DNA from: a virus
Virus record (IMG/VR): IMGVR_UViG_3300013120_000110
Location: 1-64,000 of that record
Length of the DNA: 64,000 nucleotides
Strand: one strand, 5' to 3'
A program made the translations under genes and the position numbers. Shown here piece after piece: positions 1 to 64,000 of the stretch (position 1 is its first letter; each line of letters opens with the position of its first letter). Below the pieces are notes generated by a model that had not been told where the DNA came from, did no database searches, and saw nothing but the letters and a program-made list of their open reading frames with translations.

Positions 1-98
1 CCTGGGCATTTTTTCGCCAACCCACCCACGATCCGCAAGCGCGGGCGCCGTGTTATCGTGCGCCAGCGGTGCGGGTATGATGTATAAGGAGGTGTGAT

Positions 99-284
99 AT
101 GCCAGAGCCTACCCTAGACGCTGTAGTGGAGGCGGTTAAAGCGGACGATAATCTTGGCTTTTGCCTAGCGTGCGGAGCCATGGCCTATTGCGTGGAGCCG
201 GACGCCCGGAACTATGATTGTGAGGCGTGCGAAGCCCCCGAGGTATTCGGGGCGCGTGAGTTATTGGTGATGATGGTCCCCTAA
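99..284 (+). CDS. small zinc-ribbon-like protein
   Basis: 61 residues with two CxxC pairs (C22/C25 and C41/C44), the spacing of a small zinc ribbon. I do not recognise a named family, though short proteins of this pattern are common in phages. The ATG has an exact AAGGAGGT Shine-Dalgarno 5-6 bases upstream, the first use of a GGAGGTGTGATATG-type start region that recurs in this arm. The 98 bases before it hold no gene; a TATGAT at 76-81 could be a -10 box but no good -35 accompanies it. Role unknown. Confidence 0.8.
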   Translation: MPEPTLDAVVEAVKADDNLGFCLACGAMAYCVEPDARNYDCEACEAPEVFGARELLVMMVP

Positions 285-300
285 CCTCACGAGGTGAGCC

Positions 301-402
301 ATGAGAGACAGACCACTTGCGGGTAGGCCGATCAAGCCCCTTCCCCACGAGTATTTCGTTAGCCCCGAGCGCCCTCCACGAGTAAAGGAGGTGCGGAAGT
401 GA
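301..402 (+). CDS. very small hypothetical protein (33 aa)
   Basis: 33 residues, rich in Pro and Arg, starting at an ATG preceded by GAGGTGAG. Its TGA overlaps the GTG start of the next gene (GTGA), the same coupling used by many genes in this arm, and its last codons carry that gene's AAAGGAGGTG ribosome-binding site. It may therefore act mainly as a translated leader. Not recognised. Confidence 0.55.
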   Translation: MRDRPLAGRPIKPLPHEYFVSPERPPRVKEVRK

Positions 403-647
403 AGACCATACTCTACACAAGGAAACAAGCTATGCCAGACCATTGCGGGGTAGGACTGAAACCGTGCCGCTACACCCCTGACCTCTACTATGCGAACTTC
501 GGGCCCAGTTATTGGCGTATCGTGGTCCGTGACCGGGAAGACGGTGCGACTGCCGTGGTGGGCCCACACTACGCGACCCGTCAGGAGCTATTGGCAGACC
601 TTGAACGGTTCGCCACAGACTACGGGTTGACAGGAGGTGGAGAATGA
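399..647 (+). CDS. hypothetical protein (82 aa)
   Basis: 82 residues, no family recognised. The GTG start overlaps the preceding stop and has AAAGGAGGTG upstream; an internal ATG at residue 12 is possible but has no better site. The middle (YWRIVVRDREDG, then an LLADLERFATDYGL helix) looks like a compact alpha/beta fold. The stop overlaps the next ATG as ATGA, so the two are probably co-translated. Confidence 0.75.
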   Translation: MKTILYTRKQAMPDHCGVGLKPCRYTPDLYYANFGPSYWRIVVRDREDGATAVVGPHYATRQELLADLERFATDYGLTGGGE

Positions 648-967
648 ACAAACACGAGGAAATAGCCCACTATCGGGACTTCGTGAAGGGATTGTCGGAC
701 GGGTATCTCCGCGATATGCTGAAGGGAAGTGAAGGCTACATCGAAGACGCGATCAGGTCAGATCACGCCTTTACGGGAACCCTACAACGGTGGGCGGGGC
801 TGCGCCAGAATCATCAGGCCATGGCCGATGATCTCGGCAGACAGGTCATACAGCGGCGCCAGGAGCTAAAGACCCTGGACCACCGCATGGAAAACCTAAC
901 CGAAAAGGCCAAGGATATTGCCGCCACCATCGAGCTACTTGCACGGGACTTGCGCGCCGTGGGGTAA
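644..967 (+). CDS. coiled-coil hypothetical protein (107 aa)
   Basis: 107 residues, almost wholly helical and charged. Residues 55-100 have heptad-like spacing (RRQELKTLDHRMENL) suggesting a coiled coil and oligomerisation. No cysteine pairs or membrane segment. Coupled to the upstream gene by ATGA with GGAGGTGGAG as ribosome-binding site. Function unknown. Confidence 0.75.
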   Translation: MNKHEEIAHYRDFVKGLSDGYLRDMLKGSEGYIEDAIRSDHAFTGTLQRWAGLRQNHQAMADDLGRQVIQRRQELKTLDHRMENLTEKAKDIAATIELLARDLRAVG

Positions 968-1028
968 TCGGCGAGGGGGGCGCGCGGATCGCGCCCTCCT
1001 GCCCATCACCCCTAACACGAGGTGTCTT

Positions 1029-1229
1029 ATGATGGTGTGGCGAGTCCGATACGTTGACCTACGGGCCCGCAATTCGCGGCGCCCATTCTTTAACCTCGAA
1101 GCATACGTGACAGCCGGATCGCGCAAGGAGGCGGTTGAACGGGTTGCCCAGGTATTTGGCCCACCTGCTTACGGAGAGTACAAGGCCAGCAAAGCGCCAG
1201 GGCATGAGTCAGATCATTTCTTCGATTAG
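1029..1229 (+). CDS. small hypothetical protein (66 aa)
   Basis: 66 residues beginning MMVWRVRYVDL. I chose the ATG preceded by CACGAGGTGTCTT rather than the longer open frame, because it follows the arm's usual start region and clears the previous gene. The pattern (beta strands, then GSRKEAVERVAQ helix) resembles small phage proteins that add a strand-helix fold, but no family is recognised. Its stop lies 10 bases before the next start and overlaps that gene's GGAGGTGT site. Confidence 0.7.
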   Translation: MMVWRVRYVDLRARNSRRPFFNLEAYVTAGSRKEAVERVAQVFGPPAYGEYKASKAPGHESDHFFD

Positions 1230-1239
1230 GAGGTGTCAG

Positions 1240-1956
1240 ATGACAGCCGAAGAACTCACCAAATGGCAGCGAGACTTAGGGGCTTGGCAGGACTTCGCCA
1301 GGCGGATTGACGCCAGGGCGAAGGCTGTTGACGACGCGATCCACAACCGGGGGTGGGCGCTCGCGGCGAGTGTCGGGATACCCCGGGATGGGTGCTGTCT
1401 TCACAATGCCAGCATTGACCGGGAGTTGAAAGGTTGGTGCCATAGGAACCCCAAGCGCTACAGGGTGGCGCGCCAGGCCAACTATCTTGTCAACCAATGG
1501 CCCGCCAGTAGGCTTGCGAGGCGTATCATTGCCAGAGAGTACAATAAGATGCGGGGCGATATGGCTTGCGATATTCTACGCCAGACCTCGGACGGGGACG
1601 ACCTATCGCCCCAGGACCTAAAGCTAGTGGAGATTGTCGTCAACGGCTTCGCTAATGAGACGGGGGAATCGCTCTTCCGCGATCTCCACCAGCGGGTAAT
1701 CAATGGGCAATATCGCCCCGAGTGGTTGCAAGGGGTTGAGCACTTGACGCGCGACCATGGTGGGCGAGTGTTTTGGAAAGGGCAGGAGATTGAACATTGG
1801 TCGGGCGACCTGCCCTACAATGCCGAGGGGAAGAAGGAGGCGGAGGAGCTAGCGCGGCGCTGCAAGCTACTTGAGGAGGCGGGGCAGCCGATCAATAGCG
1901 GTACAGTGGTGTGGAACTGGAGCGAGCGGAACCAATTCAGACAAGCCGAGGTGTGA
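1240..1956 (+). CDS. conserved-looking phage protein (238 aa)
   Basis: 238 residues from an ATG with TTAGGAGGTGTCAG upstream; a longer frame exists but lacks a site. The C-terminal half (residues about 140-235) contains aromatic-rich motifs such as IEHWS and a helix AEELARRCKLLEEAG, a combination I associate with uncharacterised phage proteins whose C-terminus reads W-G-x-x-I-E-H-W/Y. No catalytic motif is clear. It is the largest gene in the first 10 kb of the arm. Confidence 0.75.
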   Translation: MTAEELTKWQRDLGAWQDFARRIDARAKAVDDAIHNRGWALAASVGIPRDGCCLHNASIDRELKGWCHRNPKRYRVARQANYLVNQWPASRLARRIIAREYNKMRGDMACDILRQTSDGDDLSPQDLKLVEIVVNGFANETGESLFRDLHQRVINGQYRPEWLQGVEHLTRDHGGRVFWKGQEIEHWSGDLPYNAEGKKEAEELARRCKLLEEAGQPINSGTVVWNWSERNQFRQAEV

Positions 1957-1957
1957 T

Positions 1958-2158
1958 ATGTACCAAGTTTTTACAAGAACGTGGTGGAAGGAGGCCACAA
2001 GGGGTGGGTGGCCGAATAACCTGGAACCGTGCGCGGGAGCAAAACATACGATTAAGTATGTGGACACCGAGGAAGAGGCCAGGGAGCTTTGCGACGAGTA
2101 CAACGACACGCACGACCCCGGGCGATACGGACACAAAGCAGAGTATACTGAAGCCTAG
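1958..2158 (+). CDS. small hypothetical protein (66 aa)
   Basis: 66 residues starting one base after the previous stop, with GAGGTGTGATATG as start region. Contains YQVFTRTWW and KYVDTEEEARELCDEYN, the second part reading like the helix of DUF2188-type small proteins in which a modified host signal column is unknown. Ends acidic. Not assigned. Confidence 0.7.
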   Translation: MYQVFTRTWWKEATRGGWPNNLEPCAGAKHTIKYVDTEEEARELCDEYNDTHDPGRYGHKAEYTEA

Positions 2159-2171
2159 AAAGGGGATAATC

Positions 2172-2366
2172 ATGCCCGACTACTCAAAATGTACTAATGA
2201 GGACTTTGACCGGATATTGGGCGAGATTGTGGAGGGAATGACGGCGGCGCAAATACTGTCCTACAGTGAGGTTAGCGCGATCTTACGGGAGGAACTAAAC
2301 AACGCAGTCCTAGACGAATGGGAAAGGGAACAACATGACCACGAAGCAGATAGCGAGAATTGTTAG
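2172..2366 (+). CDS. small acidic hypothetical protein (64 aa)
   Basis: 64 residues from an ATG with AAAGGGGATAATC upstream. Acidic and helical, ending HDHEADSENC. It overlaps the next gene by 32 bases in another frame. Not recognised. Confidence 0.65.
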   Translation: MPDYSKCTNEDFDRILGEIVEGMTAAQILSYSEVSAILREELNNAVLDEWEREQHDHEADSENC

Positions 2367-2556
2367 GGACTGGACAAACCTGAAACCAGCGCGTGACCAA
2401 ACGGCCTACGATATTGACCGTATGGTGCGGCACTTCGGCCAGACCTACAGCTTGAGCCAGACCCAGGAGGCGGAGATATTGGGTATACTGTCCGAGGACT
2501 ATCCCCAGGTGTGGGAGCTACAAACAAACCCATCCCCATGGCCCCAAACAGGTTAG
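2335..2556 (+). CDS. small hypothetical protein (73 aa)
   Basis: 73 residues, mostly helical (MTTKQIARIVRDW, IDRMVRHFGQTY). Starts inside the end of the previous gene with GGGAAAGGGAACAAC upstream. No motif that gives a function. Confidence 0.65.
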   Translation: MTTKQIARIVRDWTNLKPARDQTAYDIDRMVRHFGQTYSLSQTQEAEILGILSEDYPQVWELQTNPSPWPQTG

Positions 2557-2560
2557 GACC

Positions 2561-2869
2561 ATGACCATACTCAGAATACACAAGGCCATACACCCCAATA
2601 CTGACCACGGCTATACTTGGCTCGAATACTACTGGTTCGAGCGAGACGGCGAGCGGTGCAGCGCTATCACGCCCGGGGCTGGGTGCTGTGAGCGCTTGGG
2701 CCACCTGCCCGGTGGTCCTCTCGGCTGCCCTGAGTTGTTTAGTCTGGACTGCGAGCGGTTCCAGCCAGAGCGGACGATTAAGACGGAGCAGGAGCACTTG
2801 GGGTGGGCGCACGTGGGGACAGTATGTATAGGACCAATCACAGACAGTCAACCTATCAGGGAGGTGTGA
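2561..2869 (+). CDS. hypothetical protein (102 aa)
   Basis: 102 residues with an aromatic N-terminal half (YTWLEYYWFERDG) and five cysteines (GAGCCERL, LGCPEL, LDCERF) that could bind a metal. Start chosen at the first ATG after the previous stop; the ribosome-binding site (TTAGGACC) is weak. Not recognised. Confidence 0.65.
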   Translation: MTILRIHKAIHPNTDHGYTWLEYYWFERDGERCSAITPGAGCCERLGHLPGGPLGCPELFSLDCERFQPERTIKTEQEHLGWAHVGTVCIGPITDSQPIREV

Positions 2870-2870
2870 A

Positions 2871-3320
2871 ATGATGAAAGACTCACAATACATGAGCGCG
2901 AAAGAGAAGACGACAACCCTTAAAGCATGGCAGCGTTTTGTCAAAGCGTGCGCCACTGGCACACGTGAACAGAGGTGGAACGCCTTCACGAAAGGACTCT
3001 ACCACCACCTCATGCAGCATTGCGCGTTTATCGCTCACTATGACCGGGGCGGGTTCTTCGCAACATACTTTGTGGAACCCGAGCGGACAGCCCACTTCTT
3101 CACCCAGTTCGATAAGCGGAAGGGATGCAAGTCCGTCGAATATGGCTGTTGGCACCCGTGGTACACGGAGGACTATGAGGACATCAACCGGGCAATGTGC
3201 GACGTGGCGACCCCCATGGTTGACGCGATCTACAAGCGGTGTCGGCTGGCCCAGGAAACGACAGACGTGGCCCGGGCCAAAGCCTTACTGGCAAAACACG
3301 GCAAGGCCCTGGAGGTCTAA
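2871..3320 (+). CDS. hypothetical protein (149 aa)
   Basis: 149 residues, starting two bases after the previous stop with GGGAGGTGTGAAATG. Basic N-terminal helix (residues 10-45), then an aromatic segment with HYDRGGFFATYFVEPE and a C-terminal helical tail. No conserved catalytic pattern recognised. Part of the tightly spaced plus-strand series. Confidence 0.75.
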   Translation: MMKDSQYMSAKEKTTTLKAWQRFVKACATGTREQRWNAFTKGLYHHLMQHCAFIAHYDRGGFFATYFVEPERTAHFFTQFDKRKGCKSVEYGCWHPWYTEDYEDINRAMCDVATPMVDAIYKRCRLAQETTDVARAKALLAKHGKALEV

Positions 3321-3321
3321 G

Positions 3322-3513
3322 ATGAACCTATCACAGCAAATACAAGATGAAGACTACTGGGAGCGCCGACTTCACGACCAGTGGCGCCAGTATCGCGCGG
3401 CGCGAGACAGAAGGGGTAAGGTCTACCACCGAAACTATTGCCGCGAGCTTGCCCGGCGCCTGAGACGGGCCCGGCGCGTTCTCGCACAACATCAGAAGGG
3501 GGTGAGCCAGTGA
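3322..3513 (+). CDS. small basic protein (63 aa)
   Basis: 63 residues, strongly basic in its second half (RELARRLRRARRVLAQHQ), which could contact nucleic acid. The stop overlaps the next gene's GTG as GTGA. Ribosome-binding site GGAGGTCTAAG. Confidence 0.7.
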   Translation: MNLSQQIQDEDYWERRLHDQWRQYRAARDRRGKVYHRNYCRELARRLRRARRVLAQHQKGVSQ

Positions 3514-3905
3514 CACAGCAAAACTTTATTGACGCCATTGAACGGAACACAGCGGGATTGACACACCTTTCCACGGGGATTAGCCCAGGTTGCGAAACCT
3601 GCCTGGATACCTACGGGCTAGAGGTGACTTGTGATTGTGAGCATAACCCCGGTTGCGAGCGATGCGACGGAGAAGGGCGGCGCCCGCCAAGCCTGGACGA
3701 GTTCAGGGAACAGTGGAGCACGGGGCGGGTTGCCGCAGAAGACGGCTTTACTCGGCACGGCTGCGACCTGTGCGGGGCTGGGGGGGGCTTCAATACCCAG
3801 CCTTGGCACGCCATTGACGCGGACGGGGAACAGCTACACGGGGACGACGCTTGCTATTACTGCCAGGATTACCTTGCCAACGGAAACTTACCGGGGGATG
3901 GGTAG
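3510..3905 (+). CDS. cysteine-rich zinc protein with DnaJ-like CxxCxGxG elements
   Basis: 131 residues from a GTG that overlaps the previous stop, with AGGGGGTGAGCC upstream. It holds at least ten cysteines: CETC, CDCEHNPGC, CERCDGEG, CDLCGAGG and CYYC. CERCDGEG matches the CxxCxGxG repeat of DnaJ zinc fingers and CDLCGAGG is close to it, but there is no J domain. A zinc-stabilised protein-binding or nucleic-acid-binding role is inferred from this alone. It is the last gene before an intergenic promoter. Confidence 0.75.
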   Translation: MTQQNFIDAIERNTAGLTHLSTGISPGCETCLDTYGLEVTCDCEHNPGCERCDGEGRRPPSLDEFREQWSTGRVAAEDGFTRHGCDLCGAGGGFNTQPWHAIDADGEQLHGDDACYYCQDYLANGNLPGDG

Positions 3906-3911
3906 GATACC

Positions 3912-3939
3912 TTGACAACCTTGCAGGATTGTGGATAAT
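3912..3939 (+). promoter_or_regulatory. sigma70-type promoter
   Basis: TTGACA at 3912-3917 and GATAAT at 3934-3939, separated by 16 bases, in the short gap after the cysteine-rich gene. It would start transcription about 20 bases before the following gene and supply the genes up to the terminator near 6.65 kb. Confidence 0.65.
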
Positions 3940-3966
3940 ACCCACATTGAACTAGGGAGGTGTGCG

Positions 3967-4236
3967 ATGAAGATTGAGAAGGCTTTTACTGGGCTCACCC
4001 GCCAAACCTGGACCCAGGCCCTAAGCAGGCTGTGGGACCTAGAGGAAAGCGGGGCTTATAGCAGCCTGGACGTAGTAGACGACGCGGGCGAGGTCGGCCA
4101 TGCCCTTATCTTCATTGGCCGAGACGGGGGATACAGGGCCCGGAAGGGCTCACCAGACCCCCGGAACCTTTACAACCGGCTCAAGCGCGATCTACGCTTG
4201 AGGGTGCTTAGACTGGCCGTCAGGCCAGAGGAGTAA
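3967..4236 (+). CDS. hypothetical protein (89 aa)
   Basis: 89 residues. The ATG with AGGGAGGTGTGCG was preferred to an earlier in-frame start because it has the arm's typical site and lies downstream of the promoter. Helical N-terminus, then a strand pattern VDDAGEVGHALIFIGRDGGYRARKG and a basic C-terminal helix. No family recognised. Confidence 0.75.
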   Translation: MKIEKAFTGLTRQTWTQALSRLWDLEESGAYSSLDVVDDAGEVGHALIFIGRDGGYRARKGSPDPRNLYNRLKRDLRLRVLRLAVRPEE

Positions 4237-4240
4237 AGTC

Positions 4241-4729
4241 ATGCTAGAAGAAGTTTTTGGCCCTGTGATCTCTGAGTACACCCGGCGCCAGGCCATCGAA
4301 GATGGGGTATTGGTGCAACTCAGTGGGGTGGGGTATGAGGGGGATGAGTGGGTCCCCCAGGCCGTCAAAGAGGCAGGCTTCCGCGATCAGATTGACGGGG
4401 AGGGGCGGGCGGTGCCCATGTCTGTCTGCATGACCGCGACCAGCTTCGCCAAGTACGTCACCCCCATTGAAGGCGACGGGGAAAAGCTGGCCCCCTGTCA
4501 GGATGCCAAGGGTAGGCTGTGGGATGTGCTGTGGATGCTTCGCGTGGCAATTAAGGCTTGCCGGGAGGAAACTGACACGTTATATTATAGCCTCTACGTG
4601 GTCCCCAACGTCCCGGAAGACCACGGCACCGCAACGCCGAGGGCCAAGAAGGTAAGGCTCAAATCAGTCTGCGGCCCGGACGACGACGGAACGCCCTGCA
4701 TGACCATCATGCTACCGGACGAAGACTGA
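4241..4729 (+). CDS. DUF6573 family protein
   Basis: 162 residues. The N-terminus FGPVISEYTRRQAIEDGVL, then the segments GRLWDVLWMLRVAI, VRLKSVCGPDDDG and the end TIMLPDED reproduce the layout of DUF6573, a family of small proteins on phages and plasmids whose function is not established. The usual length is about 120 residues; this copy has extra residues near 40-80. It starts four bases after the previous stop and is probably in the same transcript. Confidence 0.8.
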   Translation: MLEEVFGPVISEYTRRQAIEDGVLVQLSGVGYEGDEWVPQAVKEAGFRDQIDGEGRAVPMSVCMTATSFAKYVTPIEGDGEKLAPCQDAKGRLWDVLWMLRVAIKACREETDTLYYSLYVVPNVPEDHGTATPRAKKVRLKSVCGPDDDGTPCMTIMLPDED

Positions 4730-4812
4730 CAAAGGAGTGGGCAAGGCTGCCCGGTGTCGCTCACGTGGAGACGTGGGCGCCGCCGGTCAACTTTCACAAG
4801 GTGAGGTATAAA

Positions 4813-5226
4813 ATGAAGAAGGTAGAAGTCAAACCAGACTTCGGCCCAGCCCTTGAGAACCAGGGGAGCGTGCTGGTAGTTACCGAGACGGGGAAGCCGC
4901 TCGGCTACCTGTTGCCAGTTGAAGGCCATGGAGTGATGGACGGCACCTACGGCCAGGTCAATGTAACGCTGGCCGAGGCCGGGGCGCACAATGCGGCGCT
5001 GGAAACGGATGCAATGCTGGACTTGGATCGGTGCAAGGTGTCAGGAGCAGTCAACTTGTACTGGCACCAGGCAACGGGCAGGCTCACCACAACGGCGGGA
5101 ACGCTGGTGGGTGTAACAAAAGTTCAGCCAGGGCCGGAAAAGATCAGTTTCACCCGAGGCGGTAAAAGGTTTGTGGGCCGACGGCGGATCGAAGGCGCTC
5201 AAGTGATGTTTAGGCGTGCTAGCTAA
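4813..5226 (+). CDS. hypothetical protein (137 aa)
   Basis: 137 residues, beta-rich by appearance (GSVLVVTETGKPLGYLLP, TAGTLVGVTKVQPG) with a basic C-terminus. I chose the ATG with AAGGTGAGGTATAAA upstream over a GTG 48 bases earlier. The 83-base gap before it contains two 5-bp hairpins but no gene. Not recognised. Confidence 0.7.
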   Translation: MKKVEVKPDFGPALENQGSVLVVTETGKPLGYLLPVEGHGVMDGTYGQVNVTLAEAGAHNAALETDAMLDLDRCKVSGAVNLYWHQATGRLTTTAGTLVGVTKVQPGPEKISFTRGGKRFVGRRRIEGAQVMFRRAS

Positions 5227-5242
5227 GTCACCCTGAAACAGA

Positions 5243-5295
5243 GGCCACCATTCCGGGCCCCTGTACGGGAGGGCAGGGGCGCGGGGCTGCTGGCC
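5243..5295 (+). promoter_or_regulatory. nested RNA hairpin in leader
   Basis: An inner perfect 7-bp stem (GCCCCTG 5257-5263 with CAGGGGC 5274-5280) lies inside an outer GGCCA/TGGCC stem (5243-5247 with 5291-5295). It ends 23 bases before the next gene and has no run of T, so it looks like a structured leader rather than a terminator. Confidence 0.45.
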
Positions 5296-5317
5296 TATTA
5301 CAAAAAGGAGGCGAGCG

Positions 5318-5839
5318 ATGAAGTTGACCATGAAAAGCGTAACGCCCAAGCTCAAGCGGGCGGTTAGAAACTACCTCCTGGCTCGGGCGATTGCCGAGCT
5401 ACGGCGTGAAAAGTTTGACCAGATGGAGCGGGAGGTATTGGCAAGTGACAACTACCAGACCAACCCGAAACTAAGCCTAGCGCCAGCGCGGCGGATCACA
5501 GACCCCGACGAGTATTGGCTTATGGACCCGGGCGACTCCATCAGGTTTCAGATAGCTTGCCAGGCCCGGATTCAAGCGATGGGATACAAGACCCAACCGG
5601 GCGGTTGTCCCTTCTTGGACGCAAGGAACACGCAGATACGGGCCGAGCAAGTTGTGATAGCAGAAGGCGCCAAAATGGTGGGTGAAGACCCGGAAAACTT
5701 TCAGAACGGGCTACTATGCCTGGGGCTTGACAAATACGAGGAGTGTATTAAACTCTTCACCCGCCTGGTGGCGAGCTTGCCAGACTTCAAGAACCCCGTA
5801 GAAGAGTTTCAGAACCGCAAGAAAGGAGGCGCCGCGTGA
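5318..5839 (+). CDS. hypothetical protein (173 aa)
   Basis: 173 residues with a basic N-terminus (TPKLKRAVRNYLLARAIAELRREKF) and a largely helical remainder; two cysteines only. AAAAAGGAGGCGAGCG precedes the ATG. Its stop overlaps the next gene's GTG (GTGA), suggesting coupling. No family recognised. Confidence 0.75.
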   Translation: MKLTMKSVTPKLKRAVRNYLLARAIAELRREKFDQMEREVLASDNYQTNPKLSLAPARRITDPDEYWLMDPGDSIRFQIACQARIQAMGYKTQPGGCPFLDARNTQIRAEQVVIAEGAKMVGEDPENFQNGLLCLGLDKYEECIKLFTRLVASLPDFKNPVEEFQNRKKGGAA

Positions 5840-6093
5840 GTAATCACAGCCTATCGAGAGAAGACGCACAAGTAATCCGGCAAATCGCCAAGCGAGCAGG
5901 GGAGCACTTGGATTCAATCGAGACGTTTATCCAAGTGGCAACCTGCCACACCGGGCCCTGTCCGCTCAAGCTCCAAGAACTGTTGGAGGCCGATGACCTC
6001 AACTTTATCCACGACATTTGCGGGATCAAGCGCAACCTGGATACCCAAAAAGGGGAGTTACTTGACTGCTTCCTCCCCCGGTACGCAGTATAG
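5836..6093 (+). CDS. small helical protein (85 aa)
   Basis: 85 residues from a GTG overlapping the previous stop, with AAAGGAGGCGCC upstream. Helical, with CHTGPCPLKLQELLE in the centre; the two cysteines might bind metal with the neighbouring histidine. Not recognised. Confidence 0.7.
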   Translation: MSNHSLSREDAQVIRQIAKRAGEHLDSIETFIQVATCHTGPCPLKLQELLEADDLNFIHDICGIKRNLDTQKGELLDCFLPRYAV

Positions 6094-6157
6094 GAGTGAA
6101 TTGCCCATTGTGTTGGTGGGCAAGCTGCGGTGCCCTAAACCCCCATCGCAGCAAAGA

Positions 6158-6205
6158 GCCGGGTTCGCGCGGGGGTCCGCCTGGGTTGCCCCCGCTCGGC
6201 CCGGC
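6158..6205 (+). promoter_or_regulatory. GC-rich stem-loop in leader of next gene
   Basis: Two perfect stems stack: GCCGGG (6158-6163) with CCCGGC (6200-6205) outside, and GCGGGGG (6169-6175) with CCCCCGC (6189-6195) inside, separated by small internal loops. It ends 24 bases before the start codon and 12 bases before its AAGGA site. There is no T run, so regulation of translation or mRNA stability is more likely than termination. The surrounding 136-base gap holds no gene. Confidence 0.5.
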
Positions 6206-6229
6206 ATTTATCTAGGCAAGGACGGTAGC

Positions 6230-6619
6230 ATGTTCACAATAGACTGTACGGGCGACGTGGTGAAGGGGGATACGATTCAGTTCAAGGAGGCGGTGTGGGG
6301 GGGATACCGGCCCAGCGCCGGATGGCGCCATACATCAAAAAAAGGCCAGCCCCTTGGCGAGCGGGTCGTCGTGGCTGAGGTTGTGAACGACTCCTACGGG
6401 CGGAGCAAGGGCCAACACACCTTCACGCTGAGGGTGTTGGAATCAAGCGGGTACGATCCACTTGAGCCCAGTAGTGTAATCGTCAGGAAGGGGCGAAACG
6501 TCTACCGAAAGGGCACAATGCGCGTGCCCTGGGAAGATGAGGAAGCTCGGCACGTGGCGGCTGAGGAGAAGCATGAGCGGGGGGAAGAGGCTCGCAGAGG
6601 AAACCGACCTTATATGTAA
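6230..6619 (+). CDS. hypothetical protein (129 aa)
   Basis: 129 residues. The ATG follows AAGGACGGTAGC; an in-frame extension upstream runs through the structured leader and is rejected. Residues 1-90 appear beta-rich (MFTIDCTGDVVKGDTIQF, GERVVVAEVVND) like a small beta-barrel; the C-terminus is a charged helix. It is the last gene before a terminator. Not recognised. Confidence 0.7.
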   Translation: MFTIDCTGDVVKGDTIQFKEAVWGGYRPSAGWRHTSKKGQPLGERVVVAEVVNDSYGRSKGQHTFTLRVLESSGYDPLEPSSVIVRKGRNVYRKGTMRVPWEDEEARHVAAEEKHERGEEARRGNRPYM

Positions 6620-6694
6620 CCCAGCTAGTCCTAATGGAGTGGGATGATGGGTCGCTTGGACCTCTCGCACCAAGCGGCCCGCTGGGTGTTTTTC
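6619..6694 (+). terminator. rho-independent terminator (nested stem)
   Basis: An 11-bp stem (6648-6658 with 6670-6680, one G-T pair) is enclosed by a CCCAGC/GCTGGG stem (6619-6624 with 6681-6686) and followed by TGTTTTT. It closes the 3.9-6.6 kb transcript just before a strong promoter. Confidence 0.7.
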
Positions 6695-6698
6695 TCTA

Positions 6699-6727
6699 TT
6701 GACACCGGATCAGGAATCGACTAAGAT
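6699..6727 (+). promoter_or_regulatory. strong sigma70-type promoter
   Basis: TTGACA at 6699-6704 and TAAGAT at 6722-6727 with a 17-base spacer, directly after a terminator. Expected start is about 30 bases upstream of the acidic-protein gene, so the unit from 6.76 kb onwards is transcribed independently. Confidence 0.8.
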
Positions 6728-6763
6728 TACCGTCTGACATTACCCCAGAAAAAGGAGTTGACC

Positions 6764-6952
6764 ATGAGCACCGACCAGCGGCCAGGCGAAGACGGCTTTG
6801 TAAAGCCCGAAGACGAGACGGAAACCAAGCCCCTCCGCTACGATGAGGACGAAGAAGAATGGGACGAAGAGGAGGGCGACTGGGATGAAGAAGAAGAAGA
6901 TTGGGATGAAGATGAAGACTACTGGGATGAAGAAGAAGAAGACTGGGAATAG
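6764..6952 (+). CDS. extremely acidic, Trp-spaced protein (possible DNA mimic)
   Basis: 62 residues; from residue 27 nearly every position is Asp or Glu, broken at regular intervals by Trp in a repeating W-D-E-E-E pattern (five W-spaced units). The ATG has AAAAAGGAGTTGACC upstream. Runs of acidic residues with spaced aromatics are typical of DNA-mimic proteins that block restriction enzymes, nucleoid proteins or other DNA-binding proteins (established for families such as Ocr and ArdA, which are not sequence-related). Function here is inference. As first gene behind a strong promoter it should be well expressed. Confidence 0.75.
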   Translation: MSTDQRPGEDGFVKPEDETETKPLRYDEDEEEWDEEEGDWDEEEEDWDEDEDYWDEEEEDWE

Positions 6953-6961
6953 GGTGGCGCG

Positions 6962-7162
6962 ATGGACGTAGAACAGCACCATGATGGCTGGTGGGTGGTT
7001 GGGGACCCTCGGGACACAACTGGAGAGGGCTATGGTCCCCACCACACCAAGGCGGAGGCGCTAGATTGTATGCGAGCCGTTAAGCGGTTCCATCGGTACA
7101 AAAACGAACCTGGGTTCATCACACACGATGACTCCCCACAAAAAGAGGATAAGGATAAATGA
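6962..7162 (+). CDS. small protein (66 aa)
   Basis: 66 residues: a WWVVGDP strand, a segment GPHHTKAEALDCMRAVKRF that reads like the strand-helix end of small phage proteins, and a charged tail. Starts 9 bases after the acidic protein and overlaps the next ATG by four bases (ATGA). Not recognised. Confidence 0.7.
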   Translation: MDVEQHHDGWWVVGDPRDTTGEGYGPHHTKAEALDCMRAVKRFHRYKNEPGFITHDDSPQKEDKDK

Positions 7163-7626
7163 AAAGCAAAAAGCCAGCAAAGAAATGGTTTGTTTGGTTC
7201 TACTGGCACCTTCACCATGACATTCTCATGCAATGGTGTTACAGCTACACAGGCCGAAGGCGATCAATTATAGCATGGAAAGACCACAAAGCACTCCGGT
7301 TGCGATTATTCCAGCCGGTACGGGGAAAGCTGCCGTTACCGCTCATGCGTATCGGGAACAGGATGCTCGCAGCAATGAAAGCTCGGGACGCAGCCGACAC
7401 CCTGAGTGATGAATTGTGGGAGGTGTTGGACAAAGAACACACAATAGAAAACAAGACAAAATGGAAGGCTGCACTCGCAGTATATCAGAAAGCGGGGGAC
7501 CTCCTAGACGACCTCGAAGACAAGTGCGAACAGTTAATCATCAAACACCGCAAGGCCATCCTGAAGCTCCACGAACAGGAGTGCAAGAACTGTCCCTGGG
7601 ACGGCTGGACTATCTTCGATTCTTAG
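7159..7626 (+). CDS. family A paralog 1 (WH..HD / ECxxCPWxG protein)
   Basis: 155 residues, first of three related proteins in this array. Shared features: an aromatic start ending in H-x-x-H-D (FYWHLHHDIL), a middle LRLRLFQPVRG, a variable helical region and a C-terminal ECKNCPWDGWTIF. The C-terminal CxxC with upstream His could form half a zinc site. This copy has a basic N-terminal extension (KSKKPAKK) not present in the other two. Family not recognised. Coupled to the previous gene by ATGA. Confidence 0.75.
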   Translation: MKSKKPAKKWFVWFYWHLHHDILMQWCYSYTGRRRSIIAWKDHKALRLRLFQPVRGKLPLPLMRIGNRMLAAMKARDAADTLSDELWEVLDKEHTIENKTKWKAALAVYQKAGDLLDDLEDKCEQLIIKHRKAILKLHEQECKNCPWDGWTIFDS

Positions 7627-7664
7627 AATTAGTCTGGACACCACCGCCCGCAACCGCGCTGGAA

Positions 7665-7832
7665 ATGTGGGAGGAGGCGGAGGAGCCGGGCGAGCCATGC
7701 CCGAACTGTGCGAGCCTGGAATACTGGATCAACGTATTGGGTGGGCGCCGCTGCCTTGGGTGCGACCCACCTGACTTTGCCCGGGCTATCCGGTTACTAA
7801 CCACCGCTCGGGCCATACGGAAAGGGAAATAA
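7665..7832 (+). CDS. small zinc-ribbon protein (55 aa)
   Basis: 55 residues with two CxxC pairs (C12/C15, C30/C33) around a short aromatic hairpin, CPNCASLEYW then GGRRCLGCDPP, the pattern of a zinc ribbon like those at the N-terminus of primases or in stand-alone phage proteins. The start is uncertain: the ATG used has a weak site, and the frame is open further upstream into the end of the family A gene. Confidence 0.6.
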   Translation: MWEEAEEPGEPCPNCASLEYWINVLGGRRCLGCDPPDFARAIRLLTTARAIRKGK

Positions 7833-7833
7833 C

Positions 7834-8007
7834 ATGGATGGTTTCTGCCGCGCATGGTACTACTTCGCTGGTTCCATCCTGGGTGGGCTAGCCTCATCGG
7901 AAGCTGGACGCAGCGACTTTGCCGCTGCCACGATGTTTGGCTGCGGCGGCTGCCTGTGTTTTGCCATAAGTATGTGGTACAACCTCAAGATAGAGGAACG
8001 GGAATGA
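7834..8007 (+). CDS. small membrane protein (57 aa)
   Basis: 57 residues, too short for many gene finders. Residues 8-22 (WYYFAGSILGGLA) and 31-50 (AATMFGCGGCLCFAISMWY) are hydrophobic enough for two membrane segments, joined by a short polar loop. AAAGGGAAATAAC precedes the ATG and the stop overlaps the next start (ATGA). Its place between family A genes suggests the array may have a membrane component (inference). Confidence 0.6.
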   Translation: MDGFCRAWYYFAGSILGGLASSEAGRSDFAAATMFGCGGCLCFAISMWYNLKIEERE

Positions 8008-8423
8008 GATTGTGGTATTGGCACGCCTATCACGATGCGCTACTGACCCGCTCGGACGATCCAGATTTCTTTGCGAACCGGGCGCAGGAAATTGACCTGT
8101 TTAAGCCGCCCGAACAACTGGAACTACGGATGCGGTTATTTAAGGTGGTCCGAGGTGCCTTGCCCCGAATACTAGACGAACTGTGGGCGGAAAAAGAGGA
8201 ATGGGAGGCCGAGGCGCACACAACTATTGGGATATTGGCGACCAAGAAAGCCACCGTGCGCGCTGCAAAGCGATACCAGTTAGCCATGACGATGCGCGAA
8301 GAAATAATGCGCCGCATCACCGAAAGGAGCACGAGGCCAGATGTTATGGCCTTACATGATAAAGAGTGTCCGAATTGTCCCTGGAATGGTAAGAGCATCT
8401 TGGCAGAGGAAGACAAAACATGA
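8004..8423 (+). CDS. family A paralog 2
   Basis: 139 residues. Starts LWYWHAYHDALL, has LRMRLFKVVRG in the middle and ends with HDKECPNCPWNGKSIL, matching the other two family members. I chose the ATG that overlaps the small membrane-protein gene (ATGA, site AGAGGAACGG) rather than a longer frame. It is followed directly, by ATGA coupling, by the first family B gene, so A2 and B1 are probably made in fixed ratio. Confidence 0.75.
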   Translation: MRLWYWHAYHDALLTRSDDPDFFANRAQEIDLFKPPEQLELRMRLFKVVRGALPRILDELWAEKEEWEAEAHTTIGILATKKATVRAAKRYQLAMTMREEIMRRITERSTRPDVMALHDKECPNCPWNGKSILAEEDKT

Positions 8424-8893
8424 GTATCAAGAGTTGGAAAGCCAAATACCTGCCGGGGGAACTCAAAGACGCCATTGGTTCCCCCTTAGAGGCTGCCGAA
8501 CACTCCCTGCGCTGTTGGGAAGGGCGCCTGCCCGGCGTACTGAAGAAACACGGGCTGATGAAGCAAGCTGGGTCCGATTACATACGGACGATCAAGACAA
8601 GAAAGACTGAAAGTGGGTCCGACGTGTTCGACTTCGTTTGTCTGGACGGGGAAGCATGCGCCCTGTGTGCGTTCGCAGAGACAGAATTAAAGGAGTGGAA
8701 TATACTGCCTTCGGGAGTAATGCCCTGTTCATCTTGCCCGTTCTACAAATTACGGGGGGAGGTCCCTTGTTCAATAGAAAAAGATGATGAAAAATGCTCT
8801 CCATGGCGGGAGTGGGCTGACCACGGCGACCCTGGACCAATGCTAGCATGGTTACACACGCTAGTAGCTGAACTCAAAAAGGAGAAAAAATGA
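8420..8893 (+). CDS. family B paralog 1 (zinc-binding, HSL..W..G protein)
   Basis: 157 residues. N-terminal motif SWKAKYLPG, then EHSLRCWEGR and KKHGL; a cysteine cluster CALC...CSSCPF...C; then SPWREW and PMLAWLHTLV near the end. This order is shared by the two other B copies and resembles an uncharacterised phage family with N-terminal S-W-K-x-x-Y-P and a four- or five-cysteine metal site. Lacks the C-terminal helical extension present in B2 and B3. Coupled on both sides by ATGA. Confidence 0.75.
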   Translation: MSIKSWKAKYLPGELKDAIGSPLEAAEHSLRCWEGRLPGVLKKHGLMKQAGSDYIRTIKTRKTESGSDVFDFVCLDGEACALCAFAETELKEWNILPSGVMPCSSCPFYKLRGEVPCSIEKDDEKCSPWREWADHGDPGPMLAWLHTLVAELKKEKK

Positions 8894-9519
8894 GCATCGA
8901 AACCTGGAAATGCGAATACCTTCCAGTCCCCGCAGAAAAAGCTACCGGCTCCGCTTTAGAGGCAGCGCGACACTCACTCCAATGCTGGTTGGGGCGTGAT
9001 ATGGGCAGCCTAACACGGCACGAGTTGGTAAAGCGCCCGGGGTCTAAGGCTATCTATGAAAGAAATAACCCCATAAAGCTACTCAGCTTAGGACCCGATC
9101 AGTGTGCCTTGTGCCATTGGAGCGGGTTTGAGGGTGAGAACGGACGGGATTGCAGGAAATGTCCGTTATCCCAGGCGCGAGGGGGCGTACCTTGTGACTC
9201 CGATAACCACAACGAAATAGTCGAGAGAAACCCTTGGTGCGAGTGGCAAAACCACAACAACGCCGCACCAATGATAAGCTGGCTCAGGAGGGTGATCGTG
9301 AAACTACAGCAAGAGGACGAACACAAAAAAGCTGCGGCGGAAAAGAGTGAAAACTCATTCGTTCTCGACATTATTGCCGACCTACTCGCCCTGCATCATT
9401 GTTACCAATACGCCGACCTGGAACACGCCAAGCAGGCCCAAAAACTCATTGCAGAGAAAGTACAGGGCATAGTCGTCCTAACCGCGAAAAAACAAGCCCA
9501 AATCCCCTGGAAAGGATAG
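8890..9519 (+). CDS. family B paralog 2
   Basis: 209 residues. Same domain order as B1: SWKCEYLP, RHSLQCWLGR, CALC...CRKCPL...C, NPWCEW, PMISWLRRV, then an extra C-terminal helical region (residues about 145-205) beginning SFVLDIIADLLALH. That extension matches the one in B3. It directly follows B1, so here two B genes stand in tandem. Function not known. Confidence 0.75.
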   Translation: MSIETWKCEYLPVPAEKATGSALEAARHSLQCWLGRDMGSLTRHELVKRPGSKAIYERNNPIKLLSLGPDQCALCHWSGFEGENGRDCRKCPLSQARGGVPCDSDNHNEIVERNPWCEWQNHNNAAPMISWLRRVIVKLQQEDEHKKAAAEKSENSFVLDIIADLLALHHCYQYADLEHAKQAQKLIAEKVQGIVVLTAKKQAQIPWKG

Positions 9520-9524
9520 GTAAA

Positions 9525-9950
9525 ATGAGAAAGCTCTGGTTCTGGCACGCCAACCATGACGTTCTGGCGGGCGAGTTTTACGAAGGCTTTTATTGTGCTC
9601 GCAGAGGAGAAATCGAGTGCATAAAACCCAAGCGCGAACACGAGTTGCGGTTCCGCTTGTTCAAGCCCATACAGGGCCCAATACCCCAATGCGTCCTAGA
9701 CGCCTGGGCGGAGTTTAATGAAAGCATGACCGCACAATGGGTCGCACAACGCCGGTTCCTTGACTCAAAGTGGTGGTTCTGGTCCGTATACCTATGCTGG
9801 CGTGCAAGCAGGGCCGATAAAATCAGAACCCAGAAGGGGAAACACTACGAGGCGCAGCTAAACGGGCCAGAAATGGCCGAACTTCACAGAAAAGAATGTC
9901 CCGATTGCCCTTGGAATGGAAGAACCATTTTTGTGGAGGATTGCCCATGA
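9525..9950 (+). CDS. family A paralog 3
   Basis: 141 residues: LWFWHANHDVL, LRFRLFKPIQG and the C-terminal HRKECPDCPWNGRTIF. Starts five bases after B2; a longer frame into B2 is rejected because AAAGGATAGGTAAAATG gives a good site. The stop overlaps B3 (ATGA), repeating the A2-B1 arrangement. Confidence 0.75.
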   Translation: MRKLWFWHANHDVLAGEFYEGFYCARRGEIECIKPKREHELRFRLFKPIQGPIPQCVLDAWAEFNESMTAQWVAQRRFLDSKWWFWSVYLCWRASRADKIRTQKGKHYEAQLNGPEMAELHRKECPDCPWNGRTIFVEDCP

Positions 9951-10606
9951 GTTTGCAAAGCTGGAAGAATCAGTTCTACCCAATCGACGCGAAAGAGGCA
10001 ACCAGCGATGCCTTAACCGCCGCGCAACACTCCCTGCAATGCTGGCGGGGACGGACCAAGGAGGCACTAGAGGGTCACGGGCTAGAGAAAGTCCACGACA
10101 AGGCCGTTATTCAAGAGCGCGGGAACCCAGCGCGAAGTCTCTTACTGGAATCAACGGAGTGTGCCCTGTGCCAACTTCAGATTACAAAAAGTGGGGGTTG
10201 TGCCAAGTGCAAACTATGTGAGATACGCAGTCATAATGGTTGCTCCACCAGGATGATAGGCGAAAAGATGAGCCCTTGGGAACAATGGAGGAAACAAGAC
10301 AACGCCCTCCCGATGTTAGGATGGTTGCATAGCGTAGTGGTTCAGTTGGAGTCCGAGAAAATGGCCCGGGTCGAGCGAGAACACGCCGCCAAGATCGAGG
10401 CCAAGATGAAGGAAGCGGATACGGGGTTCATGTTCCACGATGTTATTGTCAAGCTCCTAGAGCTTCACGCTATCACGAAGGCCAGCCCACCCGATGAACA
10501 AAAAGCTGTTTGGGTCGTACTCGCAATCAAGCACGAACTAGACCGGATATTCCAAGTGATTCACACAAAACACCAAGAAGCTAAGGGGGTAGAGGATGAT
10601 GGATAG
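9947..10606 (+). CDS. family B paralog 3
   Basis: 219 residues. SWKNQFYP, QHSLQCWRGR, EGHGL, CALC...CAKCKLC...C, SPWEQW and PMLGWLHSVV in order, then a charged helix (residues 135-160) and a C-terminal region FMFHDVIVKLLELH like that of B2. It overlaps the following membrane-protein gene by 11 bases. The copies differ enough in sequence that the duplications are not recent. Confidence 0.75.
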   Translation: MSLQSWKNQFYPIDAKEATSDALTAAQHSLQCWRGRTKEALEGHGLEKVHDKAVIQERGNPARSLLLESTECALCQLQITKSGGCAKCKLCEIRSHNGCSTRMIGEKMSPWEQWRKQDNALPMLGWLHSVVVQLESEKMARVEREHAAKIEAKMKEADTGFMFHDVIVKLLELHAITKASPPDEQKAVWVVLAIKHELDRIFQVIHTKHQEAKGVEDDG

Positions 10607-11018
10607 AAACGAAAACCTAGTCTGGTTCATGTTGCTGATGGCGGGGTCGATCCTTGCTGTACTATACTCCGCTCTTATCACAGTTATAAACCTGCCCCTT
10701 GAGGGCGTCGTAATCTTAGTTTCCCCGGCCCTGCTACTCATGGTGGGAGCCTTGATTGTGTTCGCCGCCCGCGTGCGACAAAAGCCAGACCCCCCCATGC
10801 TCCAAATCAGGGAACAAGAGTTTTTTGACGCCGATTCAGGGATACATTTCTATTTCGAGATCGAGCCTCAGTCCCAGAGCCCCTATCGGATCGCGCTCTA
10901 CTCTTACGGCAGGGTGAACCGGGAGGTACGATTTGGGGCCGATGGGGTTTTTTCGGGTGCTGGAGTATTTACACACTACCCCACGCCAACTTGGATGGGT
11001 GGGGATGAAGGGGGGTGA
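10596..11018 (+). CDS. two-segment membrane protein (140 aa)
   Basis: 140 residues: two hydrophobic segments (about 8-30 and 35-60) followed by a soluble C-terminal part with beta-rich FEIEPQSQSPYRIALYSYG. Probable inner-membrane protein with its tail on one side. It overlaps B3, so it may belong to the same functional group. Not recognised. Confidence 0.7.
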   Translation: MMDRNENLVWFMLLMAGSILAVLYSALITVINLPLEGVVILVSPALLLMVGALIVFAARVRQKPDPPMLQIREQEFFDADSGIHFYFEIEPQSQSPYRIALYSYGRVNREVRFGADGVFSGAGVFTHYPTPTWMGGDEGG

Positions 11019-11024
11019 TGTGTA

Positions 11025-11096
11025 ATGTGTATAACCTGCCAGCGTATGCGCGCGTTTGGGCACGATGATGAACGTCATCCGAAAGGTTGTACGTGA
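11025..11096 (+). CDS. 23-residue Cys/His peptide
   Basis: A 23-codon frame with CITC near the start and HPKGC near the end, which together could bind one zinc. AAGGGGGGTGATGTGTA precedes the ATG. Very short, so the call rests on the ribosome-binding site and the Cys/His pattern, which resembles very small phage proteins I have seen but cannot name. Confidence 0.4.
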   Translation: MCITCQRMRAFGHDDERHPKGCT

Positions 11097-11100
11097 CCAC

Positions 11101-11118
11101 GCCCGGCGGGAGCCGGGC
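11101..11118 (+). promoter_or_regulatory. perfect stem with GGGA tetraloop
   Basis: GCCCGGC (11101-11107) pairs perfectly with GCCGGGC (11112-11118) across a GGGA loop, immediately before the AAAGGAAG site of the next gene. No T run follows. May slow or protect the transcript or control the next start. Confidence 0.45.
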
Positions 11119-11133
11119 AGAAAGGAAGAAAAC

Positions 11134-11340
11134 ATGAAGATAAACATAGGAAAAAAGTCCGTCAGCTACGAAGCGAAAGAGGTTACGATTACGCTTGAAA
11201 ACCAGGGGGACGAGTCTGCCTTTTACCATCTAGCCGGATGCTGGAACGCGCAAAGTTACTGTACCGATTCAGAGGCCGTGGGGAGTTTAGCCCGCCGACT
11301 TCTGGAGGCCATGAAAAAGGCTGACATGCACCCACAGTAG
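11134..11340 (+). CDS. small hypothetical protein (68 aa)
   Basis: 68 residues, strand-rich first half (KSVSYEAKEVTITLENQ) and a helix at the end. ATG chosen just after the hairpin because AAAGGAAGAAAAC gives a good site. Not recognised. Confidence 0.7.
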   Translation: MKINIGKKSVSYEAKEVTITLENQGDESAFYHLAGCWNAQSYCTDSEAVGSLARRLLEAMKKADMHPQ

Positions 11341-11353
11341 AAAGGAAACTGTA

Positions 11354-11548
11354 ATGGTAACAGGCAAATCAATCCACCTGCATGATGGCGCGTACATCAC
11401 ACGCTTTGACCACGGTGAGTACGTGATAACTGCGAACCACCACGACCCTAAAGAGGCTACGGATAGGGTCTACATAGATGACGTAGCAGCGGAAAAGTTG
11501 GTCGAGTTCATTAAGGGGAAAATCGCGGGTCAACACGTAGAGTTGTAA
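11354..11548 (+). CDS. small hypothetical protein (64 aa)
   Basis: 64 residues: a beta hairpin (SIHLHDGAYITRF, GEYVITANHHD) followed by a helix AAEKLVEFIKGKI. Looks like a small strand-strand-helix protein; no family named. Site AAAGGAAACTGTA. Confidence 0.7.
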   Translation: MVTGKSIHLHDGAYITRFDHGEYVITANHHDPKEATDRVYIDDVAAEKLVEFIKGKIAGQHVEL

Positions 11549-11551
11549 CCA

Positions 11552-11821
11552 ATGGAATGTAACTCATGTAAAAAAGAGGTAGATTCGGTAGTCTGCCTCT
11601 GTGAATCGTGCTACGACGGTACGCTCACGACCTGCACGAACCTATTATCCGCCCTCACGCTAGCCCAAGAGGTTGGACAATACTGGCGGAAGGACTGGTC
11701 GGGGTTCGATGGCCGCACCCTACGCGACCAAATGAGCGACCTCGGGGCAGTAGCGAGTGGGACCCTAAAACCGGAGCATTACCGGGAGAACTGGGGGCTA
11801 GATGAACCGGACGGGGATTGA
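11552..11821 (+). CDS. small zinc-site protein, paralog of 13.0 kb gene
   Basis: 89 residues. MECNSCKKEV and VVCLCESCYD give two CxxC pairs. The same N-terminal block (MEC..C..E..SVVCLCESCYD) opens the gene near 13.03 kb, after which the two proteins diverge, so a zinc head has been joined to different tails. It overlaps the DUF5131 gene by 20 bases. Confidence 0.7.
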   Translation: MECNSCKKEVDSVVCLCESCYDGTLTTCTNLLSALTLAQEVGQYWRKDWSGFDGRTLRDQMSDLGAVASGTLKPEHYRENWGLDEPDGD

Positions 11822-12551
11822 ATACGCAGACCTGACTTGGAACCCCATCACGGGTTGCACGAACCAGTTAGAGTGCCGTGAGCATTGCTGGGCTCGTAAG
11901 ATGGCGCTGCGCCTACGGGGGCGAAATGGCTACCCTGCCGATGATCCGTTCCGCCCGGCCTTCCATCCTGACCGCCTGATAGAACCGAGCCAACGCGCAA
12001 AACCCGCCCGGATTGCCACCTGTTTTATGGCGGATATGTTCTGTACTGGCGTACCAGCTTGGTGGATCGAGAGCGTTTGGGAAACAATGAGAGCGTGTCC
12101 CCACCATACGTTCCTTATATTAACAAAACAGCCCCAGCGGTTTACGAACAAGGAACTACTACTTGCCCTACCGGGTCTATTGCCGAACGTCTGGGTTGGC
12201 GTATCCTGTTGCAATCAGGCAACCGCCGACGAACGGATACCGTGGTTACTGAAATGCCCCGCTGCGATACACTGGTTGAGCCTTGAACCGATATTGGCCC
12301 CAATCAACATCGCGCCATTTATATCGGCTGGGATCGACTGGTGTGTTGTCGGCGGGGAAAGCGGCCACGGCGCTAAGCTAGTCCACGCTGACTGGGTGCG
12401 TACTATCCGCGACCAATGCCAACAGGCTCAAATACCATTCTTCTTTAAGCAATGGGGGGTAGGGATGGGGGGTGGGAGCGTAAAGGCTACGGGCCGGGTA
12501 CTAGATGGTCGAGAGTGGAGCGAAATGCCGAGGAGTTACAATGGAAGTTGA
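11802..12551 (+). CDS. DUF5131 (phage Gp37/Gp68) radical-SAM-like protein
   Basis: 249 residues, full length for the family. IEYADLTWNPITGCT is followed by a three-cysteine motif C19-x5-C25-x3-C29, then the family blocks ARIATCFMADMF, FLILTKQPQRF, VWVGVSCCNQ, WLSLEPILAPI, DWCVVGGESGHGA and FFFKQWG. DUF5131 proteins are widespread in phages and thought to be related to radical-SAM enzymes, with the cysteines expected to bind an iron-sulfur cluster; the reaction is not established. Start at the first ATG, overlapping the upstream gene. Confidence 0.9.
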   Translation: MNRTGIEYADLTWNPITGCTNQLECREHCWARKMALRLRGRNGYPADDPFRPAFHPDRLIEPSQRAKPARIATCFMADMFCTGVPAWWIESVWETMRACPHHTFLILTKQPQRFTNKELLLALPGLLPNVWVGVSCCNQATADERIPWLLKCPAAIHWLSLEPILAPINIAPFISAGIDWCVVGGESGHGAKLVHADWVRTIRDQCQQAQIPFFFKQWGVGMGGGSVKATGRVLDGREWSEMPRSYNGS

Positions 12552-12786
12552 CAAAGCATTACACCTAGCCCTGGATACTCAGGTTGCCCCTGACGCTCAC
12601 ACCCAGGCCGAGGTTAGCTACGTGCTAGCCAAAGAGGTCAAGCGGCTGCGGGCTGAACTTCAGGAATCAGAAGCATCCAATAACCATTTGCGGAAAAACG
12701 CGGCACGCCACATCGCCGGCGAACTTCGCAGAGTATGGGGCGAACCTTGGTGCGAACCCAAAGAAGCCGCCGAAGCAGGAGGGTGA
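12541..12786 (+). CDS. coiled-coil protein (81 aa)
   Basis: 81 residues, helical (SYVLAKEVKRLRAELQESE) and probably coiled coil. Overlaps the DUF5131 stop, site GCCGAGGAGTTACA. Its last codons form the first copy of a junction repeat shared with the next three genes, which gives it the tail EAAEAGG. Confidence 0.65.
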   Translation: MEVDKALHLALDTQVAPDAHTQAEVSYVLAKEVKRLRAELQESEASNNHLRKNAARHIAGELRRVWGEPWCEPKEAAEAGG

Positions 12787-12789
12787 GTG

Positions 12790-13035
12790 ATGAAAGTACA
12801 ATATCCAACACGCTGCCGAATCCTCGATATTGATGGCCAACGCCTTGGGTCTTACTTGCGGGCTAGAACGCCAGCAGTCAGCAAGCCTCACATTGGCAAG
12901 ATCGGTACGGCAGAGAAACCGAACGGGGGAATTGTGAAAATCCGTTTGGACGATGGCAATGTCGTGATGGGCTGGGATTGTTGGTGGGAACCAGTTGACG
13001 AAGCCGCCGAGGCAGGAGGGAGTGATGGAGTGTAG
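12790..13035 (+). CDS. small hypothetical protein (81 aa)
   Basis: 81 residues, beta-rich (TRCRILDIDGQRLGSY, GIVKIRLDDGNVVMGWD), compatible with a small barrel. ATG chosen over a GTG three bases earlier. Lies between the first and second junction repeats, hence its tail DEAAEAGG. Overlaps the next gene by 11 bases. Confidence 0.65.
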   Translation: MKVQYPTRCRILDIDGQRLGSYLRARTPAVSKPHIGKIGTAEKPNGGIVKIRLDDGNVVMGWDCWWEPVDEAAEAGGSDGV

Positions 13036-13240
13036 TAGATGCCCAATCGAAACGAATAGCGTTGTGTGTTTGTGCGAGTCTTGCTACGACAAACGCGAAG
13101 CCGAGGTCGAGAAGCTGCGGGCTGCGCTGGCCCACGTGTGTCTCGACAGCATAAATGCCCGCGTGATTGCTGATGCGGCACTTGGGAACTGTACCACCAG
13201 ACAGAAACATGGATATATCAAAGCCGCCGAGGGGAGGTGA
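13025..13240 (+). CDS. small zinc-site protein, paralog of 11.5 kb gene
   Basis: 71 residues. MECSRC and VVCLCESCYD repeat the head of the gene near 11.55 kb; the tail is instead a coiled coil (AEVEKLRAALAHV). Ends KAAEGR within the third junction repeat. Confidence 0.65.
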   Translation: MECSRCPIETNSVVCLCESCYDKREAEVEKLRAALAHVCLDSINARVIADAALGNCTTRQKHGYIKAAEGR

Positions 13241-13243
13241 GTG

Positions 13244-13405
13244 ATGTATTGCAAAGCCTGTGGTGAGACGTTGTATCGAGCCATGATTTTTGCCTTGCTT
13301 ATTGATTATGGGGGAGCCAGAGGGCGCGACCCGAGCGAGTGCCCCGCAACGGCAGACCATGAACACGAATGGGTCGAATCTGAACAAGCCGCCGAGGGGG
13401 AGTGA
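13244..13405 (+). CDS. small Cys/His protein (53 aa)
   Basis: 53 residues: YCKACGETLYRAM, then a cysteine at 33 and a His-rich HEHEW. A single zinc site is plausible. Preceded by GGGGAGGTGAGTG from the third junction repeat and ending in the fourth; its TGA shares bases with the next ATG (TGATG). Confidence 0.6.
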   Translation: MYCKACGETLYRAMIFALLIDYGGARGRDPSECPATADHEHEWVESEQAAEGE

Positions 13406-13776
13406 TGGAACCCACTAAAAGACCCTGGAAGGTCATGCGGATCAACGGTCAAATCGTAGTCGTACCGGATGGCGACGGGTTTTCCGATGAGGTTCCAATC
13501 TGCAAGATGCAGACCCCCTTCAACTGGCAGGGGGGGAATGTGTTCGGGGATGAAGCGGAAAAACTACAACTCGCTAACGCGAACTTGATTGTCGATGCGT
13601 GTAATAAGGAGGGAGTAATGAAGAAACTACCAGGGCGGGAAGCGGGGATACTGGTCATGCTGACCAAGGAGGAGTTAGAGATTATCAAGCGGGGGGCAGC
13701 GTTGGCGAAGTGTGACCTGGAGGTATGGGCTCGGGCCCGCCTACTGGAAGCTGCAAAGGAGTTGACCGATGGCTGA
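13405..13776 (+). CDS. two-part protein, probable in-frame fusion (123 aa)
   Basis: 123 residues. The first 70 (KRPWKVMRINGQIVVV ... ANANLIVDACNK) resemble a small phage protein that normally ends near an A-N-A-x-L-I helix. The last 52 (LTKEELEIIKRGAALA, WARARLLEAA) resemble a separate short helical protein of the type that binds DNA as a ribbon-helix-helix relative. Between them sits an in-frame ATG with a full AAGGAGGGAGTA site. Fusion of two former genes is inferred. Confidence 0.65.
   Translation: MEPTKRPWKVMRINGQIVVVPDGDGFSDEVPICKMQTPFNWQGGNVFGDEAEKLQLANANLIVDACNKEGVMKKLPGREAGILVMLTKEELEIIKRGAALAKCDLEVWARARLLEAAKELTDG
13618..13776 (+). CDS. possible internal-start product (52 aa)
   Basis: An in-frame ATG inside the 123-residue gene has AAGGAGGGAGTA seven bases upstream, stronger than the site of the longer frame. 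The product would be the C-terminal helical part alone (MKKLPGREAG to the common stop). Either two proteins are made from one frame, or the site is left over from before a fusion. Confidence 0.4.
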   Translation: MKKLPGREAGILVMLTKEELEIIKRGAALAKCDLEVWARARLLEAAKELTDG

Positions 13777-13996
13777 ACAAACCAGAGCGGAGCATCTTGC
13801 TTGGTGCAAGCAACGTGCCCTTGAGTACGTTAAGATTGGTGACGCCAACCAGGCTTACGCCTCCATGGGCTCGGACCTTGGGAAACATCCTGAAACTGCC
13901 AACCATGCTGGCATAAAACTTGGCATGATGATGCTCATGGCGGGGCAGTTTGAGAACATGGCTGAAGTACGCAACTGGATCGAGGGGTTTAACTGA
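13769..13996 (+). CDS. widespread uncharacterised phage protein (HLAWCKQRALEY family)
   Basis: 75 residues, entirely helical. HLAWCKQRALEYV, ASMGSDLGKHPETANHAG and VRNWIEGFN are the conserved blocks of a short protein found in many unrelated phages, including marine and metagenomic ones. Its function is unknown. The ATG lies within the end of the previous gene. Confidence 0.85.
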   Translation: MAEQTRAEHLAWCKQRALEYVKIGDANQAYASMGSDLGKHPETANHAGIKLGMMMLMAGQFENMAEVRNWIEGFN

Positions 13997-14015
13997 TTCC
14001 CAGGGAAAGTAACCA

Positions 14016-14207
14016 ATGGCTAACAAACACCTACAACTCGCCCCACACGAAACCAGCAATCCAAATCTTTGGTGGTACGAGGAACCGGCTGGGATTGTGA
14101 TAGTGCATGGTGGTCCAGGCCACGGACCCAAATCGGAACCAGTGATTCCCTGGCGCTCGATCCGGGCCGCTTTAAGGCGAAAGGATAAACCCAAGGAGAA
14201 AAAGTGA
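14016..14207 (+). CDS. small hypothetical protein (63 aa)
   Basis: 63 residues: NPNLWWYEEPAGIVIVHGG then a basic tail (AALRRKDKPKEKK). The aromatic-Gly hairpin is beta-like. Site AGGGAAAGTAACC. Shares bases with the next start (TGATG). Confidence 0.65.
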   Translation: MANKHLQLAPHETSNPNLWWYEEPAGIVIVHGGPGHGPKSEPVIPWRSIRAALRRKDKPKEKK

Positions 14208-14413
14208 TGGGAACGGTACTTGACCGACGGTATACCGCCCGCGATAGTGATGCCGAGATTATCGGGGCAATTTTCAAGCTCTCAACAGATAAACTGTACC
14301 GAATAGTTATAAGCGATGAGTGCGATTGGTTACAAGAAAAAATGACTGAGATTGCGAGATTGACCCGAATACTGAAAAAGCGGAGTAAGAAAACCGCAAA
14401 GAGGAAGAAATGA
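14207..14413 (+). CDS. small basic protein (68 aa)
   Basis: 68 residues with a strongly basic C-terminus (ILKKRSKKTAKRKK), likely to bind nucleic acid or be surface charged. Coupled at both ends (TGATG and ATGA), site AAGGAGAAAAAG. Confidence 0.65.
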   Translation: MGTVLDRRYTARDSDAEIIGAIFKLSTDKLYRIVISDECDWLQEKMTEIARLTRILKKRSKKTAKRKK

Positions 14414-14796
14414 CAGGCTATTACTACTTGCATGAAAATGGCGACCTGATTTGGAAGGTCTACAGGCCCGAACAAGAACCAGGAGGATTTGTCCGTCGGG
14501 TGTGGCCCGTAGATACCTCTGACCGAAGCGATGCCTGGAAAATAATACTTGAATCGCTCGCCCTCGGGGCCAACATAGAGCGGGTGGAGGAGCTAGCAGA
14601 GAAGTGGGGGTGTGATGCTCGGGACTTTGTAGAATATATGCGGCGAAATGTAACACCTACCCAAGAGCAGTCTACGGGGGGGGCCTTGTTCCTCACCGAA
14701 ATAGTCGGCGTAGACGTAGATGAGTGGTGCGATTGGCTAGATGCAACGCCCAAAGGGGAAGAACCAAACTTTAGCCTTATGCCAACAGGAAAATGA
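14410..14796 (+). CDS. widespread uncharacterised phage protein (YYYLHENGDLIWK family)
   Basis: 128 residues. YYYLHENGDLIWK at the start, VWPVDTSDRSDAWKIILES and ALGANIERVEELAEKWGC are conserved blocks of an uncharacterised phage family often encoded next to the HLAWCKQRALEY protein, as here. The N-terminal hairpin and helical middle are clear; a C-terminal part with DVDEWCDWLDA is more variable. Function unknown. Confidence 0.85.
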   Translation: MTGYYYLHENGDLIWKVYRPEQEPGGFVRRVWPVDTSDRSDAWKIILESLALGANIERVEELAEKWGCDARDFVEYMRRNVTPTQEQSTGGALFLTEIVGVDVDEWCDWLDATPKGEEPNFSLMPTGK

Positions 14797-14807
14797 AAGG
14801 ACATGAA

Positions 14808-14993
14808 ATGATTAAAGGCATAGCCCTCCTGGTACTCGCCTGCGCAGCGGCGGGCACCTACTTCACGATCACTAGGGAGGCGCCCACGGGCTCAACCGCA
14901 ATGTGGGCCCTGGGGCTGCTTGCCGCTAGTGTTTTGCTGGCCTTCACTGGGCTGGACAACATATTCCACCCCCCCACCGGGCGGGGTAAATAA
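14808..14993 (+). CDS. small two-segment membrane protein (61 aa)
   Basis: 61 residues with two hydrophobic segments (3-20 IALLVLACAAAG and 29-47 ALGLLAASVLLAF). Of three in-frame ATGs, the third is best placed behind AAAGGA. It is the last gene before a promoter, so it ends the long plus-strand unit; a weak C-rich/G-rich hairpin and a TTTTT follow. Confidence 0.65.
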   Translation: MIKGIALLVLACAAAGTYFTITREAPTGSTAMWALGLLAASVLLAFTGLDNIFHPPTGRGK

Positions 14994-15007
14994 CCTAGTT
15001 TTTCCCC

Positions 15008-15036
15008 TTGACAATGCTAGCACAGTTGGGTATACT
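15008..15036 (+). promoter_or_regulatory. strong sigma70-type promoter for HTH gene
   Basis: TTGACA (15008-15013), 17-base spacer, TATACT (15031-15036). Start expected near 15043, 25 bases before the HTH gene. One of the best promoters in the window. Confidence 0.85.
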
Positions 15037-15068
15037 ACATAGTCTGACATCGTGAAAGGAGGTTAGTC

Positions 15069-15332
15069 ATGGGAAGGCCGTTTAAGAATGAGTTCCGCTA
15101 CACGTACCAGGACATCGCTGACTTCTGCGGTATTGCCTATAACACCGTGGAACAGGGTGTGTCTCGGAAAGAGTTCAACCCCGTCTCGTTTGGCAGCATG
15201 ATCGCCTGGGCGGCGCGGAAGATGAGGAATGACCATAAACACCTTGCCCTCATCATGTATGGCTGTGGGCGGGGAGAGGCGGTGAACAACCCGTTCCTGA
15301 AGCCACGGAAGCGGCGAGTCAAGTCAAAGTAG
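15069..15332 (+). CDS. HTH DNA-binding regulator
   Basis: 87 residues. YTYQDIADFCGIAYNTVEQ (residues 11-29) has the shape of a helix-turn-helix with the recognition helix AYNTVEQGV, followed by NPVSFGSMIAWAARK, a layout seen in small phage and planctomycete-type HTH proteins. C-terminus basic (KPRKRRVKSK). AAAGGAGGTTAGTC gives an excellent start. With its own strong promoter and a head-on neighbour that overlaps its last 9 bases, a repressor or switch role is likely (inference). Confidence 0.8.
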   Translation: MGRPFKNEFRYTYQDIADFCGIAYNTVEQGVSRKEFNPVSFGSMIAWAARKMRNDHKHLALIMYGCGRGEAVNNPFLKPRKRRVKSK

Positions 15333-15581
15333 AGGTGGGAGCCTTCTTCTCCGCTCCTGGGCATACCTATCTGCCAGCCGGGCCCGGTGCTCCACCTTCA
15401 TGTGGAGTAGGCTGCATAAGCCATCCCTTACCGCCTCAAGGGCCCAATTCGGCCAATGGGCAAAAATCTCCTCTATTTCCCGGCTGTCGTTTTTTGCTGT
15501 GGCAGAGGTCAAAACCACCGTATCCAGGGCTGTTGGAAGCTCTGGACAGGGCACAGACACGCTTATTCTAGGCGTCCGCAT
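15324..15581 (-). CDS. small protein facing the HTH gene (85 aa)
   Basis: 85 residues; acidic-helical middle (SREIEEIFAHWPNWALEAV) and basic end (RYAQERRRRL). CAAGGAGGACGACTG precedes the ATG and a consensus promoter lies about 35-60 bases upstream, so it is a real, separately transcribed gene although unlike any family I know. Its 3' end overlaps the HTH gene by 9 bases on the opposite strand. Confidence 0.75.
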   Translation of the reverse strand: MRTPRISVSVPCPELPTALDTVVLTSATAKNDSREIEEIFAHWPNWALEAVRDGLCSLLHMKVEHRARLADRYAQERRRRLPPLL

Positions 15582-15614
15582 CAGTCGTCCTCCTTGGGTG
15601 AACAGATGACTCCC

Positions 15615-15643
15615 AATATAGCCTTCCTGAGCCCCATTGTCAA
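15615..15643 (-). promoter_or_regulatory. sigma70-type promoter for the 85-aa gene
   Basis: Read on the minus strand: TTGACA (15643-15638), 17 bases, TATATT (15620-15615). It sits between the excisionase-like gene's stop and the 85-residue gene, and fires towards the HTH promoter at 15.0 kb. Confidence 0.8.
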
Positions 15644-15645
15644 CC

Positions 15646-16032
15646 TCACTTCCTCTCTATGGACCTTTTCTCAGCGTATGCCACAATAGGACTATGTTCC
15701 CCCCGCTTCGCATATCGCTCAAGCGCTTTAAGTACCGCAGTTTGATTATACCGCTTCTGTTTCATTCCTATTGGGATGTACGGGATGAGGTTGCCCTTGG
15801 TCCATTGTTGGATCGTATGCACACCAATTTGCAGGGACTCGGATAGCTCCTTGGTGGTCAGCAACCCCGATCTCTGCTCGGCGGCATGATCCAGGGCTTG
15901 GTACATCCGTTCCTCGGCTATCTTTATCTGGGCCCGGAGTTCCCCAAGCTCTGCCAGGGCCTCATCGAAGCGCACCCAATCCCCGGCCACATCCACGTAG
16001 AGCTTGCCAAAACGCAGTATGTATCTAACCAT
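15646..16032 (-). CDS. excisionase-like HTH protein
   Basis: 128 residues. Residues about 57-105 (LLTTKELSESLQIGVHTIQQWTKG ... YIPIGMKQKRYNQ) form a winged helix-turn-helix of the MerR/excisionase (HTH_17) type, with the wing GMKQKRY. The N-terminal part is a coiled coil. Position four bases after the integrase stop supports a recombination-directionality role; a plain transcription regulator is the alternative. Confidence 0.75.
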   Translation of the reverse strand: MVRYILRFGKLYVDVAGDWVRFDEALAELGELRAQIKIAEERMYQALDHAAEQRSGLLTTKELSESLQIGVHTIQQWTKGNLIPYIPIGMKQKRYNQTAVLKALERYAKRGEHSPIVAYAEKRSIERK

Positions 16033-16036
16033 CGTG

Positions 16037-16723
16037 TTACTTCACCCATTTTTGCATGTTTCGTCGCCAATCGAGCATAGGCTGGCCCGGCTGGTGTGGC
16101 TCAATCGCAGGACAGAACGGATATAGGTCTGGCACGTTGTCACGCTCGACAAGGTGGGCATAGGTACTGGTAGTGTTCAGCGATTTGTGGCCCACCGCAG
16201 CCATGACCTCAACCAAAGATCGGCCAACAGCTATCGCGTGAGAACAAAAGGAGTGGCGCCCGCAATGGATGGAAAGCTGGGACACCCGCTCTGGGCCCAG
16301 GCACTTGATCGCCACTTTCCACCGCTTCGCCAATGCACGACGATTCAACCGCTGCCCCAGCTTGCGCCGCGACATGCCGCACATCAGCGGATCAAGTGGG
16401 CTGGCCCCGTGATCGACACGATAGGCGCCCCAGTCTCGAAGGTCATACAAAGTCCCCGTATCCCACCACAAGGGCACTATCCTAGACCTCCGAACTGGCC
16501 CCTTGGTAATCACCGCCCGCACTTTGATATGAGGGCGTTCAGAAAGAATCTTCAGGTCCGCCACGTTCAGGCCACTAATCTCAGATACGCGGAGCCCACA
16601 ACAACAAGAGAAGCGGAAGATGGCTAGTGCCTGGAAAGCCCAATCAGACCCTCTCCGCTTCATTTGCAGGTCATCTAGGATGGCCTTGATCTCTCGGCGG
16701 GTTAAGATTTTTGTAATGTCCAT
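16037..16723 (-). CDS. int: tyrosine recombinase (integrase), catalytic domain only
   Basis: 228 residues. All catalytic residues are visible: R45 (CGLRVSEISGL), K74 (VITKGPVRRSR), H153-x-x-R156 (SIHCGRHSF), H179 (VGHKS) and Y188 (TSTYAHL). Cuts and rejoins DNA at attachment sites for integration and excision. Usual phage integrases are 300-400 residues; here the arm-binding and core-binding (SAM-like) N-terminal domains are missing, the protein starting with the catalytic domain (LTRREIKAIL). No upstream fragment of the missing part is seen. The ribosome-binding site is poor. Only the catalytic domain is certain, so either a minimal enzyme or one needing a partner. Confidence 0.9.
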   Translation of the reverse strand: MDITKILTRREIKAILDDLQMKRRGSDWAFQALAIFRFSCCCGLRVSEISGLNVADLKILSERPHIKVRAVITKGPVRRSRIVPLWWDTGTLYDLRDWGAYRVDHGASPLDPLMCGMSRRKLGQRLNRRALAKRWKVAIKCLGPERVSQLSIHCGRHSFCSHAIAVGRSLVEVMAAVGHKSLNTTSTYAHLVERDNVPDLYPFCPAIEPHQPGQPMLDWRRNMQKWVK

Positions 16724-16750
16724 AATGAAATGTCTGGTTGCCCTTCTTTC

Positions 16751-16764
16751 CCACCCCGGGGTGG
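16751..16764. repeat. perfect 14-bp palindrome upstream of integrase
   Basis: CCACCCCGGGGTGG, self-complementary, about 28 bases upstream of the integrase start in a 95-base gap without a gene. It could be an operator, a recombination-protein site or part of the attachment region. Confidence 0.45.
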
Positions 16765-16818
16765 TTAGTTGTCGCTACACCAGTAGGTCACGACTCCGGT
16801 TCTACGTCCGGCAACAAG

Positions 16819-17217
16819 TTACATCCATTGATCGACCTCAGCTTGCGTGATCCGGCTAGGAGCCCGGGGATTCACTAAGTTGTTGTAAGCAACTAGATCA
16901 TAGTCCCCCAGGCTCTTAGCCCTCAGCACCGCCAGTTGGCGAGCTTCCGGCCACATTGCCCGATCCGTCACCCGGTACTGGTTGCAGTATGCGCATAGTA
17001 CCAAACAGGCGTAGGGCTTGTCCAGAGCAATCTCCCGTAGCGGGCCCGACGCAATCTCATGCACACACAACACCGAGCAGTCGCTAGGTTTCGATCTCCA
17101 TGGCTGTCTCGGGCTGTGGCCGCATATTTGACACGCCCCGGCCTTCGCTATGAGAGCCCTCCGGCCTGGGCGCACCAGTTCCATCCTCTTTCGCCTTTTG
17201 GGCGACACCCGCCGCAC
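16819..17217 (-). CDS. HNH-type endonuclease-like protein
   Basis: 132 residues. CQICG (residues about 29-33), LCVHEIASG with the candidate metal His, and LVLCAYCNQY with a second CxxC form the zinc frame and beta-beta-alpha of an HNH nuclease. The histidine pattern is close to, but not exactly, the classical one, so activity is unproven. An internal Met at residue 12 is an alternative start because the first part overlaps the upstream gene. Confidence 0.7.
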   Translation of the reverse strand: MRRVSPKRRKRMELVRPGRRALIAKAGACQICGHSPRQPWRSKPSDCSVLCVHEIASGPLREIALDKPYACLVLCAYCNQYRVTDRAMWPEARQLAVLRAKSLGDYDLVAYNNLVNPRAPSRITQAEVDQWM

Positions 17218-17374
17218 GCTCTGGAACCTCTATCTCCTGAATGAACGCATCTCTATACCCCAGCCCAATGGCCGTTTGCCTTAGTTTCTTCGCGCTATCT
17301 AAAGCTGGCACACAAGCGTAGGTTTGGTCTTTCAGCCGCCCATACTGGATGACCACACGATATTTCGTAACCAT
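17084..17374 (-). CDS. hypothetical protein (96 aa)
   Basis: 96 residues from an ATG with GAAGAGGGGGCG upstream (the open frame extends 19 codons further). KYRVVIQYGRLKD, then SAKKLRQTAIGLGYRDAFIQEI suggests a strand-helix-strand N-terminal part; the remainder is low complexity. It overlaps the HNH gene by 134 bases, unusually much, so its end or the HNH start may be misplaced. Confidence 0.5.
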   Translation of the reverse strand: MVTKYRVVIQYGRLKDQTYACVPALDSAKKLRQTAIGLGYRDAFIQEIEVPERAAGVAQKAKEDGTGAPRPEGSHSEGRGVSNMRPQPETAMEIET

Positions 17375-17384
17375 CGCCCCCTCT

Positions 17385-17780
17385 TCACCAATCACACGCC
17401 TCTGTGTTTGGTGTTGCAGGGAAATCGCCACCCGTTTGCGTAAAGCTCAACCGTAGGTACTTATCTCCGGTGCTCCTGCTAGTGTTGATAAACCCCTTCA
17501 CCAACCACTCTTTGCTGTCAAACATCCAGACCCCCTCGAATAAAGGAAGATGGTTGGCGTCCTTGGCGCCAGTTGGGTGTAGCTCACCCTCGCCCTCCTT
17601 TTCGGGGGGGTTCTTGGTCCGCACCTTCACGTCATAGTTCCCAGAGCTTTGGCGCCAAGCATTAACCCAAAGGTCCACGTTACAGAGCCGACAACTCCCA
17701 GTGTGGGTGGGGTTGTCTTTCCCTGTTCCTCGGGTGTTCTTAAACAAAGCCCCAGACAAATCTCTCTGCTCAAACGGCAT
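17385..17780 (-). CDS. conserved phage/bacterial protein (MPFEQRDLSGALFKN family)
   Basis: 131 residues. MPFEQRDLSGALFKN, HTGSCRLCNVDLWVNAW and KYLRLSFTQ are the blocks of a small family in phages and bacteria that begins F-E-x-R-D-x-S-G-x-L-F-K-N and ends in a single-stranded-DNA-binding-like beta pattern (K-Y/F-L-x-L-S-F). Function unknown. The second of two adjacent ATGs is better spaced from AAAAGGAG. Confidence 0.7.
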   Translation of the reverse strand: MPFEQRDLSGALFKNTRGTGKDNPTHTGSCRLCNVDLWVNAWRQSSGNYDVKVRTKNPPEKEGEGELHPTGAKDANHLPLFEGVWMFDSKEWLVKGFINTSRSTGDKYLRLSFTQTGGDFPATPNTEACDW

Positions 17781-18123
17781 CATTCACTCCTTTTGTGTGG
17801 TTGTTCAACACCTGGACAAGCCGGGGGAGGTCGTGCAACCACGCCACCACCAACCACGGCTTTTCGTTTCTTCGATGCAGCACTACGGGTATCTCCCACC
17901 CAGTAGCATCTACCCCCGCTTGCTCAATCGCAGCATAGGGGCGGAAAGTCTCTGCCCGCTTGACCTCGAAATGCACCCCCGTAATTGAGGTTTTCACATC
18001 TGGGCTATCCGGCCCGCCATGGTACTGCCTGCCCCTGTGCGCCTCACAAGCGAATAGCTTGGTCAACGCGGCAGCGGCCTCCCGCTCACCCCGTTGCCCC
18101 TTCCGCTTCGACTTCCGCCCCAT
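17770..18123 (-). CDS. PD-(D/E)xK nuclease, Holliday-junction-resolvase-like
   Basis: 117 residues from MGRKSKRKGQ (a longer frame overlaps the upstream gene further). RGEREAAAALTKLF gives the first Glu, GPDSPDV the Asp and HFEVKRAE the E-x-K, in the order of PD-(D/E)xK resolvases of phages; PYAAIEQAG and PVVLHRRN continue the fold. Would resolve or cut branched DNA during recombination and replication, in keeping with the integrase and replication genes around it. Confidence 0.75.
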   Translation of the reverse strand: MGRKSKRKGQRGEREAAAALTKLFACEAHRGRQYHGGPDSPDVKTSITGVHFEVKRAETFRPYAAIEQAGVDATGWEIPVVLHRRNEKPWLVVAWLHDLPRLVQVLNNHTKGVNDAV

Positions 18124-18601
18124 CTTCATCCTCATCACAAAGGTCAACGTCTTCGCCGTCATCAACGCACGCCTCAAGAACGGCACGCATGTTGTCATCC
18201 ATGGTGGCGGTTATATCGTCGCCATCATCTTCATCCTCGAACCAAAGATGATTAACCAGCGCCACCAGGTCACGCGCGGTATCCACCTGGGGGTTCCGCT
18301 CACAACGTAGCATGTGGCCCCTGATCCAGCCCAACCTACCCTGGACGCCGCACCACGGGCAGACAAACTCAGCCCGCTTGGGCTGCGATATGTGGCTCAA
18401 CCCATCATCCCTGATGTAGTCCAGGGCGAGTAGCGCAAGCTGGCAGGTAACGGAGGAAGCGGTGTCCTGCTTCGCATACGCCCGAGCACCACAGGCAAGC
18501 AAATCCCGCCCGTAGAGATCGAGCCCGTCCTCCGTTTGGCGCGCGTACCATTGACGGGCTTTTTTCCGGTCTAGCACGATCTGTTCTCTATCATGTTCCA
18601 T
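18086..18601 (-). CDS. zinc-finger protein with acidic tail (171 aa)
   Basis: 171 residues: basic start (LDRKKARQWYARQ), a helical part, then CPWCG with GHMLRCERN forming a C2HC-type zinc finger at about residues 81-102, and a long Asp/Glu-rich C-terminus. The acidic tail resembles tails that regulate DNA-binding proteins such as SSB but the finger family is not known. Overlaps the next gene. Confidence 0.7.
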   Translation of the reverse strand: MEHDREQIVLDRKKARQWYARQTEDGLDLYGRDLLACGARAYAKQDTASSVTCQLALLALDYIRDDGLSHISQPKRAEFVCPWCGVQGRLGWIRGHMLRCERNPQVDTARDLVALVNHLWFEDEDDGDDITATMDDNMRAVLEACVDDGEDVDLCDEDEDGAEVEAEGATG

Positions 18602-18638
18602 CGCAATTCATTCCTCATGTTAAAGTTACGCAAATACA

Positions 18639-18902
18639 CTAAGCCTTTGTCCGCTTGTCTCGGGCCCCCTTTTTATCATAGACCGGAACCCAGCGGGTCC
18701 GGCCTCGGCTGTCGGTGCGTCGGGCAACACCAGACTCCACTACACCGCGCCGCACCGCATCGAGTAATTTTTCACGGGCAGTTCTGGGTGCTATGCCCAG
18801 CAGGTCGGCTACCTCTCGGGCAGTTTCCCCGGGATCGTCCTGCGCGCGATCCGCCACATCCAGCGCTGCCCGCCACTCCGCCATAGAAATGTCGTTACTC
18901 AT
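18639..18902 (-). CDS. winged-helix DNA-binding protein
   Basis: 87 residues. ETAREVADLLGIAPRTAREKLLDAVRRGVVE is a clear helix-turn-helix and GVARRTDSRGRTRWVPVY the beta wing. GAGGAGAGGCT precedes the ATG, which overlaps the phosphoesterase stop. Likely transcription regulator of the minus-strand block. Confidence 0.8.
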   Translation of the reverse strand: MSNDISMAEWRAALDVADRAQDDPGETAREVADLLGIAPRTAREKLLDAVRRGVVESGVARRTDSRGRTRWVPVYDKKGARDKRTKA

Positions 18903-19726
18903 AGCCTCTCCTCTCGTGAGCGACCAATAGACCAGACCTTACGAACGTAGTAGAACTCTTCATCGCCCTGGCGAATCAAATAGCCCCCAAATTGTGGTGG
19001 GGCAATCCTGCCTCCGGCGATTTTGTAGACATACGGTGTTTTCCCCTGCCAGCCTGGGGTAACGATCCCGGCTGCATACCCCCGAGCACTATCTAGGTCC
19101 ACCACCATACTCCGATGACGGTGGGAGCGGATCGTATAGTCTGGCGGACGCTCACCCCATCGCGCTGCCTCCACGTACTCGGCGGTCATCTCGGCATTGA
19201 TCGCGCTGGCCTCATGGGCGGAGGACGACGTAGTTCCGATGTGGTGCATGATGTGGCACAACGCACGCCCGACATGAATCCATAACTCATAGCGTGCGTG
19301 GTTGCCCACCTCATCAGGCACAGCCCCCAGGCTCTTGGCTAGGGCCTCTTCCTCATTGCCACTGGCTCCAACATGGGCCTCTGTGCCCTTGATGTGGTAG
19401 TAGGCTGCGGCATCAGATACGATTGGTGATAACACCTCCTCAGCCAACTCTCGCTGATCGGTGATGTTGTGGGTGATTTGATGGGTAGAAGAGTGATGGC
19501 TTCCGTCAATACCATCCCCGTTGAAGCAAACAGCATAAGGTTCTCCTCTCGTTTTCTCAGGGACCCACTTGCCCCAGAACTCTTGCCAATAGCGCCACAT
19601 TTTTCGCTGGATTTTACTTGGCTTGTACCGACCACCCTCCGTGCGCCTGAACCCCCGGGGCGGGCAAAGCCCGAAGCAACACCCACAATGCAGGTCACTC
19701 ACAATCACCAGGTTATTGATTGACAC
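18899..19726 (-). CDS. calcineurin-like metallophosphoesterase
   Basis: 275 residues. The family's metal-binding blocks are in order: SDLHCG (D11, H13), FNGDGIDG, KGTEAH (in place of G-N-H-E/D), IMHHIG and RSHRHRSM (G-H-x-H-type end). Such enzymes hydrolyse phosphomono- or diesters using two metal ions; phage members act on DNA ends, RNA or cyclic phosphates. The usual GNH is replaced by TEAH, so substrate is open. GTG start with GGAGGAAGAATAAG. Confidence 0.85.
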   Translation of the reverse strand: MSINNLVIVSDLHCGCCFGLCPPRGFRRTEGGRYKPSKIQRKMWRYWQEFWGKWVPEKTRGEPYAVCFNGDGIDGSHHSSTHQITHNITDQRELAEEVLSPIVSDAAAYYHIKGTEAHVGASGNEEEALAKSLGAVPDEVGNHARYELWIHVGRALCHIMHHIGTTSSSAHEASAINAEMTAEYVEAARWGERPPDYTIRSHRHRSMVVDLDSARGYAAGIVTPGWQGKTPYVYKIAGGRIAPPQFGGYLIRQGDEEFYYVRKVWSIGRSREERL

Positions 19727-19727
19727 C

Positions 19728-20081
19728 TTATTCTTCCTCCCTTATCGCAAGGTAGTGGGCGGCTGTTACGCCCTGAACAGCAGCGTAGGCATCAGGCCAG
19801 TAACCGCCATGAATATCCTTGCTGTTACCACAGCAACCGTTCAGAACATGGGCCCATTCGTGTTCCAAAATCATAATCGCGTGCGAAAAATCCTCTCTGT
19901 AGTCAATGGTTATATGCCACCCCTTCTTATCGCCCCACGATTTTCCGAAATCGCCACCACCATGAGCCCGGCGAACATATACCCGCCTGCCGTCGGGTGG
20001 AGGTAGCTCATCTTCCAAAGCCTCGATGTAGCCCCGCCACTCTTCCCACTCGGCGCGACTAAACTTCCTTCTCTTTGGCAT
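19728..20081 (-). CDS. HExxH zinc metallopeptidase-like protein
   Basis: 117 residues. ILEHEWAHVLNG contains H74-E75-x-x-H78; a third ligand could be H91 (DIHGGYW) or a later Asp/Glu. Small phage proteins of this kind keep the SprT/M78-like core, though no family is certain. The N-terminus is charged (KRRKFSRAEWEEW). Located between the phosphoesterase and nucleotide kinase, overlapping the kinase stop. Confidence 0.75.
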   Translation of the reverse strand: MPKRRKFSRAEWEEWRGYIEALEDELPPPDGRRVYVRRAHGGGDFGKSWGDKKGWHITIDYREDFSHAIMILEHEWAHVLNGCCGNSKDIHGGYWPDAYAAVQGVTAAHYLAIREEE

Positions 20082-20646
20082 CCCATTCAGCCTTTATCTC
20101 GATTGCCAAATCCCGAGCCTGCGCGTGTAATTCATCGGGTGTCTTAGCTGTCACAATCCGGGTCCAACCGTCAAAATCTGAAAGCTGCTTATCAATCTCG
20201 GTAAGAGGCTTGAACCCTGGCCGATCTACTCTTATGAGCATCCCGCCGTTCTCCAAGACAGCCTCGGCCTCGTTGCGAAACCGCACATCAGGAATAATCA
20301 AAAGCTGGGCCCCGTAATCGTTGTGGAGCATGTACTCCAACCACGTGCGCTCATAGACTTGGTTGCGGATCGCATCGGTTCCTAGCTTGCACCATATTTC
20401 CACGGGGGTCATGCCCAGGGCCGGGAGCTTGACGGTGCGCTCATGCTCGTGCGGGGCCATGTTGTAGTAATCCTCCCCCTGTAGCCCAGCCCAGTTGTAG
20501 AGGTCATAGGCCACCTCTTTCAGCTTGGCGGCAAAACTGCGTTTGTGAGCGTTAATCCGGCGCCGTCTCAACCCCAACCAAAGCTGGTAGGCGAAAGTGT
20601 CTTTTCCTGTGCGTGAAACGTGACCAATCCCAATGTATTGCGGCAT
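20059..20646 (-). CDS. deoxynucleoside monophosphate kinase-like protein
   Basis: 195 residues. Walker A GHVSRTGKDT (residues 8-17), then KRSFAAKLKEVAYDL, WCKLGTDAIRNQVYERTWLEYM and PDVRFRNEAEAV match phage dNMP kinases of the T4 gene 1 type, which phosphorylate dNMPs for phage DNA synthesis. TAATG overlap with the HD gene. The gene forms a nucleotide-metabolism pair with that hydrolase. Confidence 0.8.
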   Translation of the reverse strand: MPQYIGIGHVSRTGKDTFAYQLWLGLRRRRINAHKRSFAAKLKEVAYDLYNWAGLQGEDYYNMAPHEHERTVKLPALGMTPVEIWCKLGTDAIRNQVYERTWLEYMLHNDYGAQLLIIPDVRFRNEAEAVLENGGMLIRVDRPGFKPLTEIDKQLSDFDGWTRIVTAKTPDELHAQARDLAIEIKAEWDAKEKEV

Positions 20647-21197
20647 TACCCCCTCCAGTCTGACGGCGCGTCAGGAAAAAGCTCGGAAAAACGATCCAAA
20701 AAATCAACCTCTGCAAACCTCGGGGCTAGTGGCATAACGTGTTGCGATTCGGGCACTACTCCCCGGAGGCAAGGCCACTCTACCCCAGTCTGGGTAAGCA
20801 AGTCCCGGCGCTCTGTGGCGAGCATGATAAGATCGGCGTCGTGGACTTGCTTTGGGACAGGCCAACCGAGGTTGAAGCGTTCAGCAATGCACTTCATAAG
20901 CTGGCACTCGGTTTCCTGGTAGTTCGACAAGAACGGCTTGATTGGCTTGGCAACGTCGCAGAGATACGCTTCCGCCGCGTCGTGGAGCAACCCCCAGCGG
21001 GCGAACTTTTTGCCGACCATGCGGGAGACGTAAATACAATGCTGGGCAACACTAAAGAACTCGATACAATGCCCAGTCCAGCGGCAGACTTGGGAAAGGG
21101 CGTGAGCAATGTCATTGATGAACACATCCTCGGGTTCGGGCTCTAAAGGCCAGAACTTGTGCCCCGTGTAGGTCTGGATGTAGTCTGTGCTTCTCAT
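20646..21197 (-). CDS. HD-domain phosphohydrolase (YfbR-like)
   Basis: 183 residues. H53 (FFSVAQHCIYVSR), H72-D73 (GLLHDAAEAYLCDVAKPIK) and D121 (VHDADLIMLATER) form the HD metal site in the YfbR arrangement. YfbR removes phosphate from dNMPs; in phages such enzymes change host nucleotide pools. Overlaps the primase gene's end. Confidence 0.85.
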   Translation of the reverse strand: MRSTDYIQTYTGHKFWPLEPEPEDVFINDIAHALSQVCRWTGHCIEFFSVAQHCIYVSRMVGKKFARWGLLHDAAEAYLCDVAKPIKPFLSNYQETECQLMKCIAERFNLGWPVPKQVHDADLIMLATERRDLLTQTGVEWPCLRGVVPESQHVMPLAPRFAEVDFLDRFSELFPDAPSDWRG

Positions 21198-21931
21198 TGT
21201 TGCACCCTATAAACGGACTTGATTTTATGGACCAGTTCTTTGTCCGACCACGGCGGATCGGCATTGGTCCGGTTCCAGTTCTGAAGCGCTAACAGCGCAT
21301 CTATCTCACTCAGCCCCGCCTCCCTCAATTTCGCCGCTGCGCGGTAAGTGTCCTTGTGCCCCCCCTGCCCCGAGATCGCCCGAATCTTGGAAATGTACGC
21401 TATCCCGTCCGTCACCTTCTTTTCGTCTACCGTGTCCCAGTTTGTTGTCGGCCTCCACACCGCCTTGAACACCGGCAGGTTGCTTGGCTGGATTAGGTCG
21501 TGGCCGATAGTCCATAAATAGTTCCCGTCCGAGTGCATCGAAGGTGGCAAAAGTGCAAAACCTCCGTCCCCGCGCACGTCGTAGCGGCCCTCGACCTTTA
21601 CGCCGTTCATCACCCTGTGGCCCGGATGGCGAAAGTACAGGTGATAGCCTCTCTTGGTCTTGGCGACGGTTCGGGTTTTGCCTCGGTTGTACCAAAACCA
21701 CTTGGCGTCCACTTCGCTCTCGCAATCGACTATCACCACGTTGGAGATCGCCCCCGTGACTATGCCGAGGTTCTCGTGGGGCCACCCCTTCAATTCCTCC
21801 ACTGTAGCATGTCGCTCCTGGTACTCTTTCCACGGGATCGCCGGTTTCTTGCTGTAGAACACGGGGATGACCGATAAGCCGAACTCCGTCAGATAGCGGG
21901 TGGCACACGTCATCCAAACGGCATCCATCAT
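21194..21931 (-). CDS. primase-polymerase (Prim-Pol) protein
   Basis: 245 residues. GLSVIPVFYSKKPAIPWKEYQ, NVVIVDCES (D69, E71 as metal ligands), TKRGYHLYFR and YDVRGDGGFALLPPS are those of the bifunctional primase/polymerase domain (residues 10-150). The end, about 190-245 (GHKDTYRAAAKLREAGL ... WNRTNADPPWSDKELVHKI), is the PriCT-like helical domain. No fused helicase; the SF2 helicase is separate. Would prime DNA replication. Confidence 0.85.
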   Translation of the reverse strand: MMDAVWMTCATRYLTEFGLSVIPVFYSKKPAIPWKEYQERHATVEELKGWPHENLGIVTGAISNVVIVDCESEVDAKWFWYNRGKTRTVAKTKRGYHLYFRHPGHRVMNGVKVEGRYDVRGDGGFALLPPSMHSDGNYLWTIGHDLIQPSNLPVFKAVWRPTTNWDTVDEKKVTDGIAYISKIRAISGQGGHKDTYRAAAKLREAGLSEIDALLALQNWNRTNADPPWSDKELVHKIKSVYRVQQ

Positions 21932-21936
21932 CGTTT

Positions 21937-22182
21937 TTACCCCGCATTGGCTAAATCCTCTAAATTAACTCTCGCTGAACGGTTTTTCGCTGGATTCAGA
22001 AAATCGGCGCCATACTGGCTCGCCGCCGTGCGAACCCGCAACCCGAATCTATAGGGCCAAAGCGGACACCATGCCGAGTGGACCCCATCACAGGGGCAGG
22101 AAGTGACGTATTTGCGCGATCCATCTGAACATTCCAGGCAATACTGCCGAATGGCCCGTAATGGAGGCTGGGTCTTCGCCAT
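21937..22182 (-). CDS. conserved phage zinc protein (AIRQYCLECSDGS family)
   Basis: 81 residues. AIRQYCLECSDGSRKYVTSC, CDG...WCPLWPYRFG is the signature of a widespread uncharacterised phage protein: four cysteines (CLEC ... CPC ... CPLW) and the invariant CPLxPYRFG end. Often located in early or replication regions. A DNA-binding role is suspected but not shown. Confidence 0.85.
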   Translation of the reverse strand: MAKTQPPLRAIRQYCLECSDGSRKYVTSCPCDGVHSAWCPLWPYRFGLRVRTAASQYGADFLNPAKNRSARVNLEDLANAG

Positions 22183-22252
22183 AATATCGCTCCCAGTGTC
22201 ATAACTCGTCTCTGTAGGGGGGGTCTACGCCACGGAATGGTAAAGTGGTGAT

Positions 22253-22280
22253 TTTATACCCCCCGGAGCTTCAGGATCAA
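22253..22280 (-). promoter_or_regulatory. probable promoter downstream of helicase
   Basis: Minus strand: TTGATC (22280-22275), 16 bases, TATAAA (22258-22253), placed directly after a terminator and 70 bases before the zinc protein. Moderate -35 match. Confidence 0.5.
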
Positions 22281-22311
22281 AAAAGGGCCTCCAGAGGCGT
22301 GTTATCACGCC
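22279..22311 (-). terminator. terminator after helicase
   Basis: GGCGTG (22311-22306 in minus order) and CACGCC (22301-22296) form a perfect 6-bp stem with a four-base loop that includes the helicase stop. A second GCCTC/GAGGC fold and a run of six T (22284-22279) follow. The T run is 11 bases from the first stem, so efficiency is uncertain. Confidence 0.5.
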
Positions 22312-23855
22312 GCTTCCCCCCTCAGTGTACTCGTTGGAACCCGATCCATACGGCGCCACCAATCGCCTTCCTCCACAGGCATGAGCGGCAAGGTTCGGGG
22401 AGGCCAATACCCATACTTGTGACAAAACCAGCCCTCCGCCTGCCGGAAGGTACGCCCCGCCCGGCGCTGGCTCCAGTACATACTTCGCCATAGCTTCTCA
22501 GTGTTACTATATTGCCTAGTCACGCGGGGCCGGAGAATATCGCCCTGAATCCGCCGCAAAGTACCGTCGATCTCCACCACCCAGCGGCTTAGAGTATGGT
22601 TGATGTGCCCGCATAGGTAGCACTCCCTCCCCCAATCCCGTGTCGCCCCACACTTCGAGCAAATGATTGGGTCTAGGTTTTTCTTCTCCCGCAACCGCTC
22701 TTGCCTCTCGCCCACCACCCGGTTATTGGTAAGCTCCAGGTCCCAGACTCTATCCGCATCCAGGCTACCATGCCGCCACCAATTTCCCCCATGGTCGATG
22801 ATTATAGCCCGATCCTTACCGGGAAAAGAGCGTAGCATCCGGCCACCAGTCTGGAGGTATGAAGTGAGGGCCCCGAAGCAAGTGGCGAGACAGCCGCACC
22901 CAATCCAGGGTGCGTTAATCCCTTCCCTGAGCACGAACCGATTACAGACAACCTTGACCTCCCCTGACCTCGACATTGCCATCACCTTCTCGCGCATCTC
23001 TTGGGAGGTACTATGAAACTCACCATCTAGCCACACGTCGGAGCCGTCGATGTGGGCCGACCTGATCCCCGCTGCCCTGAACCGCTCGGCAAACCAAATA
23101 CTCTCGCGCACACCCGGGGCAAACAAGAGCGTAGGCTTTCTCGTTGGGTTGAAAATCTCCCAGTTCTTCAGCACCCGCCCGAAAATCCCATGCCGCATCA
23201 TCACTGTTGCGTTGTCCTTTTCACTCAGGTCCTTACCCACGTCGTAACGCCTGATATGTCTTAGGTCTGGTTCGTCAGGGGCGTAGGTGTCGGCGGGTAC
23301 AATCGCACCCACCTCACGCATTTCGGATGGCGTACCAGCAATGACTAGCTCATCGTAAATGTCCCCAATCCCAAGTGGTGTAGCGGTATAACCAACACAA
23401 GCAGCACCCGCGTCAGTATGCTCATCGACTATCCTCCGCATCGTGTCTTTGGTTTGTACGTGTGCCTCATCTATTAAAATCAGCCGGGCTGGATGTAAAG
23501 AGCGGCGCCCTTGCTGAAAGACCCTGCTCAATTCAGTCTGCGTCATACAGAGTTGCACGTTCCGTAAGAGAGCGGGGTCATGCCCACTAGCTCGCTTGCC
23601 GTGCTCGATCCCGGCCTCCTCCAAAAACCGGCTCGTTTGGTCGAACAACATCCGGCGATTAGTGTAGAGCGCTACTTGCCAATTTTTCGCGTGGCGGGCC
23701 CAGGCAATCATGTCCTGCATCATCTGTGTCTTGCCTGTCCCGGTGGGGGAGGTGACACAGATTCGCTTAGCTCCACTCTCAATAGCCGAGGTGGTCTGGT
23801 CTAGGGCTCGGACTTGATTGGGCCAGGGGTCTACCACTTTCTGAACTTCCTCCAC
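22305..23855 (-). CDS. SF2 DEAH-box helicase with zinc ribbon
   Basis: 516 residues. Motif I SPTGTGKT (36-43), motif II DEAH (128-131), motif III YTATP (155-159), motif V NRFVLREGINAPW and motif VI QTGGRMLR (334-341) are all intact. A four-cysteine zinc ribbon follows (C398, C401, C411, C414), and the end (VEIDGTLRRI onwards) is charged and Trp-rich. Unwinds or remodels DNA with ATP. Resembles phage helicases of the UvsW/RAD25-like group found next to primases. Full length. Confidence 0.9.
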   Translation of the reverse strand: MEEVQKVVDPWPNQVRALDQTTSAIESGAKRICVTSPTGTGKTQMMQDMIAWARHAKNWQVALYTNRRMLFDQTSRFLEEAGIEHGKRASGHDPALLRNVQLCMTQTELSRVFQQGRRSLHPARLILIDEAHVQTKDTMRRIVDEHTDAGAACVGYTATPLGIGDIYDELVIAGTPSEMREVGAIVPADTYAPDEPDLRHIRRYDVGKDLSEKDNATVMMRHGIFGRVLKNWEIFNPTRKPTLLFAPGVRESIWFAERFRAAGIRSAHIDGSDVWLDGEFHSTSQEMREKVMAMSRSGEVKVVCNRFVLREGINAPWIGCGCLATCFGALTSYLQTGGRMLRSFPGKDRAIIIDHGGNWWRHGSLDADRVWDLELTNNRVVGERQERLREKKNLDPIICSKCGATRDWGRECYLCGHINHTLSRWVVEIDGTLRRIQGDILRPRVTRQYSNTEKLWRSMYWSQRRAGRTFRQAEGWFCHKYGYWPPRTLPLMPVEEGDWWRRMDRVPTSTLRGEAA

Positions 23856-24037
23856 CTAACGACATTTGCAATAGCATCCTTGAGAGAGCGAAGGGTATCT
23901 CGATGACATTGCGCTAAGGGAAACTCTTGCTGGAGCTTGTCGGTTGCGCGGATCGCAGCCCCGATCTGACCCTCTAGCTTACTGAATAGTCGGAGGTCAG
24001 CCTTTTGTTTTCCGCCGCCACTAGGTTCCTTCTGCAT
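23831..24037 (-). CDS. small basic protein (68 aa)
   Basis: 68 residues, mostly basic helix (RLFSKLEGQIGAAIRATDKL, VVRWRKFRKW). CCGGAGGTTTTAG is a good site; it overlaps genes on both sides, so it belongs to the helicase transcript. Not recognised. Confidence 0.65.
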   Translation of the reverse strand: MQKEPSGGGKQKADLRLFSKLEGQIGAAIRATDKLQQEFPLAQCHRDTLRSLKDAIANVVRWRKFRKW

Positions 24038-24296
24038 CTAAAACCTCCGGTTCTGCGTCTGGTAAACGGGGTAGAAATCTAAACGTCCTCAACATACATT
24101 CAAGGCAGAGCATATAGTCACGCCCCGACTCATAACCCCCCAACTGTCTTTGCAGATACTTAGCCGGGCCGTCTGGCCCAACCCTTATGGTTAATCCAGA
24201 GACAAAAGGAGCAGCTTGACTAGCAGCTTGCCCCCTGTCATCCACCTCATCCGGTAATGCGTCAAGGCACTTCTTACACACACCACAGAGTCGCAT
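24021..24296 (-). CDS. zinc-site protein (91 aa)
   Basis: 91 residues from MRLCGVCKKCLDAL, with AAAGGAAAATCAA upstream (a longer frame runs into a terminator and is rejected). CGVCKKC and CLECM are the metal-binding pairs. First gene after the terminator at 24.33-24.37 kb. Not recognised. Confidence 0.65.
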   Translation of the reverse strand: MRLCGVCKKCLDALPDEVDDRGQAASQAAPFVSGLTIRVGPDGPAKYLQRQLGGYESGRDYMLCLECMLRTFRFLPRLPDAEPEVLDAEGT

Positions 24297-24324
24297 TTGA
24301 TTTTCCTTTCGATTCTCCTTGTGT

Positions 24325-24373
24325 AAAAAATGCCGGGCGGGCTTGTACTGCGGTGCGCTCCGCACCCACCCGG
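24325..24373 (-). terminator. strong rho-independent terminator
   Basis: Minus strand: CCGGGTGGG (24373-24365) pairs with CCCGCCCGG (24341-24333), one G-T pair, with a smaller GGTGC/GCACC hairpin in the loop, followed by CATTTTTT. It separates the VWA unit from the helicase unit. Confidence 0.75.
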
Positions 24374-24611
24374 GCCCCCGGGGCAAACCCCTCAAGGCCA
24401 AACTAAAACGCTTGGGGAGAGGTTCTTAATCAGGATTCCTTCTAAACGCAGCGGGTGGGATTCGCACCCACAATTCAAGCTCAATCTGAACCGCACTCGC
24501 TAGGTGACGGAGGCTTGACGGGCAAGGCTGCGACCCCCCACCCCGCGTGCCCTTCACGCTGCCGCCGCTTGTCATGTTTTCTTGATAAAAAACATGACAT
24601 TATTACTGAGA
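24374..24611 (-). other. structured region without a gene
   Basis: No gene on either strand. It holds a GTGGG/CCCAC hairpin with a seven-base loop like a tRNA T-arm (about 24453-24469), a CTTG/CAAG hairpin and a long inverted repeat at the VWA end. A complete tRNA cannot be folded from it: the acceptor has two mismatches and no normal D-arm is present. Confidence 0.4.
24570..24599. repeat. 11-bp perfect inverted repeat after VWA gene
   Basis: TGTCATGTTTT (24570-24580) and AAAACATGACA (24589-24599) around an eight-base spacer, starting 12 bases after the VWA stop. No T run follows, so protein binding or a stabilising 3' hairpin is more likely than termination. Confidence 0.55.
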
Positions 24612-25244
24612 TTACGCTACTGCCTCCCTCTGTTGATGTGAATATGAACTGGTCACTTGCCCGCCCGCCCGGCAACAGCTTCGCATCTGTGACACGTTCT
24701 GCGACATGCAGGCATAGGCGTCCGCCGACTTGCTCGGAGCGTAGTTCATGGTGCTTTGGCCCGGAATACCAATACTAGCAGCCTCGGCAAACGCATCCTG
24801 GTTGGCCCCAAGGAATGTGAATTGCCATTGGTAGGATTGCTGCTGTGTCTCGATCATCTGTTTAATCTGAGACTTGGTAAACTCGTGCGAACTGTTCTCG
24901 TGGCCGTCCGTCACAATACCGAACACAACCAGCCCGGGCCGCTGTTCCTCTGCCATGTTAGCCAACCGAATACCCGTCTCTTTCACAGCCCGACCAACAG
25001 CGTCCAATAGGGCAGTCATGCCCCGTGGCTCCAGGTGGTACTTGGGAATGTCACGGATATTATTGCCTGAGTGGACAAACTCATACTCCGTATCGAACTG
25101 AACCAGCGAGAATAAGCACTCCCCGTCATGCTTTCGTTGTTCCTCGATAAAGTGGTTGATCCCGTTTTCAGCCTCGCCTTGGCAAGTAGCCATGGACCCA
25201 CTTCGATCTACAACCAGAGTAACGTCCGTTAAATCATTTCGCAT
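24612..25244 (-). CDS. von Willebrand factor A domain protein
   Basis: 210 residues. Complete MIDAS metal site: D13-R-S15-G-S17 (VDRSGSM), T77 (GMTALLDA) and D113 (IVTDGHENSS). The protein is a single VWA domain of the YegL type (residues 5-170) with a Ser/Gln-rich tail and no membrane segment. VWA domains bind protein partners; with the RNA ligase and ParB-like protein upstream in the same run, a role in a nucleic-acid complex is possible. Phage VWA proteins are of unknown function. Confidence 0.85.
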   Translation of the reverse strand: MRNDLTDVTLVVDRSGSMATCQGEAENGINHFIEEQRKHDGECLFSLVQFDTEYEFVHSGNNIRDIPKYHLEPRGMTALLDAVGRAVKETGIRLANMAEEQRPGLVVFGIVTDGHENSSHEFTKSQIKQMIETQQQSYQWQFTFLGANQDAFAEAASIGIPGQSTMNYAPSKSADAYACMSQNVSQMRSCCRAGGQVTSSYSHQQREAVA

Positions 25245-25258
25245 TTTCTATCCTTTCA

Positions 25259-25450
25259 CTAACTTGTGTTACAACAATCTTTGACAATCACTACATGGTT
25301 TGGACATGCAATCTTATCGTCAACCCAATGCCATCCTCCGGGCAACCACTCTTGTAGTTGTAGCGCAGTCCGAGGCTGGCTATACTCATGTGTTGCTGAG
25401 TGTACCGCATCGCAATAATCACACAGGAACTTATGCGTTACAAGCATCAT
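25259..25450 (-). CDS. small Cys/His protein (63 aa)
   Basis: 63 residues, MMLVTHKFLCDYCDAVH then CPNH and CC, enough for one zinc site. The ATG overlaps the RNA ligase stop (ATGA). Not recognised. Confidence 0.65.
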   Translation of the reverse strand: MMLVTHKFLCDYCDAVHSATHEYSQPRTALQLQEWLPGGWHWVDDKIACPNHVVIVKDCCNTS

Positions 25451-26442
25451 GTTGTTGCCTCCAAGTATTCTCCACTCACGACTTTAAGCTGAACCCTGCC
25501 TATCTTGTCATGCCAGCGCTCATGGAGCGGCTTGACAACACACCCCTCGCGCATGTTCGCTGCTAACATACTGGGCCCATCGGCGTAGCTACAGACCCGC
25601 TCGAAAGCGTAGTTGATCGAGGCGAGCATCGGCACTTGAGGGATTTCGTTCATGCAAAAAATGGTCCGACAAGCCATCGCGGGCGTCCAGGTCCTATCCC
25701 TCCGCAGTATGTCAAACCCCGCAAACTTGACCTCACCTCTCTTACACCCATACCGTAGTGCCTGGACTGAACCGTAGACCTCACCGTACACGATAACGCC
25801 CTCGTGTTTCTGGCAGAACTCCTCTAGGGTGGGTGTAGCTTTGAGGGCCTTCCACCACGTGTTGTTGGGATCGTAACGCTTCCATTCTGACCTGGAGCCA
25901 CACCACATACGACCCTCAGCCCATGCGAAGCGTGAATTGGCACCGTGAATCTTCTCGGTAATCAGTACCGGCTCACGATCCTCTAATACATTGGGATACC
26001 TACGCAACGAATCTATGTCGTACTTAGGTAGCCGCGAGAGTATCCCTGGTGGATGCTCAGCCTCTCCGCCAGTACAGGCCGAGGCTAGCTCTTGCTCGTA
26101 ATGCTCGACACCATAGTAGTCGGCCACGTTGCCCCCAACGCAGCTTACCCCAGGTGGGACGGGCATTAGGAGCCCAAAGCTCACCACGCCCCTGATCTTC
26201 CGTGCCCGAACGTGGTGCTTAGTCTTAGTCCCACCACCCAGGAAAGCAAACTCAGGGCGAGTTACGTCTACCACTGAATCGGGTGGGATGTAGGCGCCAA
26301 GCTGCCCGTCTTGCCAATCCTCTGTCCGCACTACACAGGGGTAGCCCCCGTGGACACGGACAATACTCAAGCTGTCGGCGTTTGGATGAGGTTCTAACTT
26401 AACCTCAACAACTTCGGCCTTGTGGGTACTCAGTTCTGTCAT
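25447..26442 (-). CDS. RNA ligase (DraRnl/Rnl5-type)
   Basis: 331 residues. N-terminal OB-like domain (residues 1-95, STHKAEVVEVKLEPHPNADS) followed by the nucleotidyltransferase domain: motif I K164-IHG, motif III VYGEVYG (218-224), IIIa FAGFDI (240-245), IV REGCVVKP (298-305) and V QLKVVSGEY (318-326). This domain order is that of the Deinococcus DRB0094 (Rnl5) RNA ligase family, which seals nicked RNA. ATG overlapping the ParB-like stop was chosen over a longer frame. In phages RNA ligases repair RNAs cut by host defence, e.g. tRNAs (established for T4). Confidence 0.9.
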   Translation of the reverse strand: MTELSTHKAEVVEVKLEPHPNADSLSIVRVHGGYPCVVRTEDWQDGQLGAYIPPDSVVDVTRPEFAFLGGGTKTKHHVRARKIRGVVSFGLLMPVPPGVSCVGGNVADYYGVEHYEQELASACTGGEAEHPPGILSRLPKYDIDSLRRYPNVLEDREPVLITEKIHGANSRFAWAEGRMWCGSRSEWKRYDPNNTWWKALKATPTLEEFCQKHEGVIVYGEVYGSVQALRYGCKRGEVKFAGFDILRRDRTWTPAMACRTIFCMNEIPQVPMLASINYAFERVCSYADGPSMLAANMREGCVVKPLHERWHDKIGRVQLKVVSGEYLEATT

Positions 26443-27263
26443 CGTATGATCTCCCAGTATTCTCCGTCTTGCCACGCCTTGAGCACGCGGCGCATCCGGT
26501 GGATTAAGTCCCTTACAACAGAATGATGTGAGCCTGGTCGAGCCGCGCCCAGGTCACTCACAGACCTCTCGAACACGTTCAGCCGGTGGTTGGCCTCATG
26601 GAACCACGTCGTAGCAGGCTGGTAAGAGACGTGGCCCTTCGGCTGTCGCTTCTTAGAGGGCCGCTCACCAAACAGGGCTGCATACAGAGACGAAAACTCA
26701 CCCCGTTCCACCTCCCCAATGAGACGGCGCTGTTCACCCTCAACCAGAGAGGCTAGTTCCTCGACAACTCGCCCCGACGCCTTCAGTACACCAGTAGCGA
26801 TGGCCTGCTGAATATCGCGGGGTAGTTTCTCAAAAGCCCGCTGGTACACCAAAGATCGGTAAACCCGATGCTTAGTGACGCGCATCTCCTTCCCTAGCTC
26901 TGCCTGAGTTGTGTGTTCCTCGGCCATAGCCTTCAAGCGAGCCGCCAAAAGAAACTCATCGTGCTGTGTCATGTTGCGGCGCTGGCGATGCTGCTGAAGC
27001 CTCCACTGTTTAGCCTCAGCCATGGTCGGAAAGTACAGTGGGGTGGTGCTAAACGGTAGGCCGTGTTTGACGCAAATCTTGTAGCGGCGGTAGCCGTCCA
27101 CAATGATTACCTTCTTGCCCTTTGGTTCCGGCCAAACCTTGATGCTATCGCAAGGGCCACCCGACTTCAGAACGTCCGCCTCCAACTCAATATCACACTG
27201 AGGCGATGGCTCGGGTAATAAAGAGGATAACTCTTGGTCCTGTGTCAGTTTTACGTCACTCAT
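26439..27263 (-). CDS. ParB/Srx-like nuclease-fold protein
   Basis: 274 residues. Residues about 40-95 carry the ParB N-terminal pattern: DSIKVWPEP, VIIVDGYRRYKICVKHG (the GxRR box) and MAEAKQWRLQQHRQRRN. A helix-turn-helix follows (TTQAELGKEMRVTKHRVYR). The C-terminal helical region is not assigned. Such proteins bind DNA and CTP, or act as methyltransferase or nuclease partners. Start chosen at the ATG with AAGGAGGAAACTA, overlapping the upstream stop by eight bases. Confidence 0.8.
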   Translation of the reverse strand: MSDVKLTQDQELSSLLPEPSPQCDIELEADVLKSGGPCDSIKVWPEPKGKKVIIVDGYRRYKICVKHGLPFSTTPLYFPTMAEAKQWRLQQHRQRRNMTQHDEFLLAARLKAMAEEHTTQAELGKEMRVTKHRVYRSLVYQRAFEKLPRDIQQAIATGVLKASGRVVEELASLVEGEQRRLIGEVERGEFSSLYAALFGERPSKKRQPKGHVSYQPATTWFHEANHRLNVFERSVSDLGAARPGSHHSVVRDLIHRMRRVLKAWQDGEYWEIIR

Positions 27264-27627
27264 TAGTTTCCTCCTTGTACTCGCCCTCGTAATCCTCCCC
27301 GTATTCCTCCTCCTCTTCCTCCGCGCGCTCAGCCTCCTCCTTCTCGCGCGCCTCTTCAAGTTCCCGCAGAAACTTTTCGGTTTCGCTGGCAACCACCTGA
27401 TCGGACGGGCGGGCTTTACCGCTGATCTGGAGGCTGACATTGAATATACCCAGCCGGTTCTTCAGATACGCCTCCAGGCCGGGAAAGCGTTTCATTTCGT
27501 CATGCACCATGACCACAAACGGTGGCATAACATCGGGGGCAAACGGCGCCCATTCAATAAACCAGGGCTCATTGAACGCGAACCGCCGAAGCTGGAAACT
27601 CGCACGGCTTGAAAATCGCTTAGCCAT
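27256..27627 (-). CDS. hypothetical protein with acidic tail (123 aa)
   Basis: 123 residues starting MAKRFSSRASFQLRRF, with TAAGGAGCATCCC upstream. The first half has aromatic strands and helices (EMKRFPGLEAYLKNRLG), the last 40 are almost all Glu (ERAEEEEEEYGEDYEGEY). It may mimic nucleic acid at the tail. Not recognised. Confidence 0.7.
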   Translation of the reverse strand: MAKRFSSRASFQLRRFAFNEPWFIEWAPFAPDVMPPFVVMVHDEMKRFPGLEAYLKNRLGIFNVSLQISGKARPSDQVVASETEKFLRELEEAREKEEAERAEEEEEEYGEDYEGEYKEETNE

Positions 27628-27765
27628 TGGGATGCTCCTTACAGGGGGGGTTGAAAAAATCCGGCAGCAGGGCAGCCCGTAAAGCATCGGTTCGCACTTG
27701 GCGGATAACGGCCAAGGGATTCAGCGACGGGAAAGTGAAACCCGCCCTGCTACCGGGCAGTACGT

Positions 27766-27951
27766 TTACTCCTTTTTTCGTTTTCTACGTTCACGTAACA
27801 TGGCCTCTGCCGCGTTATATGCGCCATCAGCAACACCATTCCAAGTCATAGTCCCAGCTTGGTCCTGAATGATAATGGCTTGCATCGCCCGACTCGCAAG
27901 CTCATCGCACAAATCTTCTTCATAAAGGGTCATCTTCTCCTGTGGTGGCAT
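27766..27951 (-). CDS. small helical protein (61 aa)
   Basis: 61 residues, helical, basic end (MLRERRKRKKE). AAGGAGGAAGGATA precedes the ATG, which shares an A with the previous stop. Between this gene and the next start (138 bases) no gene is seen, only an imperfect GC-rich hairpin followed by six T on the minus strand. Confidence 0.7.
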   Translation of the reverse strand: MPPQEKMTLYEEDLCDELASRAMQAIIIQDQAGTMTWNGVADGAYNAAEAMLRERRKRKKE

Positions 27952-28124
27952 TATCCTTCCTCCTTGTCAAACTTGGCAACTGCGCGGCTCATCAACCAAC
28001 CAGCTAGAATAAGCGGCGACATGAAGGTTATCCAAATCACTAAGAAAACAGCCACGATTGCTATGCCCACGTAGACAGGTGAATCGGCGGCAAAATCCGT
28101 TAGTAGATTAGTCTTCCGGCTCAT
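27951..28124 (-). CDS. single-pass membrane protein (57 aa)
   Basis: 57 residues with a hydrophobic stretch VGIAIVAVFLVIWITFMSPL (about 18-40), probably one or two membrane segments. Start uncertain between two ATGs; the second was used because it follows the GroES-like stop overlap pattern. Not recognised. Confidence 0.6.
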   Translation of the reverse strand: MSRKTNLLTDFAADSPVYVGIAIVAVFLVIWITFMSPLILAGWLMSRAVAKFDKEEG

Positions 28125-28413
28125 CGACAATGCGCCCCACAATATGCCCCGCGCGAACCAAGGCGTAGTGCTTGCCGTTAATCTCCAGCGGCAACCCAGG
28201 CTGCTTTGGCATCAGCGCTATCACCTCTCCCGGGGAATACTCCTGGTCTATCCACACCCCAGTCTGTGTACGCCCGCCTGGGCCAACCGCCACTACCCTG
28301 CCCCGATCCACCCCGAGCGAATCACCGCTGGGCGGAACTGCCAATCCCATGGGCGTGAACCCCTTTTGGATCGGCTCGATCAAAACAAAATCGCCACTAG
28401 GCTTGAACTGCAT
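28108..28413 (-). CDS. GroES-like (Cpn10) co-chaperonin
   Basis: 101 residues. FKPSGDFVLIEPI, RGRVVAVGPGGR, YSPGEVIALMPKQ and GKHYALVRAGHIVGRI match the Cpn10 beta-barrel from the first strand to the end, including the V-A-V-G-P-G turn. The mobile loop region (about 20-32, PMGLAVPPSGDSLG) is present but differs from bacterial GroES. Phage co-chaperonins cap host GroEL to fold capsid proteins (established for T4 Gp31). No GroEL gene is seen here. AAGGAGAAAAGG precedes the ATG. Confidence 0.85.
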   Translation of the reverse strand: MQFKPSGDFVLIEPIQKGFTPMGLAVPPSGDSLGVDRGRVVAVGPGGRTQTGVWIDQEYSPGEVIALMPKQPGLPLEINGKHYALVRAGHIVGRIVDEPED

Positions 28414-28711
28414 CCTTTTCTCCTTCTACTTCCTCCGCCATCGCCCGTAGTATGGGCAAGGCAGCCTCGACTTCGCGCACTAGCCATGGTAAGATAACCT
28501 TCCGGTAGGTATAGGAATCTGTGCAACCCTTAGAGGGCCAGCGATGATAACTGGTATTACAGCGTAGCTCAGAGACAAATACCGAAAGGCTCCCGAACCC
28601 ACAGTCACCAAACTGGATCGTGACACCGACATTCGGCGTGATCTTCGCTTGCTCTTGGCGTGGTGGTGGCGCAGTATGTTCAACTGCCGCCTCCCATTGG
28701 GGCAGCTTCAT
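28397..28711 (-). CDS. hypothetical protein (104 aa)
   Basis: 104 residues, start coupled to the previous stop (ATGA). VGVTIQFGDCGFGSLSVFV is beta-like and the C-terminus a charged helix that overlaps the GroES-like start. Not recognised. Confidence 0.65.
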   Translation of the reverse strand: MKLPQWEAAVEHTAPPPRQEQAKITPNVGVTIQFGDCGFGSLSVFVSELRCNTSYHRWPSKGCTDSYTYRKVILPWLVREVEAALPILRAMAEEVEGEKDAVQA

Positions 28712-29079
28712 TTTTGGCCCTCCGGTATTTTGACACGCACGCCCCAAGTCATCTGCCCCGGATGACCCGGTTTCGGTACGTTGTAGTCCACATACAACAC
28801 GATCTTTTTCCCCACCCATTTACTTGTCTCCACACCCCAGGCCCGGATCAACGGGATACGCTTGTAAAGCGTCAGCAACAACTCTTTCTTGTGATCCTTG
28901 AACTTGAGGCTAAATTGTTCCTTCTTTGTTCGCCCCGACTCAAACACTAAATCGTAATTCTTCTTGCAACACTCGATCTCTACCTCTACGTCCCCGAGGC
29001 CCGCAATGTCTTCGGCGCCGAGCCATTTAGCGTCGGCCCGCATGGCTGAGGTACGCCCCGTAAAAACTTCAGTCCGCAT
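28708..29079 (-). CDS. hypothetical DNA-metabolism protein (123 aa)
   Basis: 123 residues. LGAEDIAGLGDVEVEIE, KEQFSLKFKDHKKELLL and WVGKKIVLYVDYN give alternate strands, compatible with an OB-like or Sak-like fold, and it lies directly next to the RecE-like nuclease where phages often keep a single-strand annealing or binding partner. That assignment is inference. It overlaps the zinc protein by 94 bases. Confidence 0.6.
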   Translation of the reverse strand: MRTEVFTGRTSAMRADAKWLGAEDIAGLGDVEVEIECCKKNYDLVFESGRTKKEQFSLKFKDHKKELLLTLYKRIPLIRAWGVETSKWVGKKIVLYVDYNVPKPGHPGQMTWGVRVKIPEGQK

Positions 29080-29297
29080 TTCTTACAATCCCCTGCTACG
29101 TTATCCCCCTTCACTTCCCGGCCCGCCGCAAATGTTTGCGCGGGCCCGCTTGAAATGGCGCCAAACCTCAGTTCTCGATAGCACTCAGCACACAGTGGCC
29201 GACCACGCCAAGCAATCTTGGCAAAATCACCGCAAGCGGAGCATGTTGTACTGCCATTCTGCCCCAACACCTTGACATACTGTTCTTCATTTATCAT
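28986..29297 (-). CDS. two-zinc-ribbon protein (103 aa)
   Basis: 103 residues: CSACG (19-23), CAECY, CKKCGLKF and a final Cys give two zinc ribbons. Start ATG follows GGCTGGAGCC and overlaps the nuclease stop (ATGA). The long overlap with the next gene in another frame is unusual but both have good coding features. Confidence 0.65.
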   Translation of the reverse strand: MINEEQYVKVLGQNGSTTCSACGDFAKIAWRGRPLCAECYRELRFGAISSGPAQTFAAGREVKGDNVAGDCKKCGLKFLRGVPQPCGPTLNGSAPKTLRASGT

Positions 29298-30220
29298 GGC
29301 TCCAGCCTTTTATCTGGGGGTTCATGTTGCACTTCCATCGCGCCAGTCAACTCCTGGTCGGCCTCGGGCATGTGCCAGGGCTTGGTTTGTAATTCACCGT
29401 CCCGGCCCTCATCCTTGCCAGGCCACTCACCAGTGTCGATACACTTACGCACTTTCCAAATCACCTCCAGCCCCTTGTCGGCCCCGTAATCCAACACGGC
29501 GTCAGCGATGGGGTACACGATAATGTCATAAGGTGGCGTCTTCTCCAGGGCGATGACAGTCACCCCCCACGATTCGCCAGTTAGCTTTTGCAACCAGCGC
29601 TGATAGAGCCCCAGCTTCACATCGTAGTGAAGATCATAGAACTGGTTGGAGAAACTAGGTTCGTCAATCGCCCGAGCGGTTTTAAGATCGACTAACCGGC
29701 GTAGGTTTGTCGCAAGCCAGTCCACGCGGCCCCGACACTGTACGTCATTCTCTGTGGCAAGTAGCGTAACCTCAGCCCGGCCAGCCATGATGAGTTCACG
29801 GACCCCATCCTTTTTGGGAAACTGTTGGGAGGCGTGAATGACAGTGGCTAGCTGTTGAGTAGTCAGGATTTCCTTGTCGTTTTGCCAACACGCATCAGCA
29901 AACTTCAGGTAATCCTTCCCGGCCCGACGCCCCTCCCAGGCGGAGTAGCGGTTAGGGAACTCCCGACCCTCAAATAGAGCGCAATGAACGGCCCGACCCC
30001 ACCGAAGATCGTCCGTGTCCGGGCGCCCGTGGTCCCAGCGGTACTTGAGGTCCAGCATCGACCCCTTTGGTGGGAGCCCATTCGCTATCGTGGATGGGTT
30101 GAGGCCGACAATATCCTTATAGACCCGCCATGGCAGGCGATCACAGATTTCGTTACGCTGGCCCCCGACAACACGCGATATGTCACGAGGGGAGAGCGGC
30201 TGAGCGATAGCGCTTTCCAC
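29294..30220 (-). CDS. RecE/YqaJ-like PD-(D/E)xK exonuclease (DUF3799)
   Basis: 308 residues from a GTG with ATGGAGGCTCTTT (a longer frame has no site). The DUF3799 layout is visible: LRWGRAVHCALFEG (H79), RAEVTL, GRVDWLA (D167), LVDLKTA (D178, K180) and YDVKLGLYQRWLQ. Degrades one strand of double-stranded DNA from ends to start recombination, usually paired with an annealing protein; the two small genes that follow are candidates. Family recognised with good confidence, activity inferred. Confidence 0.85.
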   Translation of the reverse strand: MESAIAQPLSPRDISRVVGGQRNEICDRLPWRVYKDIVGLNPSTIANGLPPKGSMLDLKYRWDHGRPDTDDLRWGRAVHCALFEGREFPNRYSAWEGRRAGKDYLKFADACWQNDKEILTTQQLATVIHASQQFPKKDGVRELIMAGRAEVTLLATENDVQCRGRVDWLATNLRRLVDLKTARAIDEPSFSNQFYDLHYDVKLGLYQRWLQKLTGESWGVTVIALEKTPPYDIIVYPIADAVLDYGADKGLEVIWKVRKCIDTGEWPGKDEGRDGELQTKPWHMPEADQELTGAMEVQHEPPDKRLEP

Positions 30221-30248
30221 AAAGAGCCTCCATGATTTTGTCGCTCGA

Positions 30249-30545
30249 TTAGTAACAGTTCTTAAACCACGCCCCAGCAGCAGCAGCAAACAGGATGGTT
30301 GCTATTACCCAAAGTGCCCGTAGTCCCAAAAGCATTGTGCGTTGAACATGCTCTTGCTTTGACACTCTAGCTATGAGGCCGGGACATTTACTCTGTAGAC
30401 CATGCTCGCCATGCAGGTCTGTTTTAATATGCCTGATCTCTTCCAGGCCGCGTTCAAGCTGTGTCCCTATCTTCTCCACTTGGACATGGTACTGGTGTAT
30501 GTCAGTTCGTAACGCACCCAACTCCGTTTGCTCTGAATGATTCAT
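30249..30545 (-). CDS. coiled-coil protein with C-terminal membrane anchor (98 aa)
   Basis: 98 residues: coiled coil (10-45, IHQYHVQVEKIGTQLERGLEEI) and a hydrophobic end (MLLGLRALWVIATILFAAAAGAWF). Tail-anchored small phage proteins of this form include holin-like and Rz-like proteins. GAAAGGATAACCC precedes the ATG. Confidence 0.65.
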   Translation of the reverse strand: MNHSEQTELGALRTDIHQYHVQVEKIGTQLERGLEEIRHIKTDLHGEHGLQSKCPGLIARVSKQEHVQRTMLLGLRALWVIATILFAAAAGAWFKNCY

Positions 30546-30563
30546 GGGTTATCCTTTCCCCTG

Positions 30564-30607
30564 GCCCTCCCGACGCCGACCCCGGCAAAAACCGGCGCCG
30601 GGAGGGC
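30564..30607. repeat. GC-rich inverted repeat between membrane-protein genes
   Basis: GCCCTCCCG (30564-30572) and CGGGAGGGC (30599-30607), nine perfect pairs, around an inner CCGG/CCGG fold. No T run follows on the minus strand, so an attenuator or mRNA processing point is more likely than a simple terminator. Confidence 0.5.
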
Positions 30608-30629
30608 ATCCAACCCCCGCACAACAACT

Positions 30630-30989
30630 CTACGACTGCTGCAAGACCTTGAGCATTTCAGCCTTCTTGGCTGGATCATGCTCGGCATAGTAAGTACAAA
30701 CCTTCTTCGTCACGTCATGCAGCTTGGCGACCATCGCCTCATCACTACGCATGGCTGTGACAATCTGGGCTACCTTGTGAACTAAGCCCGAGTAGTCCCC
30801 GATAGCGTAGTCCTGGTAAATGCTGCTGAAGAAGTCTAAGCCCCAGGTATTCATCAACTTCATCAACTCGATGGCGTGCCGTCGCCGCTTCTCACGGCGG
30901 TTGTAGAGCCACAGCACTCCCAGTGTGAGTAACACGGCCCCAACCCCGAGTGTGGCGTACTGGTACGCAATAGGCATTGAATCTAACAT
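30630..30989 (-). CDS. N-terminally anchored membrane protein (119 aa)
   Basis: 119 residues: membrane segment at 10-32 (YATLGVGAVLLTLGVLWLY), basic RREKRRRH (cytoplasmic side) and a helical soluble domain. Starts two bases after the protease stop. Not recognised; may work with the protease or with lysis proteins. Confidence 0.65.
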   Translation of the reverse strand: MLDSMPIAYQYATLGVGAVLLTLGVLWLYNRREKRRRHAIELMKLMNTWGLDFFSSIYQDYAIGDYSGLVHKVAQIVTAMRSDEAMVAKLHDVTKKVCTYYAEHDPAKKAEMLKVLQQS

Positions 30990-30991
30990 TC

Positions 30992-32161
30992 CTATATCCC
31001 CTCTCCGCTAGCCTTACCGCCAGCAAAATAAATCACAAACGCTACAGCGATCCCGACCAACACAACCAACCCACCCAACAACGGCGAGCGATCCGGCTCT
31101 GATATAACAGGCGGCGGGATAGGATGGGGAGCCACGTCTACATCGACCCGGCCCTTGTCTACCTGAACACTCACTTGCTTTTCGAGTGCCGCTAGTAAAG
31201 CATCTAGGCGTGCGTCAGTAGCGTCGTGACGCTTCTCGGCCTCACCACGCCAAGGTAAGATAGGTTTCTTGCCCGGCTGTGGTACAGGGACTAGCGGCCC
31301 CATGCTAGGCGGCGTTGGCCGAGTTGTATAAACTCCTAGCTGTTCATAGGATTCAGCAGCCTTATTCAACATGAGGTGCAAACGCCCAGGCTGAACACAA
31401 AACACCCGCTTGTTGTCCCGGCCCCAGAGTATGCCAATCAGCTTACCCCTACGATTAAACACAGGCCCACCAGAATCGCCGGGCCGGGCATGACCACTAA
31501 TCAGCATCCAATCATGCACGTTAGGTCTACCACGCTCCGAGAAGCGGTAGCCTAGAAACATACCCGTATTCGAGGCGAGTTCCCCGTCCCCACCGTACCC
31601 AAGGGATTCTAAACGATCCCCCTCATTTGGTGCGGCAGATGGGCCAACCTCAACTTCGGCAGGCTGAACCTCATACTTCTTAGGCCAATAGCCCTCGGGC
31701 CACCAGCCCGTTTCAGTACGCAGCCGTAGCACAGCACAGTCCCAGGTATTATCTATGGCAATCACGCGAGCCGATATTCTGGCCCCACTTGCCAAGACAA
31801 CATGAATCTCCTTTGCCCCTTTGGCTACATGCTGCGCTGTTACCACTAGGACCTTGCCGCCCCAATGTACAACTACGCCCGAGCCAATCTTGTGATAGTC
31901 GTTACACCTTGGACATAAGCCAGTCAACCGGACCACGCTAGCCCGATGGCCTTTGGCCCAGGCATAGCGCCACGCTCTGGTGGGGCCGACCTTCACCTTA
32001 ACGTCAACTCTCGGGGCGGGCGCAACCACTTGACTACCGTAGGTAATCGTGCAGCCGGGCCCCTCACACCCTCCAGCGTTGGTGTTCACAGGCGCAGCGA
32101 ACAGGATCACCGCCATAAGACCCGCGAACAACAAGCTCCACATCCAATACTTCCGCGTCAT
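30992..32161 (-). CDS. secreted trypsin-like serine protease with C-terminal membrane segment
   Basis: 389 residues from the ATG behind AGAGGAGCATGTG. Signal peptide at 1-30 (SLLFAGLMAVILFAA); chymotrypsin-fold triad H111 (VTAQHV), D141 (NTWDCAVL), S230 (RPGDSGGPV). A proline-rich linker (280-310), a helical part and a hydrophobic C-terminal segment (SPLLGGLVVLVGIAVAFVIY) follow, so the enzyme would sit on the outer face of the inner membrane, or be anchored. CxxC (TGLCPRCND) precedes the catalytic domain. Fold is of the S1/HtrA group without a PDZ domain. Confidence 0.9.
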   Translation of the reverse strand: MTRKYWMWSLLFAGLMAVILFAAPVNTNAGGCEGPGCTITYGSQVVAPAPRVDVKVKVGPTRAWRYAWAKGHRASVVRLTGLCPRCNDYHKIGSGVVVHWGGKVLVVTAQHVAKGAKEIHVVLASGARISARVIAIDNTWDCAVLRLRTETGWWPEGYWPKKYEVQPAEVEVGPSAAPNEGDRLESLGYGGDGELASNTGMFLGYRFSERGRPNVHDWMLISGHARPGDSGGPVFNRRGKLIGILWGRDNKRVFCVQPGRLHLMLNKAAESYEQLGVYTTRPTPPSMGPLVPVPQPGKKPILPWRGEAEKRHDATDARLDALLAALEKQVSVQVDKGRVDVDVAPHPIPPPVISEPDRSPLLGGLVVLVGIAVAFVIYFAGGKASGEGI

Positions 32162-32179
32162 CACATGCTCCTCTCTAAG

Positions 32180-32746
32180 TTACGCTACCTTTTCTCCGTA
32201 AACCTCAAACTTGCCGTTTTTTCCTAACCGCTTGGTCGCTTTCAGTCGATTACACTTTCGACAGGCAAGAACAATGTTGCTTATGGTGTGTTTACCGCCC
32301 TTAGCTCGTGGAACAACATGGTCAATCCCCGTTGGTTGATCCCATCGTGATGCAAGGCGAACCTTACAGCCGCAATAAACACACTTCTCCTTATCTCGAC
32401 GGTAAATTGCGTGAAGCTGCTCCTTCGTCAAATCGCCCTCTCGCCACCACTCTCTCGTTCTGCGACTTCTTTCCCTGCTTCGGCGGCGGTATTCATCAGG
32501 ATGTTCTAGTCGCATTTTCTTTTCCCATTGGCGCTGGGCCTGTGTTCCGCCAGGGTGTTTTCGGTACTGATTCCGCTTGAACTCCCGGTTGCATTTGGGA
32601 CAAAGCCCTTTTGCGTTGCGAACACCAATAAAACCACATCGTCCACAATCGAAACGTGTTCCCGCTAGGGCCCTCATTTTTAGAGCATAACGGCGACGCG
32701 CCTCTTTACGTTCATTGGTATTAGGGCGAATCCTTTTGGTACACAC
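32180..32746 (-). CDS. HNH endonuclease
   Basis: 188 residues. KCVYCGCKVRL, GIDHVVPRAKGG and NIVLACRKCNRLK give a classical HNH motif with its four zinc cysteines (residues about 130-175). Two CxxC pairs (CGRCG, CPKC) near 34-54 form an extra ribbon. GTG start with a weak site. Such genes often are homing endonucleases that move between phages. It separates the protease and DUF2188 genes. Confidence 0.85.
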   Translation of the reverse strand: MCTKRIRPNTNERKEARRRYALKMRALAGTRFDCGRCGFIGVRNAKGLCPKCNREFKRNQYRKHPGGTQAQRQWEKKMRLEHPDEYRRRSRERSRRTREWWREGDLTKEQLHAIYRRDKEKCVYCGCKVRLASRWDQPTGIDHVVPRAKGGKHTISNIVLACRKCNRLKATKRLGKNGKFEVYGEKVA

Positions 32747-32754
32747 AAGCCTGG

Positions 32755-33021
32755 CTAGCCCTTTGTCCGCCGAGGATCAAGGCCGTAGGTTCGTTCTGAC
32801 TGATACTCTCCGTCAGCCTTTCGGATTTTAACCTGGGTTAGTGCGCCGGTCAGTTCATGGGTATCTCGGGCAAGCTCACAGGCGTCGAAAACAGCATCAC
32901 GCTTCGTCTCGAACAACATCCCTACACCTGCCAATGACTTCACTCCCTCTACGACGAACACCCAACACTTTTTCTTGTCGGGCCGCACACCCGGTTTAAC
33001 ATCAAACACGATCCGCTTCAT
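32755..33021 (-). CDS. DUF2188 family protein
   Basis: 88 residues. KCWVFVVEG, LFETKRDAVFDACELARDTHEL, TQVKIRKADGEYQSERTYG and DPRRTKG reproduce the strand-helix-strand of DUF2188, whose usual end is E-R-T-Y-G-x-D-P-x-x-x-K-G. Widespread in bacteria and phages, function not known. GGAGGTACGAGTA precedes the ATG. Confidence 0.75.
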   Translation of the reverse strand: MKRIVFDVKPGVRPDKKKCWVFVVEGVKSLAGVGMLFETKRDAVFDACELARDTHELTGALTQVKIRKADGEYQSERTYGLDPRRTKG

Positions 33022-33042
33022 TACTCGTACCTCCTGTTTGGT

Positions 33043-33561
33043 TCAGGCCACAACCTTAGCCCATGTTCTCCTATGTCGAATCTTGGAAATCGCCTGAGGA
33101 TAGACGCCATACTTCCTAGCCAGGGAGGCACTTGACGCGCCATTAGCGCACTTTCGCCGTATCTCTCGCACGTCATCTTCAGATAACGTATTCCGAGGAC
33201 GACCCTTGCGCATCCCAGATTGAGCTACATCGGCCCCATTCTCTGCCTTGGTCCCCCACGCAAGGTTTCGGATATGGTTGTTCAGCTTGTCGCTGTCGAG
33301 GTGACGAGCCTCATAGCCTTTGAGCCTCGGGCCAACAAACGCTTCCAGCATTGCTCGATGCAACCTGACACGTCTGGTTCGTCCACTAGCATCTACTAGG
33401 TTGAGAGTAGGATAATCGTCTGACTGTATCTGCGGTTTCAATGGATGTAGGTTTACAACACCCTTCCGCTTGCTCCGTTCACTGTAGACAACACCATCTA
33501 TCCTCGCGTGGTAGCCAGGAAAGCCCGGTACTGGCCGTATCTCAAAACCCTCATGTGTCAT
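33043..33561 (-). CDS. HNH homing endonuclease (HNH_3, NUMOD-like)
   Basis: 172 residues. An N-terminal NUMOD4-like strand region (FEIRPVPGFPGYHARIDG), then LHRAMLEAFVG, ARHLDSDKLNNHIRNLAWGT (HNH_3 core with H, D and N residues) and a C-terminal HTH (EDDVREIRRKCANGASSASLARKYGV split around 140-165) that would recognise DNA. Typical intron- or free-standing homing endonuclease; ATGA coupled to the CAP-like gene. Confidence 0.85.
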   Translation of the reverse strand: MTHEGFEIRPVPGFPGYHARIDGVVYSERSKRKGVVNLHPLKPQIQSDDYPTLNLVDASGRTRRVRLHRAMLEAFVGPRLKGYEARHLDSDKLNNHIRNLAWGTKAENGADVAQSGMRKGRPRNTLSEDDVREIRRKCANGASSASLARKYGVYPQAISKIRHRRTWAKVVA

Positions 33562-34127
33562 CGCTTGTACCTCCATTTGCTCTTGTCAAACGTAATGACT
33601 GCCGTGTAATGGGTTCCGTTCTTGCCCCGAGCCCTACCCCAGCCGATAGCATCATGCTTCCGGCAAGCCACGGCCCAATGGCCCCTTGAGTGTTTCCACG
33701 ACCAAAACGCATCGGCCCACAATCGGTTGTCGTCGGCGTCACGCATCCAGGGCCAACTCTGCGCACAAATCTCGGCATATTGCCCCTGCCCTAATTGGTT
33801 TGCCAATCTCATCCACCGCCGTTCCCAAAGCTGGTGCCCTTGCTCCCGAAAGAACGCCATGTAATCGGCGTGCATTTGAGCAGCGCCCATCAAGACCTCA
33901 TTTCGTGTTGAGCGAAAGAGCGGATACTTGTCCGCCATTTTGGCGTGCCACGTGCCCGGCTCTAGGGGGATCGGCCTCGGAGGCTCATAGCCCCAGGCGT
34001 AGTGGGCCAAGTACATCACAGCCATCGCTACAAACGCTCCAACCAGGAAGCAGCGGAGTACATCCCATGCCGTTACACGCTGTTCCTCGAATACAGGCTT
34101 ACCAGTCTCGGGGTCGTATTTAATCAT
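33558..34127 (-). CDS. membrane-anchored CAP-superfamily-like protein
   Basis: 189 residues. Membrane segment at about 24-44 (VLRCFLVGAFVAMAVMYLA), short linker, then a CAP-like domain (70-185): NEVLMGAAQMHADYMA, HQLWERRW, EICAQSW, DAFWSWKHSRGHWAVA and IGWGRARGKNG have the order of the CAP helix, the E-N-x-A-like and the H-W/G-H motifs. The fit is by pattern only. CAP proteins are secreted; roles include lipid, glycan or protease interaction. ATGA overlap with the next gene. Confidence 0.6.
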   Translation of the reverse strand: MIKYDPETGKPVFEEQRVTAWDVLRCFLVGAFVAMAVMYLAHYAWGYEPPRPIPLEPGTWHAKMADKYPLFRSTRNEVLMGAAQMHADYMAFFREQGHQLWERRWMRLANQLGQGQYAEICAQSWPWMRDADDNRLWADAFWSWKHSRGHWAVACRKHDAIGWGRARGKNGTHYTAVITFDKSKWRYKR

Positions 34128-34804
34128 GTGGCTGCCGCTTTGGCCTTCCTTTTCTTAGGGGAGTGTACCTCTGCCACGATAGGACCCACCGCTTGCAAAC
34201 TAACCTGACATCCCGTCAGACAATCGCCCATAAAAATAACGAACATATCGCGGTAGGCTGCGCTGCGGGCCAGGTCGCCCGGCTCTGTCAGCCGATCCGC
34301 TAGGTGGGGAACGGGGTCAACACCCCCAGCCCGATCCGCCCGGGCCACCGCCTGGGAGCAAAATGGGAGGCTCCCATTGGATGTGTCGCGGAGGTCCCAC
34401 TTGGCGAATAGCCGCGTCACAGGCAGGTGGAGCATCGCCGCTTTAATGAGGTTCCACCACCCATACGGCTTGCCTGTTATGTTAATCATGGCCTCAATCG
34501 CCTTCTGGACGTTGTACGGGCGCTGTTGGATACGGCGGATCAAGATACCCCCCGGATGATTCGCCACCACCTGGGAGAAGTGGATCGCCCTCCCCCCCCT
34601 CCATTCCCTCGTTTCCAAAGCCATCAGCCGACGGTAACGGCCCCGCCCCCACCACGCGAGCTTACCAGCGTGTGAGGCGTTGTTTCGGCCCGATATGGTG
34701 ATCGCTAGCGTGGCAAGTGAGTAGAGGGACTGATTCAAGACCAGGAAGGTGTCGCCGTCCTTGATCTTCTCACGCACGGAGTTGTACGGTACAGCTTCTT
34801 TCAC
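34124..34804 (-). CDS. permuted NlpC/P60-like cysteine hydrolase (YiiX-type)
   Basis: 226 residues. GDTFLV at 17-22 starts the domain; NASHAGKL has the catalytic H45, YGWWNLIKAA follows and LPFCSQAVARAD the candidate C149, the order of circularly permuted papain-like enzymes (YiiX/DUF830). Such enzymes cleave peptide or acyl bonds in cell walls or lipids. The tail is basic. GTG start overlaps the previous stop. Host wall or membrane processing during lysis is the likely role (inference). Confidence 0.7.
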   Translation of the reverse strand: MKEAVPYNSVREKIKDGDTFLVLNQSLYSLATLAITISGRNNASHAGKLAWWGRGRYRRLMALETREWRGGRAIHFSQVVANHPGGILIRRIQQRPYNVQKAIEAMINITGKPYGWWNLIKAAMLHLPVTRLFAKWDLRDTSNGSLPFCSQAVARADRAGGVDPVPHLADRLTEPGDLARSAAYRDMFVIFMGDCLTGCQVSLQAVGPIVAEVHSPKKRKAKAAAT

Positions 34805-35073
34805 TTCTTCCCTCTCTTGCGGGGCTTGGCCTTGGGTTTAGCATTGCGACCCCCTTGACGGCTCGCCTTCTTTGGCGTAAGATGGTCCTCGATCAGCCCG
34901 TTGAGCTTGGTGATGGCCCTACAAATGCTCTCGATGCTCTCTGTTGTCGCGTCAGTCAATTCGTCGTGCGCAGACCAGAGGTTATCGAGATCATCTGAAT
35001 GTTCCTTCAGTTTGGCTTTCACGTCTTTCATCGGATCATCGGGATCACTCGAAGGGTTCTTGGTTTTCCCCAT
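34801..35073 (-). CDS. coiled-coil protein with basic tail (90 aa)
   Basis: 90 residues from MGKTKNPSSDPD (a 112-residue frame is possible). Coiled-coil part (KDVKAKLKEHSDDLDNLW) and a strongly basic tail (GGRNAKPKAKPRKRGKK). First gene after the promoter at 35.2 kb, so it should be well expressed; a DNA- or RNA-binding role is conceivable. Confidence 0.7.
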   Translation of the reverse strand: MGKTKNPSSDPDDPMKDVKAKLKEHSDDLDNLWSAHDELTDATTESIESICRAITKLNGLIEDHLTPKKASRQGGRNAKPKAKPRKRGKK

Positions 35074-35185
35074 TATCCTCACCATCAGGCTCCATTTATC
35101 CTTGAGCCTCATCAACAAGCGTGGTAAGCGAGAATACATTTTTGATTGTCACCAGTGAAGGTTCGTGATTACTAGATCAAGGATC

Positions 35186-35213
35186 ATTATAGCAAGTCTC
35201 AAGAATCTGTCAA
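35186..35213 (-). promoter_or_regulatory. perfect consensus, extended -10 promoter
   Basis: Minus strand: TTGACA (35213-35208), 16 bases, TATAAT (35191-35186) preceded by TGC (extended -10). Both hexamers match consensus fully. It would start near 35179 and drive the accessory/lysis-type block leftwards. Confidence 0.9.
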
Positions 35214-35217
35214 GGGG

Positions 35218-35240
35218 TAATCTGACCCAAAGTCAGATTA
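35218..35240. promoter_or_regulatory. 9-bp inverted repeat next to the promoter
   Basis: TAATCTGAC (35218-35226) and GTCAGATTA (35232-35240) with a five-base loop, beginning five bases upstream of the -35. On the plus strand it is followed by TTTT and could terminate plus transcripts; on the minus strand, downstream of the giant gene, no T run follows. Its place suggests an operator or upstream element. Confidence 0.65.
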
Positions 35241-35267
35241 TTTTCCAAAATGGCCCGTTAGGGGGGG

Positions 35268-38200
35268 TTATGGGAATATCTCCCGCACAAAGCCAGCCAT
35301 CGTCCGAGCCCGCTCCTTCTCTTCTTGGTCCTTGGCTCGCGTGTTTGCGGTCATGGCGCCCCGCCGCATCACGCTCCGTAACTTCTTATCCACAGCCAAG
35401 TTAGCTGTCACGGCGTCAGGTATCTCGCCCGAGAGGCCCATCGGCAGTTGCTTCAGGTTCATCAGGGCGTTTGCCGCCCACTCCGAATCTTCCGCCAGCC
35501 CGGCCCGGAACTCCGCTTCGTACCCTGGCTCCTCTTTTTCTATTGCCAGCCGGATTTTCTTGGTCAGCGGCAGGTAGGATTTGTTGTACCACTCCTTGAG
35601 CAGCAGGTTTTCCAATAGCTCCCGATCTCCGGCATCAGCGGCATCCAGGTTGCTCTTGCGGTAGTGCTCCTTGGTCAAATACCGGGCCGAATCGGGCAGA
35701 CCCAGCTTGAACCGGGCTGCCTCAGCCTTGTTCGCTTGAATCTCAGCCCAATCATCCTCAGTGAGCCCCCTGTTACTGACCCGCACGTAGCGGTTCCAGC
35801 CAACCGGGAGGTTGACGATCCGCTCGACCAGCGTTTCCTCACCGGCCTCGAAAGAGCGACCCCAGAGTGGAGCCGTGAGAATATGGGTAAGCTGTCCCGC
35901 TGAGCCGAACTGGCCCTCAGTCCAGGCCATCATCTTCTTTGTGGATTGCCAGCCACCATGCTCCCACTCTGTCTTGGGGACTATATCAGCCCCATAGAAG
36001 TTATCTCTTGGGTTCCTACCGCAGAAGAACTCGGCCCATTTCTGCGCGATCAACAGTGGTGGGGATAGGTTAGGCACTAGGCCGTCATAAAGCGTGTCCG
36101 CAGCCTCCGCGAGTGCGCCTTGTGGGCTACCGGCCCGCGTCTCAACACCTCCCAGTTCGAGTGCGGCGTCAAGGAACGCGCTCCAAACCCCCGAGATTAG
36201 CTGGCCCATCTCATCCTTCGGGATGGTAAAGAACACAGTCTTTAGACCAAGCGGGGTCTTAACCTGGCCGAGGGGCACCACGTCATAGTTGCGGAAGAAG
36301 TAGGTCCCGATCCACCCCAGGATGGATTCCTGGTTACGCGCTTCTTCCTCCAGGTCATCACCACCACCAAAAATGCTGGCAAGGATGGCGTTTATACCCG
36401 TAGCGGGGGCCCCGTACTTAAACGCCTTGGAAATGGTAGTCGAGGCTATATCTGTCCAGAGGCGGCGGAACCACCACCCCGACCTTGTTCCAGACTTTCG
36501 GGCTAGCCGCAGATCGGCCACCAACCCCTGCCACCTCACGTTGCTATACATAAATAATGAATTGGTGATCGGAGTCCACAGGCCCCGCTCCTTAAAATTA
36601 GGGGTTCCGGCATACTCCCGAACCACAAAGGCTTTCTCGGGGTCGGAGATCAACTCAATCCCCAGCTTCTTGGCTGCCTCTTGGCGCTTGGTAATCATCT
36701 GCCAAGCGGATACCTTACCTGCTGTTTCTTGCACGTTCCCCATCCACTCCATACCCCGCAGTACCTTACCGAGTATGGGCACCGAGCGCTTCTTGGCTGT
36801 CTCAAAAGTGCCGATTCCAAACCGGCGCATCAACCGCTGCGCCTCCCCCCCCCTCATGTGAGATTCAACCTCTACAAAGGGGATGGAGAGTGCGCGAGAG
36901 TGGAACATCTCATCAATCGTTGCATCATCAATCCCAGCCGCCCGACGGGCAGCCACGCTCTTTGCCTTCCAATAGGAGGATAAGACCTCCCCCAGTGTGA
37001 TTACCTGCGCCCTGGAGTGTTTCCGTGCATCCTCTTTGGAGTAGCCCTTCTTGAGAAGCTCCCGCTCCATCTTACTCTCCCACTGTTCCGAGACGGCGCC
37101 CAGGTTGTAGTAGGTGCGCCTCAAGTCACGCATCGGGTTCGCTGCAAGGAAGCCGGGGTTCCAGGAGACGAATAGCCGATGGAAGACCCCATAAAGCGGG
37201 TTGGATAGGAGGCGTCCCACAAAAGCTATCCGCCCAATATCGAAAGACCTGAACCCATCGGCTATTTCTTCGGCCACTAAATAGGCTTTATGTTTGCCAT
37301 CCTCTAGGATAACAAGATAATCTTTCCCGTCTGGTGGTCGCCTTAAAAGTTGTGGGTTGCCGCGTGGGACAGGAACAGACTTAATGGATTCAGGCCAATG
37401 CTGGAGCATGAACTCTCGGGTGGCGTTCTTTCCACGGTTTAGGTCAACCAACCGAACCAAGGACATCATTTTCATAACGGTGGAATCATAGACATTGGCC
37501 GTTGGCTTGAATGTCCCCACTTGTTCTTGAATCATCGGAGAAATGCGCGTTTCAAGGTACTGAACTACTGCAAAGGCAGCATAATTATCCTTATTCGGCA
37601 CAATGACATTCTCAAAAAGTTCTCTGCTATACACCCCGGCCTCTACAGCACTCTCCACAATCCCGAAGACTAGATCATGGAATCGCTGCATGTGATCTTC
37701 AAGTAAGTCAAACTTTCTATCCCCTAACTTTCTCCGCAGCGACTCCAGTTGTTCGGCAGCCGTTTCGGGCGTAAATCCATGTGGATATGCAACTATATTT
37801 CCTTCACGATCCGTAATTCGGCGCAAATACAAGAACTCGCCGATGTCATCCCGTGTAATTCCTTCTTTGTAAAGAGGCTCCTGTACCTCCGCGTGCATCC
37901 GGCTCAGGAACTCCGCCTGGGGGTTGTCTGTATAACTTAACTCACTCAGAGTGTAGTAGGCTGCCAGCGCCAACTTGTTTTCAGGGTCTTCATCTAGGGT
38001 TTTTTCAATTAGATTGTAGAGTGGCATCTTAGAGCGTAAAAAGTACTGACTGAGAATATGCCGTATCTGAGCGAAGATATTGCGCTTTCGTTCTTCTTCC
38101 TCGGCTCGAATGGCCTCAAGTTTCTCATCCCCCGCCAAGTGCCCGCCTCGTAAGGATGCCCGCCTCGCCACCGCCCTAGCATCTTCCGGCTGGTTAAGCA

Positions 38201-41200
38201 CATCTTGAATCTTCAGAAATGCGTCAAGGAACTCAGGCTTTTCATTAAGCCAAGCCTGGAAACCGCGATAAAACTCAGGGGCTCGCTGGGCCAACTCACC
38301 TGGAGCATTAAAGAAGACACTCAGCGCCTCGGCGTACAACTCCTTACCCTCCCGACGGTACTTGATGTAGCGTTGGGTAGATGTAGCCGGATCGTATGGT
38401 GTCCACCACATTGTGAGCTTGAGAAGTTCGTCTCGTATGTTCTCAGCCGTGAGTAGCATACGCTTCTCAATCTCATCCCGTAGCATTTCCTGATACTTCC
38501 GGTGAATCTGTTCGGCGGTGGCATCCTCTTCCACGACCTGCTTGATAGTGCGGCCCGTCTTCTCTCGGACCTCCCGTGTGAACTGTTGTAGCTCGTCCGC
38601 CACTACCCCTCGCATAGCTTCTTTCACAATAGACAGCTTCTCAACAGCGCTCAACTGCTTGATATAACGCAAGAGGTCTGGGTTGTGTACGCCACCTTCC
38701 ACGCTATTCCAAATCGCCAGCACATCCTCGGGTGTAATCCCAAACCGCTGAACAATCTCTTCCTCAATCTCAATCTCCACACCCTTCTGCGAGAGGCGCT
38801 TGGCCTCCTTCTTGAGCCTGTTGCGTTCCTCTTCAGTCAAGGGCTGGGGCCCACCAGGATAGCCCGCTATCCACGCTTCCCCGAACTCGGCTAGTGAGGC
38901 TATCCGCCCAAGGATGTTGCCCCGATTCATTGACTTAATACCCAGCCAATCAACAAGGTGCCCAATCTCATGCGCTAGAACCTTGGCTAACAACCCTTCT
39001 TCACGCGCGGAGATAGCATTTATCACCATACGGGCAAAGGCTTTAGTGGGCTGGGGGTCAAAAAAGCCGAGGTAGGATTGCAGCTTCTTAACCTGTGGTA
39101 CTTTACCAAGTAACTCCTTGATGAGCCGGATCAATTCCGGGCCGGGAAGAGGCTGCATACGCACACGCTCTACCTTCGGAGTGGTTTCATCCGGGGCTTG
39201 GTCGTAGGCGTCACGCGGCGCCTCGGGTCCTGGTTCTGGCTTGTAGTCGGGCGGGAACCCACCTACAGCACCCTCGGGTATCCGCTGCCCTTCAACTCCC
39301 CCCCCGCCACCTGTACCGGGCGGGGCGGCGGTAGGCTCGGTGGGTGCGGGAGGCTGTACCCAGCGTATCCCGTTAATCGCTGCTTGAGCATCGGCCAGTT
39401 TGGACGGCAGCCCAGTCTTCTTTTCTTCGGCACCCCACTCTGTATCCTGACCTGTGACCGTGATGGGGTTGGCTTTGGCTGGCCCCGGCTTGGCCTTGGC
39501 GCCCTTCTTCGCTGTCGGGGGTGGTGGGATGGGCGGGCCAGGGCCCCAGACTGCGTTCAGGCCCTTGGCTGTTTTTTTGACAACAAAACCAGCTTGTTCG
39601 AGTTTCGTTTTAACAACATCCCGGGGGGCTTTCCGCTTGATCCCCATGTCTTCTAGGTTGACCCCAACCGTCATGCCTGGTTTCAGTTCGCCGGGGTGTA
39701 GCCCGAATAGCTCTGGAGCGAATGAGAACTTGTAGCCGTCTCGATAGACCAGGCGCAGGCCAAACACCTCATAGCGCTGGTCGGTTCCACCGTACCTGTC
39801 TGCAACTACACCATGTACCTCAAGCTCCCCTTCGTGAACCGTAAAGACAGGATCGTAGGCAAACTCTGCCACTTCCTCCGCGAGCCATGCTATAGTGTTT
39901 TTGGCCCGGGTCATGTTGCCAAGTAACGGGGCTGCAAAGTCACCCGAGTCTAGTATTATGTCCGCTTTGGTTGGTGTCGGCGCGGCGCCTGTGTGTGGGT
40001 ATAGTAGCTTGCCTTCTGTACCTGCCCCCAGCTTATCGTCCACCCATTTCAAGCTACCATCTTCCCAAACATCAACCGCAACCCGAGCGCGTTTCGATGC
40101 TTCGGCGGGGAACTCTTTGGCGTTAGTCACGGGTGGCAGGTCTGCCCCTAACTCATCTAGTAACACCACGAGTTGTCTGAGCTTAGCGGGGACACCACTA
40201 CGGGCAAAATATTCATTTACCCCAATATGTATCAAGCTGTATCGCGGTATGTCATTTCCCTTGGCGTCCACCTTATGGTTTTTGGGATCACCGCCCTTCC
40301 AGTTCTCTCGGATTGCCCAAATCCCCCCAGGCAGCGGTTCATAAGACAACCATTTCTTTACGGTTCGAGTAAGCGGATTGCCTTCGGCATCATTTTTGCC
40401 GGTTGGAACGCTAACCTCAAGCTCAACTTCCTCCTCCTTGCCCTTGATTTTTTTTGCCTTCTCATTTACGCTATCCCAGAAGCGATTCTCAGCAACCAGG
40501 GCCTTGCGATGTTTTCGCTTTGCCTGAGCTTCCTCCTTTTCGCTTACCGCTCGCTTAGCCTTTTGTTTCTCGCGTTCTGCTTCTAGCTCTTTTTCGGCAA
40601 CAGCTTTGGCAACGTCATTTACCTTTGTGGCCTCGGCAATAATCTCATCGCTACGCTGGAACCAATCTTTGTTGCGCCGAACAGCCTCTAGGCGTTTCTT
40701 AAACCCTGCCCGATCTTCGTCAGAGAGGGCCCTGAGATTTTGGAGGCGACTCAAATGGACCTGGGAGCGGGCTCCCATATACATTTCGGCGTTGCCTTTG
40801 ATAGACGAGGCTAGTGTCTGAGTTTCGGACGGGTGGCCCCAGTCGAAATAGACGCGCTCGGCGGTACTGCGTAACTCATCCTCATTTAAGAGGTGGCCGT
40901 ACTGTGCCTCCACTTGCTTAGCGATAATGTCCTGAAGGCGCTGAGAGTAGCGGGTTTGGTTGGCTGTGTGTTCGCGGGCCTTAGAATCGCTGGTTCCCTC
41001 ACGAATGGCAAGGCGCCCCTCTCGCTCATACGCCCACGGCAGCCAATGAGCTTCCGTAGGTGCAGCCTCCATCTTGTCCTCTATAATCGCCAGGTCGAGC
41101 CTACGCTTATAGGGTTCCTGTTCTTTTTCAATGTCCCTGATAGCGCGGTTCTTTTCCGTAATCTCCGCTTGGAGATTCCTGCGCTTCTTGTGGGCGTTGC

Positions 41201-43376
41201 GCCGTGTCTTAGCCAGGGTCTTCTCTAACTCATCCCGAGCCTTCCTGATCTCTCGAATCTTCTCTTGCCCATGTGCGGCGCCCAACCCCCAGGAATCACG
41301 CTCACCCTTACCCTCGGGGAGTGGCTTGCTTATTCGCCCGGTAGGTGGGCGTACCCACGGCTCATCGGGTAACGGGGGTCGGGGTTCCTCTGCCGGTTCC
41401 TCTTTAACCTCTTCCTCAACAGGAGGCTCCGTAACTGCCGGAACACCAGGCTCAGTAGGCGAGGGAGCTTCTTCTTCAACTGGCCCAAATGATACCTCAC
41501 CCCTCTTTTCTTTGTAAAGCCAAAGTCTCGGGCCGTGGTGTTGTAAAAGCTCGGCTGTTTCAGGAAAGTTTTGGGCAAACTCTTCGTAACCCCAACCACG
41601 CTCTATACCGGCTTGCATTTGGTTGCCAACCGTATCGCCATCGGCGTCAGGCATTGGCAGGTTTAACAGTTCTATATTGACCCCTGTTTCCGGCAGGTAT
41701 AATTTTTCTTCGCCCAAATCTGGTTCGGGGGCACCCTTGCGGGCATCCTCCCAAATCTGCTCAAAGTTTTTGCCTTTAGCTCGCTGGATCGTGGTATATC
41801 GCCCCCACGGGGCGGCCCTATTAGCAGGCGAAGCGTTATATGCTTGTTGAAAAGCGGCTGCTGTGGGGAATTGAGCGACGTGTTCTCGGGGGCTTAGCTC
41901 TTTTTCTTCTTCGCTGGGCTCTGATACTTCCCGAGGCGCTTGTCCGCCCGGAGGAACTTCCGGGCGACCTTCACTGACGGGGGGGACTTCAGGTACTTCG
42001 GTTTCCACCCGTGGGCCCGCGCCCTCATCAACTTGTTCTGCTTCTTGCTTACGCTTGGCATCTTCCCGCTCCTTTATCTTCTGCGCAATCCTTTGTCGCG
42101 CTTCTTCTTCTTTCTCTGCTGGGGTGCGCGGGCCAAGCCTGCGCAGCGGACGGGCAGCCATTCCCGCCGCAGCCGCGCCACCACCCATCACGCCAGTCAA
42201 GATCGTAGTTGGGGCGGCAATCTCCTTGAATGACTTCCATTGGTCGGCGGGGGAAAGCTGACGCCGGGGTGGTTCCTCAGTCATCCCCATACGGTGTTCG
42301 GCGCCGACCTGCCCCGTTTGCGTCACCGTCTCTGTAGCATACTCGCCCCCTAGCGCTTGCGCAAAACCCCTAACGGCACTCGCCGCCACTCGTCTACCGG
42401 CCAAGCCCATAAAGACCCTGCCTAATCCAGTCATGGTCAGGAGGTTCCCCATCGCCTCGGGCCCAGCTTCCCACAAAGCGTGGCGGGATATTTCGGGCAG
42501 GTTCTTTTCCAGCGCTTCGGCCCGCTCCTCATCTGTTAGCTCACGCCCCAGCGATTGCTCAATGGAGTCAAAGAAGGCCCGAGTGACCATGGCCTTGTCC
42601 ATCTTGTAGGCCGCCCGGCCCGACCAGGCTAGCATACCCGCTGCGCCACCAACCTTAGCACCAAGCGGGACGGTTACTGGCGCGGCTGGCCCGCCAGCTA
42701 ACCCAGCCCCGGCGCCTGTAATCGCTCCAACCATCAAGCCCTTTAGACCCTCGATCATAGAGACGGTAGAGAAGCCGGTGCTTGCGGCTGTTTGCTCAAT
42801 ATCACCAACCATAAGATGGGGCAGCGGGATGGGTCCAAACCTCTCTGGCGTTACGGGCATCTCCCGCTGTTCGTCGGTCAACTGGGCTGCGCGGTAGCGC
42901 TCCCGTTCTTGTGCCGCCTCAACCGCTACATCTGCCGCAGTATGCTGGGCGAGTGGGTCGGGGTCTTCCTTCATGTGGCCCCGGGCACCTAGAGTCTGGA
43001 TGGGAATGTCATAGAGTAACCTTCCCATCTGCCTGCCGCCGACCAGCGTACCCTTGGGGGTCCACTTCATTGGCGGGAGAGGTTCGGGCTCTATGATCTG
43101 AGGTGGGTGGGGCAGAGCCCTAACCACTGGAGGCCAGAATGGCACTTGTTCAGCGGGCTCTGGTTTCTCTGTGGGCTTGGCTAGAGGCTTGGCGGGAACC
43201 TTGGCGGGTTTTCTGGGGGGTCGAGGTAGAGCCCGGCCCACATAAGGGGAAACTGGGGGGGCAACTTCAGCGGGAACCTCAGTGGCAAAGTCTTCCCATG
43301 ACGTACCAGCCGCCGCTTGTGCTTTAGTAGAGGTTTTCTCTTCCTCTACGGGCGTAGCGTAGTCTTGCCAACTCAT
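35268..43376 (-). CDS. giant polyvalent phage protein with HExxH and LPD38-like region (2702 aa)
   Basis: 2702 residues, the longest gene here. N-terminus has two near copies of a SWxDxAT motif and proline-rich linkers; hydrophobic Gly/Ala segments lie near 210-250 and 395-420; a long coiled-coil zone is at about 760-1000. HEIGH at 1469-1473 is a zinc-peptidase motif. A C-terminal third (about 1990-2330) contains SWNPGFLAANPMRDL and long helical segments as in the large polyvalent protein domain LPD38 (inference). Such giant late proteins are packed in the virion and injected with the DNA. ATGA overlap with the upstream gene; ends before the promoter at 35.2 kb. Confidence 0.85.
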   Translation of the reverse strand: MSWQDYATPVEEEKTSTKAQAAAGTSWEDFATEVPAEVAPPVSPYVGRALPRPPRKPAKVPAKPLAKPTEKPEPAEQVPFWPPVVRALPHPPQIIEPEPLPPMKWTPKGTLVGGRQMGRLLYDIPIQTLGARGHMKEDPDPLAQHTAADVAVEAAQERERYRAAQLTDEQREMPVTPERFGPIPLPHLMVGDIEQTAASTGFSTVSMIEGLKGLMVGAITGAGAGLAGGPAAPVTVPLGAKVGGAAGMLAWSGRAAYKMDKAMVTRAFFDSIEQSLGRELTDEERAEALEKNLPEISRHALWEAGPEAMGNLLTMTGLGRVFMGLAGRRVAASAVRGFAQALGGEYATETVTQTGQVGAEHRMGMTEEPPRRQLSPADQWKSFKEIAAPTTILTGVMGGGAAAAGMAARPLRRLGPRTPAEKEEEARQRIAQKIKEREDAKRKQEAEQVDEGAGPRVETEVPEVPPVSEGRPEVPPGGQAPREVSEPSEEEKELSPREHVAQFPTAAAFQQAYNASPANRAAPWGRYTTIQRAKGKNFEQIWEDARKGAPEPDLGEEKLYLPETGVNIELLNLPMPDADGDTVGNQMQAGIERGWGYEEFAQNFPETAELLQHHGPRLWLYKEKRGEVSFGPVEEEAPSPTEPGVPAVTEPPVEEEVKEEPAEEPRPPLPDEPWVRPPTGRISKPLPEGKGERDSWGLGAAHGQEKIREIRKARDELEKTLAKTRRNAHKKRRNLQAEITEKNRAIRDIEKEQEPYKRRLDLAIIEDKMEAAPTEAHWLPWAYEREGRLAIREGTSDSKAREHTANQTRYSQRLQDIIAKQVEAQYGHLLNEDELRSTAERVYFDWGHPSETQTLASSIKGNAEMYMGARSQVHLSRLQNLRALSDEDRAGFKKRLEAVRRNKDWFQRSDEIIAEATKVNDVAKAVAEKELEAEREKQKAKRAVSEKEEAQAKRKHRKALVAENRFWDSVNEKAKKIKGKEEEVELEVSVPTGKNDAEGNPLTRTVKKWLSYEPLPGGIWAIRENWKGGDPKNHKVDAKGNDIPRYSLIHIGVNEYFARSGVPAKLRQLVVLLDELGADLPPVTNAKEFPAEASKRARVAVDVWEDGSLKWVDDKLGAGTEGKLLYPHTGAAPTPTKADIILDSGDFAAPLLGNMTRAKNTIAWLAEEVAEFAYDPVFTVHEGELEVHGVVADRYGGTDQRYEVFGLRLVYRDGYKFSFAPELFGLHPGELKPGMTVGVNLEDMGIKRKAPRDVVKTKLEQAGFVVKKTAKGLNAVWGPGPPIPPPPTAKKGAKAKPGPAKANPITVTGQDTEWGAEEKKTGLPSKLADAQAAINGIRWVQPPAPTEPTAAPPGTGGGGGVEGQRIPEGAVGGFPPDYKPEPGPEAPRDAYDQAPDETTPKVERVRMQPLPGPELIRLIKELLGKVPQVKKLQSYLGFFDPQPTKAFARMVINAISAREEGLLAKVLAHEIGHLVDWLGIKSMNRGNILGRIASLAEFGEAWIAGYPGGPQPLTEEERNRLKKEAKRLSQKGVEIEIEEEIVQRFGITPEDVLAIWNSVEGGVHNPDLLRYIKQLSAVEKLSIVKEAMRGVVADELQQFTREVREKTGRTIKQVVEEDATAEQIHRKYQEMLRDEIEKRMLLTAENIRDELLKLTMWWTPYDPATSTQRYIKYRREGKELYAEALSVFFNAPGELAQRAPEFYRGFQAWLNEKPEFLDAFLKIQDVLNQPEDARAVARRASLRGGHLAGDEKLEAIRAEEEERKRNIFAQIRHILSQYFLRSKMPLYNLIEKTLDEDPENKLALAAYYTLSELSYTDNPQAEFLSRMHAEVQEPLYKEGITRDDIGEFLYLRRITDREGNIVAYPHGFTPETAAEQLESLRRKLGDRKFDLLEDHMQRFHDLVFGIVESAVEAGVYSRELFENVIVPNKDNYAAFAVVQYLETRISPMIQEQVGTFKPTANVYDSTVMKMMSLVRLVDLNRGKNATREFMLQHWPESIKSVPVPRGNPQLLRRPPDGKDYLVILEDGKHKAYLVAEEIADGFRSFDIGRIAFVGRLLSNPLYGVFHRLFVSWNPGFLAANPMRDLRRTYYNLGAVSEQWESKMERELLKKGYSKEDARKHSRAQVITLGEVLSSYWKAKSVAARRAAGIDDATIDEMFHSRALSIPFVEVESHMRGGEAQRLMRRFGIGTFETAKKRSVPILGKVLRGMEWMGNVQETAGKVSAWQMITKRQEAAKKLGIELISDPEKAFVVREYAGTPNFKERGLWTPITNSLFMYSNVRWQGLVADLRLARKSGTRSGWWFRRLWTDIASTTISKAFKYGAPATGINAILASIFGGGDDLEEEARNQESILGWIGTYFFRNYDVVPLGQVKTPLGLKTVFFTIPKDEMGQLISGVWSAFLDAALELGGVETRAGSPQGALAEAADTLYDGLVPNLSPPLLIAQKWAEFFCGRNPRDNFYGADIVPKTEWEHGGWQSTKKMMAWTEGQFGSAGQLTHILTAPLWGRSFEAGEETLVERIVNLPVGWNRYVRVSNRGLTEDDWAEIQANKAEAARFKLGLPDSARYLTKEHYRKSNLDAADAGDRELLENLLLKEWYNKSYLPLTKKIRLAIEKEEPGYEAEFRAGLAEDSEWAANALMNLKQLPMGLSGEIPDAVTANLAVDKKLRSVMRRGAMTANTRAKDQEEKERARTMAGFVREIFP

Positions 43377-44962
43377 TTGGAAGTTTTACCCTTCTTTTTC
43401 TTTGGGCCCTTTGCTTTATAAATCTTCCCATCTGGGCCCAAGAACTTGGTGCCCTTGGGGTAGTTGGCAATCACTTCCTCGAACTCAGGGGAATCCACGG
43501 CATAACCGCTTATCGTATCAACCCCATCGACATACCGATCAGGGTGAGTGGGTTTCTTGAATTGAGAGGGCCACTTCCACTTGCCCTCTTCATTTTGAGT
43601 TGGCTCGACACCTGCCTCGTAAGCGGCGCGATAATCGTAGTGGTGCGCCGGATCGTCTGGATCGAGGTTCAAGCCCATAATCTGTGCCCGGCGAGCATAC
43701 CAGTTCTCAAACTTATTCTCCATTCGCCCCAGCGGCGACTCAACCTCTGCTTCTGGCAGCATAGCGTTACCGGGCTGTTGTGATAGCGCCCAGCGCATAA
43801 GCTGGGTAAACGCCCCGTAATCCCCAAGCGGCTTGCCGTCCCTCATCCACTCCACGCGGGTCGGGATGTTGTCACCACGGGCTATGGCGGCATGGACTTG
43901 CCCAACCCACTTGTTGAGTGCTACTAGGTCTGTCCCGAGCTTGCCGTGCGCGGCGGCGGGGAACGGCACCTGACCAGGCTCCCAATCAACCGGGACCTCT
44001 GGCCTAGCCCCCCGACCTTTTTTGCGTCGAAGTTGTTCCGCCCGGCCATCTGGGTTGTCGGGAAGCTCGCCGTCAGGCACACCAATAAACCTAGATTTCG
44101 TATACTTGAGGTATTCGGGCACTCTGTGAAGATTCTCATGGCGCTCGACATACGCCATAGCAGCCTCGTGTAACGCATTTTGATTGGGCGCGAACTCTGT
44201 TGCACCCAAGCCTTCTGTCTTATGCGCCTTTGCTGCCGCACTTAACGCTTCACTGTAACCCTTGTCGTACAAAGCACTTATCCGCTCTCTCTCAACCTGG
44301 GCGGGCCTCTGCTTTGCTTCTGTTTCCTTAACGGCAGCTTCCCTCATCTTGAGTTGATGGGCCTCGGCTTTCTGTTCCATTTGCTGTTCGGCCTGCCTGT
44401 ACCGAATATGATCTTGGGGTTTCTGTCCGAGCCGATGGCCGGGGTGTCCAACCGCCATACCAGCAATCACCGCTTCCTGTAGGCTGGGGGCAGGTAGCTG
44501 ATCTTCACCACCCGCTTGATCTTGCCCGTCCTGTTCAGCACGCATGTAATCCAGGTTGTTGTTGGGTGCGTTGCGATCCGGCGCCCATTGCCGGAGCTTG
44601 GGATTGAACACCCAGGTTGTACCTGGAGCACCCCACTCGCCCTGTTGGTCAAGGAAGGCTTGGCGCCCAATCTGCGCAGGTGGAGATAGTGGCACCTCAT
44701 CAAGTGGAACGGGAAGGGGAGTGATCCGCTCACGCTCTGTATCCAGGTTTGCTAGCTCCCGTTCTCGGACGAAATCAGGCACATCCCCTGACTGGAGCCA
44801 CGCTGCAACCTGAGCATTGCGAGCCAAGGCTTGCTTCTGCATGGGGGTATATCGCACTCGCCCTGCCCTGAGTTCCGCACTCATATCTGCAACGGGTTGC
44901 TGGCCCCCATAAAGTTCGTCTGGAGAAAGGTAGCTCCCCATGACTGGATCAAGAACGTCCAT
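43373..44962 (-). CDS. virion-associated protein (529 aa)
   Basis: 529 residues, helical and charged in the middle (EQQMEQKAEAHQLKMREAAV), with Pro-rich linkers and a Lys-rich end (KAKGPKKKKGKTSK). No signature of a named family. Position directly upstream of the giant gene, with which it overlaps (ATGA), suggests an internal or ejected virion protein. TGGAGAAATGAG precedes the ATG. Confidence 0.7.
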   Translation of the reverse strand: MDVLDPVMGSYLSPDELYGGQQPVADMSAELRAGRVRYTPMQKQALARNAQVAAWLQSGDVPDFVRERELANLDTERERITPLPVPLDEVPLSPPAQIGRQAFLDQQGEWGAPGTTWVFNPKLRQWAPDRNAPNNNLDYMRAEQDGQDQAGGEDQLPAPSLQEAVIAGMAVGHPGHRLGQKPQDHIRYRQAEQQMEQKAEAHQLKMREAAVKETEAKQRPAQVERERISALYDKGYSEALSAAAKAHKTEGLGATEFAPNQNALHEAAMAYVERHENLHRVPEYLKYTKSRFIGVPDGELPDNPDGRAEQLRRKKGRGARPEVPVDWEPGQVPFPAAAHGKLGTDLVALNKWVGQVHAAIARGDNIPTRVEWMRDGKPLGDYGAFTQLMRWALSQQPGNAMLPEAEVESPLGRMENKFENWYARRAQIMGLNLDPDDPAHHYDYRAAYEAGVEPTQNEEGKWKWPSQFKKPTHPDRYVDGVDTISGYAVDSPEFEEVIANYPKGTKFLGPDGKIYKAKGPKKKKGKTSK

Positions 44963-44981
44963 CTCATTTCTCCACTAAATG

Positions 44982-46166
44982 TTACAGCGGCAAGTTTCTG
45001 AATGGTTGGGCTCGCCTATTAGCGTCCGCAAGCCGCATTTGGTTACTGAAAGCACTAGCATACATCGCCTGGGTTGGGTTCATGCCAGAGCGGTAGCCTA
45101 ACCTACGGCGCCGAGCAGCACCGCGAGCGTAAGCGTTAGAACGTACCATCCAGTCCCTATATTCACGTGGCATCAACCGGGGTCGCTGGCTCTCTCGGTA
45201 GGCCAGGTTGCTCTCAACCCGTTCATCATAGTCGGGGTTGGTTGCACGGGCAATTCGGAGAGCTTCAGTCGGGCTAATCTCACTCAGGTTCCGCCCACCA
45301 AGCATGTTGGCATAGTCCTCGTGGCTAGTGTCGATAAGACCCCGCTGGATCAAGTCGTTGGCATAGCGAGTGTTCCGGTCTGCGGTTTGCTCTGGCGTTA
45401 GAGTAGTCCCCCTCCACCCAAGCCTGGGCTTTGTGGGTTGTCCCGCTGCCGCTCGTATTTCGTTTTCAATCTTGTAGTCTAAATACTTCGAGGGAGTCAT
45501 TTGCTGTGTAACACCAGGCTCATCGCCAGCAAGGCTAGCATACCCGCCAAGAGGCTTCGCGTAATACGCACTCATATTCGCCCGCCGCTGTGCCTCTACC
45601 TGAGCCTTTATGTCTTCCGCTTCTCTGGCATCCCTAGCGGCTTGCCAAGCGTCAACACTAGAATAACCTGCCTGCCTTGATGCGATAATATCATCCACAG
45701 AGCGCCGCGTTTGCCACTGTTGTTGCGCGCCGCTGGGCTGACCTGACCGCGCATACCAATCCTCTAGCCCAGCCTGTTGCCGTAATCCCACTGGGTTGGC
45801 TTGATTGGCGGCATACCGCCTTCTGAACTGACCCCCGGTTCGGCTGAAGTCAAAACCTTGCGTTACGTTATAGGGAGAGGCGTAGCCTCTAGTGGAGGCT
45901 GGGGGTAGCCCGTGCGCCGTAACTCCAGCCATGTAGCCTGGTTGGAACATGGGCGACCTGCCGCCATACGGACTGGTCATCGAGCGGGGCGGAAGTGGCC
46001 CATAACCCAGTTGCAAGTCTGGTGACGGAGCGCTAGGTTGCGCAGCCGGAGTGGTGGGCTCGAACCCGGGGGTAAACCCGCCGCCACGGTTGGCCTGCAC
46101 CGCTCGATCTAGCCAGCCGGGTTCCATATCCCATTGCGTAGTGTTATATCCTGGGTATCTAGCCAT
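44982..46166 (-). CDS. virion-associated protein (394 aa)
   Basis: 394 residues with low-complexity Tyr/Arg/Gln-rich composition (WDMEPGWLDRAVQANRGGG), no known domain. The second half is helical (DYANMLGGRNLSEISPTEALRI). AAGGAGAATAGCG precedes the ATG. Probably structural because of its neighbours. Confidence 0.65.
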   Translation of the reverse strand: MARYPGYNTTQWDMEPGWLDRAVQANRGGGFTPGFEPTTPAAQPSAPSPDLQLGYGPLPPRSMTSPYGGRSPMFQPGYMAGVTAHGLPPASTRGYASPYNVTQGFDFSRTGGQFRRRYAANQANPVGLRQQAGLEDWYARSGQPSGAQQQWQTRRSVDDIIASRQAGYSSVDAWQAARDAREAEDIKAQVEAQRRANMSAYYAKPLGGYASLAGDEPGVTQQMTPSKYLDYKIENEIRAAAGQPTKPRLGWRGTTLTPEQTADRNTRYANDLIQRGLIDTSHEDYANMLGGRNLSEISPTEALRIARATNPDYDERVESNLAYRESQRPRLMPREYRDWMVRSNAYARGAARRRRLGYRSGMNPTQAMYASAFSNQMRLADANRRAQPFRNLPL

Positions 46167-46178
46167 CGCTATTCTCCT

Positions 46179-46496
46179 TTACCACTTCCACTGAGGGCAT
46201 TGTTTAATACCCTCTCGAATCCTGTTTATTATTTGCCGTCGTATCTTTCGCCTTCGCCCAACCGTCTTGAGGCATACTCCATCATCGTATTGCTCACAGG
46301 GGCGGCATAAGCTCTGTTCGATCCAATCTGATTCGTCTTTATCGCGTGGACCACAAGGGGTCTGATCCACACCACTTTGTCTATCACAAACCCGTTCTGG
46401 AGGTTTTACCTCTCTGGTCCTCCAGTGGCAGTTCATACATAACCAACCACCACCACAGCGGGGCAACAACTCGCATAGTCGCTTAGGATGAGACAT
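46179..46496 (-). CDS. cysteine-rich protein (105 aa)
   Basis: 105 residues with nine cysteines, e.g. CELLPRCGGG, CMNC, CDRQ, CRPCEQ and CLKT. Zinc-binding assumed. Of a kind that I link to planctomycete-type genes but without a family name. Weak ribosome-binding site; start overlaps the previous gene by 14 bases. Confidence 0.6.
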   Translation of the reverse strand: MSHPKRLCELLPRCGGGWLCMNCHWRTREVKPPERVCDRQSGVDQTPCGPRDKDESDWIEQSLCRPCEQYDDGVCLKTVGRRRKIRRQIINRIREGIKQCPQWKW

Positions 46497-47058
46497 GAAA
46501 TGTCGCGTTAGAGAGAACGCACTCGGTTTCCTCGTACTCTATACAAGCGGAATCAGTCAGTTCGTTCCAAATGGTTAGCGTATCATCAAAGTTAAAGCAG
46601 TCAGGCTTGCTCGTTCCCAAGTCTTTCTCCCAAACCCAATGAGCGCCGAATGTACCTAAAAACCTACCGCCCACACCACCTATCAGCCAATAATTTGTGT
46701 TTGCTGGAGGTTCTATTCCTAACACAACCCAAATATGAGCCTCGTAGGTAACAGCATAACAGACCCAATCACCTAGCGATTTAGTCCAAACGCAAATCGA
46801 GGATGAACCCGTAAGGGCCCGCAGACAATTACCGCCCCAAGCATAACCAATTCCCGAAAGGGTGTGTGTGCCATTCCAATCAGTACAATTACAGTTCGCC
46901 CCATCCTGAGCCCCGCTTAGTGTTACCTCGATTTCCTCGGGCCCCGTGCCACCATCACAGTTCTCACAGTTCCCTATGCCACAGCAACAGTCCGCGTGCA
47001 TTGCAACAACGCTACTGTCGAACAGCACCACGTTGTCCCAGAACTGAACTGTACCCAT
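46483..47058 (-). CDS. cysteine-rich beta protein (191 aa)
   Basis: 191 residues. Begins MGTVQFWDNVVLFDSSVV, then ADCCCGIGNCENCDGGTGPEE and EVTLSGAQ, NCNCTDWNGTHTLSG, an order (Cys cluster, V-T-x-S-G, L/W-N-G-T-x-x-L) seen in uncharacterised planctomycete and phage proteins. Beta-rich, aromatic. Probably a surface or baseplate protein. Confidence 0.65.
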   Translation of the reverse strand: MGTVQFWDNVVLFDSSVVAMHADCCCGIGNCENCDGGTGPEEIEVTLSGAQDGANCNCTDWNGTHTLSGIGYAWGGNCLRALTGSSSICVWTKSLGDWVCYAVTYEAHIWVVLGIEPPANTNYWLIGGVGGRFLGTFGAHWVWEKDLGTSKPDCFNFDDTLTIWNELTDSACIEYEETECVLSNATFHVSS

Positions 47059-47059
47059 G

Positions 47060-47767
47060 TTAGCAGGCTGTCCCTGTGTGCCAATCGGCCCATTCGAGCG
47101 CTACACCGTCGTCTATGTTCATCCTAAACGTCTGCCAGTGTTGATAGAATGTGAGGTTTTCTACCTTTTGGTTAATGTCAACCTGCTTGGCAACCATTTC
47201 TTGAACCAGTATATCCCAACCATCACCGTTGCGGGCTATGATACAGTTCCGATTGTCTGGGAGATACCAGTTGGCCGGATTACCCGCACTCAGCGCACCA
47301 GTCCCATCAGTAATCGGAGTTTGCCCATCGCACATAATCTCTATGTTATCTACCGATCCACCGGCTGTGCTGGTAATTGCCCCCTTGGCCTTCGCCTTAG
47401 CCAAGAGAGCTATCTCATGTATATCAAGGATCATAAACAGGTTAGAGTGTATCCGCACACAAGACCCAAACGCACCATCCGTACCACTATAATCATCCCT
47501 GCCGATACTTCTCCGGTTTCCAGTTGCGTCGTAAACCGTGAAGGTGTTAGCATCAAGGTCAGTTGTGAACCCCTGGGTGGCGCGATCATATATCCTCGGG
47601 TAAGCTGTTGCCTTGTAATCCCCTGGGTCTAGTGAGGTCTTTAGCTCAAAAGGAAACGCAGCCGGCGGCACGTTCTGCTCCTTGTTCCGCTTCACTAAAT
47701 GAATTAGCGCGTTCCAGTCATCGGCTAGAATCGGGTCGCCTGGATTTTTGTTACTCAGATGATCCAT
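47060..47767 (-). CDS. tail/virion protein (235 aa)
   Basis: 235 residues from MDHLSNKNPGDPILADDWNAL, a head often found in phage fibre or tail proteins (N-P-G-D-x-I-x-A-x-D-W-N). The rest appears beta-rich with no known domain. The ATG shares bases with the previous TAA. Not assigned more precisely. Confidence 0.65.
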   Translation of the reverse strand: MDHLSNKNPGDPILADDWNALIHLVKRNKEQNVPPAAFPFELKTSLDPGDYKATAYPRIYDRATQGFTTDLDANTFTVYDATGNRRSIGRDDYSGTDGAFGSCVRIHSNLFMILDIHEIALLAKAKAKGAITSTAGGSVDNIEIMCDGQTPITDGTGALSAGNPANWYLPDNRNCIIARNGDGWDILVQEMVAKQVDINQKVENLTFYQHWQTFRMNIDDGVALEWADWHTGTAC

Positions 47768-48522
47768 TAGGGATACCAATCGGCAGGGTACAAAATAAAC
47801 TCATCACCATCTGCGTTGTAAAGCGATTCCCAGGCAGCATTGGCCCCGTGCCAAAACTTATTCCAGCCGAAAGGATTGATTGGGAACTCGTATTTAATCG
47901 TGTACTGCGTACCACTTTCGTAATCAGAGTGAGCGATTATCATTGGGGTAGAGTACAAAACAGTCTGCGGGGGCCATGTATATCCGATAGTCCAGTCTGA
48001 TACGGGCGTAGCATTGCACATCTTCATGTAGGCCATCGGAAGTAATGGAGCCTGATTGAGCCGCCCCAAGGTTAGGCTGTACTTGCTGCCCATGACCTCT
48101 ACGCCGTTCATAGCTTCCTCGCGCGCAATCGGCGTATCATCGCTCCAATACAACTCCGTAGAGAACGGCCTGAGCCTGTGTGTCTCGGGGATGTATTTTT
48201 CCTCTATGTAGTTATCGCTAACCCACCTCGGACCCCAGGTGTCGTAAAACAGCTTCAGCACACAGCGGGTATAGGAGCTTTTGATAGCCGAGCCGCCGAT
48301 TGGCCCACGGCTGACGGGTTTGATCCCACGCACAAAAGCCTCTGGGGGGCCGTCGTCATGCGGATAGCCAGCCCCGGCAACCGACAAGAAGAAGGTAATT
48401 AGTTCAGCGCGATCCGACCACGCACACTCCACAAAGCGGGTGGCGCGAAAGTGGCGCTCGGTGTTACGCTCATACCATTCGCCAACAGGGGATGGGGATA
48501 CTTCTGTGTATGGTGGTGCCAT
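47767..48522 (-). CDS. virion protein, unrecognised (251 aa)
   Basis: 251 residues, aromatic and beta-rich (WYERNTERHFRATRFVECAW, ELYWSDDTPIAREEAMNG). The ribosome-binding site is weak, but the gene fits the run without overlap on the right and overlaps the next start on the left. No family recognised. Confidence 0.65.
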   Translation of the reverse strand: MAPPYTEVSPSPVGEWYERNTERHFRATRFVECAWSDRAELITFFLSVAGAGYPHDDGPPEAFVRGIKPVSRGPIGGSAIKSSYTRCVLKLFYDTWGPRWVSDNYIEEKYIPETHRLRPFSTELYWSDDTPIAREEAMNGVEVMGSKYSLTLGRLNQAPLLPMAYMKMCNATPVSDWTIGYTWPPQTVLYSTPMIIAHSDYESGTQYTIKYEFPINPFGWNKFWHGANAAWESLYNADGDEFILYPADWYP

Positions 48523-48525
48523 GGA

Positions 48526-49029
48526 CTATCCAAATACTGCTGGGGCATCCTCGCGTTCGTGGATTTCCTTTACTAATTCAAGCACTTCATCCAGCTTAAT
48601 TTTAAGTTGCTCAAGTTTTTCCTCTATCTCTTTTCTTTCTTCGTCCTCTTTATCCTCTCCAGGCTCTTGTGATGGTATCGGGGGCTCTTCACCCATCCCC
48701 CCATCGTCTTGCTCGGGCTCCTCTCGCTCAATACTGCTTTCCTCGCCAGTGAAGCGATACGTTCGTGTCTTAGGCGGGCGATACGGCCCGCGCCGCATCC
48801 CAGCCCACATCGCCTGCTGCTCTTCAACTGAGACGGTTCGGGGTTCAGCCTGGGTGGGCTGTTCCTCCAAAGGTTTAGGAAGTGGAAGCTGTTCCTCTTC
48901 CTTCTGTTCCTCCTTCTGATCCTCACCCTTCTCCCCGGGCTCCTCTATCGGAGGCAAGGGGGGGTGCTCAAACTCATCCTTTGGAATCTCAGGAAACGCC
49001 TCTTCATGTGGTCGTTCATCGTCGGGCAT
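48526..49029 (-). CDS. Glu/Pro-rich protein (167 aa)
   Basis: 167 residues, about one third Glu (KEEQKEEEQLPLPKPLEEQ), with coiled-coil character near the end (EIEEKLEQLKIKLDEVLELV). Likely a disordered scaffold or linker. GGAGTAGGCG precedes the ATG. Confidence 0.65.
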   Translation of the reverse strand: MPDDERPHEEAFPEIPKDEFEHPPLPPIEEPGEKGEDQKEEQKEEEQLPLPKPLEEQPTQAEPRTVSVEEQQAMWAGMRRGPYRPPKTRTYRFTGEESSIEREEPEQDDGGMGEEPPIPSQEPGEDKEDEERKEIEEKLEQLKIKLDEVLELVKEIHEREDAPAVFG

Positions 49030-49041
49030 CGCCTACTCCTA

Positions 49042-49908
49042 CTAGGTCGGCCAGAGCGTACTCAGCGCAGGGTTGACAATCGCACCCTTGACGGGCGTAG
49101 CCGTATCATCAAAACCAGAGAAGGCCGCTTGCAGTCGGGCAGTAACATAGTTTGGTCTGCCCGCCCCAGCGTCTATTGGGTAGAAGGTTGGCCTGCGCAA
49201 CAACTTCATCCACTTAATATCCCAGTAAGTGCTTGCAGTCACGTAGGGTTGGTATTGCTTGAAGATCGAGCCCGCGTCGAGCATATTGGTAAGCTGATCT
49301 TTGTCATCAAAATACTGGGTCCAGGCCAATGTTGCCTCCCAGTTACCGGAGTCTCGGCGCGGCCAACCTAGATATTCCGAAGGCCAAATGGGCGGAGGCA
49401 TTTTCATGGGGAAATCAAGCACCCAATCCTCAACACCATTTACCGCATTACCACCGATCTTAAAGGTCATGCCGGAACTGATCGGCGGCGCAGCGGCCAA
49501 ACTGGTTGCGGCACTTTTATCAGTGTCATCAGAACCCGCGAGCGATCCAGAACCGGCAAAGTACAACTGATAGTAGAACATTTTATTCCGCTTCGGCTGA
49601 CAAAAGATTCTGGTGCGAGTACAGATGCAACTCGAATCATGGTCTACAGCCGTCGGGTCAGAGCTTATCCAGCCCTTTTTGTTCCGGTCATTGCCGTAGA
49701 AGCGAAACTTATCGCCAGGCATGTGGGGCGGGGTAGCCCCGATTCCCACGGCCACACCAACCCAATCCTTATTGGAATCAGCACGCACAACAGCACCATC
49801 AGCGCTAGAGCAACTAAGTGCATTGTCAGCGGCCCGCGTCTCTATCATAAACCGCCCAATACAGGAAATGCCCTCGATGTGGGCCTTAGCGGCTGTAATG
49901 TATGTCAT
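49042..49908 (-). CDS. virion protein (288 aa)
   Basis: 288 residues, beta-rich (RAADNALSCSSADGAVVRAD, DWVGVAVGIG), eight cysteines. Mixed Pro/Trp-rich middle (KMPPPIWPSEYLGWPRR). Tail-tube or fibre protein is plausible. TAGGAGTATTGCG precedes the ATG. Confidence 0.65.
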   Translation of the reverse strand: MTYITAAKAHIEGISCIGRFMIETRAADNALSCSSADGAVVRADSNKDWVGVAVGIGATPPHMPGDKFRFYGNDRNKKGWISSDPTAVDHDSSCICTRTRIFCQPKRNKMFYYQLYFAGSGSLAGSDDTDKSAATSLAAAPPISSGMTFKIGGNAVNGVEDWVLDFPMKMPPPIWPSEYLGWPRRDSGNWEATLAWTQYFDDKDQLTNMLDAGSIFKQYQPYVTASTYWDIKWMKLLRRPTFYPIDAGAGRPNYVTARLQAAFSGFDDTATPVKGAIVNPALSTLWPT

Positions 49909-49918
49909 CGCAATACTC

Positions 49919-50482
49919 CTATGCGGGGACTAAGGCCCCAGACCCAAACACCATCGTAATAATGCCATCCCAGGCCAGGACGGCGCCGGTATGCTGGATC
50001 GGAGCCTGTTGTTCCTCTAAGCGGGGCGCTTGCATCCGTGCCATGTCTCGCGTACATCGTATATCCCTAATAAACGGACCAACCGAACCCCACGTTAGGG
50101 CGTCAGTGGTTGTTTCCCAATCCATCAAGGCCCGGAGGATTTCCCACTTGAGCGGTAAAATCCCCTTCCAAATGTTGTCAGCGGAATCGAGAAAGTAGGC
50201 CCGCCGCTCATCTGTTAGAATCCAAATCCGAAAGCGTAGGTCCACATGCGTACCATCCGAACTCCAGTACATATCCGTCACGCCCCCCACGTTCTCTACC
50301 GCCACCTGGGCTTCACCCTCGGGCAACCGTGCTTGGCGTTCGGGGCGACGTTCGGCGCTTGTGGAAAAGAACTTTATCCGTAGGCGGGAGGGTACTCTGT
50401 CGGTAAAGCCAGAGTTCGCCTCAAGGATAGTCCAGAGGGCGTCGAAGCTCTGGGACAGCGGGTCTTTTTCTGGCGCTGCCAT
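49919..50482 (-). CDS. tail-completion-like protein (187 aa)
   Basis: 187 residues. DPLSQSFDALWTILEANSGF, RIKFFSTSAERRPERQARLP and FIRDIRCTRDMAR have the layout of phage proteins that close the tail or neck (helix, then strands), but without a named match. Little Shine-Dalgarno signal at the ATG. Confidence 0.55.
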   Translation of the reverse strand: MAAPEKDPLSQSFDALWTILEANSGFTDRVPSRLRIKFFSTSAERRPERQARLPEGEAQVAVENVGGVTDMYWSSDGTHVDLRFRIWILTDERRAYFLDSADNIWKGILPLKWEILRALMDWETTTDALTWGSVGPFIRDIRCTRDMARMQAPRLEEQQAPIQHTGAVLAWDGIITMVFGSGALVPA

Positions 50483-50489
50483 CTATTTA

Positions 50490-50975
50490 TTATGACGGGT
50501 AATCTTCGGTAAGTGTCAGCGTACAAAACACACCCGTTCCGAGCGTGCCTGTGCCTTCTGAGACAGCAACCACAGCGGTTAGAACATCGTCTGCCACGGC
50601 GGCTGTAACGGATAGCGTACCGGAAACAGCCTCATAGGCGATTTCCGTACTATCCAGCGTGATAACAGCGCTCAACATCGTGGTCCCGTTCTTTTTGAGG
50701 TCCACGGTAATCGTACTATCACCCGTACAGGGCGTGACGCTACCGGCCTTAAACGAAACCATAGTGGCAGCCGCCCCGGCCACTGTATGCAAAACAACAG
50801 TAGCATCACTTGACCCTGGACACGCGGCGTTCTGTGAATAGCTAAAGGCATGAAAATGCTCCATCGCCGTCGCTAACACCGCCGTACCACCAGCGGCAAG
50901 CAAGAAACCCTCAGCCCGAATCCAGCCGGGCAGGGCTATATTTTGAGCCCCCATTCGGGATACTTCAGTCGCCAT
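50490..50975 (-). CDS. beta-rich decoration or fibre protein (161 aa)
   Basis: 161 residues, Ala/Thr/Val-rich and beta-rich (DATVVLHTVAGAAATMVSF, TITVDLKKNGTTMLSAVIT). Fits a decoration, stalk or fibre-tip protein. AAGGAGATAAATT precedes the ATG. Confidence 0.65.
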   Translation of the reverse strand: MATEVSRMGAQNIALPGWIRAEGFLLAAGGTAVLATAMEHFHAFSYSQNAACPGSSDATVVLHTVAGAAATMVSFKAGSVTPCTGDSTITVDLKKNGTTMLSAVITLDSTEIAYEAVSGTLSVTAAVADDVLTAVVAVSEGTGTLGTGVFCTLTLTEDYPS

Positions 50976-51002
50976 AATTTATCTCCTTACCTATTCCGGG
51001 CA

Positions 51003-51022
51003 GGGGACTATAAAGCGTCCCC
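51003..51022 (-). promoter_or_regulatory. hairpin between virion genes
   Basis: GGGGAC (51003-51008) and GTCCCC (51017-51022), six pairs, eight-base loop. No T run downstream on the minus strand. Possible processing or attenuation site between the 444-residue and 161-residue genes. Confidence 0.35.
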
Positions 51023-51040
51023 CGGTGCTTTAGGCTTTTA

Positions 51041-52375
51041 TTACTCTCCACCAATCGAACCAGCCGCATAGACCGGAACGTAGTAAGTTGTACCAGCGCA
51101 ATCAATCTTGATTACGCCGTCGGCGTTACCATTGCCAGCCGTATGTGTGATAGCAGCAATCTTAATGCCATCCTCATAGGCTGTTCCAGACTTAAACTTG
51201 GCAAAGTGATCGGCGCCGTCGATATACAGCACCGAACCCCAGTTATCATTTTTTTGGTCCGTGGCGATTGCCACAAAAGCGGCCAACTCGCCAGTCTGGG
51301 TAACTGTATAGGCACCAGTAGTGTTTAACTCAGCGTAGACCCCGCAAAGGAACGTGTCGGCAGTCTCGATATTGACGTTTCCGCCAATTTCGACCCTAGC
51401 CCGAATCGCACCAGCCGCATGGTTGGCGGCATTGAGAGCGAAGTCACAAGCACCATCTAGCTCTAGGTAGCCCCAGAGGCCAAAACAGTAATCAGCGTCG
51501 AAATCCACGCCGTTATAGAGCTTCGTTTGCCCAGTCAGTGAGGTCAGGGTAGCAGCCCCAGTATGTTCAGCGGTAATGAGTAACCGAGAAAGCACGCCAC
51601 GGCGGTTCCCCGTCAAAGCAGCCCCACCATCGTCAGAATGGAACCTATTGGCAGCAGTCACGCCACCCAAGCTAACTCCATCGCCAGCGGTATTGCCGTG
51701 TTCACCGATGTAAACACCCATGTCAACAGCTTCACCCTTGGCAAACAGGGCCGAACCCCACTTATCGTTTTTCTGATCCGTGACCGCAGCCACAAAGGCA
51801 GAAAGAAACGAATTGGTCTGCGTAACAGTATAAGCGCCAGTAGTGTTCAACTCCGCAAACACACCGGCCAGATAAGTGTCGGCTGTGTCAACTGTAACAT
51901 TACCAGCTACTTCGATTCTAGCCCGAAACGCACAGGCAGCATGTCCAGCCGAATTGAGGGTGAAGTCTGTTGCCCCAGCAATCTCCAGGTAGCCTTGGAC
52001 ACCGGCCACGTAGTCGGCATCGAAGTCAATGCCGCCAACGAACTTAACTTGACCACGAATGGCAGTCAAAGTTAGGGCGCCAGTGTGGTTGGCAATCACC
52101 GCCACGCGAGAAAGCACCGCGCGAACATCCCCTGTTATAGCTGCGTCTGCGTCATCAAAGAGAAAGGATACTGGACGCTTATTCGTCGCAGAGAGGGTAA
52201 TACCCTTACTGGCCTCACTGGAGTAAGTTCCAGTTGTAATCAGCGCAGTAGTGGACGCCTCTGTTCCACCTGTTAGCACATCAATAGAGGCTAAATCGGC
52301 CAGTAGTTCGGTTGCCCCGGTACTATCGGGGACAATCCCATTAAGGGCCGTAGTTAAAGCCGTAGAAACAGCCAT
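51041..52375 (-). CDS. internal-repeat virion/fibre protein, copy 1 (444 aa)
   Basis: 444 residues: short N-terminal part, then two tandem domains of about 130 residues. Each carries SRVAVIANHTGA, GIDFDADYVAGVQGYLE, AGHAACAFRARIEV, a T-A-D/E-T-x-L-A-G-V strand and ELNTTGAYTVTQT, or close variants. They are shared with the 553-residue gene to the right, including a stretch of nearly identical DNA at 51.84-52.03 kb. A repetitive fibre or lattice protein is inferred. TAGGAGAATGAC precedes the ATG. Confidence 0.75.
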   Translation of the reverse strand: MAVSTALTTALNGIVPDSTGATELLADLASIDVLTGGTEASTTALITTGTYSSEASKGITLSATNKRPVSFLFDDADAAITGDVRAVLSRVAVIANHTGALTLTAIRGQVKFVGGIDFDADYVAGVQGYLEIAGATDFTLNSAGHAACAFRARIEVAGNVTVDTADTYLAGVFAELNTTGAYTVTQTNSFLSAFVAAVTDQKNDKWGSALFAKGEAVDMGVYIGEHGNTAGDGVSLGGVTAANRFHSDDGGAALTGNRRGVLSRLLITAEHTGAATLTSLTGQTKLYNGVDFDADYCFGLWGYLELDGACDFALNAANHAAGAIRARVEIGGNVNIETADTFLCGVYAELNTTGAYTVTQTGELAAFVAIATDQKNDNWGSVLYIDGADHFAKFKSGTAYEDGIKIAAITHTAGNGNADGVIKIDCAGTTYYVPVYAAGSIGGE

Positions 52376-52384
52376 GTCATTCTC

Positions 52385-52762
52385 CTAACTCTTGAAAAAC
52401 GGCTCCAAACGAGCCATATCCTCCACGGATAAAACATTCGCCTGATCCGCTCCCAGAGAACCCAAAAGGTCCTCTAGTGTCATTTCGATTGGTTTTAGGT
52501 CCGTCTCTGTAGCTAGAACCGCGCCAAACTGAACAACAAAGTCCCTGTGTTCAGGTGTTCCGCGTTCAAGCGAGACATTATCGCCCGGCTTGGCCCCCGA
52601 TACCTTCTGTATCAAGGCGATTCGCTGTTGCTCGACAACATCTGCTTCAGCGCCTACCAGTTTGACATACTTCAAGAGCTTGTACGCCTTCTGGGGCGGT
52701 ATCCTCAGTTGCGTAAGGCGAGCCCAGGCTTCACGAGCGCTAAAGATTTCTGCTAATTGCAT
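52385..52762 (-). CDS. tail-assembly-chaperone-like protein (125 aa)
   Basis: 125 residues, helical (MQLAEIFSAREAWARLTQLR, PQKAYKLLKYVKLVGAEAD). The layout resembles short phage proteins of the DUF1617 type that occur near tail genes; that match is a pattern only. Behind a terminator, with GGAGGAAATGTA as ribosome-binding site. Confidence 0.6.
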   Translation of the reverse strand: MQLAEIFSAREAWARLTQLRIPPQKAYKLLKYVKLVGAEADVVEQQRIALIQKVSGAKPGDNVSLERGTPEHRDFVVQFGAVLATETDLKPIEMTLEDLLGSLGADQANVLSVEDMARLEPFFKS

Positions 52763-52794
52763 TACATTTCCTCCATTGTTTCATGGGTATAGGG

Positions 52795-52825
52795 AAAAAA
52801 GTGGGGGGCTACAAAGCGGCCCCCC
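52795..52825 (-). terminator. rho-independent terminator between virion genes
   Basis: Minus strand: GGGGGGC (52825-52819) and GCCCCCC (52809-52803) form a seven-pair stem with a nine-base loop, followed by ACTTTTTT. It closes the transcript of the 553- and 60-residue genes before the next unit. Confidence 0.8.
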
Positions 52826-52831
52826 CTCGCT

Positions 52832-53014
52832 TTAAGCATCTTCCTCTGTGACATCGACCTTCAGATGATAGTGCCAAACCTTACCGGCAGGCACCACCTC
52901 ATCTAGTTCATCTTCGCCACATTCGGCCTTTAGCTGGGCACCAGCAGCCAACGTCCCACCGCAAGCGGCGGTAAGCCTCTCAATCGGCAGAATAGTATGC
53001 CGGTCAAGTTCCAT
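52832..53014 (-). CDS. small acidic protein (60 aa)
   Basis: 60 residues, MELDRHTILPIERLTAACGG then Ala- and Glu-rich, ending EVVPAGKVWHYHLKVDVTEE. AAGGAGGGTTTGAT precedes the ATG. A small partner of the repeat protein upstream is possible. Not recognised. Confidence 0.65.
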   Translation of the reverse strand: MELDRHTILPIERLTAACGGTLAAGAQLKAECGEDELDEVVPAGKVWHYHLKVDVTEEDA

Positions 53015-53029
53015 ATCAAACCCTCCTTA

Positions 53030-54691
53030 TTAGAAGGTTTCGGCAGCATAGACCGGGATGTAACCCGGCGTACCACCAATGTCAACCCGCATAGAGTGGC
53101 TAGTATTACCTGCTGGAGTGGCAGCAACAGCTTTGATTCCATTGGTGTAGGAAGCATCAGCAGCCAAGAACCCAATGGCGTTGTCCGCTCCGTCGATATA
53201 CAGGGCAGAACCCCAAAGGTCGCTCCGCTGGTCCGTTGAGGCAGCCACAAAAGCAGCCAGCACACCAGTTTGAGTAACCGTCCAGGCACCAGTGGTATTC
53301 AACTCCGAGAACACACCAGCCAAATAGCTGCCCGCAGTCTCAATGGACATCGAGCCTCCAACCTCAGTACGAGCCCGCACCGCACAAGCCGCGTGCCGAG
53401 CAGCGTTTAGCCCAAGGTTGTTGGTCCCGCCCATTTCAAGGTAGCCATACAGGCCGCAAACATAGTCCCCGTCGAAGTCGATATTGCTAACCAACTTCGT
53501 TTGGGCACACATGCTAGCAAGGCTTGTAGCCCCAGTGTGATTGGCAATCACCGCCAAACGAGACAGCATATTGCGCCTATTGCCAGTCAAAGCGGCACCG
53601 CCGTCATCACCGTGGAATCGGTTCAGGGCTGTCGCTCCACCCAGGTCTAAACCGTCACCGGCAGAGTTGCCGTGTTCTCCGACCTGGACACCCAGATCAG
53701 CAGCCTCACCCTTGGCAAACAACACGTAGCCCCACTTGTCATTCTTCTGGTCCGTCACCGCAGCCGCGAAAGCTGCCAAATGCGAATTAGTTTGAGTGAC
53801 AGTGTAGGCACCCGTAGTGTTCAACTCCGCAAACACACCGGCCAGATAAGTGTCGGCTGTGTCAACCGTGACGTTGCCAGCCACCTCCACCCTCGCGCGG
53901 AAAGCACAAGCAGCATGACCAGCAGAATTGAGAGTAAAGTCAGTAGCACCGGCAATCTCCAAGTAGCCTTGGACACCGGCAACATAGTCGGCATCGAAGT
54001 CAATGCCGCCAACGAACTTAACTTGACCGCGAATGGCAGTTAGGCTCAAGGAGCCTGTATGATTGGCAATCACGGCCACCCGCGAAAGAACACCGCGCAA
54101 GTCACCCGTTGCCGCATCGCCACCGTCGTCATACAAAAAGGCGATGGGGCGAGTGTTGGTGGCAGACAAGACAACACCAGAATCGGCGGTATTGCCATAA
54201 GTGCCTGTGGTCAACAGGGCGGTAGTCTGCCCATCCGGGTAGACTAATCCCTTGGTGGAACTGAGAACCAAAGCCTTGCTGGCAGCAGGCGTACCGGCTG
54301 TAACTCCATCAAGAGCGGTGGAACCCGGGACGTTAGCACCTTCGCCCGCCAGCACGCGCCAGCGGAAGTTGGAGCCAATCGCGTGAGACTGAAGCATCAT
54401 CCAGTCGCCAGCGGTATCAAACGTCAATGTCGTGGTTCCAGTCTGATCGAACCCGTTGGCGTTATAGACACCAACATCGCCACCATCTGTTTTCAGACTG
54501 ATAACGACAATAAGCCCAGCCCTAACCGGGTCAGGCATAGCTCGCCGCAATGTTGAGCTTGTTTCCGTAGTTGTGGAAACTAGCGGAACATAGAGAAAGC
54601 TCCTGTCCGCAACAATCGTGCCCCCTTGGCCCGGATCAACAATCTCATATTGAGCCTTTGCCAAGTCGGCTAATAGTCTGTGAGCGCTCAT
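53030..54691 (-). CDS. internal-repeat virion/fibre protein, copy 2 (553 aa)
   Basis: 553 residues from the ATG with AGAAGGAGTAGATTT. The unique N-terminal 140-180 residues (RSFLYVPLVSTTTET, GDWMMLQSHAIGSNFRW) may attach it to the particle; two repeat domains follow, then a shared end that closes with YIPVYAAE. The repeat part corresponds to the 444-residue protein, so the two genes are duplicates with different N-termini. Flanked on both sides by terminators, as expected for a highly expressed protein. Confidence 0.75.
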   Translation of the reverse strand: MSAHRLLADLAKAQYEIVDPGQGGTIVADRSFLYVPLVSTTTETSSTLRRAMPDPVRAGLIVVISLKTDGGDVGVYNANGFDQTGTTTLTFDTAGDWMMLQSHAIGSNFRWRVLAGEGANVPGSTALDGVTAGTPAASKALVLSSTKGLVYPDGQTTALLTTGTYGNTADSGVVLSATNTRPIAFLYDDGGDAATGDLRGVLSRVAVIANHTGSLSLTAIRGQVKFVGGIDFDADYVAGVQGYLEIAGATDFTLNSAGHAACAFRARVEVAGNVTVDTADTYLAGVFAELNTTGAYTVTQTNSHLAAFAAAVTDQKNDKWGYVLFAKGEAADLGVQVGEHGNSAGDGLDLGGATALNRFHGDDGGAALTGNRRNMLSRLAVIANHTGATSLASMCAQTKLVSNIDFDGDYVCGLYGYLEMGGTNNLGLNAARHAACAVRARTEVGGSMSIETAGSYLAGVFSELNTTGAWTVTQTGVLAAFVAASTDQRSDLWGSALYIDGADNAIGFLAADASYTNGIKAVAATPAGNTSHSMRVDIGGTPGYIPVYAAETF

Positions 54692-54706
54692 AAATCTACT
54701 CCTTCT

Positions 54707-54734
54707 AAAAAGGCCATGCACTCAGGCAAAGGCC
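54707..54734 (-). terminator. probable terminator
   Basis: Minus strand: a GGCC/GGCC stem extended by TGC/GCA (54734-54712) with a short loop, followed by TTTTT. Lies between the two duplicated 110-residue genes and the 553-residue gene. Confidence 0.5.
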
Positions 54735-54742
54735 GTGAATTG

Positions 54743-55075
54743 TTATCCCTTCAAGCTGACGATTACATCGCCTGATTCAACTGGTGTGGCAACTATCTTC
54801 AAGGCACCCGCGCCGCGAAGCTCACTGGGAATCGGTATGCTTTTAGAGGCCGCAGGGGTACTGGTAATCGCGCTACCAGCCCCATCCTGAGCGGCGTAAA
54901 AAGTACCGTCCGGGTCCTCAGCCGCCCACCACGTCAAAGCAGAGCTTAGTGTTGATCCAGCGGGAATGTAAACCTCACCCTGATTGAACCCGCGATACTC
55001 AAACGCTTCGCTTGAGCTAGCCCCCGCAGTAACGGATACGGTTTGCTTTACTGTAAAACTTGTGGCTTGGGACAT
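54743..55075 (-). CDS. tandem-duplicated small virion protein, copy 1 (110 aa)
   Basis: 110 residues: FTVKQTVSVTAGASSSEAFE, YRGFNQGEVYIPAG, LTWWAAEDPDGTFYAA and the end VIVSLKG. Same order as the next gene to the right. Beta sandwich or decoration protein likely. AAAGGGGTAGAGC precedes the ATG. Confidence 0.7.
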   Translation of the reverse strand: MSQATSFTVKQTVSVTAGASSSEAFEYRGFNQGEVYIPAGSTLSSALTWWAAEDPDGTFYAAQDGAGSAITSTPAASKSIPIPSELRGAGALKIVATPVESGDVIVSLKG

Positions 55076-55078
55076 GCT

Positions 55079-55402
55079 CTACCCCTTTAGGCTTACGATT
55101 ACATCCCCGGCGTCATCCCCAACTGCAAGCAAGGCACCAGCGCCCCGTAGCTCAGTGGGAATCGGCACAGCGCTAGACGCCGCTACTGTACTTGTAATTG
55201 CGTTACCAGAACCATCCTCGGCGGCATAAAACGTGCCATCGGGGTCCTCAGCCGCCCACCACGTCAAAAGCGTTAATGCCGATCCAGCAGGTGTGTAAAC
55301 CATCCCATGGTTGAACCCGCGATACTCAAACAGTTCGCTTGTGGTAGACGACGCGGTAACTGAAATTGTCTGTTTGATACAAAAACTTGTGTTTTGAGCC
55401 AT
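55079..55402 (-). CDS. tandem-duplicated small virion protein, copy 2 (107 aa)
   Basis: 107 residues with FCIKQTISVTASSTTSELFE, YRGFNHGMVYTPAG, LTWWAAEDPDGTFYAAEDG and the same DVIVSLKG end. Clearly a duplicate of the neighbouring gene, about two thirds identical by eye. Product may be a small capsid or tail decoration protein. Confidence 0.7.
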   Translation of the reverse strand: MAQNTSFCIKQTISVTASSTTSELFEYRGFNHGMVYTPAGSALTLLTWWAAEDPDGTFYAAEDGSGNAITSTVAASSAVPIPTELRGAGALLAVGDDAGDVIVSLKG

Positions 55403-55416
55403 GCTCTCTCTCCCTA

Positions 55417-57483
55417 TTAAGCTACTCGACCCTCATGGGTTACGAGATTGTCCGAATAATAATGGCGAAGAGGCCACCACACCCACGGGTCGATTGTCCC
55501 AAGCTCCCTGTCGTAACCCAAAGAATCAGGCAAAGCGGCCTTCTGGTCTGCGCTGACCGAGGCAACTAGCAACTCCTTGAACCGGGCGGCATGGACGCCA
55601 TCTTTACCGTACCTGTATCGCTCACAAGCTGCCAAACAACTCTCCAGGATTGTTTCGGCGTGTGGTTGTCCACCGGGGGGATAGACGTTAGTGCTCCCCA
55701 GGGCGGCGACATTCACCTTGTAGCGGTATGTAAGGTCATAGGCATCGTCGGGAATAGGACAGAATACGATCTCGTAGGTAGTGGCGGCTGTGAGGTCGAT
55801 TGACTGTGGCCGTATGGCAGCTATCTCCATCCGGCTAGGGGTTGTGTTATCCATTAACTGCCTGCGCACGATCCGTTCTGACACCACCTCAATCGGATTG
55901 TAAAGCAGATTCACACTAGGCTCATACGTGAGCGGGCCCATAATCGCTGCAAAATCAGTAGGCAAATCGTAGGCCGCTGAGTGTGCCAAGCTGTAGCTTG
56001 TGCCTGCATCCACGTCTATCGTCAGGTCGGAAAGCGTAATCTGATTGTCACCATCCCGGCTGGCAACCGACACAGCGGTATATCCCGAGGCGGTAAACGT
56101 CCCCTCAGCAGCCCAGGACGGGAATGTGCCGTCTACTGAAAGCGTTACCACGCCATCCACCACCGTAACCGTGCCAGTATCATACGGTGCTATCGTGCTC
56201 AGCGTAGCAGTTGGCTTTAGGAAGCTCCACTCGTGAGAATACTTCTCCTTGGGTAACGGCGGCGGGGTGTAGAACTGCCTCAAGCCTTGGTGTACCAGCA
56301 TGTCGATCTTCCGCCGTTCCTCCGTACTCCAGGTTGCATCATTCCAACTCAGGCCCAACTCGTGGGCCACCCTCTTGAGTAGTACATCATACGTCACGTC
56401 CAGTGTGGTGGCCCCAGCATCGCCTATCGGCCAAGTGGCCGTGGTCAGCTTCTCTTGCTGTGACTTGTCAAGCTGGACACTTGAGGCCAATAAGGCGAAG
56501 AAGCGCTCGCGGTGTGCCCCGCTCTTATCGGCAGTTCGTTCCTCGGCCACCGCCAGGCAGCTTTCGGTAAGCGTCTCGGCGTGGGCTGGGCCCCCATAAG
56601 GATATGGATTTTCGGCGGACAGAGCGCCCGGAGCCACAACGTACCGCGCCAAAAGGTTTTTGCTCTCATCTGGTTTCGGATAAAGCAATAATTCCCAACG
56701 CTGGATGGCGCTGCTATCAGAGCTTTTTGGTCGTACAGCGTAGTAAACCGGGTCGCCGTCCTGGTCGTCACTGGCTCGCAAGGTTCGTAAATGGTCCTCG
56801 GGCACCGCAACAAGGGCCTCCAGGTCGGTATCTTCCTCATAGGTTAGGCTGTTCAAGACGCCCGAAAAGTCTGTTGGCAGGGTGTAATCCCCAGTCCCGT
56901 TCGTAATGGCAATCGTCGCCACTGGTTCAAGGAAGCTCCACCGTATGCGATCCTCTTTCTTCTCTAGGTGAACCGCCGATTCATGGACGATCATGCCCTC
57001 GGGCGGCTTGGGTAGCGGTAGGGGCGGAGGCCATAGGAACTGCCGATACCCAGCTTGGACAATCGAATCCACCTCATTCCGCTTATTCGCACTCAGGGCG
57101 TCAAACTCAGTCGAAGACGTAAACTCAGTCCAGCCAAGATATTTCGCTACTATCGCTGTTAAATCCTCGTAACCCACCGATAGCCCGGTGAGTTCACCCG
57201 TAGACCCACCCGTTACCTCTGTCTCTAGGTAATAGGTGAGCCCTTCATAAACGAACTCCATGTAACAGGAGTAGGTCAGATCGTCCGCTGGCTCCGTGAA
57301 GGTATGCTCATACACACCTGCAGAAACCACAGTCATGGCCGTATCATCAGCCGTAATGACAGCATCGGTATCAGTCCGCTTCACACCATAGGTGTCAGTT
57401 GGGTCTGACATGGTAGGCGTAGCGTCCAAAGCGGTTAGAACGCCTGCAACCTTCCAAGTTCGTCTGACTGTAATAGTACCCAT
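55417..57483 (-). CDS. tandem-duplicated tail/adaptor-like protein (688 aa)
   Basis: 688 residues. An N-terminal beta domain (1-100, TITVRRTWKVAG) is followed by two homologous modules (about 105-355 and 360-675). Each has a G-Y/L-R-Q-F-x-x-P-P-P-L-P segment, WSFLEP or WSFLKP, LPTDF, LTYE, an RP-S strand, AETLTESCLA or AETILESCLA, and a closing helix. A phage gene that encodes both copies as one chain is unusual. The role is not known, but head-tail adaptor or tail-tube-like is suggested by position and size. Confidence 0.75.
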   Translation of the reverse strand: MGTITVRRTWKVAGVLTALDATPTMSDPTDTYGVKRTDTDAVITADDTAMTVVSAGVYEHTFTEPADDLTYSCYMEFVYEGLTYYLETEVTGGSTGELTGLSVGYEDLTAIVAKYLGWTEFTSSTEFDALSANKRNEVDSIVQAGYRQFLWPPPLPLPKPPEGMIVHESAVHLEKKEDRIRWSFLEPVATIAITNGTGDYTLPTDFSGVLNSLTYEEDTDLEALVAVPEDHLRTLRASDDQDGDPVYYAVRPKSSDSSAIQRWELLLYPKPDESKNLLARYVVAPGALSAENPYPYGGPAHAETLTESCLAVAEERTADKSGAHRERFFALLASSVQLDKSQQEKLTTATWPIGDAGATTLDVTYDVLLKRVAHELGLSWNDATWSTEERRKIDMLVHQGLRQFYTPPPLPKEKYSHEWSFLKPTATLSTIAPYDTGTVTVVDGVVTLSVDGTFPSWAAEGTFTASGYTAVSVASRDGDNQITLSDLTIDVDAGTSYSLAHSAAYDLPTDFAAIMGPLTYEPSVNLLYNPIEVVSERIVRRQLMDNTTPSRMEIAAIRPQSIDLTAATTYEIVFCPIPDDAYDLTYRYKVNVAALGSTNVYPPGGQPHAETILESCLAACERYRYGKDGVHAARFKELLVASVSADQKAALPDSLGYDRELGTIDPWVWWPLRHYYSDNLVTHEGRVA

Positions 57484-57995
57484 TAGCTACTCTCCGTCAC
57501 TACGCTTGTAACCTCTGTCGTGATGTTTTTGTTGGCGATAATCGCAGCCTTTAGGGCCTCTAGGGAATCCGTAGTGTTATCATAAGTCGCACCGCCAGTG
57601 GTGGCATTGATCTCAGCTAGTGGTGTAGCGTCAGATGCTAGCCCGGCCAAGACACCCAACCAATCCGCCAATGAAGTTATCCCGGCCATCCGGTCAACTT
57701 CAACCGCACCCGAGACAATAAGCGGGTCGTTGTTCTCCGCATACAGAACGTACTCTCCACCTGTAAGCCAATAGTGTTCGATGTAATGAGTGCCGTTAGG
57801 GAGTGTTACGGTGGCCGCATAATACCCCGTCTCGTTAGTCTCAGTAGTAGCCGACAAGTACGGTGTAATGTCATCGTCGGCTGGTGTTTCGTATTGTGTC
57901 TCAGTCCAATCGTATAACTGCCCTGAGATATTGCGGGCCGCAACATAGCAAGTCTGTCCAGTCTCGCCCAGTTTGGCGTCTAAATACACACTCAT
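57483..57995 (-). CDS. beta-rich fibre/baseplate protein (170 aa)
   Basis: 170 residues with TNETGYYAATVTLPNGTHYIE (a tail-associated beta domain) and a closing helical part (DNTTDSLEALKAAI). The D-N-T-T-D-S-L-E-A sequence recurs in fibre-adaptor proteins of planctomycete-type phages (impression, not verified). Overlaps the next gene. Confidence 0.65.
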   Translation of the reverse strand: MSVYLDAKLGETGQTCYVAARNISGQLYDWTETQYETPADDDITPYLSATTETNETGYYAATVTLPNGTHYIEHYWLTGGEYVLYAENNDPLIVSGAVEVDRMAGITSLADWLGVLAGLASDATPLAEINATTGGATYDNTTDSLEALKAAIIANKNITTEVTSVVTESS

Positions 57996-59374
57996 GGTCT
58001 TACGCTCCTAGACAACCAACCATACCGCTCTCCCCAAGTCAAATCCCACAGGTCCATCGCCGTACCCACATAACACAAGCCATTATTCCGATGAGTAGCT
58101 ACCGATTCGATAAAGGTCAGGTGTTCAGCGGCAGTCAGCCCACCCGCAGTTGGTGAGTCTTTAACATCATGGGTGAAGAAGATTATTGCCTCACGGCGAT
58201 AAATGGCTTCAGTCAACGCCGTATTGCAGTTTGATAGTTCGGCGCTACTCCATTCCGAGTAATTAAAATTGAACATATCAGAGGGCATCCAACAGTTGCC
58301 CCGGTGGTTCGAGGCCGGGTAAGCGTCTGCCGTATCGCGGTGGGTTTTACCTCGCGCGCCCTTGAACCCTACGCCCGCCAAAGTGCTCGCTGCGGCGTTA
58401 CCCACACAATCGACATTAAGATTGGCACTATGAATGAAGTCTAAACCGCGCCGCCAATCTTTGCTCTCGCAAAACTTCCGGCACCGCAAATACTGGTCAA
58501 GCAACTCCACTACTGTCGTGGTAATCGTGGTCGCAGAATGGTCCCAGGTATGAGGCGATACGTCGCAAAGGTAGGTGTCGTAACAGGTGTTGACTTGAGC
58601 GGTGGTTAAGGCGGCTACGCTACCGTAATAGGCCGACATATTGCCATCAATCCAACTCCCAGGCAAAGTCAGTGTGCCTCGCATATCCAAAGCCGCAAGA
58701 GCCGGTAGGGCCGTAGTTAAAACGCTGGGGTGCCCATCATCGTAAACGAACATGACAAACGCCCGATCCGGTCGCTGCGTCATTACCGCCCCGAGGTGGA
58801 CTACGGGAGCTTGACCGGCAACAGCATCAATCTCAATGCGGATTCGATAAACGGCAAGCGTTTCACTGGCTGCGCCGTCGCCCCAATCAGAAGGCGAGCC
58901 AACAGTCGAAAACCGAAACCTGGAAGAAAACGCTTGCGCCCACTCCCCATCGGCTAACAAGAGCCGGTTGTGTTGTCCATCACCATTCTCATAGAGGTCA
59001 CAACTGTACCCAGTAGGCGTATTGTCCTCATCCAGATAAAGAGTAATCTTGTCGATCTTGGTCAGATCATCGACTTTAAGCCACACTCCCGCGTTACCGA
59101 TGAAATCGTAGGTATCGTCTAACTCCATCGAAAGCGAGGCCACCGCACCGCTGTTGACTGTGACCTTCAATGATTGTGACCCAAACACATAATCGGCGGT
59201 ATCAGCAGCGGTTGAGCAGTTAGCGGTAGTCCAAGTTTCATCCACCTGGAACCCGCAAACCATCTGAATAGGCATTGGTTCTGGCGTCGGGGTAAGCAAA
59301 GCCAACCTACCAGCCACGTCCGTTAGGCCACGAACTAACGCCGGTTTCGTCGTTTTAGTTATCGCCTTCGCCAT
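57992..59374 (-). CDS. fibre-associated polysaccharide deacetylase (NodB-like)
   Basis: 460 residues. N-terminal carbohydrate-binding-like beta domain (about 35-190), then a NodB homology domain: VMFVYDDGHPS (D212, D213 as metal/catalytic acids) and SPHTWDHS (H275 and H279, the HxxxH box); RGLDFIH and FFTHDVKD continue the fold. Removes acetyl groups from bacterial surface glycans, which would help the phage cross capsule or wall. The second domain is complete. Gene overlaps neighbours on both sides. Confidence 0.8.
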   Translation of the reverse strand: MAKAITKTTKPALVRGLTDVAGRLALLTPTPEPMPIQMVCGFQVDETWTTANCSTAADTADYVFGSQSLKVTVNSGAVASLSMELDDTYDFIGNAGVWLKVDDLTKIDKITLYLDEDNTPTGYSCDLYENGDGQHNRLLLADGEWAQAFSSRFRFSTVGSPSDWGDGAASETLAVYRIRIEIDAVAGQAPVVHLGAVMTQRPDRAFVMFVYDDGHPSVLTTALPALAALDMRGTLTLPGSWIDGNMSAYYGSVAALTTAQVNTCYDTYLCDVSPHTWDHSATTITTTVVELLDQYLRCRKFCESKDWRRGLDFIHSANLNVDCVGNAAASTLAGVGFKGARGKTHRDTADAYPASNHRGNCWMPSDMFNFNYSEWSSAELSNCNTALTEAIYRREAIIFFTHDVKDSPTAGGLTAAEHLTFIESVATHRNNGLCYVGTAMDLWDLTWGERYGWLSRSVRP

Positions 59375-59955
59375 TACAGATACCTATTGGCCTCAACCCT
59401 CGGCAAACTGCCCTGAAGTTGTACGGCAGTTCCGATCCACGATCCAACATCAATCCGACCACTCGCATCACCAGTCGGCAGCCCACCATCTGCATCGGGG
59501 GCCACGTTAGGCAATGGGTTCGTCGTTGCAAGAAGCACGTCGTTCCATTCGGTCACGTTCACATCAGGCTTGTCATTAGTAGACAAAGTAACTGCGGTGC
59601 CTATCCAAAGGCCAACGTCGATTACGGGATAGCCTTCAGTATTTTCGGCTGCAACAACTCGGAACCGGAAGATTACCGCCTCATCAGTCACACCATTAAC
59701 AGTTGCGTTTGCCTGTACCGAATACCATTTACCAACATCGTAATCGGTATCATTGATAATATCTGAGGCGTAATAGCAACCCGTCGCGGTACGCTGGGTC
59801 ATGGTGATCCCGGCGCGGTTCGCTGCGGGGGCAGCTTCGTTATCCTCGTAAATATCTATGGTGGGCGCAGAATCGGCGTTAGAAACTTGACCCGTCAACC
59901 AGTTCCGAGTGGTACAGTTGAACGTCACTACTTCGTCAAGAGGAAGGTTCATCAT
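59374..59955 (-). CDS. fibre-adaptor-like beta protein (193 aa)
   Basis: 193 residues: beta-rich first part (LDEVVTFNCTTRN, TMTQRTATGCYYASDI) and an end with two copies of a short motif (IDVGLWIGTAV, IDVGSWIGTAVQLQ). This I-D-V-G-x-W-I-G-T-A-V end occurs in tail proteins I associate with planctomycete phages. Start either of two adjacent ATGs. Confidence 0.65.
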   Translation of the reverse strand: MMNLPLDEVVTFNCTTRNWLTGQVSNADSAPTIDIYEDNEAAPAANRAGITMTQRTATGCYYASDIINDTDYDVGKWYSVQANATVNGVTDEAVIFRFRVVAAENTEGYPVIDVGLWIGTAVTLSTNDKPDVNVTEWNDVLLATTNPLPNVAPDADGGLPTGDASGRIDVGSWIGTAVQLQGSLPRVEANRYL

Positions 59956-59956
59956 G

Positions 59957-61996
59957 TTACTCCTGAGACACTACTGACTGTCCTAGTGGTGAACATACCG
60001 GCTGGTCGGCCAAGCCTCGGTACGTCCCAAGACCTGAGTTGTATATCGCGTTGACTTTGCCTTGCGTTAGTATGTCATTGTAGAACCGAAGGTCGTCCAT
60101 CTCAAACTCCAACGTGCCGTCCCTGCCTCCGTCGTTGTAGGCGAACAAGTAGAGAGGTCTGTCGAAGGCATCCGGTTCACAGGTTACGGCCCAAGTCTCG
60201 GTTTCCTCGATTGCGACACTAACACCGTCAACGTAGATTTTACAAGCAGCGAATGTCGATGCAAGTACTATGACAATGAAGTGCCACACTCCATCGCTGG
60301 TCAGATAGCCGCCCGATACTGTGTTTACTGCTCGGCGGTTACTGGCATCATCTCGGATTCGCCAGTCAATATCACCCGCATTGTCTCGATTAGTGTTGAC
60401 AATAAAATAGTCGTTGCCAACGGCAGCCTTTACACCCATAATTCGAGCATCACCGACGGCAGGCGGAGGGTCCATCTCAGATTTCCACCAGAAGCAGACT
60501 GTTGCCCCGGTTGCCGTATCCTCACCCCAAGTACCTAATCCATCAATACTGACGTACTTGGTTCCGTCCGATACGCCGGAGTTCGTGCCAACATGCCCGG
60601 TGGAGAAAGTGGCGTCACCCGAACCGTGGTAGCCCCTACCAGAAGCATCAAGGTAGTCATTCTCAAACTTGTAATGGGCCACCAAGCTGGAGTCGGCTCC
60701 ATCTAAGCCACTTGTGTCCTCGTGTTGTACCGCACCTATATCAATCTCACTCGTCTGCCCGTAAGTGTCAATACCGGCTGCCCGTAGCAGGGCACCGCCA
60801 CCCTCAAGATTGTTTAGCCTGAAATCAAGGTTGGCCGCGTCAACAAACGGGTCGGCGGTGAGAGTGACCGGATTCACGTCTAGGAAAGCATCAGTTGGGC
60901 CATCCCTACCACTCACGGAATCACCGTCAGCACAATTCAAGAGGGTCGTGAAAAGCTCCGCGATTCTGAATGAATAACCCCCAGCCGACCAAGATACGCA
61001 GTTGATATACTGATTATTACGCCTACCATCAAATCCATCACCACCAGAATTATAAGAGACGCAATTAAGCCAATTGGTAGCATAACCGAAGAAGCCATCA
61101 CCAACAGAGTTGTAAGCAATACAATGAATCCCAGACGTATCGAAACCGACGCCACAAGTATCCGCTAGGCAGCCCCACGCAACACCACCGCCTCCAAAGC
61201 CGTCCCCTGCACATGAAACTGCGTAACATAGAACTTGTCTGCCATTGTAGATGCCGTAAGTACCATCACAATCCCGGGCGATACACCTATAGAAGTAGTT
61301 ATAGCCACTATGATTCGCATAGAGGCCAGAGGTATTCTGCGAATCCCCGTCTACCTCTATGAAGGCCACCAGATGATACTGCTGCATCCCACCTTTGACC
61401 TCAATTACATTAGCTGGAGCATTGCCATTACAATGAATGACAGGTCGCGTGCCGGCAAAAGAATCCCGCCCTTCTGCTGAGTCATAGCCTTTGAGATAGA
61501 AAGCCTTGCTGTCCATCTGGCTGTCGTCTAGGTCAAGCGGTCCTTCGGACGTATTGACAACTGCGTTGCCTAAATTATGCGTCCCGCTCCTGACGTATGC
61601 ATGCATCCCAACCGCAGTATGATCTGCCGTTTGGAAGATTGCACCAAGTCCACCGATGGAAAGCAACGCCCCGCCGACGTTCAAGGTCATGCCAGTATCG
61701 TTTGGCCCGTTGCGATCTACTTGGATATTGTTGCCATCATTCCGACCGATTATCTCATACCAGCCGGGACCGTTTGAGAGGTAGACGATGTTCCCGATCA
61801 TCGCATCGGTAAACAGCCCTCCCGCATCATCATCCGTGAAAACATCGTTGCCGGTGCAAGAGATGTTCGTCCTATTCAATACCGCCGCCGCCTGCTGCGA
61901 ATAGTCGGTGCCCGGATCGGCGGAGATGTATCCTCCGCCGTTCGTGTCCGAACCGTCGTCTCGGATTTCCCAGACTGTATCAGCACCAAGAGCCAT
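59957..61996 (-). CDS. beta-helix tail fibre with C-terminal LamG-like domain
   Basis: 679 residues. N-terminus DTVWEIRDDGSDTNGGGYIS and CTGNDVFTDDDAGGLFTD, then a right-handed beta-helix (120-440; many Gly/Cys/Asn turns such as YNSGGDGFDGRRNNQY and SCAGDGFGGG), then a LamG/concanavalin-like domain (about 455-655: LVAHYKFENDYLD, VCFWWKSEMD, ARIMGVKAA, KIYVDGVSV). Typical of fibres that bind or cut surface polysaccharide. Confidence 0.8.
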   Translation of the reverse strand: MALGADTVWEIRDDGSDTNGGGYISADPGTDYSQQAAAVLNRTNISCTGNDVFTDDDAGGLFTDAMIGNIVYLSNGPGWYEIIGRNDGNNIQVDRNGPNDTGMTLNVGGALLSIGGLGAIFQTADHTAVGMHAYVRSGTHNLGNAVVNTSEGPLDLDDSQMDSKAFYLKGYDSAEGRDSFAGTRPVIHCNGNAPANVIEVKGGMQQYHLVAFIEVDGDSQNTSGLYANHSGYNYFYRCIARDCDGTYGIYNGRQVLCYAVSCAGDGFGGGGVAWGCLADTCGVGFDTSGIHCIAYNSVGDGFFGYATNWLNCVSYNSGGDGFDGRRNNQYINCVSWSAGGYSFRIAELFTTLLNCADGDSVSGRDGPTDAFLDVNPVTLTADPFVDAANLDFRLNNLEGGGALLRAAGIDTYGQTSEIDIGAVQHEDTSGLDGADSSLVAHYKFENDYLDASGRGYHGSGDATFSTGHVGTNSGVSDGTKYVSIDGLGTWGEDTATGATVCFWWKSEMDPPPAVGDARIMGVKAAVGNDYFIVNTNRDNAGDIDWRIRDDASNRRAVNTVSGGYLTSDGVWHFIVIVLASTFAACKIYVDGVSVAIEETETWAVTCEPDAFDRPLYLFAYNDGGRDGTLEFEMDDLRFYNDILTQGKVNAIYNSGLGTYRGLADQPVCSPLGQSVVSQE

Positions 61997-61999
61997 CAC

Positions 62000-62227
62000 T
62001 TACTCCAAACCGAGTTGCGGTACGGGTGCCACTTTGGCAATATGGTTCAGCTTCTCGTTGTCTTTCTCTTCCATCAGGGTAACGAACTCCGTCACACGGG
62101 CGGCCAGGGTGTTCACGTCGGCTCCGGTGATGACGGATCGGCCATCGGTGGCGGAACCATCCAGGACGACGGAAGCATCGTTGGGAATCAGGGGACCAAT
62201 CCCTTGTGCCGTCCACTCATTCGCCAT
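62000..62227 (-). CDS. small fibre-related protein (75 aa)
   Basis: 75 residues, MANEWTAQGIGPLIPNDAS then helical (VNTLAARVTEFVTLMEEKDN). Not recognised. The site AGGG is modest and it overlaps the truncated LamG gene by 11 bases. Confidence 0.6.
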   Translation of the reverse strand: MANEWTAQGIGPLIPNDASVVLDGSATDGRSVITGADVNTLAARVTEFVTLMEEKDNEKLNHIAKVAPVPQLGLE

Positions 62228-62549
62228 TGCCCTGAGCGCCCCTTCCAGTGTGAATTATAAAGAGGTCTAGGTTGTCTTGATTTTTCACACCCATGATCCG
62301 AGCATCAGTAATGATTGGCGGTGACGCATCCGACGACCACCACCAGAAGCAGATCGACCACGGGTTTGGGCCCATGCTGCTACCCCAACTACCAAAGTCC
62401 CCGACATCGACATGCTCCGTGCCATCCGAATCTGCGGCGTAGTCCCCGGCATGGCCTGTAACGAAATCGGCGGTGCCAGAGCCGTTATGCCCGTTACCGC
62501 TACTATCGTTAAAGTTGTTCTCGAACTTATACCAAGCGTGCAGGCTCAT
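62217..62549 (-). CDS. truncated LamG-like protein (110 aa)
   Basis: 110 residues matching only the first half of the LamG domain of the large fibre to its left: HAWYKFENNFNDSSGNGH, ICFWWWSSDASPP and ARIMGVKNQDN, then RGAQGNGE and a stop. A full LamG domain is about 200 residues, so the gene is cut off, probably by a partial duplication followed by deletion or by a frameshift. AAGAAGGGCTA precedes the ATG (TAATG). Confidence 0.65.
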   Translation of the reverse strand: MSLHAWYKFENNFNDSSGNGHNGSGTADFVTGHAGDYAADSDGTEHVDVGDFGSWGSSMGPNPWSICFWWWSSDASPPIITDARIMGVKNQDNLDLFIIHTGRGAQGNGE

Positions 62550-62977
62550 TAGCCCTTCTTTTTCTCTTTCTTGACCTTGAGCGGCCTTGCCTTCATCGGC
62601 GGCAACCGAACCATGTGCCCATGGCACTCACGGACATAATCATCGTTGTCGAGCTTCACCTGTAGGGTGCCATCCCCAACAAAGCCGATAAACTTGCCCG
62701 GCATCCACTGGCCGTTGAACTGCGCCTCAACCAATGTTGAGCCGTCCTGTGGTAAACTCTGCCAGTCTACCGTGGGGGGGCGCTCTGGCATCACAATCTC
62801 GGGCCGGATACCACAGGCGCGCACAAGGTCCACTAGGGCAATCGCACCCAGTGGACCGGAAACACCCGCCGCATGTAGCATCCGAAGTCGCAGTTGATAT
62901 TCGTCCTCCAAAGCCGAGGGGATAGAACCATCCCCAAGCATACGCTCCAAAATGTCTGCGTCTGTCTCTAAAATCAT
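62549..62977 (-). CDS. hypothetical virion protein (142 aa)
   Basis: 142 residues, helical start (DADILERMLGDGSIPSALED) then beta-rich (AQFNGQWMPGKFIGFVGDGTLQVKL, split around 90-115, like an SH3/Tudor-type barrel) and a Lys-rich tail (KVKKEKKKG). No Shine-Dalgarno before the ATG; one arm of an inverted repeat lies there instead. Confidence 0.65.
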   Translation of the reverse strand: MILETDADILERMLGDGSIPSALEDEYQLRLRMLHAAGVSGPLGAIALVDLVRACGIRPEIVMPERPPTVDWQSLPQDGSTLVEAQFNGQWMPGKFIGFVGDGTLQVKLDNDDYVRECHGHMVRLPPMKARPLKVKKEKKKG

Positions 62978-62981
62978 TTTT

Positions 62982-63071
62982 CGTTACGCCTTATACACAA
63001 CATCCCCCTGTTTATTAAAACACGCGACGGCTAGGACATGGAGGTAAACCTAACCGCCGCGCGGCGTAACG
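62982..63071. repeat. 9-bp inverted repeat flanking intergenic region
   Basis: CGTTACGCC (62982-62990) and GGCGTAACG (63063-63071), perfect, 72 bases apart; the interior contains the self-complementary CGCCGCGCGGCG (63055-63066). The gap of 118 bases holds no gene. Could fold the transcript, or mark a small element. Confidence 0.5.
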
Positions 63072-63095
63072 TCATCCCTTCCGTCACGGCTTGAA

Positions 63096-63944
63096 TTACG
63101 AGGCATCCTGGTAAAACGCCCACCAGTCCATATCGAAGGTGACTGCGGTAGCAGCCGATTCCTTGATTCCAGCAAGGAAGTTCAATTCCTCACCATCAGG
63201 GAACGTGGCCGCAGCAATGTTCGTCCCGGTCACGTAAGTACCGTTCGCAACATTATCCACGTAGACCGTGATCCGATACGCAGATTCAGCCTTGGGGTCG
63301 TAAACGAACCCAAACTTGTACCACGTATCAGCCACAAGAGTCTGAGTAATGGCAATCGGCGTAACAAGACCACCAGAAGCCAACTGATAGACAAATGCCA
63401 CCGCATCCGGGTCATCCTCATTGACATCAAAGCCAATCAGGTCCTTAGCCGCAGCCAAGTCGCCATCGTCATCCTTGGTGTCCGCAGCCGCACAGCCTTC
63501 CTCAGACAAGCCGAAGAACACATTCTGGGCTGTAATAGCCGGGAACCGAACCCGCGTCTCGAAGATCGTCAGCTTATCGGCATCAGCCGTATCGCTAATC
63601 GCCCCAAGAACGCTTGTGGCCTCTCCGGGGCAAAGCCAAGCCTCGTCGTTATCGGTCGCAGCCGTGGTCGAAAACTGAATCACACCACCAGTCTCGGTTG
63701 CCATTGGCGTAATATCGGCACCTGTATCCTCGTAAGAGGTGTACATACCAGCCTCACCAACATAAACATTGGCGGCTGCCTCACCGAACCCAGTAAAATC
63801 GTCACCAATGAAAAACCCTGCACGCTGCCCAGCCGGGCCAGCCATCAGCGTCCACATCCTCGACCAAAGGCGAGGCGAAAGACCGCGAGTGCTAGCTTCC
63901 CCGACGTGAGACGTGTAAAGGGCATTAGGTTGTAATCCGAACAT
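63096..63944 (-). CDS. LamG-like/beta-sandwich virion protein (282 aa)
   Basis: 282 residues: GVIQFSTTAATDNDEAWL, KLTIFETRVRFP, NVFFGLSEEG, TWYKFGFVYDP and YRITVYVDN have the strand order of a concanavalin-like (LamG) sandwich. N-terminus RLWSRMWTLMAGPAGQRAGF is arm-like. Typical of structural proteins that decorate capsids or tails; could be a major decoration protein. GGAGGATACAGA precedes the ATG; the upstream part is beyond the window. Confidence 0.7.
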   Translation of the reverse strand: MFGLQPNALYTSHVGEASTRGLSPRLWSRMWTLMAGPAGQRAGFFIGDDFTGFGEAAANVYVGEAGMYTSYEDTGADITPMATETGGVIQFSTTAATDNDEAWLCPGEATSVLGAISDTADADKLTIFETRVRFPAITAQNVFFGLSEEGCAAADTKDDDGDLAAAKDLIGFDVNEDDPDAVAFVYQLASGGLVTPIAITQTLVADTWYKFGFVYDPKAESAYRITVYVDNVANGTYVTGTNIAAATFPDGEELNFLAGIKESAATAVTFDMDWWAFYQDAS

Positions 63945-64000
63945 TCTGTATCCTCCTATCTGAGCAACCTGTTTTCTCAGGTGCTAATCATCCTAAAACT

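Follow-up and report, generated by a model that had tools for sequence, protein, structure and literature searches.

The closest described systems are the tandem arrays of duplicated small early or accessory genes of phages, and the locus described here resembles them in its small intact open reading frames (ORFs), its start/stop overlaps, its lineage-specific duplication and its position in a non-structural block. It departs from them in that no model of Pfam, PHROG, NCBIfam or PADLOC matches the conserved parts of its two protein families, named A and B below. A second point of reference is the zinc hook of Rad50, in which a metal bound at the apex of a hairpin joins two molecules.

The array belongs to a tailed-phage genome, the 78.7-kb IMG/VR record IMGVR_UViG_3300013120_000110, whose first 64,000 nucleotides are the window analysed here. 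It lies in a block of small, rightward genes opposite the structural genes and comprises the following features, with the start codons adopted being the ATG at 9525 for A3 and the ATG at 9947 for B3.

7159..7626, + strand: A1, family A protein, 155 aa, with the motifs HLHHD, RLRLF and ECKNCPW
7665..7832, + strand: Cys4 (zinc-ribbon-like) ORF, 55 aa, between A1 and the hydrophobic ORF, with CPNC...CLGC; start codon uncertain
7834..8007, + strand: hydrophobic, probably membrane, ORF, 57 aa, joined to A2 by ATGA
8004..8423, + strand: A2, family A protein, 139 aa, with HAYHD, RMRLF and ECPNCPW
8420..8893, + strand: B1, family B protein, 157 aa, joined by ATGA to both A2 and B2
8890..9519, + strand: B2, family B protein, 209 aa, with a C-terminal helical extension
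9525..9950, + strand: A3, family A protein, 141 aa, with HANHD, RFRLF and ECPDCPW
9546..9560, + strand: N-terminal half of the proposed metal clasp of A3 (H8-A-N-H11-D12), on invariant or near-invariant columns; the metal is putative
9885..9914, + strand: C-terminal half of the proposed clasp of A3 (H121-R-K-E124-C125-P-D-C128-P-W), on invariant columns; the metal is putative
9947..10606, + strand: B3, family B protein, 219 aa, with a C-terminal helical extension, joined to A3 by ATGA
11802..12551, + strand: DUF5131 protein (PF07505 / phrog_2045), elsewhere a recurrent neighbour of family A, by association only

The sequence-only reading of this region had recognised two diverged paralogous families with three copies each, and homology searches bear this out. 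With A2 as query, a search within the record recovers A3 (E=1.4e-21) and A1 (E=1.9e-8), and a family B profile, the rows of which include B1-B3 of the window themselves, matches the three B genes at E 9e-55 to 9e-50; at E<=0.001, no further copies of either family were found anywhere in the 78.7 kb of the record. Among the motifs that had been read in family A, HxxHD and the C-terminal ECxN/DCPW stand, whereas R-L/M-R-L-F was drawn too narrowly, since A3 carries RFRLF and the consensus is R-[LMF]-R-L-F. The family B motifs, HSL-x-CW-x-GR, CALC and PM-x2-WL, hold in B1, B2 and B3. The small zinc-type and membrane-type genes said to be interspersed are likewise present as the 55-aa Cys4 ORF, for which a library search returned no match, and the 57-aa hydrophobic ORF.

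The copies are strongly diverged, with pairwise identities of about 27-37% in A and 37-40% in B, and the window copies of each family form one clade (support 95/87 for A and 100/93 for B), so both were duplicated within this lineage and have accumulated long branches since. Of an earlier description of the array as old and kept, the retention is supported; as to age, the duplications fall within this lineage. Divergence of this order could suggest drifting, non-functional duplicates, an explanation we regard as hardly credible given that all six reading frames are intact, that the clasp or Cys motifs are preserved in them despite the divergence and that the motif residues are conserved family-wide; moreover, the conserved ends of a close pair of A relatives outside the window (the Yanofskybacteria orthologues L123 and L128) show a dN/dS of about 0.14, i.e., purifying selection.

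The arrangement of the array had also been taken to indicate that A and B act as partners, in which case the two would form a single complex, be it for defence or counter-defence or as a toxin-antitoxin, and the A-B unit would have been copied to address different targets. The adjacency of A2 with B1 and of A3 with B3, both joined by ATGA, accords with this, but the joins, although real, are not special to A-B pairs, as they also occur between B1 and B2, between the hydrophobic ORF and A2, and between an upstream ORF and A1. The window has 32 candidate joins of the ATGA/GTGA type among ORFs of 55 aa or more, some of these ORFs being spurious; such overlaps are common in this phage, and we therefore reject them as evidence of A-B pairing. 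Nor do the B copies joined to A, B1 and B3, group together in the best tree, where B1 and B2 are sisters (93/63), although a B1+B3 grouping is not rejected (pAU 0.38), and the C-terminal helical extension is common to B2 and B3 and missing from B1. Duplication of A-B as one unit is possible but not supported.

Wider distribution speaks against an obligate pair as well. Besides the source record, A occurs in about 43 IMG/VR records and B in about 37; whole-record searches, in which many records are fragments, found B in one of the 43 other A-bearing viral records and A in three of the 37 B-bearing records (these three representing two viruses), and none of four A-bearing cellular genomes carries B. 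The two families thus lie apart in most of these genomes, and an obligate A-B pair is rejected. Arrays of A only (L055/L072, L056, L057, L075/L078 and L159) and of B only (L082 and L092) exist elsewhere. As for a defence or counter-defence function, a PADLOC search at E 0.1 gave no match for any of the six window copies or for two relatives. On the other side, co-occurrence does exceed the tiny chance expectation for two such rare families. G060/G061 have an independent instance of the A-then-B order, with the B gene following the A gene at a distance of 30 nt, and in G010 the two are separated by 1.6 kb. The G060/G061 arrangement fits poorly with a wholly pair-free role. Taking both sides together, we consider a single complex improbable; separate accessory families are more likely than one two-part system, and a loose link between them is conceivable, be it a shared habitat, a common gene neighbourhood or a partnership in some cases. 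This negative outcome is of value too, as the ATGA joins and the adjacency in a single phage would have suggested a two-part system with which the wider distribution disagrees.

Two TerL-related phages (G374 and G375) harbor neither A nor B, which marks the array as accessory. Neighbours of both families elsewhere include genes of DNA metabolism and modification (RecT, ERF, SSB, methyltransferases and ThyX). Outside viruses, Yanofskybacteria chromosomes carry A without B, and A has a cellular chromosomal locus among housekeeping genes. A search for A in 287 genomes from the phylum to which G032 belongs found no convincing carrier other than G032. A match of A in G036 (E 3.4e-4) was discounted, as it covers coil positions 54-118 only. 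The chromosomal Yanofskybacteria genes fit poorly with a purely phage role of A.

Family A is the more interesting of the two. Its layout consists of conserved His and Cys ends flanking a helical insert, and the alignment retains two Cys, the first His and a second His, which two relatives have one position earlier. Although the spacing within C-x(n)-C varies between 1, 2 and 3 residues, neither Cys is lost, which is the pattern expected of metal ligands. An alignment of the N-terminal part only was too diverse for scanning; a tighter version worked. In relatives, the insert lengthens by whole repeats of 7 or 11 residues, with lag-7/14 periodicity in most and lag-11 in L067, L075 and L078; no repeat periodicity was found in A1-A3 of the window. 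The corresponding tandem DNA repeats are seen in the genes themselves (21-bp in L128, 33-bp in L075), and the inserts of L123 and L128 differ by 168 bp, that is, 8 x 21 bp or eight heptads. Family A thereby offers a testable case, found in viruses and on a bacterial chromosome, of insert length changing by whole repeats between fixed ends of predicted metal ligands. The AlphaFold2 model of A3 (mean pLDDT 94.7) comprises a beta-turn, two helices, a long hairpin (residues 55-80 and 84-112) and the C-terminal motif, and Foldseek searches against PDB and BFVD gave no match at E<=0.001.

Some relatives join the A core to beta-helical rods, through a pentapeptide-repeat N-terminus in L033 and L172 and GIEAG repeats in L070. 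These fusions, together with the length-variable coiled-coil inserts, would suit structural or virion-associated proteins, with the variable coil of A as their spacer or ruler. We judge this very unlikely, because the array, in its rightward block, is separate from the terminase and the large genes of structural type, which run leftward, the neighbours elsewhere include the DNA-metabolism genes listed above and A also occupies the cellular chromosomal locus. It is possible, and we put it forward tentatively, that A is a modular device of phages and one candidate-phylum bacterial lineage, in which a small metal clasp either holds together the two ends of a coiled-coil hairpin that can lengthen or caps a rod of beta-helical repeats, and steps of 7 or 11 residues alter both reach and binding surface and leave the fold undisturbed.

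In family B, five Cys are invariant among 36 aligned sequences. The AlphaFold2 model of B2 has a mean pLDDT of 90.0, and Foldseek found no significant match to it in PDB; kinase-like hits were rejected, with probabilities of at most 0.2 and rmsd mostly of 12-17 A. A match of B3 to C1_1 (C1/phorbol-ester; E 2.5e-4) was rejected as due to zinc composition; it scored 21.2 bits, under the cut-off of 26.5, and concerned this one family B member only. The B profile matches eS27-type C4 zinc fingers weakly (E 0.3-0.5), which, along with the DNA-metabolism neighbourhood, could point to A and B being nucleic-acid-binding zinc proteins, acting as accessory factors of DNA/RNA metabolism or transcription, rather than protein-binding adaptors. 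We consider this unlikely: neither family has a significant family or fold match, and no conserved basic signal is apparent, A2, B1, B2 and B3 being near neutral and net charge across family A ranging from -13 to +26. The same range gives no support to A as a DNA mimic.

Searches of Pfam, PHROGs and NCBIfam with both families returned no significant match to any profile across the conserved domain, the hits of family A members falling mostly to coil or low-complexity families; no homologues were found in cultured phages or plasmids with the queries tried, and a literature search on the two families found nothing. Families A and B are both real and new to databases. Being recurrent, confidently modelled and free of significant known relatives, they are worth naming and likely to recur in uncultured phages.

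Given these observations, we favor, at about even chances, a reading in which two unrelated small accessory families were duplicated within the lineage, A as a metal-clasped hairpin and B as a zinc protein, both binding proteins. Both probably bind metal, judging from conserved Cys/His positions that persist across dozens of relatives. Each family has multiplied by duplication in the phage lineage and is kept in the non-structural rightward block. In A, the His of the N-terminal beta-turn and the C-terminal H-x2-E-C-x(1-3)-C may bind one Zn, and this putative site would close the base of the coiled-coil hairpin, leaving hairpin length and surface free to change; B would be a compact Cys4/5 zinc protein. 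The weakest step is that A and B would be adaptors or inhibitors, probably binding macromolecules of the host or the phage at an early stage of infection, with the copies tuned to different partners via the hairpin in A and via the C-terminal helices in B. The two need not act together.

Compared with described protein classes, family A relatives share 7- and 11-residue repeats in the insert with heptad/hendecad coiled-coil proteins, such as those with alanine-zipper or surface-protein coils, but the Alanine_zipper and surface-protein coil hits are weak and composition-driven, the conserved part of A is its flanking His/Cys ends, and the window copies are free of periodicity. The N-termini joined to the A core in L033 and L172 are those of pentapeptide-repeat proteins (PF00805), whereas the A copies of the window lack such repeats. 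Family B shares the C-x2-C ... C-x2-C arrangement of the C4 zinc fingers of eS27/S27ae; the match, however, is not significant, and B2 has no fold match in PDB. With the Rad50 zinc hook, A has in common that a metal site and an antiparallel coiled coil, both predicted in A, occur together; it is an analogy only, as no sequence or fold match links the two and the conserved motifs of A would sit at the base of the hairpin.

Families A and B are genuine, and they constitute two undescribed protein families. The positions and motifs that the sequence-only reading had assigned to the six array genes were both borne out by a check of the sequence, and a search of the record with A2 as query recovered A3 at 1.4e-21 and A1 at 1.9e-8. 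By whole-sequence count, relatives of family A were found in 31 other IMG/VR records plus 12 more, and those of family B in 37 IMG/VR records. No match over the conserved part of either family was obtained in Pfam, PHROGs, NCBIfam or PADLOC, and the queries tried recovered neither from INPHARED phages or from PLSDB plasmids. Contig ends frequently truncate family A genes (loci L053, L059, L075, L076, L078, L125 and L126), as expected if internal repeats or multiple copies break assembly, and family A counts may therefore be low.

Features of the array and the rest of the window
6758-6952, + strand, 64-aa highly acidic ORF with DEEEEDWDE-type repeats, its coding sequence a 21/42-bp tandem repeat, directly upstream of the array
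7159-7626, + strand, A1
7665-7832, small Cys4 ORF
7834-8007, hydrophobic ORF
8004-8423, + strand, A2
8420-8893, + strand, B1
8890-9519, + strand, B2
9525-9950, + strand, A3
9947-10606, + strand, B3
11802-12551, + strand, DUF5131 protein (PF07505) with further matches to the PADLOC candidate families PDC-M41B and PDC-M30B
25447-26475, - strand, RNA ligase with PHA02142-type OB domain
35268-43376, - strand, 2702-aa ORF amid leftward, apparently structural genes

The window covers the first 64 kb of the 78,709-base record. The array belongs to a block of small rightward genes that extends to about 15 kb, on the opposite strand to the structural genes of the record; the terminase and a portal-sized neighbour (about 66.9-71.1 kb) and other large, apparently structural genes (about 35-66 kb) all run leftward. 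A whole-record search revealed no further A or B copies at E<=0.001. In maximum-likelihood trees the window copies form one clade per family (A, 95/87; B, 100/93), and thus arose by duplication within this phage lineage, with long branches since. A2 and A3 are sisters (96/86), and the B tree favours B1+B2 (93/63); the B1+B3 grouping predicted by duplication of a whole A-B unit is not rejected (pAU 0.38), and a C-terminal helical extension is common to B2 and B3 only. Both families are missing from a pair of phages, one represented by a 33.5-kb record, whose terminases are related (48-49% identity), so the array is accessory.

The family A core opens with W-H-x-[H]-H-[DE]-x-L-x-E, followed by a helix with conserved R, I and K and by R-L-R-L-x-[KR]-P-V, and closes after an insert with L-H-x2-E-C-x(1-3)-C-P-W-x-G-x-T-I-F. 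An AlphaFold2 model of A3 (32 sequences, pLDDT 94.7) comprises a beta-turn that bears the HxxHD loop, two helices and a long helical hairpin, with the C-terminal motif past the last helix; it had no match in PDB or BFVD at E<=0.001. Both ends may meet at one shared metal. The insert spans 17-137 residues, and its self-similarity is strongest at a spacing of 7 or 14 residues for 34 of the 46 tabulated sequences, which include redundant records, and at a spacing of 11 for L067, L075/L076, L077 (weakly) and L078; the underlying DNA has tandem repeats of 21 bp and 33 bp. The same analysis detected no periodicity in the window copies. Some short-insert relatives carry an N-terminal rod instead. In L033 and L172 this rod consists of pentapeptide repeats (Pfam E 2.5e-26 and 3.1e-27), and in L070 of GIEAG repeats; the layout of L080 is related to that of L070.

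Two Yanofskybacteria MAGs hold orthologous A genes (L123 and L128, about 5974-6582) at a shared chromosomal position surrounded by cellular genes. Flanks and both gene ends are alignable (ends: dS 0.175, dN 0.025, rough values from 84 codons with few changes), and the inserts differ by 63 + 105 = 168 bp, a difference of precisely eight units of 21 bp, or eight whole heptads. This pair is a natural example, in a bacterial chromosome, of a coiled-coil changing length, and the repeat-extendable insert between conserved His/Cys ends makes family A the part worth following.

Family B begins with M-S-[LI]-x2-W-K-x-E-F-Y and H-S-L-x-K/C-W-x-G, with the invariance at the N-terminus partly produced by the search pattern used to collect relatives, and continues with C-x-L-C, C-x2-C-P-L, a fifth Cys and P-M-[IL]; all five Cys are invariant across 36 aligned rows. 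The B2 model is confident (90.0) and had no match in PDB. In L082 (3797-4402) and L155 (3692-4468) the first 28 codons of a B gene (MSIETWKKEFYSVEAGILNSAADVVLLE) are tandemly repeated.

Among 108 scanned neighbours of A were four DUF5131 proteins, several DNA methyltransferases and single matches including RecT, RusA and NinG. DUF5131 accompanies A at five independent loci, the window included, but this protein is widespread among phages. Neighbours of B include ERF, Mgm101, SSB, ThyX and BrxL-like genes, a set partly reflecting one group of related large phages.

The proposal that A and B act as a pair mostly did not hold, and the two families mostly do not belong together. In whole-record searches B turned up in a single record (G010) among the first 31 A-bearing viral records and was missing from the 12 added later, hence 1/43, and B was absent from all four A-bearing cellular genomes searched; A occurs in 3/37 B-bearing records (G010, G060 and G061), of which the last two look like one virus sampled twice because their A-B loci score nearly alike. 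B arrays without A occur at L082 and L092. ATGA overlaps are frequent across this phage, and besides the A-B joins they connect A1 with the ORF upstream of it, A2 with the hydrophobic ORF, and B1 with B2. Since both families are rare (tens of matches among 2.9 million contigs), even this small co-occurrence is above chance, and it is somewhat lowered by the many records that are fragments; common lineage, habitat or gene-dense accessory regions could be its source. At L119 1021-11926 (record G060) an A gene (5557-5964) precedes a B gene (5995-6363) by 30 nt, and the pair is flanked by a ThiF-like gene, a radical SAM gene and an AAA ATPase, surroundings that may recall the PRTRC gene set.
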